Origin: Charina bottae | Lineage: Eukaryota; Chordata; Lepidosauria; Squamata; Charinaidae | Direction of reading: 5' to 3' | DNA: 64,000 bases | Assembly: GCA_023362775.1 (NCBI GenBank) | Contig: JALMGJ010000003.1 | Location: forward strand, 1 to 64,000 | Part shown: one piece after another, positions 1 through 64,000 of the stretch | Numbering within the stretch: the stretch's first letter is position 1 | How the letters are laid out: each line of letters begins with the position of its first letter | Made by a program: the position numbers and the translations under genes | The notes under the pieces: generated by a model | The model's input: only the letters and a program-made list of their open reading frames with translations | Databases searched by the model: none | What the model was told of the DNA's origin: nothing

Positions 1-642
1 GGACAAGACTTTGCCACCATACCAGAGGTGGCCATGATCAACAGAGACAAAACGCAAGGTCCATTACAAGCAGAGGCGTGGATTACCAAAATAACCAGCA
101 ACTGGCCAGTAATGTTGCAAACACTACAAGAAGCAAAGGCCGCAGATCAACACAAGCATCGCGGAAACTAGCCCCAAGGTTCATCGGACTGTTCCCTATA
201 ACGAAAGTAATCAACCCAGTAACAGCAAAACTCCAACTTCTGAAAACACTAAAAAAGGTCCATCCAGTATTCCACATTAGTTTACTGAAACAGCACCAAC
301 CGTCGGACCAATGGCACCCAGTAACCCCAGAACCAACACCTACCATCGTAAATGGAGAACCGCACTTCGAAATTGATGACATCTTCGACTCACGGTGGCA
401 CAGGGGACAACTTCAATACTTGGTCAAATGGCAACACCTACCCGTCGGGTTCAAAGAATGGGTGGCGGCCCGACACATGCAAGCCCCTGACCTAATTAGA
501 CGGTTCCACCGCAAATTCCCCGAAAAACCCCAATGAGACAATACACTAAAATTTTCTTTGTATTTTCACAGATACCGTGACGAACACCAAGAAAAGCGAC
601 CACACCCACACAGGCGAAAGAAAGGGAGGGGGAGGAAAATCT
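1..642 (+). mobile_element. Ty3/gypsy chromovirus, 3' end of pol (integrase C-terminus and chromodomain)
   Basis: An open stretch at 78-536 reads as the C-terminal part of a chromovirus integrase. The segment VHPVFHISLLKQ (about residues 61-72) is the conserved block after the integrase GPY/F-like module. It is followed by a chromodomain around residues 97-150, with aromatic and acidic residues in FEIDDIFDSRWHRG and LQYLVKW. Chromodomains in this family steer integration by binding histone marks; this is family knowledge. The reading frame before base 78 is disturbed and the element continues off the left edge, so this is a broken relic. A purine-rich tract (about 621-655) just before the LTR fits a polypurine tract. 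A related but clearly different copy lies at 36553-38107. Confidence 0.8.
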
Positions 643-655
643 TGGGCGGGAGGCA

Positions 656-1020
656 TGTCAGGACTCTGGCAAGCACTCAGAGCCCTGCCATTAAGGGACC
701 ATTAATACAAAACAAAAAGGACAATAGAACCACAGCGCGGCCGGATGAGAAACATCAACCACACCTCCCAGTGAAGGGTACTCCAGGTCACTGACCAGAA
801 GCGGACCAGAGGGAAGCCTTCAACAAGGAGGGGGCGGGCACTCTGGTGGGAGGGTTTAAAAAGCCAAGCCGGACACTCGGGAACCATTCGTGCCTTTACT
901 TGCCTACCCATGACTAGCAATAAACCGTTTACTTACCAATACCTGAGCTGAAGTCTTTCTTGGTAGAGCTGAAGTCATTTTGGGAGAAACGAGCGTAGCT
1001 TGCATGGGCGGCACCTCACA
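656..1020 (+). mobile_element. 3' LTR of the gypsy chromovirus
   Basis: The sequence begins TGTCAGGACTCTGG after a purine-rich tract and ends near CACCTCACA. It carries a TATA-like stretch (TTTAAAAAG near 855) and AATAAA near 919. The start could instead be 643 (TGGGCGGG). Start and end motifs resemble the solo LTR at 15138-15532. The right border is blurred by the adjoining SINE. Confidence 0.6.
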
Positions 1021-1152
1021 TGCGGCCACATGACCGTGGAAGCGTCTTCGGACAACGCTGGCTCTTCGGCTAACAAACGGAGATGAGCACCAGCCCCTAG
1101 AGTCGGACATGACTGCACAAATGTGCGGGGGGAACCTTTACCTTTACCTTTT
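1021..1152 (+). mobile_element. Sauria-type tRNA-derived SINE, 3' part
   Basis: The sequence runs from the CATGCGGCCACATGACC block to GAGTCGGACATGACTGCAC and ends in an ACCTTT repeat tail. It matches, in the same order, the longer minus-strand copy at 36837-37123. The 5' tRNA-related head is missing. Confidence 0.75.
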
Positions 1153-1154
1153 AT

Positions 1155-2057
1155 AAACTATTGTTGAGAGGGGAAATGGTGGAAGAACAAGTTAAAGACT
1201 GTATGATTAAATGGGCAAAAAATATCGGTCATAACATACATATGCAGCAATGGGAAAATATGTGGTTTAAAGGATTGAAGTTTACTTTGTGTTATAATTT
1301 GAAAGAAAATTTATATAAGATGATGTATCAATGGTACATGACCCCCAAAAAACTTGCTAAAATATATGGGACTGTTTCTAACATTTGCTAGAAATGTAAT
1401 AAACAAGAGGGGTCGTTTTACCACATGTGGTGGACATGTAAGATTGCAAAGAAATTTTGGACCCAAATACATACGTTGATGCAGAGTATACTACAAATAC
1501 AGATTCCGTTTAAACCAGAATTATTTCTGTTGGGAATATTGGATTTACAAATAGAAAAACATTTTATCAGAATTATACAATATATGATAACAGCAGCAAG
1601 ACTTCTTTAGGCACAATTTTGGAAAACTCAGACTTTACCAACAATACAAGAGTGGATGTTAAAATTGATGGCCCTGGCAGAAAATGATAAATTGACTTGT
1701 TGATTGAAAGAAAACTCAAGTTGTCAATATCTCAAAGAGTGGAAACCATTGATGGACTATTTGCAAAATGCAGGAGGGGCGAAGCTTACATGGGGTTTTG
1801 AAGATTAGATTAAATATAATAGAGTATATTAGACAAAGAATTATTTTTATCTATTGTATGAAAAACCAACATTTAAGGCAGATTCTTTTATCTATATGAC
1901 CAGAGATAGATTGGAAGTTACCTATTTTTCATATCTTTTTCTTTCTCTTACTTTACTACACTTTTTCTTTTCTTTTTCTTTATTTTGTATTTCTATTTCT
2001 TTTTTCGTTTCTAACTATGTATTTTAAAATACTAATAAAAATTATTTTTTAAAAAAA
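1155..2057 (+). mobile_element. L1 LINE, 3' end (ORF2 C-terminus and 3'UTR)
   Basis: Two consecutive open stretches (1161-1391 and 1425-1610) read as the C-terminal region of L1 ORF2. They show the WYMTPKKLAKIYG block, a cysteine pair and FYHMWWTC. One stop (TAG at 1389) separates them, so the copy is dead. A TTTCTTTT-rich 3'UTR and a short A tail (about 2040-2057) follow. The 5' part of ORF2 is absent. Confidence 0.8.
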
Positions 2058-3560
2058 AGAGATTTGTCATTGCTCTCCTCCCAAGAAGTAGACGTCTTCT
2101 GATTTCCTGGCTGCAGTCAGCATCAGCAGTAATCTTTGCGCCTAGAAATACAAAGTCTGTCACTGCCTCCACTTTTTCTCCCTCTATTTGCCAGTCATCA
2201 ATCAAGCTCATTTTCTGAAACTCCCTGGCTTTCTCCATTATCCAGCGGATATTGGCAATTTGGTCCCTAGTTCCTCTGCCTTTTCTAAACCCAGCTTGTA
2301 CTTCTGGCAATTCTCGCTCCATGAATTGCTGGAGTCTACCTTGCAAGATCTTGAGCATTACCTTACTGGCATGTGAAATAAGTGCCACTGTTCGATAGTT
2401 TGAATTGTGAATTGTCTTGTCAAAATTCTATCAGCCTATGTCCCGCTTCAATTTGTTCTCCTAGACCAGTGCTTTCCAAACTGCCGCTGTTGGCGACACA
2501 CCAACGGCGGCGGCAGCGGTGGCGCGTGCGTGCATGGCGGTGACGCGGGGGGTGTGCACGGCAGTGGCATGCACGGCGGCGGTGGCAGCGGTGGCGGCCT
2601 CGCTAAAACGCAGAAGCGCTGATGGCGTGCCGCCGCCACCGCGGCCGTGTACACCGCCACCGCCGCATGCGCCCACGCGCTGCCGCTTCGCAACACACTA
2701 AACTGTGTGTCGCGACACACTAAAATGTCGTGACACACAGTTTGGAAAGCTATGTCCTAGACCATGCTTGCCTGTAATTCCAGGTGTCGTTTGACTACCC
2801 ACCTTAGCATTCCAGTCTCCTGTAATGAAAATGACATCTCTTTTTGGCGTATTATCCAGTAGGTGCTGCAGATCCTCATAGAACTGATCTACTTCTGCTT
2901 CTTCAGCATCTGTGGTTGGGGCGTATATTTGGATCACTGTGATGTTAAATGGCTTACCCTGAATTCGAATTGAGATCATTCTATCGTTTTTTGGATTGTA
3001 TCCAAGCACTGCTTTAGCCACTTTATTATTAATTATGAAGGCTACTCCATTTCTTCTGTGGTCCTCTTGTCCACAGTAGTAGATCTGGTGGTCATCTGAA
3101 GTGGCCCATTCCAGTCCATTTCAGTTCACTGACACCCAAAATGTCTATATTTAATCTTGACATCTCACCAATAACCACATCCAATTTGCCCTGGCTCATA
3201 GATCTTACATTCCAGGTTCCTATGGTGTGTTGATCTTTAGAACATCGGATTCGTCGTTCACCACCAGCACCGTCGGCCGCTAGCCGTCCTTTTGGCTTTG
3301 AGCTAGCTGCGTCATCACATCTGGGGCTAGTTGAACTTATCCTCTGTTCCTCCCCAGTAGCATTTTGACCATCTTCCAACCTGGGAGTCCCATCTTCCGA
3401 TGGTATACCGACATATCTCTGGTTGTACTGATCCATTTAGTTTTCACGGCAAGAATACTGGGGTGGGTTGCTGTTACCTTCCCCAGGGATCGTATTTAGT
3501 CTGACCTCTCTTCCATGACCTTCTCGTCTTGACACCATGACAAGGTAACGATCTCCTTTG
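2058..3560 (-). mobile_element. BovB/RTE LINE fragment (endonuclease plus part of RT)
   Basis: On the minus strand, 3436-3092 and 3021-2760 encode an apurinic-type endonuclease, with GTWNVRSMSQGKLD at the start and GDWNAKVGSQTTPG as the catalytic Asp/Asn block. A frameshift falls near 3090-3100. Stretch 2388-2032 reads as RT (VQAGFRKGRGTRDQI) and jumps directly to IEGEKVEAVTDFVFLG, so the catalytic centre of the RT is deleted. BovB elements supply the RT machinery that Sauria SINEs use in squamates (family knowledge). A hAT MITE (2467-2754) has landed between the endonuclease and RT parts. Confidence 0.85.
2467..2754. mobile_element. hAT-type MITE, GC-rich subfamily, copy 1
   Basis: Terminal inverted repeats CAGTGCTTTCCAAACTG and CAGTTTGGAAAGCTATG are flanked by an exact 8-bp target duplication TCCTAGAC (2459-2466 and 2755-2762). 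The interior is built of GGCGGTGGC-like runs. Near the right end sits the palindrome TGTGTCGCGACACA. No transposase is encoded. It sits inside the BovB fragment. Sister copies: 14825-15058, 56449-56682 and 58141-58387. Confidence 0.93.
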
Positions 3561-4071
3561 CTGGAGAGCTTACTGTCTACTCAAGCTTAAATTTCATAAT
3601 GAGGAATCAGGAAGTATCTTAAGTAAATCAACCACTGAAGTTACAGCTAACACATCCAGAAACAACAGCAGTGTTAGTAATGGATTATATTGCACCCTTC
3701 AGCTGAAATCATTGGTGTCTTCTGTTTTTATTTAACAGAACATATTTCTCACATTTCTTCCATCACAGGTCTATTGTACACGTATCAATATTAGCTCATT
3801 AATGATTGGGCAGAGATGAGATCCAGGCCTGCTTTATGTGCCTTCAAACCTGAAATGGGATATTTCTATTTTTTTAAAGAAAATAAATACACATTATCTC
3901 TTTCAAAGAGACTCTAAGGTTCTCTGCTTCAGGCTTATTTTGTGGGAGTTGGTTTTAGGAGTCGCCAACCACTCGTCCCCATTTCCTTTGCTCCCTGTGC
4001 ATCAAGCTCCATATGTTTAAGGGTCCTGTTTCATGAGGAACGCACACTTTGAGAAAGGTTTGTTGTACAAA
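3561..4071. other. No gene recognised
   Basis: AT-rich sequence between the BovB 5' side and the serpin relic. No repeat border, splice-bounded exon or RNA gene was recognised. Confidence 0.4.
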
Positions 4072-4389
4072 TTATTCACAAATAATTTGTGCACTTGTAA
4101 TAACTACAGTTGCACCAGTGGCAGCAGCTGCTTTTGTACCTTCTTCGTTCACTTCAATATAGGCTTTATGACGAACCTGAGATAAAACCAGGTTACGATT
4201 CTCAGACATGCCAGATAAATCAGCTTTGCCTGGAATAAACACATCCTTCATTCCTATCTCCATTGAAGTTGAACTGAGTGAATATTCTTCTTCCATCCTG
4301 AATTTTGGCAGGAAAATCCTAACCTCTCTGTTTTGCATACTTGTTGAACTGGTCCATTCTTGAAGTTTTGCATAAGTGAGTTCCCTCAC
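4072..4389 (-). pseudogene. SERPINB-like terminal exon, inverted copy A
   Basis: Read on the minus strand, this matches the last exon of an ovalbumin-type (clade B) serpin. It contains ELTYAKLQEWTSS, then FLPKFRMEEEYSL, GKADLSGMSENRNL, and the reactive-loop hinge EVNEEGTKAAAATGA. In an intact serpin about 40 further residues with the FLFFI-type strand and an FxSP-like end would follow; here the frame stops after the loop (about 4072-4075) and that end is not recognisable. An AG acceptor-like CAG (minus strand) precedes the exon near 4395. Clade B serpins are intracellular protease inhibitors (family knowledge). The missing C-terminus makes it a relic. It is an inverted partner of 6395-7332. 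Confidence 0.75.
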
Positions 4390-4738
4390 AATCTGTCAGG
4401 TAAAAGAGAGACAAAGAGAGTTTACGTGAACGAAACAGTTATTTTGAAAAAGGGATTGAGAAAGACTAAAGTATTACTTTCCAAAGTGACAAATTCCTTT
4501 GGCATAAGCATTTTGTTCAGAAGAAAACAGCAAATATATCTGCGCAAATATTACTTTCTTTAAAAAAGAAGGGAACATCCAGGCACATAGCAGTACATAC
4601 TCAGGTCAAGCCTATGAGGAATACCTCTGCTCTGGAATCCTTATTGTATTGGGTGGGGATGGAAAATCTGCCTGCCCAACCAGGGCTGGGCGCTCTGTAG
4701 GAGCAAGTCAAACTCTGAAGCTGAGGGGTCCCTAGAAC
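4072..4738. repeat. Left arm of an inverted duplication (serpin exon plus intron)
   Basis: Reverse-complement similarity to 6075-6700 extends beyond the exon into the intron. Shared blocks include GTTCAGAAGAAAACAGCAAA / ATCTGCGCAAATATTACTTT and GGATGGAAAATCTGCCTGCCCA. The spacer between the arms is 4739-6074. Confidence 0.8.
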
Positions 4739-4845
4739 AGTGTTTCTCAACCTTGGCCACTTTCAGATGTGTGGATTTCAGCTCCCACCAATTTTCATCC
4801 CTCGGTAATTTTCCAAGGATAAGATTGGTTACTGGAGAAAATATT
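4737..4845. mobile_element. MITE fragment with a CAGTGTTTCTCAACCTTGG end
   Basis: One terminal repeat of a common hAT-like amniote MITE is visible, CAGTGTTTCTCAACCTTGGC. It is followed by the GATGTGTGGATTTCAGCTCCCA body. No matching right end was found, so it is truncated. Confidence 0.5.
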
Positions 4846-5511
4846 GCAGTTATTTCAAGTATTTGGCCCAGTGTTTAAAGATTCAGTCGTTCACTGGCTA
4901 TATTTATTTATTTATATTTCAAATTTCATCACCGCCCCTCTCACTCAAGATATTTGCTTGTCACGTGACATCCCTTCATCATCATCTTCATCTCCCTTCC
5001 TTCTGCCCCACCATGAGGATTCGCTTCTGCTTTTGACCAGCTACAGCTTGTCATCCAAACCAGGAACTATAGTTAATCTTACTAGCTTGGCTTAAAGAAA
5101 GCGGCTTCAGGAACTCTGCTCAGGGATGACTTCCCTGAACGTCAACATAGCTAATATTCAGTATCGTTTGCCTGTCCAGGTGACATCACAAACCACTGCC
5201 AAGCAAAAATTGAAGCATAAACTTCCAAACCTCACCTTTGGCTTTATATGACCCAGGCAGAAGAGTGTGAGCCCATGGCTTCTAACCTTTCATGTTTTCC
5301 TCTTGTCATTCTGCACCAGGGACTTGTCAGTGTGAAATACTCTGCTACCAACAGTGGCCAAGAGATGCTTCTGGGAAGAAATAAAAAATACATGCCCCAA
5401 TATGCCTTGCCATCCTAACCTAATACATTTCAATCGAAGAGAAATACATTTCTCTGTCATGAAGACCTAAGACATTTCACTCTCATGAAGCACATACCTA
5501 TATACTTAAAA

Positions 5512-5779
5512 CAGGGGTGGGGAACCTTTTTTCTGCCAAGGGCCATTTGGATATTTATAACTGGGGACCGGGGGGTGGGGGGCGGGGTTTCTGGGATTTC
5601 CACGGACCGAGGGCCGGAGTTTGTGGGCGGGAGCCAATCACAAGCACTGGGGGGCGGAGTTTGCGGGCGGGAGCCAATTGCATGGAAGGGGCGGGGTTTG
5701 AGGGCGGGAGCCCCGCGGGCCTTAGGCGGGAGCCCCACAGGCCTTATACGGCCCGCGGGCCTAACGTTGCCCACCCCTG
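5512..5779. mobile_element. hAT-type MITE with GGGCGGGAGCC internal repeats
   Basis: Ends CAGGGGTGGGGAAC and GTTGCCCACCCCTG are inverted repeats. Exact 8-bp target duplications ACTTAAAA lie at 5504-5511 and 5780-5787. The interior has about four diverged copies of a unit containing GGGCGGGAGCC. It encodes no transposase. It sits in the spacer between the two serpin arms. Confidence 0.93.
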
Positions 5780-6074
5780 ACTTAAAACAAGGTCACACAA
5801 GCTTGTCAAGTGAACCATTTGAAGAAGAAGAAACAGGAGGAAAGTCCAATTTTAGAAAACCCATTAATGCTAAAGTATTTCTGATTTTCATTTGTCAGAG
5901 GTTCCAATGCTCGTATGCCTGTGTAGATTTGTCTTTTTTTCTACTGCTGTTTTTTTTTAACATGGCTAAGGTTATGTACACTTTGTAGCTACACTTTGTA
6001 GCAAGTTCCCATCCAAATTTGGCCAATTGTTTGCTGCCAAATTTCAGGCCAGAAGAAGGGAACCCTGGTGGAGG

Positions 6075-6700
6075 AGGTTCTAGGGACTCCCCAGCCTCAA
6101 AGCTTGGCTTGCTGCTACCGAGCACCCATTCCTGGGTGGGCAGGCAGATTTTCCATCCCCGTATGCATCTTGATGCTCCCTCCCTTTCATTCAATAATAC
6201 TTGGCTTATTGTTTTTTTTAAGGAAAGTAATATTTGCGCAGATATGTTTGCTGTTTTCTCCTGAACAAAATGTTTACTCCCAAGGAATCTGTCCCTTTGG
6301 GAAAAAATGATTTTGTCTTTCTTGTCCCGTTTTTTGCAATACCTTTTTCATTCTTGTGCACTGGCACTGAATTTCTTTTACCTGCCAGATTGGGACACAA
6401 CTCACTTATGCAAAATTTCAAGAGTTTCAACCACTTCAACCAACATGCGAACCACAGAGGTTGTCATTTTCCTGCCACGGTTCAAAGTGCAAAAGGATTA
6501 TTCACTCAGGCCAGTTTTAAGAGTAATGGGAATGAATGATGTGTTTCTTCAAGGGAAGGCTGATTTGTCTGGCATAACTGAGAGTCGTGACCTGGTGTCT
6601 CAGATTCGCCATGCAGCTTATATTGAGGTAAATGAACAAGGGACAGAGGCAGCTGCTTTCACTGGTGGAATGGTGTCTCCGAGATTATTCCTGAGTTTAG
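6075..6700. repeat. Right arm of the inverted serpin duplication
   Basis: Reverse-complement partner of 4072-4738, covering intron and exon. Sequence drift between the arms is considerable in the intron, so the duplication is not recent. Confidence 0.8.
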
Positions 6701-7332
6701 AGTTGACAGACCCGTCATGTTCTTTCTTTTTTTAAAAAAGAACGTTATTAATTTTCAGAGTATAGTTAAAATACAAAATAGAAAGTATAGAAAAGATAGA
6801 AAATAGAACTAAAGAAAAAAGAAAAAACTATAAAAGTGCAAATAGACAGAAAACAAAAACAGAAAAACGATTTCCGACTTCTCCAATTCAGATATAGGTA
6901 AATTTACAAATATAATCTCTTACCATTATTTAACCCATAGTAACATTATTTCTATTAAAACAAACCATTTAATCATTAAAACCCAAAATCAAAGCTTCAT
7001 TTTTTTCCACCACAAGCAAGTAATCTAGAAGTGGTTGGCAAACATTTATAAATCCAGAAACAGAGTGTTCTCTAATTAATACTGTTGATCATATATAAAA
7101 GCAAGATTCCATATTTTTTCTCCAACTCTTTCTCCATCAATCCCAAAAGAAACAGTTCTGGCTTTTTTTGTATATTCACTTTTTAAAAAAATTGGATAAT
7201 AATACATATTTGATCCCAAAAAATTTTAGCCTTCTCACAAGTCCACCAGAGATGACCGTCATGTTCTTTCTAAAACAGAACCAAACCAACAGCATTCTTT
7301 TTGCTGGCAAGCTGTTCAGACCATAACTAGCG
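6395..7332 (+). pseudogene. SERPINB-like terminal exon, copy B, split by an L1 insertion
   Basis: The plus-strand frame reads TTEVVIFLPRFKVQ, GKADLSGITESRDL and the hinge EVNEQGTEAAAFTGG. A shortened loop region then runs to 6727. The remaining C-terminus resumes after the L1 at 7272-7332, with NSILFAGKLF as the conserved strand and a stop after RP. A further one-base frame difference separates the parts. The RCL hinge alanines are partly retained, which is typical of inhibitory serpins, but frameshift plus insertion make the exon non-functional. The upstream intron matches copy A. Confidence 0.75.
6728..7255 (-). mobile_element. 5'-truncated L1 insertion
   Basis: A poly(T) start, the reverse of a poly(A) tail, is followed by L1 3'UTR-like AT-rich sequence. 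It is bounded by 16-bp target duplications CCGTCATGTTCTTTCT (6712-6727 and 7256-7271). This is the hallmark of target-primed reverse transcription. It lies inside the serpin exon. Confidence 0.88.
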
Positions 7333-7606
7333 GGTGCTCAGATAAGAGCAACCATCTTCCCAATAGTTGTGAGCAATGGAATTCCATTTTTAACATTGCT
7401 AATGGTTCCTATATCTCCTGTCTTACTTAAGTCAAACCTTAAAATAGATTTTTTATTTCCTTTCCAGATAAAATCTCCTTTACATTTGGAACTCTTCTTT
7501 CCTCTTCATGTAGAGAGTAATGTGTAGACTAAACTTTTCAAATAGATGGACTTGTTATAAAAGAGAACAGGAAAACAGAGCAGGTGGGAGAGAAATGGGT
7601 AGTGAT

Positions 7607-7662
7607 TCATAATAATAATAATAATAATAATAACAACAACAACAACAACAACAACAATAACT
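7607..7662. repeat. Compound (ATA)n / (ACA)n microsatellite
   Basis: About nine ATA units pass directly into about nine ACA units. It forms the 3' tail of the adjoining minus-strand LINE. Confidence 0.9.
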
Positions 7663-9066
7663 TTATTGTCATCCCACTATACACTATACACCAAGTGCAC
7701 AATAGAATGAGATTTCATTGCAGTTGGCTCACAATTTCAATCAAACACTAAAATACTACTAATAAAAAAACCAATATCCATAGTTACTATAAAATAAACA
7801 TTCTTTAGCTCACAATTTCAGTCAAACACAAAAATACTAACAAAAAAAAATCCATAGTTACTATAAAATATACATTCTTTACACATCCAACATTTCACCT
7901 AAAATAACTTATTTAAGCATTCAAGAATCCAATAGCCTGGGGGACAAAGCTGTTTCCCAATCTGGCTGTTCTACACTGGATACAGCGGAACCTCTTCCCA
8001 GAGGGTAACAAAGAAAACAAACCATGATGAGGATGGGAGGCGTCACTGATGACCTTTCGAGCTCTGGACAAACAGCGTGCATGTGCTAAATCTTGGATGA
8101 GAGGCAGAGATATCCCAATTATCTTTTCTGCTGCACTTACCACTCTCTGCACAGACTTTCTATCTGAGGCACTACAGCCTCCAAACCAGATGGAAATACA
8201 ATTAGTAAGTACACTCTCTATAGTGCCTCTATAGAAAGGAGAATGGAAGATGGGAGATGTACTTTCTTCATCCGACGCAAAAAGTGCAAACGTTGCTGTG
8301 CTCGCTTTACCAAAAATGTGGTATTAAGGGACCAGGTCAGACTATTTGTTAACTGCACCCCCAGGAATCTGATGCGACTGACTGACTCCACAGCTATGTT
8401 ATTGATAAAAAGTGGAGTGTGACTACACCGGTTCTTCCTGAAGTCTATAATAATTGTCAGATATGAGTCAAGTCAAAAGGCAGATAGAAACAAAAGATTT
8501 TTATTTTTCAAGCTGTTTGCAAAGAGCTGGTGGACTCCACCGTGCTAGAAAACAAGTCACACTAGAGAGGAGCCACACTAGCCACAATTAGAGTTCATCT
8601 TTTATAGCCCTTTGCCCGGACGCTTTAGCCCTCCTCCTTTTACCCATAGGCTGGGTAGTCAGGAGTGCACACCCTATACCGTCCGCCTCAATTGTCCCGC
8701 CTCTGTTTACATCTCCCACTACTCACCTTTTAACTCCCCCTCCCCTCTATTTATTTATTTCCTTGTAAGGAAGGTCTCTACCTCAAGCATTGCTCATTAG
8801 TTTCATCTCTAACCGCAAAGCTTCCTATAGCAAGTGGTTAGAATCAGCTTGCTAAAAATATATTTTCATTTCCTGCAGGTAGTTATGTCAGAAATTTTGT
8901 TAACTAATACAGGAAAGGTCTAACATAGGTTTATGGGTTTAAGATTATTGATCTTTTGTTAATAATAACGAATTTTATATTTCTCTCATAATCTCCTTAG
9001 TTTTTTCCACATTTAGAACCAAGCTGTTTTTATTGCACCACTCCACCAAACACTTCACCTCCTCTG
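7663..9066 (-). mobile_element. L2/Rex1-type LINE, 3' part of RT, split by a solo LTR
   Basis: Minus-strand 8152-7913 reads AEKIIGISLPLIQDLAHARC and LFSLLPSGKRFRCIQCRTARL, the C-terminus of an L2/Rex1-group ORF2. Upstream, 8450-8270 encodes IDFRKNRCSHTPLFINN and RIRFLGVQL. The frame EKTKEIIIDFRK is restored if the LTR at 8455-8988 is removed. The element is followed on the right by a PLE copy at 9067. Frameshifts are present. Confidence 0.7.
8455..8988 (-). mobile_element. Solo LTR of an endogenous retrovirus-like element
   Basis: The ends are TG...CA (TGTCAGATATG ... TTTCTCTCA), with a 4-bp target duplication TAAT at 8451-8454 and 8989-8992. On the minus strand a TATAAAAG box lies near 8600 and AATAAA near 8503, so minus is the sense strand. 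No internal genes remain, which implies LTR-LTR recombination. Confidence 0.85.
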
Positions 9067-9105
9067 TGGCTTGAATCATGTCAACTGGATTTCTATTTTC
9101 TCAGT

Positions 9106-9142
9106 GGAAACGTTTCACTCCTTATCCAAGGAGCTTCTTCAG
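9106..9142 (-). ncRNA. Hammerhead-like core, dispersed PLE copy, left arm
   Basis: Minus strand: CTGAAGA, stem CTCCTT/AAGGAG, then GAAACG. Same motif as in the array spacers. Confidence 0.5.
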
Positions 9143-9180
9143 TCTGAGTAAAGTTAGTAAGGTAATCCTTAAATATGTTT

Positions 9181-9489
9181 CTAGGGTGGCTCTTTTCCCT
9201 CTGTTCCTTCCTGCCCTTATTCACTTTGTTCTGCTTTCTGTCTCCCCGATGAAGAATTCTGTGGAGCGCAATAACAATCACCCCAACTGGTGACCATGAG
9301 CTGAGGGAAGCAAGCAGAGGTTCCATGACTCTTCCCCCTTCACCTGCGGGATGGTGGTGGAGGACCTTCATAGTCTATATTCCTGCTTTCTTTTTGTCTG
9401 TTACTGGAGTGGATACATGGTCCATAAGGGGCAAAAATACCACAGGAGTATGTGGGCTGCGCATGACACTCAAAAACGCAGTGGATATA
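9181..9489. other. Unrecognised insert in the PLE left arm
   Basis: This stretch lies between PLE spacer and PLE coding sequence, where the endonuclease domain should be. It is open on the minus strand together with the PLE frame for about 55 codons. No family was recognised. Confidence 0.4.
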
Positions 9490-10755
9490 AAATATCCGTT
9501 TTATCTTTTCAGACACGCCAGCCATGTAAGGAATGACCAGGTTCTTCCGTTTACTCTGAGTCTCAGCCCTATCTGTCGCTGTTTTAGGTCTGGTAGACTT
9601 AGATTTAGTGAAGGCCCAATTTGGATATCCACAGGCCTTCAGAGTTGTTCTCAGGTGCTGATTTTCATTCCTTTTGGAATCCATGGAGGTGGGGATGGTT
9701 TCTGCTCTGTGTGATAATGTCCTGATGACTCCTAGTTTGTGCTGCAGTGGATGGTGGGAGTCAAACATCAGATATTGATCTGTGTGTGTGGGTTTCCTGT
9801 AGATCCCTATTTCTAGCTTGCCACCGGTCCCAATGAGGACTTCACAGTCTAGGAATGCCAGTCTGTTGTCCTTGGTGTCTTCTCTGGTGAACCTAATGTT
9901 GGCATCTATAGTGTTTATATGGTCCGTGAAGGCCTGTACTTCCTGGGCCTTGATTTTGACCCAGGTGTCATCCACATACCTAAACCAGTGGGTGGGCACC
10001 GTTCCCTGGAAAGTGTTGTGCTTTCTTCTCTACTTCTTCCATGTATAAATTGGCCACAATGGGTGACACAGGAGAACCCATGGCACAGCCGTGTTTTTGT
10101 CTGTAAAAGTCACCTCTGTATGAGAAATAAGTGGTGTTAAGACACAGGTCCAGAAGATGGCAGATCTGGTTTGGGTTGAGATGGTTTCTCCTTTCAAGAG
10201 TGCTGTCCTCTTCTAGTCTCTTCCTGACAGCGGATAGAGCATGAGTGGTGGGGATGCTGGTGAAAAGGGAGGACACATCGAAGGAGACCTTACATGGCTG
10301 GCGTGTCTGAAAAGATAAAACGGATATTTGGCAAACACCACATACCTGTATATTTCAAACCCACCAACACACTGAGACGGAGGCTTGTACACCCCAAAGA
10401 TCAAACTCCAAAACACAAGGAAAGCAATGTAGTGTATGCAATCCAGTGCAGTGAGGAGTGCTCTGAACTCTACATTGGAGAAACCAAACAACCTTTGTAC
10501 AGGAGGATGGCCCAACACAGGAGAAGTAACACCACAGGACCAGAGTCAGCAGTTTATCTTCATCTAAAGGAAAAAGGACACTCATTTGAGGACATTAATG
10601 TTCACATTTTAGACAGAGAAGATAGGTGGTTTGAGAGAGGGGTCAAGGAATCCATTTATGCCAGAAATGGCATTTATGCCATTTCTAGCCCCAGGTGCAA
10701 GGTCACACAGCCACCTAGAAACATATTTAAGGATTCCCTTACTAACTTTACTCGA

Positions 10756-10792
10756 CTGAAGAAGCTCTTTGGATAAGGAGCGAAACGTTTCT
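10756..10792 (+). ncRNA. Hammerhead-like core, dispersed PLE copy, right arm
   Basis: CTGAAGA, then a stem with AAGGAGC, then GAAACG. Here the base before GAAA is C and pairs with the G that opens the stem, giving a better closed stem II than in the array copies. Confidence 0.55.
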
Positions 10793-10879
10793 ACTGAGAA
10801 AATAGAAATCCAGTTGACATGATTCAAGCCACAGACTGTTCCACCTGGATGACTGAGAACCTTCATCGACATAACATAG

Positions 10880-12170
10880 GAGTTGTTCATCTTTTTCTTT
10901 AGTTAATGGATGTGCTCTCACCTGATACAATATTCCATTTCTTTCTTCAAATATGGTACACAAATGTACTTCAAATTCTGCCTTATGTTGTTCCATACCA
11001 TCAGTCTTTTTATCCATTTTTAATCTTTCTGATAACTGTAAATGGGAAAGCCATTAACAACCATATCCTTCTGACATTAATTGCTCTCTTGATTTAATAA
11101 TTTTATAATCCCATTGATGATTTTCCAAAACTTCCTGGTATGTTAACAATTTGTCTTTGTCTGTTGTTTCTCTTCTATGGAATGCTTCTTGTGCTGAGAT
11201 CCACAGGAATCTATTGAGATTGAGATCCCCAATATGGCACATCTAATAAAATGATTTTTAAAATCCACATAAACTTTAACTTATTGTACCATAAGTATCC
11301 ATGCCATCCAAATCTCAGGTCATGGTCTTCTAACTCTAAAAGTCTCTTCTTTCTCAGCAATACCCATTCTTTCATCCAAACCAAGCAAGCAGCTGCAAAA
11401 TACAATTTCATATCCGGTAGACCCAATCCTCCTCTCTCCTTTATATTTTGTAACACTTTATATTTAACCCGTGGTTTTTTCCCCTTGCCATAGAAATTTA
11501 GATATATCTTTTTGCCATCGTTTGAATGGTACTTCAGTTGTCAAAACAGGTATTGTCTGAAACAAAAACATCATTCTAGGCAAAACATTCATTTTTATTA
11601 CAGAAATTCTCCCTAACAGTGACAATTTTATTTTCTCCCATCTTAACATGTCCTTCTTAATTTCATTCCATAACCAGTTTTCTCCATCAGTTCTGTTTGA
11701 TCTTCTAATTTCATAATTTGTTAGCATCTTTGTCTTCTGATTGTTAATCTTAAAACCTGCTAGCATACCAAAGTCCTTTAATTTCCCCATTAATGTTTCT
11801 ATTCCCTCTAGCAGATCTTCCAAAACTAACACCCGGTCATCTGTAAATGCCCTTAACTTATCAATTTCTTTTTCGATCTTAACTCCCGTGATTCTCTCCT
11901 CTTGTCTTATGTCTCTATTCAGTACCTCAAGAACTAAAATGAACAAGAGTGGAGACAGTGGTCATCCTTCTCTAGTCCCTTTTTGAATCCCACAAGGCTT
12001 TGTTAGTTCTCCATTAACAATGATTTTCTGCAATAAATCTGGTGAAAGGCCCTTCTCTGTAAATGGTTCTAGTGAACCTCTCCTTCCTTCTCCTAATTTT
12101 GCTGCTTTTCTTGTGCTTGCATTGTGAGAAAGTGAAAGTATGTCAATTAGTAGGGTGAAAGTAAAAGGCT
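10880..12170 (-). mobile_element. L1 LINE ORF2 fragment (RT to C-terminal region)
   Basis: Minus-strand stretches 11946-11464, 11456-11211 and 11242-10880 read in order as L1 ORF2. The motifs are LFILVLEVLNRDIRQEERI, KINNQKTKML, LGRISVIKMNVLPRM, and then GGLGLPDMKLYFAAA. The expected FADD catalytic box is degraded (AFTDDRVL). Several frameshifts occur. The 5' border near 12170 is not sharp. Confidence 0.8.
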
Positions 12171-12239
12171 AAATTAACTAAAGAAAAACATGAACAATTC
12201 CTATGTTAGCACTATGTTTTCTTACCGAATGAAACTGTT

Positions 12240-12630
12240 CCTTCTTTCAACTTTTCTTTCCCCAGGTCTTCAGCTCTTGCAGCCAATCTCAGTCCATTGG
12301 CGGGTGAGAACCCCTTCCACCCCTGCACAGAAGGGCGAATGGGCTTCCCCCTCCCGCTCCCCCCCCCCCGGCACTCACAGTCCTCGGTTTCTGGAGCTGG
12401 TTTGCTGAGCTCTGCCCCCGGACTGCGCATGCGGCGTGCGGTGGGCTCGGTTCGCTCTGCAGGCTCTGGTCGGGCTCTTCTCCTCCCCGTCTCTCAGCTC
12501 TGCCTCGCAGCGGCCTTGCAGCTCCAGGAATGGACATCTGACTCTTGCTGTCTGAAGACTCCTGCTGCGGTGCTTCCCTTTGGGCTGGAGTTTCTCTTTC
12601 CTGCATCTCTGCTGTCCTCTGGGCTTTAAA
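12240..12630. other. GC-rich block of unknown nature
   Basis: C-rich sequence with moderate CpG content (12297-12600) lies between the L1 remains and an A/T-rich junction near 12627. Open frames on both strands look like composition effects. It may be the 5'UTR or promoter of a transposable element, or a remnant CpG island. No gene was recognised. Confidence 0.3.
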
Positions 12631-13411
12631 AAAATTTTTTTTATTCCTTTTAAAAGAATGACAGAAAAAGAAAAGAAACAAAACACAAAGATAATTATGA
12701 TAGAAGTATATGCATTGTCAGGGAGAAAAAAACAGAAAAGTACTTTAAAGAAATGAATACAAGTATGTATTTATTTCTAATAATGTTCTATAACTATTGT
12801 GTTTGTCTTTAACCTACAGTATTTTGTATAAACAGCCAGTTTGGTAAGTAAGTAAGAGCACAGAGTATCCATTTACCTTATCCAGTTGTCAAATTTCTCG
12901 GCTGTGCTCTGGCTTAACTCTTTTCCTCGACACACTCACCCACATGCTTGTTTTCAGTGCGCTTTTTGTAAAACAAACTCTCCGATTAAGTAAGGAGTGG
13001 GTGGGGCTGTTTTAACCCTCCTTCCCAGGTAGCACCAAAACTCTGGATCTCGGGAAGAAAAAACGCCTGCTCACTCCGGGTGGCGAGTTCACTCTTCCAC
13101 AATTATACAAAAGTGTCTTGACTTTTTATGTAATGTTCATATGTATATTCTGCAAAAATGTTGTAGTAAATAAAGTAATTTGGTTTATAGTAATTTGTTT
13201 TAAATATTGTAATTAAATTATTTAAATTGAAAAATGGTAATAAGCAAATGAAACACTTGATCATTACAATCTTTGGTTCTGGGGAATTATTTAATGAATG
13301 GGATAAAAGTTAGAAATCCTTTATATAGTGTTAAACAGTCTGATAGATATTATCAATCATAGCCTACTTGGAATGATCTTAGTGTCATCTAATTGAATTA
13401 GTGTAAAGTTC
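12631..13411. other. No gene recognised
   Basis: AT-rich sequence beginning with an A7T8 run, with no recognisable element ends or exons. Confidence 0.35.
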
Positions 13412-13830
13412 TTATTTATTTATTTTTCAAATTTATATGACCGCCCATCTCCCCCAAGGGGGGACTCTGGGCGGCTTCCAATAAAAACAAGATGAAAATA
13501 CAATATAAATACAATATGACATAGAAATATAAATATAAAATCCAATCTGGTGAATTAGGGAGGGTATTATGATATCAACCACCCCCAGGAGGAGCTATTA
13601 CCTTTTCCTTCCCACCCTAGGTGGCAGAACCAGGTTTTCAGATTTTTCCGGAAGGCCGAGAGGGAGGAAACCTACCTCAACTCTGGGGGTAAGATATTCC
13701 AGAGGGCGGGAGCCATTGCAGAGAAGGCCCGCCTCCTGGACCCCGTTAGATGGAAATCTTTTATTGCTGGGGTCCGTAGCAAGCCTTCTCTGCATGATCG
13801 GGTGGGGCGGATAAAGGGATTATAACCCCT
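13412..13830 (-). mobile_element. L2/CR1-type LINE 3' end
   Basis: A (TTTA)n start is followed by ATATGACCGCCCATCTCCCCC and GGGCGGCTTCC, the reverse complement of the squamate LINE tail seen in several other places here. The body shares the block around GCAGAGAAGGCCCGCCTCCTGG with 50765-51130. Confidence 0.6.
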
Positions 13831-14572
13831 TTCCAGTTTTAAGTATGCTCAAAATTGGGAAGGACTATATTGAAATACACATTGGATAGGAATATATGAA
13901 AATACATTGACCTCATTGAAAATGACTTTACCTGCTTTCAATCTATTATTCTGGGGGGTTCAGTATTGCAAAAAAAGTTGTATAATAAGATTGTTTTTGA
14001 AATCTTATTTTTGAAAAAAGTTTTAGCACAGTGCAGAAATATTAGCAGGAGTAATACCAAAAGTGTAGAATCAATTGGGTCTTTACAGGCAGATGGCAAA
14101 TAGCGCTATTTTAACTCTTCGACTTAGGTGAGTAGCAAGCACTTACAGTAGATGCTGAGGGCAGGAACGATTGTAGAAAGCTCTTGGGGATGAAAGGAAT
14201 GGGTGAAAGACAATCGATTGAAGGTGCCCATCAACCAGTGCTGGTGTTAAGAGGACTGGCTGGCTGGGAAATCCCAACGGGCCTGTTTGCCCCTCACCTG
14301 TGGAGACTTTGTGCAAACTGAGAGGTGTTCAGTTTGAAACCGAGAGGCAAGCGACAGCAGCCCCTGGCCCTGGGTGCAGGTGGTCCTCAGCCGCCGAGTC
14401 CCACCCATTTCTTCTACCGGCCCATGGATGGGCTGGTGTCCAGGGAATAAGTCAGTTTCCATCGCCATTAAGAGCAGGCAGTGGCATTCACTGTTTCTTC
14501 ACGTGTGACTTTTTACACAGCTTTCCCAGAGCACGGGCAGAAGGTGGTTTGGCAAAAATGGTCCCTCTGTCC
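13831..14572. other. No gene recognised
   Basis: No element borders or conserved exons were seen. Open frames at 14247-14593 occur on both strands and have no recognisable domains. Confidence 0.35.
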
Positions 14573-14824
14573 CAGCCTTCCTCAACCTTTTGACCCTGGA
14601 GGAACCTTTGAAATATTTTTCAGGCCTCGGGGAACCCCTGCACATTCAGGCTCAAATATACTGTAGGCCAGAAGTTACAAAATTCTTATATTTGTTTCAT
14701 GTGTTGGCCGGTAGATGTCCACTAACAGTGTTCTTAAACTGAAAATAAAGAATGAAACTTACCTCTTTAATGTGAAGTCGCCCAAATTTGAAATAATTTT
14801 TCACTAGGCCACGTTGGTCTAGAG

Positions 14825-15058
14825 CAGAGCTTTCCAAACTGTGTGTCGCGACACATTAGTGTGTCGGCTGGAGTGTCTGGGTGTGTCGCGGCTGCTGCTG
14901 CCTCCGAGCCCTGCCAGGATTCCATGCAGGTCCTAGTGCCTGCCTTGTGCCCTGCTGTAAGAGTGTGTCGCGATATGATGCCCTGCTGTAAGAGTGTGTC
15001 GCGAAATGATGTATGTCTAAAAAGTGTGTCACCAACATGAAAAGTTTGGAAAGCTCTG
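14825..15058. mobile_element. hAT-type MITE, GTGTGTCGCG subfamily, copy 2
   Basis: Ends CAGAGCTTTCCAAACTG and AGTTTGGAAAGCTCTG are flanked by exact 8-bp duplications GTCTAGAG (14817-14824 and 15059-15066). Inside, GTGTGTCGCG-type words recur about five times, including the palindrome TGTGTCGCGACACA. These are likely transposase-binding repeats (inference). Confidence 0.93.
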
Positions 15059-15137
15059 GTCTAGAGGTTAAGAGAACAGGCTAGAAACCGGGAGACTGAG
15101 AGTTCTAGTCCCTCTTTAGGCATGAAAGCCGGCTGGG

Positions 15138-15532
15138 TGTCAGAACTTTGGTTGAGTTCTGCCATCGAGACAGAAAGCTATGTGGATTGTGGGGGAAAAG
15201 AAACCGACCGCAAGAGACAAACGGCCTGGGAAGAAGAACCATTAACATCAACCTGAGAAAGTGAAGTACACATCCACAGCGAGAGCTGTCTGAGCACCCA
15301 GCTGCCTGAATGCGACACGACAAGGGAAATATGAACCATGGGGAGGGGACAAGACTCTGGGGGGGGGGGGAATGCTAAAAACTGGTAAACCTTAGTATAG
15401 GAACTCATTCAAGTCTTTCTTTCGTGCTAACCTTCATGTACCGGAATAAAACATTTACTTCTTAGCAACCTCGTGTCTGTTGGTTTGCTTAAGAGAAACG
15501 GTTGAGAGGACATCGGAGCGGAGCATCTCACA
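15138..15532 (+). mobile_element. Solo LTR, gypsy/ERV-like
   Basis: Begins TGTCAGAACTTTGG and ends CATCTCACA, with a 5-bp duplication CTGGG at 15133-15137 and 15533-15537. AATAAA lies near 15444. Both ends resemble the chromovirus LTRs at 656-1020 and about 37752-38107, so it may be a solo LTR of that group. Confidence 0.85.
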
Positions 15533-15681
15533 CTGGGTGACCTTGGGCCAGTCACTCTCTCTCAGCCCAACTCACCTCACAGGGTTGTTGTTGTGGGGAA
15601 AATAGGAGGAGGAAGGAGTATTAGGTATGTTTGCCGCCTTGAGTTCTTTATAAAAAATAATAATAAAGGCGGATTAGAAAA

Positions 15682-15733
15682 TGAATGAATGAATGAATGA
15701 ATGAATGAATGAATGAATGAATGAATGAATGAA
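15682..15733. repeat. (AATG)n microsatellite
   Basis: Thirteen near-perfect ATGA repeats form the tail of the SINE copy. Confidence 0.95.
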
Positions 15734-15819
15734 ATTGTGGTCTCCCACGGAACCCCTAGTGACCTCTCGTGGAACCCTAGGATTCCACAGAACCCTGGTT
15801 GAGAAACCCTGCTCTATCC

Positions 15820-16827
15820 CATTTCCCCAGAAACAAGCAGAACACTGCTCTGAGTCAAATCTTATATCAAGGCCTTTATTTTCAGTATCCAGGATGGGGG
15901 TCCTGGCTTTGCTTGTAACCATCCCAACGTACTCCTGTATTGCTTGTAGCAATTTCAATATATTCCTGTCTACAGGAAGCAGTTGAGGGCAGAACAGAGC
16001 AAAACGTTTCACTGTTGAGTCTGAAACAAGTTGTTTTGACTGTTAGAAGTATTCTGGCCTGAAATTAATGTTTCAAAGTTTGAGCACCGCAGGAAGATTC
16101 ATGTTCACACAAGATATTGAGTGAAAATCAAGCAAGTATTAGCATTTCAACTGGGTATTTTGGGATGATTTGGCAATATTTATTCAGGGAAGTAGTAATA
16201 TCCTATCCTATTTAATGTAGTATCATTTCAATATCATTTACATACATGTTTGTGACAGAAAAAATACTCCCTGGACAATGCAGTTATCTGAATGAGAATA
16301 TTATTGAGTCAAAATACAGAAAACCTGCAAGTAAAAGCCATTGAAATGAAATCTGGGCAGAAGAAGGTAGCAGCTAATGTGATAGAAGGCAATGTATGTT
16401 ACTTATCCTAATCCTGACCCAGGTATCGAGTGACATAGAGCCAGGAAAAAAATGTAAAATGTGGGACATTAGGATCATACATTCCTTATTTTATTCTTAG
16501 ATAAGCATATCTTTAGAAACTGACAGAAAAGTTGTGGAAAATCTAATTGTGCAGATTTTTCCAGGTCCAGAAAATATCATTTACCTACATAAATCTGTCT
16601 GAGGAAAATACACACTAGGAAATGTGTCTGCACAAGAATATTTTCTGATTTGGGAGAAAAGATGTTATTTTAAATTATCTTATGAATACCTGTCAAAATG
16701 ATATATGAACAATTAAGTAAGTATTAGAATGTAAAGAATATAAAAAGGAACTCAAACTGAAGCCACTTTCCAGTATCCAAAATGGACATCTTAGTTCTTT
16801 CTTAAGTGCATCGTGCAGAAAGACTAT
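15820..16827. other. No gene recognised
   Basis: AT-rich sequence between the hAT element and the ERV LTR, without recognisable exons or element ends. Confidence 0.35.
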
Positions 16828-17100
16828 TGTTGGCCGCAGAACGCGGTCAAAACGCGGACTAGTCCTTCGCCCGGCGCAATTTAGCCAATCAGACGCAGAG
16901 CGGAAAAATCACCTTCGTTTATTCAAGGGACCTGGAATAAGCGGACCTTCCTCCTCCATTGGAGAAAAAGGTGCTGAACGGACAGCAGGCATTGTTTTTA
17001 TAGTTTACGGAGATCATTACAGTGATTCATCAATAAACAAAGTCTTCTCATTGGTCAATTATTGCAGGACCTGCGCAGTACCCCCATAATCGTCTTAGCA
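16828..17100 (-). mobile_element. ERV LTR (3' LTR of the env-bearing element)
   Basis: The 273-bp block has TG...CA ends (TGTTGGCC ... TCTTAGCA). Read on the minus strand it has CCAAT (GACCAATGAG), then CTATAAAAAC as TATA box, then GAATAAACG as poly(A) signal, which fixes the sense strand. It lies directly downstream of env. A diverged, truncated copy of the same LTR is at 39240-39452. Confidence 0.8.
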
Positions 17101-17948
17101 TGAGGCCATTGCCCTTATGGTTTGGGGCGCCCAGGTTGCCACGTACTTCACTCTACACAAGTGTGTAGGGCACCTACACAAGTGGCACAGACGTTCTGAG
17201 TGTGTTGATTGGACTTCCAATTCACTTCTCTTGTCTCCAGCTCTGCGTCCCTCATTTCCCCCTTTTCTTTGAGACTTTGACCTTTCCCAGGGAAAAGCCT
17301 CATCATAATCTGGGAGTGCAAGGGAAGACAGAAGCATCTCCTGCGTTCTGTTTGATCTGGCTATTAATCCTTGGAGGCACCCCGTAACTAGAGGTAGGCA
17401 CTGTATAGCGCAGCAAGCTCTCAAGAGCACAACAACAATAAAAACAATCACCACAAATAAAGATTTAAGCCACCCAAAATCAGGTAGCCAAGAAGTGAGG
17501 GTTTCCCCAATATGGAAGAAGGGGACTGAGGGTGTGGCTTGCTTGGGCAATGTCCTGGAAATGGGTCGACTCTTCCATTATCTCGAACGCATCGGTCAGC
17601 ACTTTGTTGCCCCGGTCCACATATGTACAACACGTGGAGTGGATCACTGCACACCCCCTCCTGGCTTGCTAGCAAGAAATCTAATGCTATTTGGGAAACA
17701 GAGTCAAGCTCCTCTTGGAGTCTTAATATCGCATCTGCTGTAGCATTTGCAAGAGAGGCTGAAATGTCAAGGATAGCAAACACCAATTCAGCCACTGCTA
17801 AGGAGGGTGTGAACCAACGCGACGCAGCATGGAAAGGAGACTGCCACTCCACTAGGGGATTTCGGACAGACCTAGGTAGGCAGACGGGGTGATTGTGGTG
17901 CCCGCCCTGCAACTGAGAGGGGGGTGAATGCTTACAGCTGGAATCAGA
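17101..17948 (-). pseudogene. Endogenous retrovirus env remnant (transmembrane subunit region)
   Basis: Two overlapping minus-strand frames (17912-17448 and 17550-17095) read as the C-terminal half of a retroviral envelope. A heptad-type stretch with ALDFLLASQEGVC corresponds to the conserved segment before the cysteine motif of gamma-type transmembrane subunits. A hydrophobic segment (SLFVVIVFIVVVLLRACC) fits the membrane anchor. The 17950 side is cut off by the PLE array, so the N-terminal part is missing. A frame change near 17500 and the truncation make it non-functional. Recognition is from motif layout only. Confidence 0.7.
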
Positions 17949-17990
17949 CTGTGGCTTGAATCATGTCAACTGGATTTCTATTTTCTTAGT

Positions 17991-18027
17991 GGAAACGTTT
18001 CACTCCTTATCCAAGGAGCTTCTTCAG
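17991..18027 (-). ncRNA. Hammerhead-ribozyme-like core, spacer after unit 1
   Basis: Minus strand: CTGAAGA, six-pair stem CTCCTT-GGAT-AAGGAG, then T-GAAACG. It lies in the outer 3' spacer of the left arm. Confidence 0.5.
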
Positions 18028-18128
18028 TCTGAGTAAAGTTAGTAAGGGAATCCTTAAATATGTTTCTAGGCTGGCTGTGTGACCTTGCACCTGGGGCTAG
18101 GTCATGGTTATTTTTGAGATGTTTGTTT

Positions 18129-20678
18129 CTAAGTCCCTTTATCATCTAAAGGAGGATCGTTAAGATTACCCTGCTGCTGTTGAGCTTGTGAAATGGTCTT
18201 AATCTTCCTAGGCACAGAAGACAAAGCAGGAAGGAAGACAGGGGAAAGGTTATGCCTGAGGCCCCCACCTCTATTCAAGGAAGGATTTTCCAAGTTGGCA
18301 TGAATGGATTCCTTGACCCCTCTCTCAAACCACCTATCTTCTCTGTCTAAAATGTGAACATTAATGTCCTCAAATGAGTGTCCTTTTTCCTTTAGATGAA
18401 GATAAACTGCTGACTCTGGTCCTGTGGTGTTACTTCTCCTGTGTTGGGCCATCCTCCTGTACAAAGGTTGTTTGGTTTCTCCAATGTAGAGTTCAGAGCA
18501 CTCCTCACTGCACTGGATTGCATACACTACATTGCTTTCCTTGTGTTTTGGAGTTTGATCTTTGGGGTGTACAAGCCTCTGTCTCAGTGTGTTGGTGGGT
18601 TTGAAATATACAGGTATGTGGTGTTTGCCAAATATCCGTTTGATCTTTTCAGACACGCCAGCCATGTAAGGAATGACCAGGTTCTTCCGTTTACTCTGAG
18701 TCTCAGCCCTATCTGTCGCTGTTTTAGGTCTGGTAGACTTAGATTTGGTGAAGGCCCAATTTGGATATCCACAGGCCTGCAGAGCTGTTCTCAGATGCTG
18801 CTTTTCATTCTTTTTGGAATCCATGGAGGTGGGGATGGTTTCTGCTCTGTGTGACAATGTCCTGATGACTCCTAGTTTGTGCTGCAGTGGATGGTGGGAG
18901 TCAAACATCAGGTATTGATCTGTGTGTGTGGGTTTCCTGTAGATCCCTATTTCTAGCTTGCCACCGGTCCCAATGAGGACTTCACAGTCTAGGAATGCCA
19001 GTCTGTTGTCCTTGGTGTCTTCTCTGGTGAACCTAATGTTGGCATCTATAGTGTTTATATGGTCCGTGAAGGCCTGTACTTCCTGGGCCTTGATTTTGAC
19101 CCAGGTGTCATCCACATACCTAAACCAGTGGGTGGGCACCGTTCCCTGGAATGTGTTGAGTGCTTTCTTCTCCACTTCTTCCATGTATAAATTGGCCACA
19201 ATGGGTGACACAGGAGAACCCATGGCACAGCCGTGTTTTTGTCTGTAAAAGTCACCTCTGTATGTGAAATAAGTGGTGTTAAGACACAGGTCCAGAAGAT
19301 GGCAGATCTGGTTTGGGTTGAGATGGCTTCTCCTTTCCAGGGTGCTGTCCTCTTCTAGTCTCTTCCTGACAGCGGATAGAGCATGAGTGGTGGGGATGCT
19401 GGTGAAAAGGGAGGACACATCAAAGGAGACCATAGTTTCATCTGTATCCAGTTTCAGGATCTTTGCTTTGGAAACAAATTCTTCCGAATTATGGATGTGG
19501 TGTTCAGAGTGTCCAACTAGAGGTGCTAGTATGGTAGAGAGGTGTTTGGCAATGTTGTATGTTACCGAATTGATGCTGCTGACTATGGGTCGGAGGGGTG
19601 TTCCTTCCTTGTGGATCTTAGGAAGTCCGTAGATGCAGGGGATGGCTTCTCCAGGATACAGACAGTGGTAGGTAATCCTATCGATGGAGCCATCATGTTC
19701 CAATTGTTTCAAACTGTCTATTGCCTTTTTCTTGTAATTGTTGGTGGGGTCTCTTTTCAGTTTTTCATATGTATGGTGATCCTCCAAAAGTGAGGTAATT
19801 TTATTGTGGTAGTCTGCAGTGTTTAGAACCACTGTACATCTTCCTTTGTCAGCAGGTAAAATGGTGATGGTTTCATCTTTGCTGAGGGCTGTCAGGGCTC
19901 TCCTCTCTTGGACGGTAAGGTTGGGGGGAGGAGGTTGAGCACTGGACAGAGCTGCAGATATTTTAAGCCGGAGTTGTTCTGCTTCTTCAAAAGGTAGGTG
20001 GTTGTTGTGGATGGCAGATTCTGTGGCTGTAATGAGCTCCACAACCGGAACTTGCTTGGGAGTGATGGCAAAATTAAGACCTTTGGCTAGGACATCTCTC
20101 TCTGGTTGGGTAAGTTCTCTGTCTGAGAGATTTTTCACCCACATGTTCTTTTTGTCCTCTGTGGTCCTGTTGTTGTTGTTCCTCCCAGCGGTTTCTCCAG
20201 TTCCTTGTTTCTGCTTGCTGCGAGAAAGAAGAATGTCAAATTTCTTAGTTTGCCTCTCCTTTGTCTTGTGATGCTGGGCCAGCTGTACTTTATTGCCAAG
20301 CTGAATAACTCTATCCAGGATTGGGTCAGGAAGGGTGGCTGTGAGTTCCTGGTGAAGGTTTTCAAAATTGTATTGCAGGGCATCAATGGTGAAGTGGACT
20401 TGCCTTATTCTTTCATTTAGAAGATGTCTTTGTGCCTGCTGCAAGATCTGATCTGCTCTGTGACCCTTAACTGTAGATTGCAGGCGTAGGCTTGTCGGGA
20501 TGAGTCTCTGTTGTCTGCATCTGAGGTTAAAACGTAGGTGGTTTCTATAGTCTGCCACCTTTCTTGCTGTCTTCTCGAATTTCCTTACCAACTTCAGGGT
20601 TTCATCCCCAAAATGTATGGCAATATGTCTATGAAGGTTCTCAGTCATCCAGGTGGAACAGTCTGTGGCTTGAATCAT
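18129..20678 (-). CDS. PLE unit 1 polyprotein: reverse transcriptase + GIY-YIG endonuclease, intact
   Basis: 849 codons, complete. The N-terminal ~200 residues are basic and helical with an NNNN-type linker. The DKG motif (ILPADKGRC, about 275-281) marks the PLE-specific region before the RT fingers. RT blocks follow: YGLPKIHKEGTPLRPIVSS (~349), SFDVSSLFTSIP (~417), GCAMGSPVSP (~482) and catalytic RYVDDTWV (~519). After a connector comes the GIY-YIG domain (VYAIQC ~717, LYIGET ~729, and R/E residues in RWFERGVKES). PLE proteins nick the target and copy their RNA in the nucleus (family knowledge). The start is the first ATG after an in-frame TAA in the spacer. Unit-specific changes include Cys for Arg in TYHCLYPG, Arg for Ser in ANIRFTRE and Val in LSPVFLP, so it is the most diverged full unit. 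Confidence 0.95.
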   Translation of the reverse strand: MIQATDCSTWMTENLHRHIAIHFGDETLKLVRKFEKTARKVADYRNHLRFNLRCRQQRLIPTSLRLQSTVKGHRADQILQQAQRHLLNERIRQVHFTIDALQYNFENLHQELTATLPDPILDRVIQLGNKVQLAQHHKTKERQTKKFDILLSRSKQKQGTGETAGRNNNNRTTEDKKNMWVKNLSDRELTQPERDVLAKGLNFAITPKQVPVVELITATESAIHNNHLPFEEAEQLRLKISAALSSAQPPPPNLTVQERRALTALSKDETITILPADKGRCTVVLNTADYHNKITSLLEDHHTYEKLKRDPTNNYKKKAIDSLKQLEHDGSIDRITYHCLYPGEAIPCIYGLPKIHKEGTPLRPIVSSINSVTYNIAKHLSTILAPLVGHSEHHIHNSEEFVSKAKILKLDTDETMVSFDVSSLFTSIPTTHALSAVRKRLEEDSTLERRSHLNPNQICHLLDLCLNTTYFTYRGDFYRQKHGCAMGSPVSPIVANLYMEEVEKKALNTFQGTVPTHWFRYVDDTWVKIKAQEVQAFTDHINTIDANIRFTREDTKDNRLAFLDCEVLIGTGGKLEIGIYRKPTHTDQYLMFDSHHPLQHKLGVIRTLSHRAETIPTSMDSKKNEKQHLRTALQACGYPNWAFTKSKSTRPKTATDRAETQSKRKNLVIPYMAGVSEKIKRIFGKHHIPVYFKPTNTLRQRLVHPKDQTPKHKESNVVYAIQCSEECSELYIGETKQPLYRRMAQHRRSNTTGPESAVYLHLKEKGHSFEDINVHILDREDRWFERGVKESIHANLENPSLNRGGGLRHNLSPVFLPALSSVPRKIKTISQAQQQQGNLNDPPLDDKGT

Positions 20679-20704
20679 GTCAACTGGATTTCTATTTTCT
20701 TAGT

Positions 20705-20741
20705 GGAAACGTTTCACTCCTTATCCAAGGAGCTTCTTCAG
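20705..20741 (-). ncRNA. Hammerhead-like core in the spacer between units 1 and 2
   Basis: Same motif as at 17991-18027, exactly 2714 bp away. It lies 27 bp upstream of the unit 1 ATG. Confidence 0.55.
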
Positions 20742-20842
20742 TCTGAGTAAAGTTAGTAAGGGAATCCTTAAATATGTTTCTAGGCTGGCTGTGTGACCTT
20801 GCACCTGGGGCTAGGTCATGGTTATTTTTGAGATGTTTGTTT

Positions 20843-22496
20843 CTAAGTCCCTTTATCATCTAAAGGAGGATCGTTAAGATTACCCTGCTGCTGTTGAGCT
20901 TGTGAAATGGTCTTAATCTTCCTAGGCACAGAAGACAAAGCAGGAAGGAAGATAGGGGAAAGGTTATGCCTGAGGCCCCCACCTCTATTCAAGGAAGGAT
21001 TTTCCAAGTTGGCATGAATGGATTCCTTGACCCCTCTCTCAAACCACCTATCTTCTCTGTCTAAAATGTGAACATTAATGTCCTCAAATGAGTGTCCTTT
21101 TTCCTTTAGATGAAGATAAACTGCTGACTCTGGTCCTGTGGTGTTACTTCTCCTGTGTTGGGCCATCCTCCTGTACAAAGGTTGTTTGGTTTCTCCAATG
21201 TAGAGTTCAGAGCACTCCTCACTGCACTGGATTGCATACACTACATTGCTTTCCTTGTGTTTTGGAGTTTGATCTTTGGGGTGTACAAGCCTCTGTCTCA
21301 GTGTGTTGGTGGGTTTGAAATATACAGGTATGTGGTGTTTGCCAAATATCCGTTTGATCTTTTCAGACACGCCAGCCATGTAAGGAATGACCAGGTTCTT
21401 CCGTTTACTCTGAGTCTCAGCCCTATCTGTCGCTGTTTTAGGTCTGGTAGACTTAGATTTGGTGAAGGCCCAATTTGGATATCCACAGGCCTGCAGAGCT
21501 GTTCTCAGATGCTGCTTTTCATTCTTTTTGGAATCCATGGAGGTGGGGATGGTTTCTGCTCTGTGTGACAATGTCCTGATGACTCCTAGTTTGTGCTGCA
21601 GTGGATGGTGGGAGTCAAACATCAGGTATTGATCTGTGTGTGTGGGTTTCCTGTAGATCCCTATTTCTAGCTTGCCACCGGTCCCAATGAGGACTTCACA
21701 GTCTAGGAATGCCAGTCTGTTGTCCTTGGTGTCTTCTCTGGTGAAGCTAATGTTGGCATCTATAGTGTTTATATGGTCCGTGAAGGCCTGTACTTCCTGG
21801 GCCTTGATTTTGACCCAGGTGTCATCCACATACCTAAACCAGTGGGTGGGCACCGTTCCCTGGAATGTGTTGAGTGCTTTCTTCTCCACTTCTTCCATGT
21901 ATAAATTGGCCACAATGGGTGACACAGGAGAACCCATGGCACAGCCGTGTTTTTCTCTGTAAAAGTCACCTCTGTATGTGAAATAAGTGGTGTTAAGACA
22001 CAGGTCCAGAAGATGGCAGATCTGGTTTGGGTTGAGATGGCTTCTCCTTTCCAGGGTGCTGTCCTCTTCTAGTCTCTTCCTGACAGCGGATAGAGCATGA
22101 GTGGTGGGGATGCTGGTGAAAAGGGAGGACACATCAAAGGAGACCATAGTTTCATCTGTATCCAGTTTCAGGATCTTTGCTTTGGAAACAAATTCTTCCG
22201 AATTATGGATGTGGTGTTCAGAGTGTCCAACTAGAGGTGCTAGTATGGTAGAGAGGTGTTTGGCAATGTTGTATGTTACCGAATTGATGCTGCTGACTAT
22301 GGGTCGGAGGGGTGTTCCTTCCTTGTGGATCTTAGGAAGTCCGTAGATGCAGGGGATGGCTTCTCCAGGATACAGACGGTGGTAGGTAATCCTATCGATG
22401 GAGCCATCATGTTCCAATTGTTTCAAACTGTCTATTGCCTTTTTCTTGTAATTGTTGGTGGGGTCTCTTTTCAGTTTTTCATATGTATGGTGATCC
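20843..22496 (-). CDS. PLE unit 2, 5'-truncated (RT from the thumb-side of DKG through GIY-YIG)
   Basis: In frame from the junction at 22496 to the same stop as the other units, about 551 codons. It lacks the N-terminal ~300 residues including the DKG motif, but keeps all catalytic RT blocks with RYVDD and the full GIY-YIG domain. A Glu for Gln change (FYREKHG) is unique to this unit. The truncation point is the arm junction, so the loss was part of the insertion event and not later decay (inference). It has no natural start codon context; translation is unlikely. Confidence 0.9.
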
Positions 22497-22768
22497 TTCA
22501 TCTAAAGGAAAAAGGACACTCATTTGAGGACATTAATGTTCACATTTTAGACAGAGAAGATAGGTGGTTTGAGAGAGGGGTCAAGGAATCCATTCATGCC
22601 AACTTGGAAAATCCTTCCTTGAATAGAGGTGGGGGCCTCAGGCATAACCTTTCCCCTATCTTCCTTCCTGCTTTGTCTTCTGTGCCTAGGAAGATTAAGA
22701 CCATTTCACAAGCTCAACAGCAGCAGGGTAATCTTAACGATCCTCCTTTAGATGATAAAGGGACTTAG
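22497..22768 (+). CDS. PLE unit 3, 5'-truncated to the last ~89 codons
   Basis: Starts inside the GIY-YIG domain at HLKEKGHSFEDINV and runs to the normal stop. Only the domain's C-terminal half (WFERGVKES and NRGGGLRHNLSP) remains. It opens the plus-strand arm. The frame happens to stay open leftward into unit 2 antisense, but that is not a real gene. Its downstream spacer is complete and leads into unit 4. Confidence 0.9.
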
Positions 22769-22869
22769 AAACAAACATCTCAAAAATAACCATGACCTAG
22801 CCCCAGGTGCAAGGTCACACAGCCAGCCTAGAAACATATTTAAGGATTCCCTTACTAACTTTACTCAGA

Positions 22870-22906
22870 CTGAAGAAGCTCCTTGGATAAGGAGTGAAAC
22901 GTTTCC
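22870..22906 (+). ncRNA. Hammerhead-like core upstream of unit 4
   Basis: CTGAAGA (22870-22876), stem CTCCTT/AAGGAG with GGAT loop, T, GAAACG, then TTTCC. It ends 27 bp before the unit 4 ATG. Confidence 0.55.
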
Positions 22907-22932
22907 ACTAAGAAAATAGAAATCCAGTTGAC

Positions 22933-25482
22933 ATGATTCAAGCCACAGACTGTTCCACCTGGATGACTGAGAACCTTCATAGACATATTGCCATACATTT
23001 TGGGGATGAAACCCTGAAGTTGGTAAGGAAATTCGAGAAGACAGCAAGAAAGGTGGCAGACTATAGAAACCACCTACGTTTTAACCTCAGATGCAGACAA
23101 CAGAGACTCATCCCGACAAGCCTACGCCTGCAATCTACAGTTAAGGGTCACAGAGCAGATCAGATCTTGCAGCAGGCACAAAGACATCTTCTAAATGAAA
23201 GAATAAGGCAAGTCCACTTCACCATTGATGCCCTGCAATACAATTTTGAAAACCTTCACCAGGAACTCACAGCCACCCTTCCTGACCCAATCCTGGATAG
23301 AGTTATTCAGCTTGGCAATAAAGTACAGCTGGCCCAGCATCACAAGACAAAGGAGAGGCAAACTAAGAAATTTGACATTCTTCTTTCTCGCAGCAAGCAG
23401 AAACAAGGAACTGGAGAAACCGCTGGGAGGAACAACAACAACAGGACCACAGAGGACAAAAAGAACATGTGGGTGAAAAATCTCTCAGACAGAGAACTTA
23501 CCCAACCAGAGAGAGATGTCCTAGCCAAAGGTCTTAATTTTGCCATCACTCCCAAGCAAGTTCCGGTTGTGGAGCTCATTACAGCCACAGAATCTGCCAT
23601 CCACAACAACCACCTACCTTTTGAAGAAGCAGAACAACTCCGGCTTAAAATATCTGCAGCTCTGTCCAGTGCTCAACCTCCTCCCCCCAACCTTACCGTC
23701 CAAGAGAGGAGAGCCCTGACAGCCCTCAGCAAAGATGAAACCATCACCATTTTACCTGCTGACAAAGGAAGATGTACAGTGGTTCTAAACACTGCAGACT
23801 ACCACAATAAAATTACCTCACTTTTGGAGGATCACCATACATATGAAAAACTGAAAAGAGACCCCACCAACAATTACAAGAAAAAGGCAATAGACAGTTT
23901 GAAACAATTGGAACATGATGGCTCCATCGATAGGATTACCTACCACCGTCTGTATCCTGGAGAAGCCATCCCCTGCATCTACGGACTTCCTAAGATCCAC
24001 AAGGAAGGAACACCCCTCCGACCCATAGTCAGCAGCATCAATTCGGTAACATACAACATTGCCAAACACCTCTCTACCATACTAGCACCTCTAGTTGGAC
24101 ACTCTGAACACCACATCCATAATTCGGAAGAATTTGTTTCCAAAGCAAAGATCCTGAAACTGGATACAGATGAAACTATGGTCTCCTTTGATGTGTCCTC
24201 CCTTTTCACCAGCATCCCCACCACTCATGCTCTATCCGCTGTCAGGAAGAGACTAGAAGAGGACAGCACCCTGGAAAGGAGAAGCCATCTCAACCCAAAC
24301 CAGATCTGCCATCTTCTGGACCTGTGTCTTAACACCACTTATTTCACATACAGAGGTGACTTTTACAGACAAAAACACGGCTGTGCCATGGGTTCTCCTG
24401 TGTCACCCATTGTGGCCAATTTATACATGGAAGAAGTGGAGAAGAAAGCACTCAACACATTCCAGGGAACGGTGCCCACCCACTGGTTTAGGTATGTGGA
24501 TGACACCTGGGTCAAAATCAAGGCCCAGGAAGTACAGGCCTTCACGGACCATATAAACACTATAGATGCCAACATTAGCTTCACCAGAGAAGACACCAAG
24601 GACAACAGACTGGCATTCCTAGACTGTGAAGTCCTCATTGGGACCGGTGGCAAGCTAGAAATAGGGATCTACAGGAAACCCACACACACAGATCAATACC
24701 TGATGTTTGACTCCCACCATCCACTGCAGCACAAACTAGGAGTCATCAGGACATTGTCACACAGAGCAGAAACCATCCCCACCTCCATGGATTCCAAAAA
24801 GAATGAAAAGCAGCATCTGAGAACAGCTCTGCAGGCCTGTGGATATCCAAATTGGGCCTTCACCAAATCTAAGTCTACCAGACCTAAAACAGCGACAGAT
24901 AGGGCTGAGACTCAGAGTAAACGGAAGAACCTGGTCATTCCTTACATGGCTGGCGTGTCTGAAAAGATCAAACGGATATTTGGCAAACACCACATACCTG
25001 TATATTTCAAACCCACCAACACACTGAGACAGAGGCTTGTACACCCCAAAGATCAAACTCCAAAACACAAGGAAAGCAATGTAGTGTGTGCAATCCAGTG
25101 CAGTGAGGAGTGCTCTGAACTCTACATTGGAGAAACCAAACAACCTTTGTACAGGAGGATGGCCCAACACAGGAGAAGTAACACCACAGGACCAGAGTCA
25201 GCAGTTTATCTTCATCTAAAGGAAAAAGGACACTCATTTGAGGACATTAATGTTCACATTTTAGACAGAGAAGATAGGTGGTTTGAGAGAGGGGTCAAGG
25301 AATCCATTCATGCCAACTTGGAAAATCCTTCCTTGAATAGAGGTGGGGGCCTCAGGCATAACCTTTCCCCTATCTTCCTTCCTGCTTTGTCTTCTGTGCC
25401 TAGGAAGATTAAGACCATTTCACAAGCTCAACAGCAGCAGGGTAATCTTAACGATCCTCCTTTAGATGATAAAGGGACTTAG
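22933..25482 (+). CDS. PLE unit 4 polyprotein (RT + GIY-YIG), intact
   Basis: Full 849 codons with every motif described for unit 1. DKG is near 23761, YVDD near 24492 and LYIGET near 25120. It carries Cys for Tyr in VVCAIQC, a change in the first conserved strand of the GIY-YIG domain that it shares only with unit 5. That shared variant suggests these neighbours descend from one another (inference). The ATG is preceded by the spacer with the hammerhead-like core and an in-frame TAA seven codons upstream. Confidence 0.95.
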   Translation: MIQATDCSTWMTENLHRHIAIHFGDETLKLVRKFEKTARKVADYRNHLRFNLRCRQQRLIPTSLRLQSTVKGHRADQILQQAQRHLLNERIRQVHFTIDALQYNFENLHQELTATLPDPILDRVIQLGNKVQLAQHHKTKERQTKKFDILLSRSKQKQGTGETAGRNNNNRTTEDKKNMWVKNLSDRELTQPERDVLAKGLNFAITPKQVPVVELITATESAIHNNHLPFEEAEQLRLKISAALSSAQPPPPNLTVQERRALTALSKDETITILPADKGRCTVVLNTADYHNKITSLLEDHHTYEKLKRDPTNNYKKKAIDSLKQLEHDGSIDRITYHRLYPGEAIPCIYGLPKIHKEGTPLRPIVSSINSVTYNIAKHLSTILAPLVGHSEHHIHNSEEFVSKAKILKLDTDETMVSFDVSSLFTSIPTTHALSAVRKRLEEDSTLERRSHLNPNQICHLLDLCLNTTYFTYRGDFYRQKHGCAMGSPVSPIVANLYMEEVEKKALNTFQGTVPTHWFRYVDDTWVKIKAQEVQAFTDHINTIDANISFTREDTKDNRLAFLDCEVLIGTGGKLEIGIYRKPTHTDQYLMFDSHHPLQHKLGVIRTLSHRAETIPTSMDSKKNEKQHLRTALQACGYPNWAFTKSKSTRPKTATDRAETQSKRKNLVIPYMAGVSEKIKRIFGKHHIPVYFKPTNTLRQRLVHPKDQTPKHKESNVVCAIQCSEECSELYIGETKQPLYRRMAQHRRSNTTGPESAVYLHLKEKGHSFEDINVHILDREDRWFERGVKESIHANLENPSLNRGGGLRHNLSPIFLPALSSVPRKIKTISQAQQQQGNLNDPPLDDKGT

Positions 25483-25583
25483 AAACAAACATCTCAAAAA
25501 TAACCATGACCTAGCCCCAGGTGCAAGGTCACACAGCCAGCCTAGAAACATATTTAAGGATTCCCTTACTAACTTTACTCAGA

Positions 25584-25620
25584 CTGAAGAAGCTCCTTGG
25601 ATAAGGAGTGAAACGTTTCC
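25584..25620 (+). ncRNA. Hammerhead-like core upstream of unit 5
   Basis: CTGAAGA 25584-25590; stem 25593-25598 with 25603-25608; GAAA 25610-25613; CG follows. Stem III would be only two pairs (AC/GT) in a monomer. One extra base separates CTGAAGA from stem II, so catalytic activity is uncertain. Confidence 0.55.
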
Positions 25621-25646
25621 ACTAAGAAAATAGAAATCCAGTTGAC

Positions 25647-28196
25647 ATGATTCAAGCCACAGACTGTTCCACCTGGATGACTGAGAACCTTCATAGACAT
25701 ATTGCCATACATTTTGGGGATGAAACCCTGAAGTTGGTAAGGAAATTCGAGAAGACAGCAAGAAAGGTGGCAGACTATAGAAACCACCTACGTTTTAACC
25801 TCAGATGCAGACAACAGAGACTCATCCCGACAAGCCTACGCCTGCAATCTACAGTTAAGGGTCACAGAGCAGATCAGATCTTGCAGCAGGCACAAAGACA
25901 TCTTCTAAATGAAAGAATAAGGCAAGTCCACTTCACCATTGATGCCCTGCAATACAATTTTGAAAACCTTCACCAGGAACTCACAGCCACCCTTCCTGAC
26001 CCAATCCTGGATAGAGTTATTCAGCTTGGCAATAAAGTACAGCTGGCCCAGCATCACAAGACAAAGGAGAGGCAAACTAAGAAATTTGACATTCTTCTTT
26101 CTCGCAGCAAGCAGAAACAAGGAACTGGAGAAACCGCTGGGAGGAACAACAACAACAGGACCACAGAGGACAAAAAGAACATGTGAGTGAAAAATCTCTC
26201 AGACAGAGAACTTACCCAACCAGAGAGAGATGTCCTAGCCAAAGGTCTTAATTTTGCCATCACTCCCAAGCAAGTTCCGGTTGTGGAGCTCATTACAGCC
26301 ACAGAATCTGCCATCCACAACAACCACCTACCTTTTGAAGAAGCAGAACAACTCCGGCTTAAAATATCTGCAGCTCTGTCCAGTGCTCAACCTCCTCCCC
26401 CCAACCTTACCGTCCAAGAGAGGAGAGCCCTGACAGCCCTCAGCAAAGATGAAACCATCACCATTTTACCTGCTGACAAAGGAAGATGTACAGTGGTTCT
26501 AAACACTGCAGACTACCACAATAAAATTACCTCACTTTTGGAGGATCACCATACATATGAAAAACTGAAAAGAGACCCCACCAACAATTACAAGAAAAAG
26601 GCAATAGACAGTTTGAAACAATTGGAACATGATGGCTCCATCGATAGGATTACCTACCACCGTCTGTATCCTGGAGAAGCCATCCCCTGCATCTACGGAC
26701 TTCCTAAGATCCACAAGGAAGGAACACCCCTCCGACCCATAGTCAGCAGCATCAATTCGGTAACATACAACATTGCCAAACACCTCTCTACCATACTAGC
26801 ACCTCTAGTTGGACACTCTGAACACCACATCCATAATTCGGAAGAATTTGTTTCCAAAGCAAAGATCCTGAAACTGGATACAGATGAAACTATGGTCTCC
26901 TTTGATGTGTCCTCCCTTTTCACCAGCATCCCCACCACTCATGCTCTATCCGCTGTCAGGAAGAGACTAGAAGAGGACAGCACCCTGGAAAGGAGAAGCC
27001 ATCTCAACCCAAACCAGATCTGCCATCTTCTGGACCTGTGTCTTAACACCACTTATTTCACATACAGAGGTGACTTTTACAGACAAAAACACGGCTGTGC
27101 CATGGGTTCTCCTGTGTCACCCATTGTGGCCAATTTATACATGGAAGAAGTGGAGAAGAAAGCACTCAACACATTCCAGGGAACGGTGCCCACCCACTGG
27201 TTTAGGTATGTGGATGACACCTGGGTCAAAATCAAGGCCCAGGAAGTACAGGCCTTCACGGACCATATAAACACTATAGATGCCAACATTAGCTTCACCA
27301 GAGAAGACACCAAGGACAACAGACTGGCATTCCTAGACTGTGAAGTCCTCATTGGGACCGGTGGCAAGCTAGAAATAGGGATCTACAGGAAACCCACACA
27401 CACAGATCAATACCTGATGTTTGACTCCCACCATCCACTGCAGCACAAACTAGGAGTCATCAGGACATTGTCACACAGAGCAGAAACCATCCCCACCTCC
27501 ATGGATTCCAAAAAGAATGAAAAGCAGCATCTGAGAACAGCTCTGCAGGCCTGTGGATATCCAAATTGGGCCTTCACCAAATCTAAGTCTACCAGACCTA
27601 AAACAGCGACAGATAGGGCTGAGACTCAGAGTAAACGGAAGAACCTGGTCATTCCTTACATGGCTGGCGTGTCTGAAAAGATCAAACGGATATTTGGCAA
27701 ACACCACATACCTGTATATTTCAAACCCACCAACACACTGAGACAGAGGCTTGTACACCCCAAAGATCAAACTCCAAAACACAAGGAAAGCAATGTAGTG
27801 TGTGCAATCCAGTGCAGTGAGGAGTGCTCTGAACTCTACATTGGAGAAACCAAACAACCTTTGTACAGGAGGATGGCCCAACACAGGAGAAGTAACACCA
27901 CAGGACCAGAGTCAGCAGTTTATCTTCATCTAAAGGAAAAAGGACACTCATTTGAGGACATTAATGTTCACATTTTAGACAGAGAAGATAGGTGGTTTGA
28001 GAGAGGGATCAAGGAATCCATTCATGCCAACTTGGAAAATCCTTCCTTGAATAGAGGTGGGGGCCTCAGGCATAACCTTTCCCCTATCTTCCTTCCTGCT
28101 TTGTCTTCTGTGCCTAGGAAGATTAAGACCATTTCACAAGCTCAACAGCAGCAGGGTAATCTTAACGATCCTCCTTTAGATGATAAAGGGACTTAG
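25647..28196 (+). pseudogene. PLE unit 5, one nonsense codon in an otherwise intact frame
   Basis: The frame is identical in length to its sisters but has TGA at 26184-26186, where the others have TGG (Trp ~180, just before VKNLSDREL). Everything downstream (DKG, RT with YVDD, GIY-YIG) stays open. The single G-to-A change is the only frame-breaking lesion seen in any full unit. Like unit 4 it has VVCAIQC, and it alone has Ile in RGIKES. A truncated product from the downstream part would lack the N-terminal region. Confidence 0.93.
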
Positions 28197-28297
28197 AAAC
28201 AAACATCTCAAAAATAACCATGACCTAGCCCCAGGTGCAAGGTCACACAGCCAGCCTAGAAACATATTTAAGGATTCCCTTACTAACTTTACTCAGA

Positions 28298-28334
28298 CTG
28301 AAGAAGCTCCTTGGATAAGGAGTGAAACGTTTCC
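28298..28334 (+). ncRNA. Hammerhead-like core upstream of unit 6
   Basis: Same sequence and spacing as the other spacers. Confidence 0.55.
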
Positions 28335-28360
28335 ACTAAGAAAATAGAAATCCAGTTGAC

Positions 28361-30910
28361 ATGATTCAAGCCACAGACTGTTCCACCTGGATGACTGAGA
28401 ACCTTCATAGACATATTGCCATACATTTTGGGGATGAAACCCTGAAGTTGGTAAGGAAATTCGAGAAGACAGCAAGAAAGGTGGCAGACTATAGAAACCA
28501 CCTACGTTTTAACCTCAGATGCAGACAACAGAGACTCATCCCGACAAGCCTACGCCTGCAATCTACAGTTAAGGGTCACAGAGCAGATCAGATCTTGCAG
28601 CAGGCACAAAGACATCTTCTAAATGAAAGAATAAGGCAAGTCCACTTCACCATTGATGCCCTGCAATACAATTTTGAAAACCTTCACCAGGAACTCACAG
28701 CCACCCTTCCTGACCCAATCCTGGATAGAGTTATTCAGCTTGGCAATAAAGTACAGCTGGCCCAGCATCACAAGACAAAGGAGAGGCAAACTAAGAAATT
28801 TGACATTCTTCTTTCTCGCAGCAAGCAGAAACAAGGAACTGGAGAAACCGCTGGGAGGAACAACAACAACAGGACCACAGAGGACAAAAAGAACATGTGG
28901 GTGAAAAATCTCTCAGACAGAGAACTTACCCAACCAGAGAGAGATGTCCTAGCCAAAGGTCTTAATTTTGCCATCACTCCCAAGCAAGTTCCGGTTGTGG
29001 AGCTCATTACAGCCACAGAATCTGCCATCCACAACAACCACCTACCTTTTGAAGAAGCAGAACAACTCCGGCTTAAAATATCTGCAGCTCTGTCCAGTGC
29101 TCAACCTCCTCCCCCCAACCTTACCGTCCAAGAGAGGAGAGCCCTGACAGCCCTCAGCAAAGATGAAACCATCACCATTTTACCTGCTGACAAAGGAAGA
29201 TGTACAGTGGTTCTAAACACTGCAGACTACCACAATAAAATTACCTCACTTTTGGAGGATCACCATACATATGAAAAACTGAAAAGAGACCCCACCAACA
29301 ATTACAAGAAAAAGGCAATAGACAGTTTGAAACAATTGGAACATGATGGCTCCATCGATAGGATTACCTACCACCGTCTGTATCCTGGAGAAGCCATCCC
29401 CTGCATCTACGGACTTCCTAAGATCCACAAGGAAGGAACACCCCTCCGACCCATAGTCAGCAGCATCAATTCGGTAACATACAACATTGCCAAACACCTC
29501 TCTACCATACTAGCACCTCTAGTTGGACACTCTGAACACCACATCCATAATTCGGAAGAATTTGTTTCCAAAGCAAAGATCCTGAAACTGGATACAGATG
29601 AAACTATGGTCTCCTTTGATGTGTCCTCCCTTTTCACCAGCATCCCCACCACTCATGCTCTATCCGCTGTCAGGAAGAGACTAGAAGAGGACAGCACCCT
29701 GGAAAGGAGAAGCCATCTCAACCCAAACCAGATCTGCCATCTTCTGGACCTGTGTCTTAACACCACTTATTTCACATACAGAGGTGACTTTTACAGACAA
29801 AAACACGGCTGTGCCATGGGTTCTCCTGTGTCACCCATTGTGGCCAATTTATACATGGAAGAAGTGGAGAAGAAAGCACTCAACACATTCCAGGGAACGG
29901 TGCCCACCCACTGGTTTAGGTATGTGGATGACACCTGGGTCAAAATCAAGGCCCAGGAAGTACAGGCCTTCACGGACCATATAAACACTATAGATGCCAA
30001 CATTAGCTTCACCAGAGAAGACACCAAGGACAACAGACTGGCATTCCTAGACTGTGAAGTCCTCATTGGGACCGGTGGCAAGCTAGAAATAGGGATCTAC
30101 AGGAAACCCACACACACAGATCAATACCTGATGTTTGACTCCCACCATCCACTGCAGCACAAACTAGGAGTCATCAGGACATTGTCACACAGAGCAGAAA
30201 CCATCCCCACCTCCATGGATTCCAAAAAGAATGAAAAGCAGCATCTGAGAACAGCTCTGCAGGCCTGTGGATATCCAAATTGGGCCTTCACCAAATCTAA
30301 GTCTACCAGACCTAAAACAGCGACAGATAGGGCTGAGACTCAGAGTAAACGGAAGAACCTGGTCATTCCTTACATGGCTGGCGTGTCTGAAAAGATCAAA
30401 CGGATATTTGGCAAACACCACATACCTGTATATTTCAAACCCACCAACACACTGAGACAGAGGCTTGTACACCCCAAAGATCAAACTCCAAAACACAAGG
30501 AAAGCAATGTAGTGTATGCAATCCAGTGCAGTGAGGAGTGCTCTGAACTCTACATTGGAGAAACCAAACAACCTTTGTACAGGAGGATGGCCCAACACAG
30601 GAGAAGTAACACCACAGGACCAGAGTCAGCAGTTTATCTTCATCTAAAGGAAAAAGGACACTCATTTGAGGACATTAATGTTCACATTTTAGACAGAGAA
30701 GATAGGTGGTTTGAGAGAGGGGTCAAGGAATCCATTCATGCCAACTTGGAAAATCCTTCCTTGAATAGAGGTGGGGGCCTCAGGCATAACCTTTCCCCTA
30801 TCTTCCTTCCTGCTTTGTCTTCTGTGCCTAGGAAGATTAAGACCATTTCACAAGCTCAACAGCAGCAGGGTAATCTTAACGATCCTCCTTTAGATGATAA
30901 AGGGACTTAG
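28361..30910 (+). CDS. PLE unit 6 polyprotein (RT + GIY-YIG), intact
   Basis: Full 849 codons with no amino-acid change from the array majority that I could see, so it represents the consensus protein. RYVDDTWV and LYIGETKQ are intact and VVYAIQC has the usual Tyr. The start lies 27 bp after the hammerhead-like core. Together with units 1, 4, 7 and 8 it makes five apparently translatable copies in one locus. Confidence 0.95.
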   Translation: MIQATDCSTWMTENLHRHIAIHFGDETLKLVRKFEKTARKVADYRNHLRFNLRCRQQRLIPTSLRLQSTVKGHRADQILQQAQRHLLNERIRQVHFTIDALQYNFENLHQELTATLPDPILDRVIQLGNKVQLAQHHKTKERQTKKFDILLSRSKQKQGTGETAGRNNNNRTTEDKKNMWVKNLSDRELTQPERDVLAKGLNFAITPKQVPVVELITATESAIHNNHLPFEEAEQLRLKISAALSSAQPPPPNLTVQERRALTALSKDETITILPADKGRCTVVLNTADYHNKITSLLEDHHTYEKLKRDPTNNYKKKAIDSLKQLEHDGSIDRITYHRLYPGEAIPCIYGLPKIHKEGTPLRPIVSSINSVTYNIAKHLSTILAPLVGHSEHHIHNSEEFVSKAKILKLDTDETMVSFDVSSLFTSIPTTHALSAVRKRLEEDSTLERRSHLNPNQICHLLDLCLNTTYFTYRGDFYRQKHGCAMGSPVSPIVANLYMEEVEKKALNTFQGTVPTHWFRYVDDTWVKIKAQEVQAFTDHINTIDANISFTREDTKDNRLAFLDCEVLIGTGGKLEIGIYRKPTHTDQYLMFDSHHPLQHKLGVIRTLSHRAETIPTSMDSKKNEKQHLRTALQACGYPNWAFTKSKSTRPKTATDRAETQSKRKNLVIPYMAGVSEKIKRIFGKHHIPVYFKPTNTLRQRLVHPKDQTPKHKESNVVYAIQCSEECSELYIGETKQPLYRRMAQHRRSNTTGPESAVYLHLKEKGHSFEDINVHILDREDRWFERGVKESIHANLENPSLNRGGGLRHNLSPIFLPALSSVPRKIKTISQAQQQQGNLNDPPLDDKGT

Positions 30911-31011
30911 AAACAAACATCTCAAAAATAACCATGACCTAGCCCCAGGTGCAAGGTCACACAGCCAGCCTAGAAACATATTTAAGGATTCCCTTACTAA
31001 CTTTACTCAGA

Positions 31012-31048
31012 CTGAAGAAGCTCCTTGGATAAGGAGTGAAACGTTTCC
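31012..31048 (+). ncRNA. Hammerhead-like core upstream of unit 7
   Basis: Same sequence and spacing as the other spacers. Confidence 0.55.
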
Positions 31049-31074
31049 ACTAAGAAAATAGAAATCCAGTTGAC

Positions 31075-33624
31075 ATGATTCAAGCCACAGACTGTTCCAC
31101 CTGGATGACTGAGAACCTTCATAGACATATTGCCATACATTTTGGGGATGAAACCCTGAAGTTGGTAAGGAAATTCGAGAAGACAGCAAGAAAGGTGGCA
31201 GACTATAGAAACCACCTACGTTTTAACCTCAGATGCAGACAACAGAGACTCATCCCGACAAGCCTACGCCTGCAATCTACAGTTAAGGGTCACAGAGCAG
31301 ATCAGATCTTGCAGCAGGCACAAAGACATCTTCTAAATGAAAGAATAAGGCAAGTCCACTTCACCATTGATGCCCTGCAATACAATTTTGAAAACCTTCA
31401 CCAGGAACTCACAGCCACCCTTCCTGACCCAATCCTGGATAGAGTTATTCAGCTTGGCAATAAAGTACAGCTGGCCCAGCATCACAAGACAAAGGAGAGG
31501 CAAACTAAGAAATTTGACATTCTTCTTTCTCGCAGCAAGCAGAAACAAGGAACTGGAGAAACCGCTGGGAGGAACAACAACAACAGGACCACAGAGGACA
31601 AAAAGAACATGTGGGTGAAAAATCTCTCAGACAGAGAACTTACCCAACCAGAGAGAGATGTCCTAGCCAAAGGTCTTAATTTTGCCATCACTCCCAAGCA
31701 AGTTCCGGTTGTGGAGCTCATTACAGCCACAGAATCTGCCATCCACAACAACCACCTACCTTTTGAAGAAGCAGAACAACTCCGGCTTAAAATATCTGCA
31801 GCTCTGTCCAGTGCTCAACCTCCTCCCCCCAACCTTACCATCCAAGAGAGGAGAGCCCTGACAGCCCTCAGCAAAGATGAAACCATCACCATTTTACCTG
31901 CTGACAAAGGAAGATGTACAGTGGTTCTAAACACTGCAGACTACCACAATAAAATTACCTCACTTTTGGAGGATCACCATACATATGAAAAACTGAAAAG
32001 AGACCCCACCAACAATTACAAGAAAAAGGCAATAGACAGTTTGAAACAATTGGAACATGATGGCTCCATCGATAGGATTACCTACCACCGTCTGTATCCT
32101 GGAGAAGCCATCCCCTGCATCTACGGACTTCCTAAGATCCACAAGGAAGGAACACCCCTCCGACCCATAGTCAGCAGCATCAATTCGGTAACATACAACA
32201 TTGCCAAACACCTCTCTACCATACTAGCACCTCTAGTTGGACACTCTGAACACCACATCCATAATTCGGAAGAATTTGTTTCCAAAGCAAAGATCCTGAA
32301 ACTGGATACAGATGAAACTATGGTCTCCTTTGATGTGTCCTCCCTTTTCACCAGCATCCCCACCACTCATGCTCTATCCGCTGTCAGGAAGAGACTAGAA
32401 GAGGACAGCACCCTGGAAAGGAGAAGCCATCTCAACCCAAACCAGATCTGCCATCTTCTGGACCTGTGTCTTAACACCACTTATTTCACATACAGAGGTG
32501 ACTTTTACAGACAAAAACACGGCTGTGCCATGGGTTCTCCTGTGTCACCCATTGTGGCCAATTTATACATGGAAGAAGTGGAGAAGAAAGCACTCAACAC
32601 ATTCCAGGGAACGGTGCCCACCCACTGGTTTAGGTATGTGGATGACACCTGGGTCAAAATCAAGGCCCAGGAAGTACAGGCCTTCACGGACCATATAAAC
32701 ACTATAGATGCCAACATTAGCTTCACCAGAGAAGACACCAAGGACAACAGACTGGCATTCCTAGACTGTGAAGTCCTCATTGGGACCGGTGGCAAGCTAG
32801 AAATAGGGATCTACAGGAAACCCACACACACAGATCAATACCTGATGTTTGACTCCCACCATCCACTGCAGCACAAACTAGGAGTCATCAGGACATTGTC
32901 ACACAGAGCAGAAACCATCCCCACCTCCATGGATTCCAAAAAGAATGAAAAGCAGCATCTGAGAACAGCTCTGCAGGCCTGTGGATATCCAAATTGGGCC
33001 TTCACCAAATCTAAGTCTACCAGACCTAAAACAGCGACAGATAGGGCTGAGACTCAGAGTAAACGGAAGAACCTGGTCATTCCTTACATGGCTGGCGTGT
33101 CTGAAAAGATCAAACGGATATTTGGCAAACACCACATACCTGTATATTTCAAACCCACCAACACACTGAGACAGAGGCTTGTACACCCCAAAGATCAAAC
33201 TCCAAAACACAAGGAAAGCAATGTAGTGTATGCAATCCAGTGCAGTGAGGAGTGCTCTGAACTCTACATTGGAGAAACCAAACAACCTTTGTACAGGAGG
33301 ATGGCCCAACACAGGAGAAGTAACACCACAGGACCAGAGTCAGCAGTTTATCTTCATCTAAAGGAAAAAGGACACTCATTTGAGGACATTAATGTTCACA
33401 TTTTAGACAGAGAAGATAGGTGGTTTGAGAGAGGGGTCAAGGAATCCATTCATGCCAACTTGGAAAATCCTTCCTTGAATAGAGGTGGGGGCCTCAGGCA
33501 TAACCTTTCCCCTATCTTCCTTCCTGCTTTGTCTTCTGTGCCTAGGAAGATTAAGACCATTTCACAAGCTCAACAGCAGCAGGGTAATCTTAACGATCCT
33601 CCTTTAGATGATAAAGGGACTTAG
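31075..33624 (+). CDS. PLE unit 7 polyprotein (RT + GIY-YIG), intact
   Basis: Full 849 codons. It differs from unit 6 by a conservative Val-to-Ile change (NLTIQERRAL, near 31840). All catalytic motifs are present. Neighbouring units on both sides are in the same orientation at exactly one period. Confidence 0.95.
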   Translation: MIQATDCSTWMTENLHRHIAIHFGDETLKLVRKFEKTARKVADYRNHLRFNLRCRQQRLIPTSLRLQSTVKGHRADQILQQAQRHLLNERIRQVHFTIDALQYNFENLHQELTATLPDPILDRVIQLGNKVQLAQHHKTKERQTKKFDILLSRSKQKQGTGETAGRNNNNRTTEDKKNMWVKNLSDRELTQPERDVLAKGLNFAITPKQVPVVELITATESAIHNNHLPFEEAEQLRLKISAALSSAQPPPPNLTIQERRALTALSKDETITILPADKGRCTVVLNTADYHNKITSLLEDHHTYEKLKRDPTNNYKKKAIDSLKQLEHDGSIDRITYHRLYPGEAIPCIYGLPKIHKEGTPLRPIVSSINSVTYNIAKHLSTILAPLVGHSEHHIHNSEEFVSKAKILKLDTDETMVSFDVSSLFTSIPTTHALSAVRKRLEEDSTLERRSHLNPNQICHLLDLCLNTTYFTYRGDFYRQKHGCAMGSPVSPIVANLYMEEVEKKALNTFQGTVPTHWFRYVDDTWVKIKAQEVQAFTDHINTIDANISFTREDTKDNRLAFLDCEVLIGTGGKLEIGIYRKPTHTDQYLMFDSHHPLQHKLGVIRTLSHRAETIPTSMDSKKNEKQHLRTALQACGYPNWAFTKSKSTRPKTATDRAETQSKRKNLVIPYMAGVSEKIKRIFGKHHIPVYFKPTNTLRQRLVHPKDQTPKHKESNVVYAIQCSEECSELYIGETKQPLYRRMAQHRRSNTTGPESAVYLHLKEKGHSFEDINVHILDREDRWFERGVKESIHANLENPSLNRGGGLRHNLSPIFLPALSSVPRKIKTISQAQQQQGNLNDPPLDDKGT

Positions 33625-33725
33625 AAACAAACATCTCAAAAATAACCATGACCTAGCCCCAGGTGCAAGGTCACACAGCCAGCCTAGAAACATATTTAAG
33701 GATTCCCTTACTAACTTTACTCAGA

Positions 33726-33762
33726 CTGAAGAAGCTCCTTGGATAAGGAGTGAAACGTTTCC
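33726..33762 (+). ncRNA. Hammerhead-like core upstream of unit 8
   Basis: Same sequence and spacing as the other spacers. Confidence 0.55.
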
Positions 33763-33788
33763 ACTAAGAAAATAGAAATCCAGTTGAC

Positions 33789-36338
33789 ATGATTCAAGCC
33801 ACAGACTGTTCCACCTGGATGACTGAGAACCTTCATAGACATATTGCCATACATTTTGGGGATGAAACCCTGAAGTTGGTAAGGAAATTCGAGAAGACAG
33901 CAAGAAAGGTGGCAGACTATAGAAACCACCTACGTTTTAACCTCAGATGCAGACAACAGAGACTCATCCCGACAAGCCTACGCCTGCAATCTACAGTTAA
34001 GGGTCACAGAGCAGATCAGATCTTGCAGCAGGCACAAAGACATCTTCTAAATGAAAGAATAAGGCAAGTCCACTTCACCATTGATGCCCTGCAATACAAT
34101 TTTGAAAACCTTCACCAGGAACTCACAGCCACCCTTCCTGACCCAATCCTGGATAGAGTTATTCAGCTTGGCAATAAAGTACAGCTGGCCCAGCATCACA
34201 AGACAAAGGAGAGGCAAACTAAGAAATTTGACATTCTTCTTTCTCGCAGCAAGCAGAAACAAGGAACTGGAGAAACCGCTGGGAGGAACAACAACAACAG
34301 GACCACAGAGGACAAAAAGAACATGTGGGTGAAAAATCTCTCAGACAGAGAACTTACCCAACCAGAGAGAGATGTCCTAGCCAAAGGTCTTAATTTTGCC
34401 ATCACTCCCAAGCAAGTTCCGGTTGTGGAGCTCATTACAGCCACAGAATCTGCCATCCACAACAACCACCTACCTTTTGAAGAAGCAGAACAACTCCGGC
34501 TTAAAATATCTGCAGCTCTGTCCAGTGCTCAACCTCCTCCCCCCAACCTTACCGTCCAAGAGAGGAGAGCCCTGACAGCCCTCAGCAAAGATGAAACCAT
34601 CACCATTTTACCTGCTGACAAAGGAAGATGTACAGTGGTTCTAAACACTGCAGACTACCACAATAAAATTACCTCACTTTTGGAGGATCACCATACATAT
34701 GAAAAACTGAAAAGAGACCCCACCAACAATTACAAGAAAAAGGCAATAGACAGTTTGAAACAATTGGAACATGATGGCTCCATCGATAGGATTACCTACC
34801 ACCATCTGTATCCTGGAGAAGCCATCCCCTGCATCTACGGACTTCCTAAGATCCACAAGGAAGGAACACCCCTCCGACCCATAGTCAGCAGCATCAATTC
34901 GGTAACATACAACATTGCCAAACACCTCTCTACCATACTAGCACCTCTAGTTGGACACTCTGAACACCACATCCATAATTCGGAAGAATTTGTTTCCAAA
35001 GCAAAGATCCTGAAACTGGATACAGATGAAACTATGGTCTCCTTTGATGTGTCCTCCCTTTTCACCAGCATCCCCACCACTCATGCTCTATCCGCTGTCA
35101 GGAAGAGACTAGAAGAGGACAGCACCCTGGAAAGGAGAAGCCATCTCAACCCAAACCAGATCTGCCATCTTCTGGACCTGTGTCTTAACACCACTTATTT
35201 CACATACAGAGGTGACTTTTACAGACAAAAACACGGCTGTGCCATGGGTTCTCCTGTGTCACCCATTGTGGCCAATTTATACATGGAAGAAGTGGAGAAG
35301 AAAGCACTCAACACATTCCAGGGAACGGTGCCCACCCACTGGTTTAGGTATGTGGATGACACCTGGGTCAAAATCAAGGCCCAGGAAGTACAGGCCTTCA
35401 CGGACCATATAAACACTATAGATGCCAACATTAGCTTCACCAGAGAAGACACCAAGGACAACAGACTGGCATTCCTAGACTGTGAAGTCCTCATTGGGAC
35501 CGGTGGCAAGCTAGAAATAGGGATCTACAGGAAACCCACACACACAGATCAATACCTGATGTTTGACTCCCACCATCCACTGCAGCACAAACTAGGAGTC
35601 ATCAGGACATTGTCACACAGAGCAGAAACCATCCCCACCTCCATGGATTCCAAAAAGAATGAAAAGCAGCATCTGAGAACAGCTCTGCAGGCCTGTGGAT
35701 ATCCAAATTGGGCCTTCACCAAATCTAAGTCTACCAGACCTAAAACAGCGACAGATAGGGCTGAGACTCAGAGTAAACGGAAGAACCTGGTCATTCCTTA
35801 CATGGCTGGCGTGTCTGAAAAGATCAAACGGATATTTGGCAAACACCACATACCTGTATATTTCAAACCCACCAACACACTGAGACAGAGGCTTGTACAC
35901 CCCAAAGATCAAACTCCAAAACACAAGGAAAGCAATGTAGTGTATGCAATCCAGTGCAGTGAGGAGTGCTCTGAACTCTACATTGGAGAAACCAAACAAC
36001 CTTTGTACAGGAGGATGGCCCAACACAGGAGAAGTAACACCACAGGACCAGAGTCAGCAGTTTATCTTCATCTAAAGGAAAAAGGACACTCATTTGAGGA
36101 CATTAATGTTCACATTTTAGACAGAGAAGATAGGTGGTTTGAGAGAGGGGTCAAGGAATCCATTCATGCCAACTTGGAAAATCCTTCCTTGAATAGAGGT
36201 GGGGGCCTCAGGCATAACCTTTCCCCTATCTTCCTTCCTGCTTTGTCTTCTGTGCCTAGGAAGATTAAGACCATTTCACAAGCTCAACAGCAGCAGGGTA
36301 ATCTTAACGATCCTCCTTTAGATGATAAAGGGACTTAG
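33789..36338 (+). CDS. PLE unit 8 polyprotein (RT + GIY-YIG), intact, outermost right unit
   Basis: Full 849 codons with one visible difference from unit 6, His for Arg in TYHHLYPGEA (near 34803). After the stop, a complete spacer with hammerhead-like core follows. Then come 49 bp of the next unit's start, ending at the family's 3' terminus (CATAGACA). Carrying a second copy of the unit's beginning at its 3' end is what PLEs with pseudo-LTRs show. Confidence 0.95.
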   Translation: MIQATDCSTWMTENLHRHIAIHFGDETLKLVRKFEKTARKVADYRNHLRFNLRCRQQRLIPTSLRLQSTVKGHRADQILQQAQRHLLNERIRQVHFTIDALQYNFENLHQELTATLPDPILDRVIQLGNKVQLAQHHKTKERQTKKFDILLSRSKQKQGTGETAGRNNNNRTTEDKKNMWVKNLSDRELTQPERDVLAKGLNFAITPKQVPVVELITATESAIHNNHLPFEEAEQLRLKISAALSSAQPPPPNLTVQERRALTALSKDETITILPADKGRCTVVLNTADYHNKITSLLEDHHTYEKLKRDPTNNYKKKAIDSLKQLEHDGSIDRITYHHLYPGEAIPCIYGLPKIHKEGTPLRPIVSSINSVTYNIAKHLSTILAPLVGHSEHHIHNSEEFVSKAKILKLDTDETMVSFDVSSLFTSIPTTHALSAVRKRLEEDSTLERRSHLNPNQICHLLDLCLNTTYFTYRGDFYRQKHGCAMGSPVSPIVANLYMEEVEKKALNTFQGTVPTHWFRYVDDTWVKIKAQEVQAFTDHINTIDANISFTREDTKDNRLAFLDCEVLIGTGGKLEIGIYRKPTHTDQYLMFDSHHPLQHKLGVIRTLSHRAETIPTSMDSKKNEKQHLRTALQACGYPNWAFTKSKSTRPKTATDRAETQSKRKNLVIPYMAGVSEKIKRIFGKHHIPVYFKPTNTLRQRLVHPKDQTPKHKESNVVYAIQCSEECSELYIGETKQPLYRRMAQHRRSNTTGPESAVYLHLKEKGHSFEDINVHILDREDRWFERGVKESIHANLENPSLNRGGGLRHNLSPIFLPALSSVPRKIKTISQAQQQQGNLNDPPLDDKGT

Positions 36339-36439
36339 AAACAAACATCTCAAAAATAACCATGACCTAGCCCCAGGTGCAAGGTCACACAGCCAGCCTA
36401 GAAACATATTTAAGGATTCCCTTACTAACTTTACTCAGA

Positions 36440-36476
36440 CTGAAGAAGCTCCTTGGATAAGGAGTGAAACGTTTCC
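36440..36476 (+). ncRNA. Hammerhead-like core in the terminal 3' spacer
   Basis: Same sequence as in the internal spacers; it lies in the outer right end of the array. Confidence 0.5.
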
Positions 36477-36552
36477 ACTAAGAAAATAGAAATCCAGTTG
36501 ACATGATTCAAGCCACAGACTGTTCCACCTGGATGACTGAGAACCTTCATAG

Positions 36553-37751
36553 ACAGCTGGCATCAGAGCTTCCAAGGTACAGGTGCCACACCAGTCTGGT
36601 GGCAGGATTTTATAAGCGGTTTTCCCACACATCCAAAACCATCCAGACAGGGGAACTGCCCGAGGCAGTAAGGATTTTTGGGGCACCACAAAATGTTACG
36701 TAAATTATCAACAAGACGACTGGGTGGACCTACTTCCATTTGCAGAAGTGGCTTAAAATAATTCAGTGCATCAGAGCAGGGGCTTCTCGCCATTCCAAAT
36801 TGTAAACGGACAGGAGCTGCCAGCTTCCCAGAATTAGGTAAATGTTACCCCCCCCCCGCACATTTGTGCAGTCGTGTCCGACTCTAGGGGCCGGTGCTCA
36901 TCTCCGTTTGTTAACCGAAGAGCCAGCGTTGTCCGAAGACGCTTCCACAGTCATGTGGCCGCATGACGCGCGCGGAACGCTGTTACCTACCCACCGAAGT
37001 GGTACCTATTCATCTACTTGCATTTGCATGCTTTCGAATTGCTAGGTTGGCAAGGGCTGGAGCTAGTGTGGGAGCTCACTCCGACAAGCCTGGCGTCCTA
37101 CCCGCTGAGCCACCACGCCCCCTCTTCCCAGAATTACCAAGCTACAAAACTAAAATTGTCCCTTTAGACTAGCATACAGCACATAAAAGGGTCATGGCCA
37201 ATAATTGAGAAAGCTTTGACAAAAGCAAAGGAAAGATACAAAAAATTTGCAGATAGAAAATGGGCACCAGAATGGCCATTCAAAGTGGGAGACAAAGTCT
37301 GCTTATCCACCAAATTTTTAAAATCAACGCAACCATGCAAAAAATTAGGGCCAAAATACATTGGGCCTTTTACAATTACAAAAATGATAAATAAAGTGAC
37401 AGCACAGCTACACCTCCCAAAACATTTATGGAGAGTACATCCAGTATTTCATTGTAGTCTATTAAACCCGAACAAACCCTCAGACCGGTGGCACCCAGAG
37501 AACGTAGCACCGATGCCAGCAGTAATAGATGGGGAACAACACTTGGAAGTACAGGAAATCCTAGATTCCAGATTACATCGCGGAAAATTACAATACTTGA
37601 TCCAATGGAAACACTTTGATAATTCACACAGGGAGTGGGTGGCAGAACGCACCCAAATCGAAGAACAAGTTTCACACCAAATTTCCAAACAAACAAACCA
37701 GAATGAAGGGGGGAGGAATTCTTGGGGTGGCGGAAGGTCACGGTAGCATCC
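36553..37751 (+). mobile_element. Ty3/gypsy chromovirus, integrase C-terminus and chromodomain, split by a SINE
   Basis: Bases 36553-36836 encode, in shifting frames, the end of the integrase core: QQDDWVDLLPFAEVA, then a frame with VHQS and GFSPF, and KRTG/NGQE. After the SINE (36837-37123) the frame 37216-37746 reads FKVGDKVCLSTKF, LGPKYIGPFTITKM and VHPVFHCSLLNPN, then a chromodomain (LEVQEILDSRLHRG, LQYLIQWKHF). Stops and frameshifts before 37216 kill it. The upstream pol and gag are absent: the PLE array begins exactly where they should be. A purine-rich tract GAAGGGGGGAGGAATTC precedes the LTR. Confidence 0.8.
36837..37123 (-). mobile_element. Sauria-type SINE, nearly full length
   Basis: On the minus strand a tRNA-related head (GGTGGCTCAGCGGGTAGGAC) leads into the body with GCAAATGCAAGTAGATGAAT and GAGTCGGACACGACTGCAC, then a short GGTAACATTTACC tail. 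An exact 13-bp target duplication CTTCCCAGAATTA lies at 36824-36836 and 37124-37136. It is inserted in the integrase. Confidence 0.92.
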
Positions 37752-38107
37752 TGACATGAGCAGACGCCGCTTAACGCGTTCCCAGACAGGCGCCAAATGC
37801 GTTCAATAGGAACATAGCAGCAACCCGCCGGGCAGCCGGGCAGCCAGCGCTGCGGAGCGGAGAGACACCCAGTCCTTTTATGTGGACAGCTCCAAGCGAG
37901 GAGGGTCCAGAGGGTGCGAACCGGCGCTGATTGCCGCATTCCATGGGGAGGGGGAAGCGGGGAAGTATTTAACTGCGAAGTCTTGAATCGCTGCTTTGCT
38001 TGGTTCGTTGACGCGAACCCAGGTCGCTCACTACAATTAACAGCTTTTCCATAGCCTATGGAGTGTGTTGGAGCTTAATTTGCCAGTCGAAGGACCGGAG
38101 CATCACA
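37752..38107 (+). mobile_element. 3' LTR of the second chromovirus
   Basis: Begins TGACATGAGC after the purine tract (or TGGGG at 37723) and ends near GGAGCATCACA, like the ends of the LTRs at 656-1020 and 15138-15532. AAGTATTTAAC near 37970 is TATA-like. Borders are approximate. Confidence 0.55.
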
Positions 38108-38267
38108 CCCCGTTCTCAACTAGAAACTGTCGTGGCAGGTGGTGGCCCTCGCAAAATTACAGGGCCAATTACACCCTTGGGTGAGTGAGGTTTGTCTGCC
38201 CAAGTGGTAGCCATGAAAAAGAAAGAGAGCACTGTATAAACGGTAGCCATTTCCAAGGTGCTCCTGC

Positions 38268-38500
38268 ATCCAAATCAGCCTCTATTGTTTGCCGAACGAA
38301 ACGCGCTGTTCGGCTCCCTCGGTTTCACGGGAGCCAGAGCAGCGCTGTGAAAGTGGGACTCAACTGGCACAGACGAAACGAAGTCCCCAATGACTAGTTA
38401 ACCTCTGTTGTTCACCGAACGAGAAGCGCGTCGTTCGGCTCTCCAGTCAGTTTCACAGAAGCGAAAGCTGCGCTGGGAAAGTGGGACTCAATGGGCAGTC
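38268..38500. repeat. Two diverged tandem repeats, each with a CCGAAC...GTTCGG hairpin
   Basis: Units near 38282-38372 and 38403-38495 share GTGGGACTCAA and the CCGAACGA start. The first can fold as GCCGAAC-10-GTTCGGC (38291-38314). The second folds as CCGAACGA-8-TCGTTCGG (38415-38438). Function unknown. Confidence 0.65.
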
Positions 38501-38621
38501 CCCTGCGGCGAAGGTGACACAAAGGAACAGCGCTCAGTTTTTCAAAAAGTAAGGATCCATTTAGTAGTTTTTCAAGGCACGTAGCACGCTCCTCATTCAC
38601 CCCCCCCTTTTTTTTTTTTCC

Positions 38622-38768
38622 TCAGTCCCTCTTCTTCTGGGCTTCCTTCACTTTGGTCTGGCAGATCCAGGCTTTAATTTTCTCAACCTTCACATTTTTC
38701 TTCCTTTTCAGGTCATCAAAGCACCTGATCACACACACTCCAGGGGCGTAAGGGAGAATTTCTTGCAT
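38622..38768 (-). CDS. Small ORF of 48 codons, unrecognised
   Basis: On the minus strand an ATG opens a lysine-rich 48-residue frame (LKRKKNVKVEKIKAW near the middle). An in-frame TAG lies three codons upstream. It lies between the hairpin repeats and a GC-rich stretch that leads to the ERV LTR fragment at 39240, in the same orientation as that LTR. It could therefore be a leader or gag-start remnant of the ERV, but I recognise no family. It could also be chance. Confidence 0.25.
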   Translation of the reverse strand: MQEILPYAPGVCVIRCFDDLKRKKNVKVEKIKAWICQTKVKEAQKKRD

Positions 38769-38882
38769 CCTGGACTAAGCCGCGATCTCTCCCGTCCTTT
38801 CTAGGTCTGGCCAGAGCACCTTTTTCTCTCTTCTCTCCTGTCCCCGGCGAGGCCCCTTCCGCGCCTGGACCCTGGCTCCCTT

Positions 38883-38915
38883 TGGCACCCCAGGTGGGAC
38901 TCTAACCCACAATCC
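38883..38915 (-). other. 3' half of a tRNA-Arg(CCU)-like sequence including CCA
   Basis: On the minus strand, 33 bases read as the anticodon-stem exit, T-arm (GGGTTAGAGTCCC) and acceptor 3' strand of a tRNA ending in CCA. From memory this matches vertebrate tRNA-Arg(CCU) with one or two differences (A for C in the T loop). No 5' half is present, so it is not a tRNA gene. On the plus strand it would read as a primer-binding site. Confidence 0.55.
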
Positions 38916-39239
38916 GGGGCTGGGTCTCTGGCGGGGCTAGGCGGCCAGGCGGAGGCGCTGACCAACGCGGCAGCTCCGAAGGCCGGGATGGCAGCCGCAG
39001 GGCGTGTGGCTGGAACCGGCGGCAAGGCAGGAACTGGGCTGGCGTTGGCTGCGGATTCTGCGGTCCGGGAGCTCCACGTGGCTGGGTGAGCTCGGTTTGC
39101 GAGCGGGGGCCAATTGGGCCTCGCGCTCCTTAGCCCGCCTCTCCGCCCTTCTTTGCCGCGCGCTGATAGGTGGAGGTGTTTCCCCTTCAGGGACCCCACC
39201 AATCAGCGGCTCCGGCTCCGGCTCTGTCTTTGCGCCTTC

Positions 39240-39452
39240 CCAGCAAAACGCGGTCAAAACGCGGTCTAGTCCTTCGCCCGGTGCAATTTAGCCAATCACC
39301 CGCAGAGCGGAAAAATCACCTTGGTTTTCTCAAGCTACCTGGAATAAGCGGACCTTCCTCCGCCAAGGGAGAAAAAGGTGCTGAACGGACAGCAGGCACT
39401 GTGTTTATAGTTTACGGAGATAATTACAGTGATTCATCAATAAACAAATTAT
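39240..39452 (-). mobile_element. Truncated ERV LTR, same family as 16828-17100
   Basis: Colinear with that LTR from the U5 side (AAAACGCGGTC) through the poly(A) and TATA regions. It then stops at CAATAAACAAA, so the first ~50 bases of U3 are missing. The poly(A) signal is changed (GAGAAAACC). Confidence 0.8.
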
Positions 39453-40115
39453 GGATGAATTCAGCTATAAAGATGACTCTCTTTGCCAGGCCTTTAATTG
39501 TTAATTGTTTTTAGCATTAATGTTAGTGTTAATGTTTTGTTCTAAAACTTATATTCTGTTTTTGTTTTTTTAAATTTCATGATATACCTTAAGTACTCAC
39601 CAGAACAGAAATAACAAATACACAAACAAACACATCTATATTCTTTGAATTAGTACCTGTTTTAACAGCCAAAGGGCACTTGCCATTGCAACAGGTGTTT
39701 TGGGTCCCTGGGGGAAAAAAACTGGCCACTCAGTACATTTTCCTAAGTTTTAAGGGTTTTTTACTGTTTAAAAATAAGTTCATTGTGCTGCAGGCATGCA
39801 TCATATATGACTCTGCACTATGGCCCATTATATAGAGACTAAAGCACAACTAAAAAAATAAGTTATTTGCAAGGAACAAGCAAAACATATTTGAAAAACT
39901 TCACAGCAGGGCAAGAACATACATACCTAAATAGCCCAAGTAAGTAAAACTTGAACAGAACAGGACCTCATCAAGAGAGCACAAGAGGTTACTAACAATC
40001 CCAAAGCAAAATAGAGTCATTCATTTTGTCATTTTTAAATGCACTCTGGAAGCTAAATACAGCAAGAGAGTATCAGAGCTTGCACCGAGTGCACCGACAT
40101 ACCAAAGCTCAAAAG
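39453..40115. other. No gene recognised
   Basis: AT-rich spacer without visible element ends. Confidence 0.35.
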
Positions 40116-40158
40116 CAACCAACCAACCAACCAACCAACCAACCAACCAACCAACCAA
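40116..40158. repeat. (AACC)n microsatellite
   Basis: Ten to eleven AACC repeats. Confidence 0.95.
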
Positions 40159-40224
40159 CGTTTTACTAGTCTTTGCATCTGTGCAACCTCAACAGTATTG
40201 GCAACATTTGTGTATGATGCACAG

Positions 40225-41150
40225 TAGTGCATGCACACACAGAGCTTTGCATTATCTGCAAAGCTAGTTCATCAGTCAAAGAGTTCATCAGTCTTTTAAA
40301 AGGTAGAAGAATCTGATCCTGAAAACATCTGTAATACAATGCAGATAAACCATCAGGTTCTGGTGCTTTTCCCAATTTTGTTCTTTTTATAGCTCCTACT
40401 ATTTCAAAGGTGGTTATGAGACTGTTCAATATTGATTTCTGTGACTGTGTAAGTTTGGGTAAATCTTGTTTATTTAAATATTCATTTATCTTTTCCAAAG
40501 AGACTTCTTGTTTTTTATATAAATTAGGGGAAAAAAACTATGAAATGCTTTTTTAATCTTTTCGTTGTCCAATAATTCCACATTTCCTTCTTGAATTTTT
40601 AGTATCATTTTCTTCTCTCGTTCTTTCCTTAATTTATATGCTAACCATCTTCCTGGCTTATTGGCAGATTCAAAATGTCTCTGTTTAACATATTTTAACT
40701 TTGTTTCAGTTTCTTTCACAGTCAACATTGACGCTTGCTGATGTAGTAACTTAAGTTGATACACAATATTATTATCTGATGGTTTTTTTCTGTAACTCAA
40801 TTTCTTTCAACGTGATCTGATCCAAAATCATTTGTAACTTTTGTTGAGATTTTTTCTGAAGCCTACGATTATGGTAAATAAAATGTCCCCTCACAACCGC
40901 TTTACTAGTATCCCACACAGTTTTTAGGTCTATTTCGTTATCCAGGTTGATTTAAAAAAACTCCTTTAATTTCTTCTTACAATCTTCCACAAGCTTTTCT
41001 TTTTGTACAATAGATTCATTCAATCTCCATCTAGAGATGGATGGCCTAGAAATTCTTTTTATTGTCATACTTACAGTATTATGATCAGAAAAAGTCTTTG
41101 GCAAAATGTCCAAGCATCCATATACTGTTAACTTAGTCGTGGCGTGTATA
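40225..41150 (-). mobile_element. L1 LINE ORF2 fragment (endonuclease-RT linker and RT start)
   Basis: Minus strand 40800-40486 and 40498-40166 read as L1 ORF2: NKPGRWLAYKLRKERE, then LPKLTQSQKSILN and TKLGKAPEPDGLSALYY. The last is the RT fingers block. Upstream, to about 41150, frames continue with stops. It is truncated and dead. Confidence 0.8.
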
Positions 41151-42006
41151 TCTTACACTTGAAACACCCAAACCATGAATTATATGCAGGCTACAGTTCT
41201 GTACATCCCTATCTGGGTTTAAATCTCTTTGAACCAACTGTAGCTTATTTCTGAGTACCTATTTATAGAGAAAGACTGCATGTATGTGGAGACAAAGAGA
41301 ATTGCATTAAAATCTGCTTGAATTAAAGGATAGTTATATCTGCTTGTTTCTGAATTAATCTTTATGTTCAAGAATACAGCTCTCTTAAAAAGGCTTTTAG
41401 CGTAGTTTTTGACACTAAACACCAATCCAAATTAACTCTAAGTTTTTTGTATTGTGGATAGTTTGAACATATACTGAGGGAAATGAGTATCAGAGGCAGA
41501 AACATAAGAATGACCAATTTTATTTGTCCCAATTATACTCTTCTTGAGTTTCACTTGTGACATAGAGGGACAGCTGTTGACCATCTCTAAATAGAAAGAA
41601 AATTTGCACTGTAATTTCTTCATGCTACATTATAATAACATAAAGATAAAATCTATTGTGTAATCTGCTTCATTTATGAAACAACACCCAGTTTGTATTT
41701 TTTGGTCCTATAATGCATGCAATCTTAGTAAAACTTGTGATCCAGCCACATTCTTGCCCGAGAAGGCTAACAGAGAACATTTGGGAGAAAAGTGCCTAAT
41801 TATTCCCTACATCCATCAGTTGAGTTTGATTTGGGTTCGGAAGTCAGCTGAAGGGGAAATAGTTGAGCAGAGAGAAGACAAAGAGGGTAGGCCCTGATTT
41901 GGGGCCCCAGTAAATTCTCTCCCTGATCCTGCCTTAGCAATACTAGCCAGATGGGCTTCCTGTGGTCCATATGAACCATATGTTCCTTATTTCTTTATCT
42001 CTCCAG
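41151..42006. other. No gene recognised before the ECI2-like exon
   Basis: Presumed intron or intergenic DNA. A pyrimidine tract TTATTTCTTTATCTCTCCAG ends at 42006 and serves as acceptor for the next exon. Confidence 0.4.
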
Positions 42007-42187
42007 ACTTTGGCAGTTTCCAAGCAGCTAATACGAAGCATGGAAAAAGAGAAGCTACATGAGGTTAATTCTCAAGAACATGAATGTCTCATGGAAAGAT
42101 GGCTATCTGATGAATGCATTAATGGTGTAATGATCTTCATCTAGAAGAAATCAAAGCTCTAGTCTCTAGCCAATTATGCAAAATAAA
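42007..42187 (+). pseudogene. ECI2: Terminal exon of an ECI2-like gene, stop codon five residues before the end
   Basis: After a good splice acceptor at 42006, the exon reads TLAVSKQLIRSMEKEKLHEV and LMERWLSDECINGVMIFI. This is clearly the C-terminus of peroxisomal/mitochondrial enoyl-CoA delta isomerase 2, which moves double bonds during oxidation of unsaturated fatty acids. A TAG at 42142-42144 interrupts it. The same frame continues as KKSKL and a second TAG (42160-42162). SKL is the peroxisomal targeting signal PTS1, which the early stop would remove. AATAAA follows at 42182-42187. No upstream ECI2 exons were found in the window; if they exist, they are to the left. It may be a duplicated exon relic, or a gene whose product lost peroxisomal import. 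Confidence 0.82.
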
Positions 42188-44506
42188 TTGCTGTGAGAGT
42201 TGTTTCTGTTCCCTTACTACAAAAAATGTCATTCAATGAATACCTTGGATACATATCCAGATGGTCCCTTCATTCTGGCTAGAGTTTAGCTCTTTTGTCT
42301 TTTGGAATTTTGTCTTTTGACATGACTTTATGATGCCAAAAGCACCGTAGATGCCTCTTTGGGCCATTAGGTGGGAAAGCACTCACTGCTTTGCATGCAG
42401 AGCAGATCTCTTTGAATGTCACAATGACTGTTTGTCTTCCAAAAGGGGTAAGTGATCCAATGTCACCAAAATTTGCAAGCTCTCGGATAACTCATTGCTG
42501 TTCAAATTGAGATGACATGGTCTTTGGTATCCATCTCTTGTGGAGAAAGGAAAAAACAAAATAATGGCACTGTTGGTATTAGAAAAAGATAATTAAATAT
42601 CTGTTTTCAAATGCATGTGATAAGGATGAATACTTTACAACTTCTTTATACTCTGGTGTATTTTGCACCAGTTTTATGACAGTTGATTAGTATGTCATAT
42701 TACTATAGTTTTTTAAAAACAATAGCTGGCACATAGGGCATTCAGATTTTATTGCCGAGCCAAGAAAATGTCTCCCCTAAAATGTGGGAACTCTGAAGGG
42801 CTTTTACATCGTAGCTTCTTTAACATGAAAAGCTGAAGATGTGAGAGGAAAAGGCTTGTCATTGGCTAAGAAGAAGTATGGATGTATGATTAAGACTGAG
42901 ATCACGTGAGGAAAAAGGGAAGGGTCTCTCCATAGGCACCATTTTCCTGGTGAAAATCTCACTACCTTGTTGCTCTTTGCCTTACTCACATAAAAGCCTC
43001 ACCTCAGGTTTCTGGAGGACGGTGCTGCTTGGAAGGAGAGGCAGCTCAGCCTAACAGGCCACACTCTTGCCCAGAGACCCACCAGGTTGGGGGTAAGGTA
43101 AGTTTTAAAGAGGCCACTACCGGGCATCCTTCCGCCTGGAGTGCTTCCCACAGCCCAACCTGTCTTCGTGGTGCTAGCACCCTGGCCTTGCTGGGCAGTG
43201 CCCCCAGGACCTGCAAAATATTGTTGTGAGCTGCGGAAAATGACTTGGAGAGCTGGGACTTTGAGACTCCAAGGCAGACTGGTTCTGCGGGAAGGAGGGA
43301 GAATACGGAACAACTTCCTTCTTTATTAGCTAGCAGAATTGCCAAGCTCTGACATACAATTCTGTTTAATTAACTACCTACTTTGGGGAAAAAACACCAT
43401 TTAGATATACTGTATGTAATGAATATATTCTCTTCGATTGGTAATGAATATATTGCCATGATGTGTGCAGAGTCTTTCATTAAAATGGCCCATTAAAATA
43501 AACCATGATGTTTGACAGTACTATTGATTTTGACCTGTTTGGATGTATCTCAGTAATGTTGTCATCCAAAATATTCATCCATTTCCCATTCCTAATATTG
43601 TTGCCATCACTCCTATTCCCCAACCTATTCATCCTGCGAGAACGGAAGTGATTTTCTTAGCCTTATCCTTTACTATTTGCTCATCTTTCCTTGATTAGAT
43701 CTTCATGTTAACGAGGGCATATCTTCTCAAGATACCATCAGTCACCGTACTACTCTTTAGCTCTGTGAACTTAGGAAGGATCCAAAACATCTACATCACC
43801 CCCTTGGTCCATATGGTTTTACAACAGTTAATACCGAATGGCTGCAGGTCCCTTATATTCTGTACAACTGGGGATGCAGAGATTCTCATGCTTTTTTGTG
43901 TCTCCTGACTGCAGAGGTTGGAGTGCAAAGTGTTCTATCTAAGGACCTTAAAATCCACATGGAGCCAATAATCCAATCTCTTGATCTCTGGAGTCAGGTG
44001 AAGCAGTCGAAACATATGGCTCAGTACCCAATTTTTCAGTTACTGCAAAACTAAGTGACATTCCTGGTACTGATTCCATTGTTACCAGCACGGCTACATA
44101 TGGATGAGGATTCCTAGACTCCTTCCACAATTGCCTTCAACCTACCAAATACCTGAAAACTTGTACCAGATGTAGTAGGAGGGTTGTGTTTCCTTGTCTC
44201 AGCACCTGCCTCCCCAGCATGATCACACTGGAGGCTTCACAGTCCTACTAGCAGGTGCTACATACAGCACTGATGGGTAGAAAGGGGAGGAAGTTAGATC
44301 TCATATGCTTCATGCTTTTCCGGTGCTCTTTTGCTCCGAAACAATTCTAACATGCCCAATATCAGCATTTTCTTTTGGGGAAAACAATATTCTCCATCTT
44401 CTAACCAAGCTGATGACAAGCAATTCACCAACAGTTTTCCATGCTGAGATTGCAAGGTGGTAAATAAACATTAGACTTTCCTCTCAGGATTGTGCTGCAG
44501 AAACAA
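42188..44506. other. No gene recognised
   Basis: Mixed-composition sequence with no recognisable exons. A modestly GC-richer patch at 43010-43330 has open frames on both strands but no domain. Confidence 0.35.
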
Positions 44507-44936
44507 TGTCAGGTTCTGATGGCCTTCACTGCCAGGCTGGGCTCTGTTCCTTGGATCTCCCACAGAAAATCAACCACAGCTTATTGAGTAAAAAGGTGGA
44601 TGGTATATTGGATCACGTTCAAAGTTTTATTAGGAGTAAAGAAACACTGGATGAAGGGATAAGATAAGATGACATGGATGGAGGGTATGCAACCTAACAA
44701 AACAACTTATATATACCCGGCCTTTCTCTGGTTAGACCCTTCATTCTCAGCTACTGTCTGAAATACTGTCTTTACACACTGGTGTTACAAAGATTGAGCG
44801 CAATAGTGGAAATGTCTTCTGACCATTCTAAAGTCTGCTCCAACCTTAAAACGATTTCCCGCCAGGCAGGAACTTATGTCATCTTTATAATGGACTAGAC
44901 CTGTAGCCTCCTTACTTGGCTTTTTGACGATTGACA
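44507..44936 (-). mobile_element. Possible solo LTR
   Basis: TGTCAGG ... TTGACA ends. On the minus strand there is a TATATATAAG box near 44705-44715 and AATAAAAC near 44620, in the right order for a minus-strand LTR. No target duplication was found, so borders are doubtful. Confidence 0.4.
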
Positions 44937-45032
44937 GAAGGGAACGTTGTGATTCACTGAAGAAATATATTTCTTTAATTATTAATTTTATGCATTATGG
45001 TCATAATAAAAAGTATTTGTCAGTACTGTAAT

Positions 45033-45053
45033 TGTGTGTGTGTGTGCGCGCGC
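45033..45053. repeat. (TG)n-(CG)n microsatellite
   Basis: Alternating purine-pyrimidine run, GTGTG passing into GCGCGCGC. Confidence 0.9.
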
Positions 45054-45403
45054 ACCTTCGAGTCAGTCTTTTTTTTTTACTTAAATTTTATTGAATTTTA
45101 AAATACATATTAAAAGTTAGAACAAGAAATGAAAATGAAAATACAAAATAAGGAAAAAGTAAAAGAAAAGTGTAGTCAGAAAGAATAATAAAGAAAAGAA
45201 ATATAGAGAATAGATGGCCTCCAATCTATCTTTGGTCTCTAAGTACAATAATTTGCTTTAAATGTTAGTCTTTCATAAAATACACAGGCACTTTTCTTTG
45301 TCATATACACTTCAATTTCTATAGTCCAATCTTCTAGTCTTCATATAAATTTCTCCTTTCTTGCAATTCTCCAATAGTCCATCTGTGGTTTCCACCCTTT
45401 GAA

Positions 45404-45480
45404 ATAATGTCAGTACATATTTACCTAATTAACAAATTTTTACAGTTACCTATTCCACTAATACATAACCTAACAACAAT
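45404..45480. repeat. Left arm of a 76-bp inverted repeat within the L1
   Basis: Reverse complement of 46490-46566 with about one mismatch (CAGTACATATTTACCTAATT and ACTAATACATAACCTAACAA are shared). Confidence 0.85.
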
Positions 45481-45910
45481 TATAATTATAAACTAAGAAA
45501 ACAAAAACAAAAAAATACAATTTCTAATACACAACATGAAGGGAAAGCCTCAGCGAACAATACAGACACACAAAAAGCCTCTCACTCCCACCATATATTG
45601 TTATACAAAAAACAGGATGTTCAACTAGCACGAACACATAAGCAAACATAGATCAACCATTTCAAATGACCAACAGAGAACAATACCCAATAATCCCACA
45701 ACAAAAGAGAAAATAACAATAGCCTTTAAGAATGTCAACAGTGGAATTCTCAATAATATTCATAATAATAATTATAAGATAAGTCATCCTATAATAGCAT
45801 TAATTCTGATTCCAACTCAACATCCCATCTTAGTGATATACTTCTCATTTCTGTATCTCCATAAGAAAAAATTTCTAATTTTCATATAATCTATAACATA
45901 ACCCAGCAAT

Positions 45911-46325
45911 TTGAAAGCTAAATAGCAAGTAGATAAATGGGTACCACTCTCGTGGGGCAATATGCTGGCATCCTGTCGGGGAGTCGCCCTCGGAGCCAAG
46001 GATGAAGATCTGGAGAAGCCCGTGGATGGAGGCTGAGGACGGCGGCAGAGGACGACGGATCCCAATTAACAACTTCTGGGATGTCAGCAGCCGGCTCCGA
46101 AAGCAAGGCATTCTGGGGCTTGTAGTTCCGATGCCTGGAAAGAAGAGCCGGTTCCCTCACCCCCTCCCTAATAGCGCGGTACATTGTTAATATATATGAG
46201 ATGTATAATACTGTATATATGAATTGTAATGATGATTGTAAGCCGCCTAGAGCCCTCCGTCTAGGGAGGGGATAGGCGGGGTATAAATACGTAAATAAAA
46301 ATAAAATAAAATAAAATAAAATAAC
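45911..46325 (+). mobile_element. SINE fragment followed by a LINE-type tail
   Basis: AGCAAGTAGATAAATGGGTACCAC matches the middle of the Sauria-type SINE. The later part has GTAAGCCGCCTAGAGCCC...GGCGGGGTATAAATA and ends in (AAAAT)n, the common squamate LINE/SINE 3' tail. The relation between the two parts is unclear. Confidence 0.5.
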
Positions 46326-46489
46326 ATCAACTTATATTTATATCACTAATTTTATAATCTTATATCTTACAATTAGAATATCACATTTTTATACATCCAT
46401 ACAGTTTCTCATGTCAATTTTTAACATTTAATATTCCCAACAATTATGTTACTAGTTGAAACTTGATTTATTTAATACATTTACATACT

Positions 46490-46566
46490 CTGTTGTTAGG
46501 TTATGTATTAGTGGAATAGGTAACTATAAAAATTTGTTAATTAGGTAAATATGTACTGACATTATT
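46490..46566. repeat. Right arm of the 76-bp inverted repeat
   Basis: Partner of 45404-45480. Confidence 0.85.
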
Positions 46567-48105
46567 CACCTTATTTCCCACATACTAAATCTTTTATACA
46601 GGTTATGCCAAATTCACAATATACAGCCTGCTTTTTTCTATATCTCGTGTAGAATATCAGAATGATTTTCTCACCCTTTCCACGTATTTCACAATGTCTA
46701 TCCAACTGCATACTCAAATTTTCTCCCTGTCTCCACTGCCATAACATGTTTATACCAGAATTATAGTGTATAGCCTTCAGAATGTTTTTCTGGACTAATA
46801 TATTTAAAATTCCCTCCTCCTGTTTCTCTTCTATTTCAAAAACATTTTTCTTTCCTACTTCCAATTCTATCTTTTGTTCTTTTTGTTCTTGGTCTTGCAA
46901 AATTGTCAATAATAATTCCAATGATTTCTTAATTTCTAAAAGAGATTCACTAAATTCTTTTTTAAATTCTTGAATTGCTGTTTAAAAAGCCATTCTTCTT
47001 CTGTGTCCTTCAAACTACAGCAACGACCGCTCTAGTCAAAACAAAGTGATTAGTCAGCTGATCTGTTCGTGGAAAACTACCAGCAAGGTCTATTAAGTAG
47101 AAGGTTTTTTTAAGAAAAAAAAAGTTCCAATAATCCAAAATAAAGGAGAGAATAGTATTTCAAACAGTTTATAAAAGGAGAAATAAAGAATAAATTCCAA
47201 GTGAAACAAAATCCACTCTGAGAAAATGTAGAGATAAGAAAAAAAAAGTTACAAACGTTTCCCTGTGCTTTTGTTCTTCAGGCTGCAAGCTGCTTAACCC
47301 AAACAAACAGTTTCTCAGGAAATAAATAGTCAGTTAATTTGTCCGGTGAAAAATTACAAACAAAATCTCTTAAATCCCAACTTCTCTGATACAAAAGAAA
47401 GGTAAAAAAAAATGCAAATGTTTCATTATATTGCAAATGTAGAATCTATCAAACTTCCACCAAAATCAGTTATAGCAAAGAAAGCACAAAATTAGCCAAC
47501 ATTTTAAGCAGAGTCCAAAAGATAAATCTTAGATACTAAAAACGTTCTAATCTAAGAAAAAAATTAATATAAAGTGATCTAAAAGCGACTGCACGCTCTT
47601 GTGTCTCTCAAGAGACTTACGTTCCTTGTAGAGCTAGTTAACTCATCCGGCCATTTCACTGCATTCACCCCCGTTCTCTCCATGGTGGAAGCTACAAAGA
47701 AAAACAGGAGCGGGCAATTCCAACGGCCCTGTGAGCAATCTTCTGGTCCCCCCTTCTTCAGGGGAAAGCTTCAGTGGTCTCACAATTTCTGTAGACCACT
47801 GCAAACAAGGAAAATTCAGCCAGGTCTTCAACACTCTGAAAAATTCTGACTTGTCGAGCTGCCAGCCAGGCTTGGAGTCGCCTTCGAGTCAGTCTTGACT
47901 CCTGGCAACTGCCTGGACAAGTCCCTGCAGTTTCCTTGGCAAGATTTCCGAAGTGATTTGCCATGGCCTCCTTCCCAGGGCTGAGAGAGAGGGACTGGCC
48001 CACGGTCGCCCAGCTGGCTTTGTGCCTGAAGTGGGGCTGGAACTCCCGCTCTCCCAGTTTCTAGCCTGGTGCCTTCACCACTACACCACACTGGCACTCA
48101 ATGAA

Positions 48106-48729
48106 GGGCTTGTACAGAATTAAATCCTACATTCAGTGTTCTTGTTCCCCCTCCTTTTCCGAATGGGCTTTTACATTTAAAAATGATCCATGCTCTAAGT
48201 GCTCCCATGGTAGTGGGGTATTAGTTTTTACTTCCAATTGTGATAATAGAAGAGCAAGTGTTTGCCAAACATTCGTTCATGTGTTTTATTTCAACATGAC
48301 GTGTATTTGTATCGTAACTAAGAATCTCAGTACTCAGATTCTTCACCATCTTGTTGTTTATATCTTCCAGAAACTACACCACAAATAACTGTTGTCAAAT
48401 TGTTGGGTTCTTGGTGTTCTCTAACCTAGGTTGTTTTCCTGCAAATGTTCCATGACCAGGCTACTAATATTATCGGTGCATGGGAGGGTGAAGTTTGCTG
48501 GCTGTTTATGTATAACAGCCCTGCGAGTCTTGGTTGGGATATGGCTCCTTCCTACATAGTTCCTTGATTAGGTTATTGGTTCTTCCCTCATGGTTTCCCT
48601 GCCTACAAATGTAAGATACAACCTCTAATAAATTGTGAAATTGTGCAGCTGGATGGAAAATAACAGAGTGGCCAAAAAATGGTATGTCTGATGATAGTGG
48701 ATGCTCACCTGAGGCTGCATAAATAGCGG
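48106..48729. other. No gene recognised
   Basis: Unassigned sequence between the SINE and the second PLE family. Confidence 0.35.
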
Positions 48730-49905
48730 CATGACATCAATGGCTTGAAGGAGAAATTAGGACAAACCATGACCCCCGAACACATCAAGATACTAACAAA
48801 GTCCATCAAGGCCACCTCACAAAGACAAGCTGAAAAAATACAATCAAAACAGCAAACCAAACTACTATACTGTAGCTAATCCTTATAGGAAAGATGAACC
48901 TGAACCTGAATGGTTGGTAAGTCTCTCCAGCTATCCACTATCCACCTCAGAACATAGTATTCTCTGATTTAACCTCAACATAGAGAGTGCAAACCAAATT
49001 AAAACCCTTGCAGCCCTAGAAGCATCATCTAAAACAACTTGACTGACTTCACAGCAACCACTGAAAGCAGGAGAAAGAGCAGCCCTAAAAACGGAAACAA
49101 AACAAAAGAAAACAAGCAAAACCATCGCTATCCTCCCAGCAGACAACAGCCAAACCACACTAACCATGGACAGAATACAATGCATACAAAGAGCTAAGGA
49201 ACTCCTGAAGGACAAACAACCTACAACCCCATAAACACCGACCCTATATAGAAATTGGACAAATCAAGAAAACCCTCGATTATCTAGCCAAGAAACAACA
49301 AATCACAAAAGAAGAACAATGGTGGTGAAAAGCTGTGGACCTGTCCTCTCATGCTCCTACGGATGCCCTAAAATACACAAACCCAAAATACTACTCTGTC
49401 CAATTGTATCACTACCAAGGACCCTAACATGCAATTTAGCACAAGAACTCACCAAAACACTTGGAACCTCATTGATAGCAATCAACACTCTATCAATTCC
49501 TCATTACAATATCTTTCAAACATAAAAAAACCTAACAATTGAAGATGATGAAATTATGGTTCCATTCGACATTACAGCACCCATCGCAACACAACTATCA
49601 CACGTATGGAAAAGATAATTCTCCCTTCATCAAAAAGTTCTCCGAGACAATCAAAAGATTACCACAACTTCTTGGTATCCTTGTAGCATGCGAATCAACC
49701 CAATCCCTCCAAAACTTCTTAAGCAAAGCCACAGGCCCAGGAACCAAAGAAAAAGCAGGAGTCATCTACAATATACAGTATAAAGACTATAACAGCCACT
49801 ATGAAGGACAAACTCGTAGAAGGTTGGCAGAATGTATTCATGAACAGCAATTTGTAGTCCAAAGATGTGAATAAGATTCCTTAATCTCGCAGCACATGGA
49901 TCAAT
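48730..49905 (+). mobile_element. PLE family B, decayed (RT start and GIY-YIG)
   Basis: Broken frames read as a PLE that differs from the 18-36 kb family. TIAILPADNSQTT matches the DKG-type motif (Lys-Gly lost). YGCPKIHKPKILLCPIV is the RT fingers block, and KAGVIYNIQYKDYNSHYEGQ is a GIY-YIG start with Gly retained. The RT core between them, including YVDD, is deleted. It resumes at 54580 after several nested insertions: before the break it reads DSLISQHMDQ, and after it SDKSAINRHIKINPMY. Confidence 0.75.
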
Positions 49906-49929
49906 AGGGAGGCAGGATCTACTCAATCG

Positions 49930-50760
49930 GTCTGCCCTAGGTGACTGATGGACCCTGATGGGTTCCAAAGTGAGCTGGGGGTTGTTCCTGATAGTTTGCT
50001 GCATGGTCCGACTGAGGCCATCGTCGTCCCCCGGAATAGGAGGGCAGCAGAGGCTTTGGACTGGATAATGCCCACGTGGCCTCTCATCCAATCACTCTCT
50101 GTGGTTCACAGAAGAGCTGAGGGAGATAGAGTGGGTTAAGAGTCTGGAGTGCTGCTGGAGGTCAGCGAAGAGTGAACTCGACCGAACACGGGTTAGAGCC
50201 ACTATTCAGCTCTACCTTGTGGCAGTAAAGGTGGCCAAGCATCAATACCTCGCCGCCCTTATTGCGTCCACGGATGGCCAACCGGAGGCCTTGTTTAGGG
50301 TGACCTGTGCCCTCTTGGGTAGGGGGATTCAGGTGCTTACCTGCAAGGGAGGAATTTGCAGAGCATTGGTGAGACAAAATCACTTGGACTTGCTCCCAGG
50401 TGGATGCCAGCCTTAGTACAGGTGTGGAGGTGCCTGGGGCACAGTCTCGCCATGTTATCTGGGAGCAGTTTGAACCTGTTGGGCCTGAGGAAGTGGACAG
50501 GTCTTTATGACTGTGAGCTCAGCCACCTGTTTATTGGATCCATGTCCCTCCTGCTTGGCAAAGGCCTCCCAGGAGTTGACATGTGCTTGTGCTTTGGCGG
50601 GGGTGAATTCTTCCTTGAGAGAGGGGGTTGTCCCTCCGCCTCTTAAGGAGGCAGAGGTTCACCCCTTCCTCAGGAAACCATTGCTAGACCCAACCATTCT
50701 GGACAACTTTCGTCCCGTCTCCAACCTTCCTTTTTAGGGGTGGTCATGCAACAACTTCAG
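49930..50760 (+). mobile_element. L2-type LINE ORF2 fragment
   Basis: Disturbed frames encode the linker and RT start of an L2 ORF2: IQLYLVAVKVAKHQYLAALI, then LRKPLLDPTILDNFRPVSNL, the first RT block. It interrupts PLE family B. Confidence 0.65.
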
Positions 50761-51235
50761 AGGATTTATTTTTATTTATTTATTTGTTAAATTTATACGG
50801 CTGCCCATCTCACACGGACTCTGGGTGGTATACAATAAAACCAACTGTTAAAGCATTCTACAAAATTGATTAAAACAATTAAAAACATAGATAAAACAAG
50901 ACCAGGAGAGGGACGCCATTACATAGAATGCAGCCAACGTGCAGTCTCCCTATTACCAGGGGAATCCCGGACTTGCTGAAAAACAACCGTTTTGAGAGCT
51001 TTCCAGGAGGCCCTACGCGTTGGGGCTAACCTCACGTTGGGTGGGATGGTCTGCAGAGGGTGGGGGCCCTGGCAGAAAAGGCTGGCCTCCTGGGTCCTGG
51101 GAGACTAGGCTGAAGCTGCCATAACCTAAAGATGAAGCAGGCCCCTCAGCAGAGGGGACAAAAGCCAGGAATCTTGTGGAAAAGATCCCTTCAGGGAGGT
51201 AGATAAGAAGGAAGCAAGTCCTTAAGGAAACAAAG
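50761..51235 (-). mobile_element. L2/CR1-type LINE 3' end
   Basis: (TTTA)n start, ATACGGCTGCCCATCTCACA and GGGTGGTATACAATAAAA, then a body similar to 13412-13830 (GCAGAAAAGGCTGGCCTCCTGG). Confidence 0.6.
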
Positions 51236-51241
51236 GAAAAA

Positions 51242-51842
51242 TGTCACCTGAACCAGACAAAGGAAGTTGGGCCTGAGCACATGGAACCCCCGCAATCCCA
51301 TCAAGAGCTACCAGACTTGTAACTTAACCAGCAAAAGTAGCTGCCAGTCTTGTGAATCAAGAAAGCAAAGGCTTTTGGGGATAAAAGGGGTCCCAAAGCC
51401 CGCCCACTCCTTGAGTCCTCTTTCGATCCAGACTAAGCGGCTTCCGTCCCTCTAGCTGGTGTCTGCCAGCCTAGTTGAGAAGGACGTGGGTAAGTGTGGA
51501 TGAGCGTGTGTGTGTGTGTGTGTGTGTGCATGTGAGAAAGAGTAAATGTACATTGCAACCAGTAAAGTTTTGCTATTACTTTAAATTCACTGGGTCTCCG
51601 TGTATTACAAAGAACCTGTTGTGCCTCAGTGTTCGGTTGGAAGTGATTTGTGTGTGTCCCTAATTATTTCCCGGCTGTTGATCAGGGCTGTGTGTCTTGT
51701 CTGCGTCTTGTCTGCTTAAGCCGCACCTATCTGGAAAACCCAGGTAGAAAGCAAGGGGGGCTGACAAGATCCACATGCCTCAAAAGGCTGTGAGCGTGTG
51801 AGTGAATGACCATAAGCCGAACCTGGGACCGCGTGTGTAACA
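51242..51842 (+). mobile_element. 5' LTR of an ERV
   Basis: TGTCACC start, ATAAAAG at 51381-51387 as TATA-like box, a (GT)n run, AGTAAA at 51561-51566 as a likely poly(A) signal, and an ACA end. It is followed eight bases later by a primer-binding site and then gag. Borders are approximate. Confidence 0.6.
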
Positions 51843-51849
51843 TTTTTAT

Positions 51850-51867
51850 TGGTGTCAGAAATGGGAC
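51850..51867 (+). promoter_or_regulatory. Retroviral primer-binding site, tRNA-Leu type
   Basis: TGGTGTCAGAAATGGGACC is complementary to the 3' end of vertebrate tRNA-Leu(CAA), recalled from memory, with about one mismatch in the first 17 bases. Its position right after the LTR supports the reading. Confidence 0.65.
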
Positions 51868-51897
51868 CCTTTGAATTTATTATTTGAGTGATCACTT

Positions 51898-53567
51898 ATG
51901 CCTTTGTGGAAATTTGGGGATGCCCAACACAAGGGTGCTTTGTCACTGCCTGCCTCCCAGGCGACAGCTCCACTGGAGAAGCCTGGGCAGGGGGAAATGG
52001 GTTTGGTATCTTGTGAATTGATGGAGAAACTTGTTAAGAAGTTGGGATTGCCTATTGGTGACTTGCAGGAGAAAATGAAGTCAGTGTATTCAGGGAGGGA
52101 TGTTAGGATAGAACTTGGGAAGCTGTACAGATTAAGAGGAGGAAGAAACAGAAAGATTTACCTGGACTGTTGGCAGTAATATTGGGACTTGGCTTGTCCC
52201 ATATGGATCAGCTCCTCACACAGCTGCGGTCAGAGAATTGCTCTTTAAAAGGAGTCTTGGAACAACTCAAAAATAACCCCTATTTTTTTCAGGCTGATTA
52301 CCAGCTGCAAAAGAGCCACATGGTGGAACTCGGAGAGACCTTGGCTCAACTGAAGGATAGTGTAGGAAGGGAAGAGGACTGGCAACAAAAGCATGCTATG
52401 CAAGAACTGAAACTTGAAGCTTTAAAGGGCCTTGTGCAGACCTCTGCTAGGAATAAGCAGAGAACACGTGGAGAATGGAGTAAGGTGGAGGAACGACACA
52501 GACAAATAAGGCAACCATCTTACCAAATTGCCTGCTTAACAGGCTCAGACCCTGAGGTAACCCCAGACTTTCCCTTTGACGGGAAGGAGCTTTTTGAGCA
52601 ATTAAGCAACCACCTCCCTGGGGCTTCAATAGCAGCAGGGGAAACCCGCGTGCAAACAAGGTGCAGAAATGCCCAGAAACAGCAATGGGAAGAGTGGGAA
52701 CAAGGAGTCACTCATACCCCTTTATCGGGAGGAGAGCTGAAACAGATTGTTACAGATCTGGCGGCCTTGAGCCCTGACCCCCTCAAATGGACCTGGAGGC
52801 TACATCAACTCAATGATAAATAAATGAGATAAGCCAAGGAGTTTGGTCTAGTGGTTAAGGCACCAGGCTAGAAACCAGGAGTCTGCGAGTTCTAGTCCTG
52901 CCTTAGGCGAGAAAGCCAGCTGGGTGACCTTGGGGCAGTCCCTCTCTCTCAGCCCAACTCGCCTCACAGGGTTGCTGTTGTGGGGAAAATAGGAGGAGGA
53001 AGGAGTATTAGGTATGTTCCCCGCCTTGAGTTATTTGTAATAAATAAATAAAATAAATAAACACAGCCTCCAGTACAATTTGTCTGACCGAAGGCCGAGC
53101 AAGTCGAATTAACATACCCTGAAGTCTGCACCAAATGGCACACCTACCGGTGACATCCTAATCCCCCCAATCCCGGTGACCGCCTTAGTGTCTTACGGGG
53201 GCTCCAAAACATGGTGTAGGACTTAATGACTGGCACCCAATTACAGCTTAAAGCCATTGGGGATCAGCAGGGGAAAGAGGACCCTTTAGAGTTTTGCCAT
53301 CGCTATTTATGGTATCAATTCATAGCCAGAACAGAGCCCCCTCATAACAGGGATGAGGGGCGAACGATGGGGGACATCATGCAGCGCCCTTGGAGCAATC
53401 AGTCTCTCCAAGGAGTGCTGGGTGGGCTGCAGCGCCCCGAGCGAGCTTGGATTGGGTGGGTGGATGTAGCTTACCCATTAGACTTTGCCACTTTGGAAAC
53501 AGATCCGCGAGAAGCAAGGAGTGCTGGGGAGGAAAGTAAAGGAAAGAATGGGGGGAGGTGCGAGTAA
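51898..53567 (+). pseudogene. ERV gag remnant, interrupted by a SINE
   Basis: Frames 51898-52179 and 52170-52823 (a -1/+2 shift between them) and 53226-53567 follow the tRNA-Leu primer site. The second is rich in Leu/Glu/Gln heptads (coiled-coil-like). The third begins TGTQLQLKAIGDQQGKED and FCHRYLWYQF, which resembles the capsid end of a gag. No zinc knuckle, protease or RT follows: L2 sequence begins near 53590. The frameshift, SINE insertion and truncation make it defective. Family placement beyond ERV gag is not claimed. Confidence 0.55.
52843..53057 (+). mobile_element. tRNA-derived SINE (MIR/CORE-like), full length
   Basis: A-box GGTCTAGTGGTTAAGGCACC, B-box-like GAGTTCTAGTCC, core GTGACCTTGGGGCAGTCCCTC, tail CCGCCTTGAGTTATTTGTAA and (AATA)n. 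It interrupts the gag remnant and is the best copy of this family here. Confidence 0.85.
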
Positions 53568-53589
53568 TAAAAGATAGGTTTCTGGGAAT

Positions 53590-54145
53590 TTCTCATCTTT
53601 AGTTCTGGATGGGGTTGCACTACCCCAGACAGACCCGGTGCGTAACTTGGGGGTCCTCTTGGACTCATGACCCCTGCTCGAAGAGCAGGTGGCAGTCGTG
53701 GCCAGGAGGGCCTTTGCTCAACTTCGTGTTCTGTGCCAGTTACGCCCTTTCCTTGACCGAGAGGCCCTTCGAGCAGTCACTCATGCCCTGGTTGTCTCCC
53801 ATATAGATTACTGTAATGCACTCTACATGGGGCTACCCTTGAAGAATATCCGGAAGCTACAGCTGGTACAGAATGCGGCCGCACGGGCAGTTTTAGGTGC
53901 ACCAAGATCGACACACATAAAACCTCTGCTCCGTGAGCTGCACCGGTTGCCGGTTTGCTTCCAGATTCAATTCAAGGTGCTGGTAATTTATTTATCTATC
54001 TATCTATGATATTTCTTTACCGCCCATCTCGTATTGCAACCCATAAAGCCCTACATGGCATGGGGCCGGGTTATTTGAGGGCCAGCCTCTCCCCGGTTAT
54101 ATCTACCTGTCCCATCAGGTCGATTAAGGAGTGTCATGTGAAAAA
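53590..54145 (+). mobile_element. L2-type LINE, C-terminal RT fragment
   Basis: Frame 53689-54009 reads HIDYCNALYMGLPLKNIRKL, then LVQNAAARAVLGAPRSTH and LRELHRLPVCFQIQFKVL, the conserved end of L2 ORF2. Before it, VRNLGVLLDS is in another frame. A TTTATCTATC insertion near 53985 precedes HKALHGMGPGYL. Confidence 0.85.
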
Positions 54146-54169
54146 ATGATTTTTTAAAAAAAAAAATTT

Positions 54170-54578
54170 AAAAATCATTTTAGACAGAGAAGATAGGTGG
54201 TTTGAGAGAGGGGTCAAGGAATCCATTTATGCCAACTTGGAAGATCCTTCCTTGAATAGAGGTGGGGGCCTCAGGCACAATCTTTCCCCCATCTTCCTCC
54301 CTGCTTTGTCTTCTGTGCCTAGGAAGATTAAGACCATTTCACAAGCTCAACAGCAGCATGGTGATCTTAACGATCCTCCTTTAGATGATAAAAGGACTTA
54401 AAATAACATCTCAATATAACCATGACCTAGCCCCAGGTGTAAGGTCACACAGCTACCTAGAAACATATTTAGGATTCCCTTACCAACTTTGCTCAGACTG
54501 AAGAAGCTCCTTGGATAAGGAGCGAAACGTTTCCACTGAGAAAATAGAAATCCAGTTGACATGATTCAAGCTACAAAC
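54170..54578 (+). mobile_element. PLE family A fragment (GIY-YIG C-terminus and spacer)
   Basis: Nearly identical to the array from LDREDRWFERGVKES through the stop and the 3' spacer, ending at GACATGATTCAAGC. A few substitutions and short deletions separate it from the array units. Like the others it is 5'-truncated. Confidence 0.9.
54498..54534 (+). ncRNA. Hammerhead-like core, dispersed PLE family A copy
   Basis: CTGAAGA, CTCCTT/AAGGAG stem closed by G and C, GAAACG. Here the base before GAAA is C, giving a closed G-C pair. Confidence 0.55.
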
Positions 54579-54579
54579 A

Positions 54580-55025
54580 TGTTGACATTTAGATCCAGCC
54601 AAATCCAAAACTGCTAGGAATTCCTGGAAGCTTGGCACTCTGACAAATCAGCCATCAACAGACACATAAAGATAAATCCCATGTACATACCATTTAAGAG
54701 ACATAACCAAAAGTCAAGGAAGGAAACAAACAGCCCAAACAACATTGTCCCTAACAACCAGCACCCAGTTAAGCAGAAAACAGCCCAGATAAACCAGGAG
54801 AGAAGAAACAATGCCGTAATCAAGGGACTTTCAAGGAAGAAGCTACACCCCAACCAAGACTGGCAGAGCAAGCTACTTGAGAGAAACAACCAGCCAACTG
54901 CACTTGTCCATACACTGATGATGTTACTTAGCCTGGTAATGAAATGCTGCAGGAAAACAACCAAGCTCAGAGAACACCACAAACACAATATTCCAACTCT
55001 GAGCTCTCCATATTCTCCACTTTTG
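54580..55025 (+). mobile_element. PLE family B, 3' part (C-terminus, hammerhead-like core, tail)
   Basis: Reads SDKSAINRHIKINPMYIPFK, typical of the segment after GIY-YIG in PLEs. It then runs in non-coding sequence through the CTGATGA...GAAA motif to AACAACCAAGCTCAGAGAAC. It continues the element broken at about 49905. Confidence 0.65.
54915..54950 (+). ncRNA. Hammerhead-like core of PLE family B
   Basis: CTGATGA (54915-54921), stem GTTACT/GGTAAT around TAGCCT, then GAAA (54941-54944). Same layout as family A with a different stem sequence, including one extra base between CTGATGA and the stem. Confidence 0.55.
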
Positions 55026-55199
55026 TCAAATTCTTATATTTTGTAGAGGTTAGTAAATTCTGTGCCTCCAATACTGCGCAGCTATTAGAAATTATATAAC
55101 ATTTAATTATAATATATAACTATTAGCTCCAGTTCCATCAGGCAATACCTCACCATTGCAGAATCTACCCACCCAGTTCAATCTTGACAAGATGGCCTG

Positions 55200-55855
55200 C
55201 TGAGAGTCCCTCCATTTCTGAGGTGCATGAGGTGTGGACAAGGGGGCAAGTCTTCCCAGCAGTAGCCCCCCAATTTATGGAATGATCTCCCCCGAGAAGC
55301 GCAGCACCTACCCTTCTGGCTTTTTGAAAATAAGTGAAAATGGTTTCATTTCAGTGTACTGTTGTGCCATTGTGCCTTTGGCCCAAACTGAAGATGGGGG
55401 TCTTGAGGCTTTTTTTTTAAAAAAAAGGATTTTTATTGTATTAGATGTTTAAATTGGTTGATATATTGTTCACTGCCGAGGGAGGGAGCTGGCCCTGCAT
55501 TTAATTGTATGATACCTTTTTTATTACACGCTAGGGATGAATGGGAAAGAGACTGATAAATATAATGGGGCGTCTTGCCCCCCGAGGTGAGGTTGCCCCC
55601 CCTTCTGGCCTTCAGGAAGAGCGCCAAGAGCTGGCTCTGCCAACTAGCCTGGGGACCCAAGAGGGACAGGCAGCCCTGGGGTGGTTGCTGGCTTATGACG
55701 CTCGCTCTGCCTTTTAGTTTCCCCCTTTTATCCTCTATTTTTGGTACGTTTTCTACTTTTATTATGGTTTATGATTTTTATTTGTAAGCCTCCCAGAGCC
55801 ACTTTTAGAGTGAGATGGGTGGTGTATAAATTTAATAAATAAAAAATAAATTAAA
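55200..55855 (+). mobile_element. L2-type LINE 3' end(s)
   Basis: PPEVRLPPLLAFRKSAKSWL (about 55575-55634) is the last coding block of an L2 ORF2. The tail GTAAGCCTCCCAGAGCCAC...GTATAAATTTAATAAATAAA follows. A related block at 55230-55430 suggests two partly overlapping copies. Confidence 0.7.
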
Positions 55856-55974
55856 TAATGGGAAAGGAGTGATTGATTGTACTAACTTGCAAGCCTGATT
55901 CTTAAATAAAAAACAAACAGGTCATTGTCATTTGCTGTTGGTTTTCTTTTTCAATCATATTTCACATATGTCTA

Positions 55975-56405
55975 TGAAGGTTCTCAGTCATCCAGGTGGA
56001 ATTGTCTGTAGCTTGAATCATTTCAACTGGATTTCTATTTTCTTAGTGGAAATGTTTCACTCCTTATCCAAGGAGCTTCTTCAGTCTGAGTAAAGTTAGT
56101 AAGGGAATCCTTAAATATGTTTCTAGGCTGGCTGTGTGACCTTGCACCTGGGGCTAGGTCATGGTTATTTTGAGATGTTTGTTTCTAAGTCCCTTTATCA
56201 TCTAAAGGAGGATCGTTAAGATTACCCTGCTGCTGTTGAGCTTGTGAAATGGTCTTAATCTTCCTAGGCACAGAAGACAAAGCAGGAAGGAAGATAGGGG
56301 AAAGGTTATGCCTGAGGCCCCCACCTCTATTCAAGGAAGGATTTTCCAAGTTGGCATGAATGGATTCCTTGACCCCTCTCTCAAACCACCTATCTTCTCT
56401 GTCTA
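55975..56405 (-). mobile_element. PLE family A fragment, 3' end
   Basis: Minus strand, from the GIY-YIG C-terminal codons (WFERGVKESIHANLE) through the stop and spacer to the terminus CCTTCATAGACA at the left. It has the same 3' terminus as the array's right end. It is 5'-truncated near 56405. Confidence 0.9.
56048..56084 (-). ncRNA. Hammerhead-like core, dispersed PLE family A copy
   Basis: Minus strand CTGAAGA, CTCCTT/AAGGAG stem, GAAACA; a G-to-A change follows GAAAC. Confidence 0.45.
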
Positions 56406-56448
56406 ATGTTCACATTCTGTGGGGTTCAGACTGTTTGATATTCTAAGG

Positions 56449-56682
56449 CAGAGCTTTCCAAACTTTTCATGTTGGTGACACACTTTTTAGACATGCATCA
56501 TTTCGCAACACACTCTTACAACAGGGCATCATTTCGCAACACACTCTTACAGCAGGGCACAAGGCAGGCACTAGGACCTGCGTGGAATCCTGGCAGGGCT
56601 CGGAGGCAGCAGCAGCCACGACACACCCAGACACTGCAGCCGACACACTAACGTGTCCCGACACACAGTTTGGAAAGCTCTG
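56449..56682. mobile_element. hAT-type MITE, GTGTGTCGCG subfamily, copy 3
   Basis: Ends CAGAGCTTTCCAAACTT and AGTTTGGAAAGCTCTG. Exact 8-bp duplication TTCTAAGG at 56441-56448 and 56683-56690. Reverse-orientation sister of 14825-15058, the same length (234 bp). Confidence 0.93.
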
Positions 56683-56759
56683 TTCTAAGGGGAAGCGCTT
56701 TTCTTTACTTACGCTAAGATGTTGCCTCTCCGCCCTTTTTCTTCTCAGTTCCCTGACCT

Positions 56760-57310
56760 GGGCTCATGGGGAGTCTGATTAGGGTACCGGACAGCTCTGA
56801 TCGGCTTGTGAATCTGATCGGATTATCGGAAGCTTCCTCCATGGTTCATGCTCCTATTATTTTATTGTTATCTATTCTTAGTCTTTTCCCCCTGCTGCGC
56901 AGGTTTAGTACGTACTGTGCACTTAACTACCTGAACATCAATAAATCTAAGACCAAGGTAGTTGTTTTCGGGAAGAGGCGCACAAGGTACAACTGGAGCC
57001 TGGATAGGGAACATACAGATCAGGTTAAGTCCTACTGTACTTATACCTAGGGCTTGTTTTCACAGAAACAGGTTCCTGGCTCCCACATTTCAAGAGGAGT
57101 TCTTGAAGGGCTACAGCCTGTGCCAATGCCATAAGGCAGATTACCATCCAGGTTCTTTAATTCCAATCAGAAAGGTACACAACAGCAAAATAGTTCCAAT
57201 GATTCCATATGGGGCAGAACTGTGGGGATATACAGTATAAAGGCCCCCTTATTAGAACTGATACAGTCCACTTTCTTGAAATGCATCCTGGGGGTGGACA
57301 AGTCTACACC
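56760..57310 (+). mobile_element. Non-LTR retrotransposon RT fragment
   Basis: Broken frames read LNYLNINKSKTKVVVFGKR and DQVKSY, the RT block that follows the catalytic centre. Further on come IPYGAELWGY and a frame with LIQSTFLKCILGVDKS, the usual C-terminal RT blocks. The clade is not certain. Confidence 0.55.
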
Positions 57311-57329
57311 AACTCCAGCAGGTGATAGA

Positions 57330-57622
57330 AATTTGAATAATAAATAAATAAATAAATTTAGTCATTATTTAGTCATCTGGTTATTATTTAGTCACCTAGT
57401 CATCTAGTCATTATTTAGGCAGGCAGCCAGGCAGCCAGGCAGCCAGTCACGGAGGCAGTCAGGGAGGCAGGCAGGCAGGCAGTTTCATACGTTTTGTTTC
57501 TATTATATTCTATTATTCTATTCTATTATTCTATTCTATTATTCTATTCTATTATTCTATTATATTATTCTATTATATTCTATTCTATTATATTCTATTC
57601 TATTATATTCTATTCTATTGTT
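57330..57622. repeat. Cluster of microsatellites: (AATA)n, (GGCA)n, (TTCTA)n
   Basis: AATAAATA repeats near 57338-57360, GGCAGGCAGCCAGGCAG runs 57417-57482, and ATTCTATTCT repeats 57499-57622, directly upstream of the gene start at 57711. Confidence 0.9.
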
Positions 57623-57710
57623 TTTCTTCATTTATTCATCTAGATATTTATTTATTTAATCAGTTAGCCATTTAGTTTCTTAGAGTTTTTCTTTATAATT
57701 ATTTTTAATA

Positions 57711-60700
57711 ATGGCAAAAAGGGAAATGAACATATCGAAAGCACAGGTTATATATCGCATAAAAAATGGTCCACCTGTGGCAATGGACATTGGTAAGAGC
57801 GTGGATGAAAGTCCGTGGGGTCAGCAGAAGAGGATGGATTGTGTGCTCGGAAAGGCACCTCCTTTCAGGACAGCTTTTCATTCTCGGGGCAGAAATCCAT
57901 CTATTATGTAAGTTTTTAAAATGATGAAAAAAACTTTTAAGAGCGATCTACTAAAACTAACCCTAATAAAGTTCTGTGGCAATATTTCATTGACCAGACA
58001 TTAAACATGCAGTTAATTTAGGCAATATTTAAAGCTAAATTGCGCATATGAGTCCCTCGTTGGGGGAGATGGGTGGTCATATAAATTTAAATAATAAAAA
58101 AATGATTATCTAACTCTGTTTAGGGCTCTTCCCCATGGCTCAGGGCTTTACAAAGTGCCGCCGCTGGCGACACACCAGCGGCTGTGGCGGCGGCACCACG
58201 GGGGGGCGCATGCACGGCGGTGGCGCGGGTGGGGCGTGTGCGGCGGCGCACGCGCACACGGTGGTGGCGAAGGGGCTCGTGCAGCGGCGCGCGCGTGCAT
58301 GGCGGCCGCCGTGCACGCGCGCGCCGCCGCTTCCGGGTGGTGTGGCGACACACTTTTGTGTTGCGACACACAGTTTGGAAAGCTCTGCCATGGCTAATGT
58401 CCATTTCTTCTGGACTCAGATTGGTAGGAACGTAGGCCAGCATACACTGCCCTGCTTTCAGCGTTTTGCCCTGGTGCACGGAGCAGCTCTGTTGCTCCCT
58501 CGGCCACCTCTCGTGCCACACCTTGTCCAGCTCTGGCAGTCCTGGGATCAACTATGAATGTTGGACAAGGTAGCCAGAGTAGTTGGGGGTGGTATAAGCT
58601 GCCAGGTCTCTGGAGCAGCTCTGTTTGATCTGAGATTTAGTGAAGAATCAGCTCCACCATCGCTTCTCTTGCCACCTTGCCTAGCGAGAAAGTGGGAAGA
58701 GATGGCTCTTTGGTAAAGTCCAGTTTGGGGGGGGGGGGGGAAGACAGACAAAGAAAAGAAAAAGTGTCCATTCCCAAAAGCATAATGACCATAAGAAACA
58801 GTGCCCAAGGAGCTGGAGCGCAGTGGGGATAGGTGTTACCTATAGTCTCCCAAAATGGCCAATTGGGGCTGGGCAGACTACCAGTGAAGCATCACTGATC
58901 ACTTAAATTATCAATGAAATGTCACCTGTATTGGGAAAAGAGGGAAAATTAAAACTGTAACAGCTACGGAGCATGAGCTAACTCTGTTGCAGCAAAAAAG
59001 CAAGGGAACTATGCCCCTCCCCCCCAAAGATTATGGCACAGATTTTGGCAGACTAGTCTTCCCGGCGAAATGCAGACAAGCTCCCCAAAGCTATAGGACC
59101 TTGTGATCGCTACCTTTGAATATCGCTAAAGAATAACAGTAAGGCTGCTCATAAATAAATATTAATTAATAATATCTCTCACCAAACAATCCCCACAGGC
59201 TTTCCTCGCGTCACTACCACTTATGATGCTTTAAGGAGGGAACTTACACTTTCCTTGCCTAAGACCCAGCTAGCCGGGCGAGGGGAGCATTTCACAGAGC
59301 CAGAGCGGGGCTGCCTCGGCCCGAGAGTCTTTCCCTCCCCACTGCTCATTCCTCCCGAGGTGCCAGCTGGAAGCGTCCCGTCAGGAATAGGAATAAGAAT
59401 AGGAAAGGAGCGACCGGCCAGAAGGGATCAGAGGGGGCGCGGGGAAGAGCAGCGCCAGGGGAAAGAAACCAGCAGCCTCCTCGCCCTTGAGGAGCCCGGG
59501 GGTCCCCGCGGACTGCGGCAGCACCTTGGGCCGTTCCCATGGCGACTGGTGACCCGCAACGCGCCCTGAAAGCCGAGGCGGAGGCGCGAGGCGCTAAGCC
59601 CAAGCTTCGCCCAGCCGCCTCCTGCCCCAGCATATACCCAGTGGGTGGCTGGGGGTCTGCGCCCGCTTCACCTCGTGAGAAAGAAAGGCTCGGAAGTCCC
59701 CGACGCAAAGGAAACGCCCGTCGAGCTGCCCGCTCTCTACCAATCCTGCCTGCCTCATGGCCGGGCTGGGCCGCCCTTTGCTTGCGCTTGCGCTTGCGCT
59801 TGCTCTTCTCTTTCTTGCTTCCCGGTCAGTCGCCTGGGAGAAGACAACGCGTGTGGGAATTTTGTTGGCAATGCTTTCTCTCTGGCTTGAGAGGGGGGAG
59901 GGGGGTCGGCCACTGTCTTGACACGGCGGACTGATATCTCTTGTCAGTGTTCTGTGTCTAAGCACCACTTGCTACAAACCGTATGTAATCAGTCACACTG
60001 ATCCAATCCAATACACTGGAGGACATCAAGTAGGATTTGTACTTCTTTCACATCTCTTGTGCTTCATCTGCCTATCATACCTACCTTGTCTTTTATTCCC
60101 ATTGCACATTTCCTATCTCCATCTAGTTGTTGCTTACCACTAGTTCTACAGTACTTCTTACCCCTCACCAAACTCGTTCCTAAACAAAGATATTTTCCCA
60201 CAATATATCTGCAGCAATTTCAGGAGAAAGCAACAACATATTTTCACACAGGTCATTTTGTTGCAGGGATATAATTTTCCAATCCCTTAATAAGTTTCAA
60301 TGAAAATATGTGTCTTTTTATCATAATGTCCAATATGACTATGTATATGCGATGGAAGAGAATGATCAAATGTTGCCTTTTGGACAGCATGTGTGTGACA
60401 CTGTTAGGCAAAACATATGTCCTCCCACTAGTTTGGTATCCTTTTTAAGATTTTGATTTTGTTTTATTAATTTAATAATAATAAAACAATTCTTAAGGCC
60501 TAAGTGCTTATCCATTACACCACATAAACATGCAGTTGCCTTTAAGGACAAACACTTAAGGGCTAGGCTTCTTTCTCTCCCCAAAACAACTTCAACTCTT
60601 TGATAACCCTACAAAAATGTCCTCTTACCTCTTGAAAGATGACTCTCTCCTTTGCTGTGCTGAAGCACAAAACCTGCTGAGTGTTTGTGTGCCTTTTGGA

Positions 60701-62015
60701 GGAATATGACCTGCTGTATGCCTGTGGAGATTGTGTCCCTTTCAGAGGGCTAAAGTCAGGCATATCTTGTGTTTAGAAGAAAGAAACCCTTCAATTTTGT
60801 CTTTTTCCCCTATGGTCTTACTTCAGCGTCTGCTCTGACTGTCTCTTTGCAGCCTGTCATTCTGTCCCTTCTTTATTTCGAGAAGGGAAGCCAATGTAGA
60901 TGAACATTGCAATGTCCTCTTGAGAGAGAGCTGATGACAAATACTTCCAGCATGGACAATTAGATACATTTTTTACATCTAATTCCATCTCTATGGTGAT
61001 TTTTAAATTCGTCTTAAATTCAGCGTAGTAGAATATGATTTGGCAGAGCTTTGTCCTTCGTTCCTAGATTAAGTATCATTACCACATATATTGTCATTTC
61101 TTGCTCATCCTGATATACGTCCTTTTTGTGTCTTTCCTAATTCTCATCCGCATACAGGCTTGGCGATGAAAGCAAGACAAACAAGGCTGCCAATTTAAAG
61201 GGAAAAGAAGAAGCTCTCCCTGGAATTTATGGGACTAGACTGCCAGTAGGCACCTTCTCTCACCAGGTACATGAATCTTTTATCAAATGAATCCAGTCTT
61301 GTACACAGTACCCATTCATTCTGTACTATATCCGCTGTTCAATGATCAGCTGGATAGTTTGTCATATTAATTAGAGCGATCATGCTTCAGACTTGGTTCC
61401 AGAAAGGTGTTTCAGAGCACATGGGAGCAGGAACACACCACCTGTCTGCAACTCCTCAAAGCAATTGTACCCTTTTCTAGGGTCCTGCAGCTGCCTACCA
61501 CAACTGCCACACGATCGCAGGAGAAAATGTGGCTGCTTTAAAGACTTGTAGGCAGATACTGAATCCATACTCCTGAATCCGCTGGAGCATCTTTCCTAAC
61601 TCTGAATTCAAAGTGCTGCGCAGCCCCATAAATATACTCCGTTATCATTTTGAAGAAGCAAAATATACCCAAATCTCAGATCAGAACATTATGCAAAGAA
61701 AGACCAGTCAAATGTTGAATAGAATAAACAATGAGGCCTACCATTCTGATATGTACTAATATCAATTGAATAAAAGTATTCACAATTGAAGTATTGTGCG
61801 TATTGGTTAAATTTTGAAGTTTGGGGCATTATTTTTAAAGAAAACTTGCTTTCAGAGATACAGAGATATGTTGAAAATTCTATAGCTGGCTCCCTTAGCA
61901 CTGTCCATTGCAGGTGGCCCTGTTTTGAGTTGATTTTTAAGAGAACCTATATCTGGGAATTTGTATCTCCAACTCTGTCTCATCACTAATATTTGAAAAC
62001 AACTTGGTGGCACAT

Positions 62016-62047
<32 letters not shown>

Positions 62048-63991
62048 TCTGGGAATTGAAGTACAGAGTCCCCAGTCCTCATAATTTCTACTCTAATTTC
62101 TAGTAATTAGGCTACTTCATTGTATATCTGTCACTCAGTTCTAGGGCTGGAAAAAACACAGAAGCAATGCAGCTGGTGTGTTTTACTTTCTTTTTGAACA
62201 GGTGTAGGCATTTTCTTTCTTTGTTGTATTCTGTTGTACCCAATTTTACACAAAACAATAATAGCCATATTTATCATGAAAAAGCAAACAATAGATACAG
62301 CATCTTTATTAGGTTGACAAGGTGTAGAAGATTACTGTAAGCTTTTAAGTTTCAACAGCTTTTCATCTGAAAAGAATTATTTGCTTTCAATAACACTTGA
62401 AATTACAGGAAATGAAAAATAAGTCTGAATATTAGGAATTTCCTGATGATAAGAGTTGTTAAACAATGGAGCAGTTTTCACCAGAACAGTGAAAAATCAG
62501 AAATAGCACCTTTGAAGACTGATTTGTATTTTAAGGCATAAGCTTTCCTGAGCAACAGCTGACTGCATCAGGTGCATAAAGTGGCTTTACTGACGTGGGG
62601 TTAAAATACGTAGGGATGAGGCTGGGGAAAAGGGGAAGACAGAGTAGGAATGCAGATGAAGATTCAGTGGAAGAATAGTCGTCAACTTCCCCTCACTGGA
62701 GGTTTCAAACAGGCTGGATGGCCACATGTCAGTCTCTAATGTGTTGGTGAATTCTTGCACTAAGTAGGAAGGTGGACTAGATGACCTATAAAGACCCTTC
62801 CAAGTCATACAGTCTATGATCAGGCAAGTTGGTTAATGCATGGAAGGAAAGAAAGACAGGCAGAAAATGTGGCTGATATTACTGCCATCTCTGCACCAGT
62901 TTACATGGCTAGAAAGTGCAAGGCGAAGTCTTCATATGTGTGAATTAGTTCTCATCAGGGGTTAGTCTGATATGAGGGCTCTCCCAAAGCTTGGTGAGGA
63001 GAAGCAAGCAAAAGTCTATTCATTCTGTTTCTGAAAATATGAATTACCCAGTTGGTAAAGTCAAACTCTTTCCACCCTTTGAGATACATAGAACTTTGGC
63101 CAGTTTTCAAATAGAGTATTTGAATTACTTTCTGGAGAGAGGAAGGATTTAAAACATACTTTACCCCATATACAAGCTTTTTGCCTTCTCAAACTGAAAC
63201 TAGAGAACCCTCACAATAGGTAGGGATTCAGACCCATTTTGTGTGTATGAATTTTGGCTTTAGACTACACCTCTCTTCTGTGCTCTTTGCATCGGTGTGA
63301 CGATGGATGTTTCTCATCCTTAACTCATTGTCTTGGGAAGGATCCAGATAGCCTTATGCATATACTGTACCAAGAGGGTGGAAACTTCTGATTTCGTTCT
63401 AAAATAACCTTTCCCAAAAGGCAGTCTCAAGTCGACTCTTTAATGTTTTTCCAAATGCACCACAGCTATGGTGGCAATGTTTTATTTATTTTGTAAGAGT
63501 ACCGAACTCCATGACAACTCTGAGTGGCATACAATAATAAAATCATTACTAAAAAGATACAAGTAAAATGTATAGTTTTATTAATATGCAGTTAGCGAAA
63601 CTAAACATGAGTATAATTACAGGCGTCTCATGTCTATGGTTTGGAAACTGGCTCTTCTGCTGAAAAGAAATTTCATCCACCTGAAGATAAGCTTGCCACA
63701 GGAGGTGAGATCAAGTGCAGATATTCTTTATGTTAAGAAATTATAAATTTGATAAAATTTATATAAGTAAAGCTAAACGTTTGGTCTTTTGCAGGTATTC
63801 TTTCAAGCAAATTATACAAGGTAAGGGCAAATATAAACTCCTTTAATACTTTTCATAGCAGCCTATCCTAAATTCTCCTCGTTCTTCTTTCAAAAAAGGT
63901 GTTGCATACATTATTCAAGTGTGAGTTGACTTCAGTGTAACTCTGAAATTTTTCTATCTTGTTTTCACAGTCCAACCCCAAAATGGATTAA
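57711..63991 (+). CDS. Five-exon protein gene, 144 codons, not identified with certainty
   Basis: Coding exons: 57711-57907, 61158-61266, 63623-63704, 63795-63820 and 63971-63991 (stop TAA 63989-63991). Each is bounded by AG and GT, with good donors (GTAAGT, GTAAGG) and acceptors. Phases 2, 0, 1, 0 fit together without a break. The ATG has A at -3 and G at +4. The product is about 144 residues, polar and basic. It has PPVAMDIGKSVDESPWGQQ in exon 1, PGIYGTRLPVGTFSHQ in exon 2 and ETGSSAEKKFHPPED in exon 3. No membrane segment, signal peptide or known domain was seen. Short Gly/Pro-rich blocks recall sperm or ciliary microtubule proteins, which is a guess. The nearby ECI2-like exon suggests the ortholog of human C6orf201/TEX56P, a ~140-residue product beside ECI2, but I cannot confirm this. 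Confidence 0.78.
58045..58100 (+). mobile_element. LINE tail fragment
   Basis: GGGGGAGATGGGTGGTCATATAAATTTAAATAATAAA is the 3' tail shared by L2/CR1-type LINEs in this window. It lies in intron 1 of the gene. Confidence 0.5.
58141..58387. mobile_element. hAT-type MITE, GC-rich subfamily, copy 4
   Basis: Ends CAGGGCTTTACAAAGTG and CAGTTTGGAAAGCTCTG. Exact 8-bp duplication CCATGGCT at 58133-58140 and 58388-58395. The interior is CGG/GCG-rich like copy 1. It lies in intron 1. Confidence 0.92.
58396..59239. other. Intron 1 sequence, nothing recognised
   Basis: Contains a G12 run near 58728 and no recognisable element ends. Confidence 0.35.
59240..59910. promoter_or_regulatory. CpG island in intron 1
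   Basis: Dense CpG and high GC, with GGGGCGCGGGG-like and GCTTGCGCTTGCGC motifs, in otherwise AT-rich DNA. No repeat family was recognised. Likely a promoter for an alternative or antisense transcript. A frame at 59539 starts CCCATGGCG (good context) but has no recognised product. Confidence 0.6.
59911..61157. other. Intron 1 sequence, nothing recognised
   Basis: Ends in the acceptor TTCTCATCCGCATACAG of exon 2. Confidence 0.4.
62018..62046. repeat. (AATC)n microsatellite
   Basis: Seven AATC repeats in intron 2. Confidence 0.95.
62680..62820 (+). mobile_element. CR1 LINE 3' end
   Basis: TTCCCCTCACTGGAGGTTTC, CAGGCTGGATGGCCACATGT and GGTGGACTAGATGACCTATA...CCTTCCAAGTCATACAGTC are the classic CR1 3' region. 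It lies in intron 2 of the five-exon gene. Confidence 0.8.
63478..63545 (-). mobile_element. LINE tail fragment
   Basis: TTTTATTTATTTTGTAAGAG followed by ACTCTGAGTGGCATACAATAA, a decayed form of the reverse-oriented LINE tails seen at 13412 and 50761. Confidence 0.45.
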
Positions 63992-64000
63992 GCTTTTAGT

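Follow-up and report, generated by a model that had tools for sequence, protein, structure and literature searches.

Among the closest described systems is PAc, the Poseidon element of Anolis carolinensis, which belongs to the Penelope/Poseidon clade and is, according to its authors, the first Penelope-like element active in vitro (PMC11167929). Both DNA strands of the target are cut and extended in that system, and reverse transcription begins at two adjacent internal start sites, for which the top and bottom strands showed no difference (PMC11167929). The interval between these sites corresponds to the optional 'tail' of 30-40 bp in natural copies (PMC11167929). PAc prefers an AT-rich target, its insertion in vitro is independent of the hammerhead, and its authors propose multi-unit transcripts (PMC11167929).

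A second point of reference is provided by Adineta, for which the excerpted account treats as typical a copy that has pLTRs in both direct and inverted orientation, a target-site duplication and, at one of its ends, a tail of 31 bp (PMC3846280). The head-to-head form is put down there to self-priming on antisense RNA because the junctions are palindromic, and the authors, in the same excerpts, also allow for the use of sense transcripts (PMC3846280). The telomeric endonuclease-deficient Penelope-like elements of rotifers, and Terminons, are described in the excerpted report as having no canonical endonuclease and as being attached at telomeres, in an array layout unlike one target-duplicating insertion (PMC6431247).

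The route by which Penelope-like elements insert, and the cause of their tandem and inverted copies, is a standing question on which the locus described here bears. It lies in a window of 64,000 nucleotides, the whole stretch of DNA that was analysed. We read the array at this locus as a known type of Penelope-like insertion that is unusually long, and we make no claim that it is the first; in the open-licence literature, which defined the scope of our search and leaves subscription papers outside it, we found no account of a target-duplicating insert as long as this one.

Layout and protein of the two-armed insert

Positions 17949-36555 appear to constitute one insert of 18.6 kb, in which Penelope-type units form two opposed arms that point away from each other and are flanked by matching target-site repeats (Table 1). 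The insert equals 6.86 unit lengths and includes six complete 849-codon frames plus two partial units; the plus arm is made up of a partial unit of 437 nt, five complete units and a 53-nt tail. Each unit of 2714 bp comprises the 849-codon ORF with its stop and a 164-bp spacer. Self-comparison of the window and a column-by-column comparison of the units both give a period of exactly 2714 bp with zero indels. BLAST matches between units are at least 99.1% identical when flank bases are counted, and at least 99.7% identical for matches over 2 kb. On the basis of the protein, the inter-unit identity and the flanking direct repeats, the array repeat is real and far beyond chance.

Table 1. Coordinates of the insert, its units and related features in the window. 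Flanking repeats are listed under the role we assign to them.
Feature	Positions	Strand	Details
Left target-site duplication	17934..17948		ACAGCTGGAATCAGA; 14/15 match with 36553-36567
Right target-site duplication	36553..36567		ACAGCTGGCATCAGA; first three bases common to element end
Minus-strand arm	17949..22497	-	1.68 units (one full, one truncated at the 5' end); coordinate 16 (site A) at left outer end, 896 at inner end
Plus-strand arm	22496..36555 (start 22496/22498)	+	5.18 units; coordinate 53 (site B) at right outer end
Array junction	22496..22500		Exact 2-bp overlap CT; 5 bp with one mismatch
Unit -0	18129..20678	-	Intact 849-aa ORF; R339C, S549R, I814V versus unit +2
Unit --1	20843..22497	-	5'-truncated; open frame listed at 552 aa, start just beyond junction
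Unit +0	22933..25482	+	Intact 849-aa ORF; Y719C, the endonuclease GIY tyrosine
Unit +1	25647..28196	+	849-codon frame with nonsense W180*; also Y719C, V788I
Unit +2	28361..30910	+	Intact 849-aa ORF; no private change; reference unit
Unit +3	31075..33624	+	Intact 849-aa ORF; V256I
Unit +4	33789..36338	+	Intact 849-aa ORF; R339H; RVT_1 at aa 355-544, GIY-YIG at aa 717-772
Hammerhead-like motif	36434..36482	+	In 164-bp spacer of last unit; CTGAAGA, 7-bp stem, GAAAC, possible stem I strands
Older two-armed relative	9063..10873		Minus arm from 9063 (coordinate 16-17), plus arm to 10873 (coordinate 55)
Solo pLTR-like copy	54176..54575	+	Unit coordinates 2325 to about 15 (site A)
Solo pLTR-like copy	55966..56406	-	Unit coordinates 2329 to 56 (site B)

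The original prediction described this locus as an eight-unit tandem array at 17949..36552, and those ends are correct to within 3 bp. Its account of five intact 849-aa ORFs and a sixth frame with one nonsense codon is borne out, with the single stop at codon 180. The exact 2714-bp spacing without indels holds within each arm, and the handful of substitutions proves to be nine base differences. However, 6.86 unit lengths in two head-to-head arms were found, and a count of eight is obtained only if partial units are included and strand is disregarded. That description lacked the two most telling features of the locus, the inversion and the target-site duplication. The strand switch at 22496-22500, together with the flanking duplication, led us to drop the simple tandem reading for this locus, and the suggestion that the array marks the birth of a satellite was likewise set aside: a single target-site duplication bounds the array, the inversion lies inside it, and the locus offers that suggestion no support. 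Inversion of part of a pre-existing array was rejected, since the left end would then have had to match both a 3' end class and the target duplication by chance.

A domain search with the unit protein identified RVT_1 at aa 355-544 (E 6e-11) and GIY-YIG at aa 717-772 (23.1 bits versus a cut-off of 22.6), and both the YVDD and YIG motifs are present. The array thus has the single ORF with reverse transcriptase and C-terminal GIY-YIG that is expected of an endonuclease-bearing Penelope-like element. It also has the tandem or partial-tandem units that give pseudo-LTRs (2714-bp units, and solo copies from 2325 and 2329), as well as an inverted head-to-head part, a target-site duplication and the optional tail of 30-40 bp, here 37 nt. 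The best 20 protein matches are vertebrate Penelope-like proteins (fish, frogs) with 59-70% identity to the unit protein; those that are named come from fish or Xenopus, and each carries RVT_1. No clade name is attached to the homologues listed. These domains and homologues, with the comparison of the units, support the predicted Penelope-like identity and recent activity.

Searches of other kinds returned no solved structure at E 0.01, nothing in a viral-contig scan and no tRNA with ARAGORN. Eight sub-threshold Rfam matches to RFPL3-AS1_2 within the ORF were taken as chance. Elsewhere in the window, a decayed plus-strand frame at 49536-49871 ends YNIQYKDYNSHYEGQTRRRLAECIHEQ, a motif that may be the end of a second Penelope-type endonuclease.

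Ends, junctions, relatives and flanks

When unit coordinate 1 is defined as the A of the ATG, the outer ends of the array fall at coordinates 16 and 53, and both are element 3' ends, 37 nt apart. The six 3' ends found in the window are divided between class A (coordinates 15-17, n=3) and class B (53-56, n=3), and both two-armed copies (2/2) have site A on one side and site B on the other. These end classes resemble the two in-vitro reverse transcription start sites of PAc (PMC11167929). The commonest PAc start lies 111-118 bp into the ORF, and the ends of the array family lie at +15 to +17 and +53 to +56, positions that are compared by description.

The repeats that flank the insert are alike at 14 of 15 positions, with one base differing, and match at 11 of 12 positions outside the element end. 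As a control, random position pairs were drawn from the window outside the array with seven offsets allowed, and 20 of 399,070 pairs reached 11 or 12 matches. We therefore interpret the flanking repeats as a target-site duplication that encloses the whole insert. At 48% over 50 bp, the target is not AT-rich.

In the array, the junction falls at unit coordinate 896 of the minus arm and at 2278 of the plus arm. The corresponding junction of the older copy, near 10288, has arms that break near 1248 and 2008 and a 2-bp overlap CC. No palindrome is present at either junction because the arms break at different unit positions.

The dispersed relatives that had been predicted near 9, 54 and 56 kb are all present. 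In the 9-kb copy, about 300 bp of unmatched sequence (9191-9490) replaces about 550 bp of the minus arm, and the plus arm lacks 195 bp. For the 54-kb copy, BLAST reaches coordinate 22, with mismatches. No exact direct repeat of at least 6 bp was found at the ends of the 9-kb or 54-kb copies, and a 7-bp direct repeat lies near the ends of the 56-kb copy. The dispersed copies differ from the array unit by 1.4% to 6%, which indicates that the family has been active for some time and that the array looks youngest.

The solo copies at 54176 and 56406 start at near-identical unit positions, 2325 and 2329, and these positions may correspond to a transcription start within the terminal part of the ORF. 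Also observed was a 239-bp inverted pair (14820-15058 and 56449-56687; 95% identical) that contains a 31-bp tandem repeat, one copy of which pair is 43 bp away from the 56-kb solo pLTR.

All eight array spacers carry, immediately 5' of the ATG, a hammerhead-like motif in which CTGAAGA and GAAAC enclose a 7-bp stem closed by a GGAT loop, and the motif also occurs at all four ends of the dispersed copies. Judged by the hammerhead consensus, CTGAAGA...GAAAC is presumably a hammerhead core, and the presumed core and stem II are both present in every array spacer. The presumed stem I has a C.A mismatch in the eight array spacers and the 56-kb copy, pairs fully at the site-A end of the 9-kb copy and in the 54-kb copy, and is without one base at the other 9-kb end. 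An Rfam scan of the array gave no hammerhead match up to E 1, an outcome that could be anticipated for the minimal hammerhead form, which is said, in the excerpted source, to lack helix III (PMC7761336).

Regarding the host, the right flank at 37168-37743 is a gypsy integrase tail with a chromodomain, whose best named matches are from Rhineura, Anolis and Crotalus. Five squamates, including two Micrurus, are among the 120 matches listed for this fragment, at about 45-54% identity, with frogs, fish and fungi next among the matches listed. A reptile host, as originally predicted, is accordingly plausible on the strength of three best named matches that are squamates, but it is not proven. On the left, a decayed minus-strand frame at about 17500-17948 may correspond to a retroviral envelope transmembrane region. 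Direct repeats at 16836-17041 and 39243-39448, one on each side of the array and 92% identical, are perhaps copies of one LTR-type element.

Differences between the units

Comparison of the units gave 18 variable columns, nine of which were retained (540, 766, 1015, 1016, 1438, 1647, 2156, 2362 and 2440). Eight columns at unit coordinates 17-29 were excluded as left flank and column 895 as junction microhomology. Eight of the nine differences are private to a single unit, and the ninth, at 2156, is common to neighbours +0 and +1. Sites 1015 and 1016 together make up a single CpG. All nine differences alter the protein, and so nothing points to purifying selection after insertion.

Several of the changes fall on conserved residues, as judged from an alignment of 59 of the 120 homologues listed. 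The GIY tyrosine affected at site 2156 is Tyr in 52 of the 59 aligned homologues (gap in five, His in one, Ser in one), and its replacement probably leaves two of the six units without a functional endonuclease. Codon 339, which is Cys in unit -0 and His in unit +4, encodes Arg or Lys in 49 of the 59. Units +2 and +3 retain the common residue at the conserved variable sites.

At site 1647, unit -0 has G (Arg549), whereas unit --1 has C (Ser549) and the five plus units are like --1. The older 9-kb copy also has G, and codon 549 among the 59 homologues is Lys in 50, Asn in four, Gln in two, and Arg, Ser and Glu in one each. Given the base in the 9-kb copy and the predominance of Lys or Arg (51 of 59), G seems to be the ancestral base, kept by -0, with the newer base carried by --1 and the five plus units. 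We estimate a coincidence at any of the four covered sites at about 2% (20 substitutions in about 1180 compared bases). On the evidence of this one site, the template probably consisted of units that were not all the same, and a single circular RNA is thereby disfavoured.

With site 1647 left out, private derived differences number four in the 14.1 kb of the plus arm versus three in the 4.5 kb of the minus arm. The greater density in the minus arm is not significant (P 0.23).

How the insert may have formed

We judge, with a probability only slightly above one half, that an endonuclease-bearing Penelope-like element inserted here recently, giving a copy of unusual length in the canonical two-armed layout, by priming from both strands on multi-unit RNA. 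The element protein would cut both target strands about 15 bp apart, and each exposed 3' end would prime reverse transcription of sense element RNA, starting at one of two adjacent internal sites (site A for one arm, site B for the opposite arm). The template would be a read-through RNA of several units, of which 1.68 would be copied on one side and up to 5.18 on the opposite side. A 2-bp microhomology could then serve to join the cDNA ends, and gap filling would yield the target-site duplication.

The array has opposed arms, outer ends of classes A and B, a target-site duplication, an asymmetric microhomology junction and an exact period. A model in which both cut strands prime on sense RNA is consistent with the two end classes, with the duplication and with the asymmetry and microhomology of the junctions; the seamless unit joints argue for a continuous multi-unit or circular template, and the difference at 1647 between -0 and --1 fits a template of non-identical units. 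From these features we infer both-strand priming in vivo, a multi-unit RNA and a single event. The predicted 'multimeric replication product' thus stands in modified form, as a two-armed insertion bounded by one target-site duplication and probably templated by multi-unit RNA. Several points count against this reading, namely the non-AT-rich target, the lack of repeats of at least 6 bp at the 9-kb and 54-kb ends, and the one differing base among the 15 duplicated. In addition, PAc showed no start-site difference between top and bottom strands, which leaves a fixed division of sites A and B between strands without support in vitro. That a single event built the whole 18.6-kb insert, with both strands copying long non-identical multi-unit RNAs (about 4.5 and 14 kb), is a narrower proposition that we advance tentatively, as not quite probable.

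In a rival history, which we regard as rather unlikely, a smaller two-armed insertion came first, and unequal exchange or replication slippage between direct repeats later enlarged its plus arm to five units. The sharing of site 2156 by neighbours +0 and +1 is explained equally well by later unequal exchange, and could reflect either the template or such exchange. In simulations of gradual growth from one to four plus units, exactly one shared site of five was obtained in 28-34% of runs, and in about 10% of runs when growth came as an early burst. The plus arm also has fewer private derived differences per kb, at the non-significant level given above. However, only one of the nine differences is found in more than one unit, and the minus arm, with just 1.68 units, is itself heterogeneous at 1647. 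As the growth simulation is compatible with the data, 'one event' should be understood as a reading only. An assembler might instead have created the unit number or the inversion; unit +2 lacks a private marker, and its copy number therefore rests on read length. This is highly improbable, given that, of the six complete units, five are marked by a variant confined to that unit or to it and one neighbour, that matching target-site duplications flank the insert, and that an older copy shows the same two-armed layout.

Two further alternatives concern the template and the primer. The indel-free, seamless joints and the hammerhead-like motif in every array spacer could be accounted for if reverse transcriptase rolled around one circular RNA released by a hammerhead-like ribozyme, and circular RNA intermediates are described for retrozymes in the excerpted source (PMC7761336). 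We nevertheless find this very unlikely, because one circle cannot yield units that differ by inherited variants (1647, 2156); for the same reason, the 'rolling' replication of the original prediction fits poorly if it is taken to proceed on one circular RNA. Moreover, unprocessed RNA is the main substrate for PAc insertion in vitro, which does not need hammerhead cleavage (PMC11167929), and the array has no Rfam hammerhead match. Head-to-head arms might also arise by self-priming (fold-back) on an antisense template, as proposed, in the excerpted account, for palindromic head-to-head copies in Adineta vaga (PMC3846280). Such a process should leave a palindrome at the junction, the two arms reversing at one and the same unit position, whereas the arms of the array and of the 9-kb copy break at the unlike positions noted above, with 2-bp overlaps, and fold-back is hence extremely improbable here.

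The array shares with PAc a reverse transcriptase and GIY-YIG in one ORF and tandem units. Near the ORF start, where PAc has its hammerhead motif, the array has the hammerhead-like one. It differs in having its hammerhead-like core upstream of the ATG, a target that is not AT-rich and two long arms in one insert. In LINE-1 twin priming, opposite-strand primers give rise to a head-to-head microhomology junction within one target-site duplication, and the second primer starts inside the RNA. The array is like the resulting inversions in its junction and single duplication, but both of its arms begin at element 3' end classes. As in Pen2a_Av and its relatives from Adineta vaga, to judge from the excerpted description, direct and inverted copies lie head to head within one target-site duplication, and of their 3' ends one bears a short tail (PMC3846280). 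The inverted part of Pen2a_Av is, in those excerpts, a pLTR of about 180-220 bp and the element has one ORF (PMC3846280), whereas in the array the inverted part spans 4.5 kb and includes an intact ORF, the direct part has five units, and the junction is not palindromic.

Because the locus has few mutations, the start sites can be read from it directly, as can the junction and the target duplication. The locus favours both-strand priming on sense RNA over fold-back self-priming, it ties start sites used in vitro to the ends of natural elements, and several intact protein frames can sit within one insert. If the mismatch in the putative stem I weakens self-cleavage, long templates might be favoured. 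If the single-event reading is true, arrays would give rise directly to arrays, and the 'tail' would be a trace of which side used which start site.
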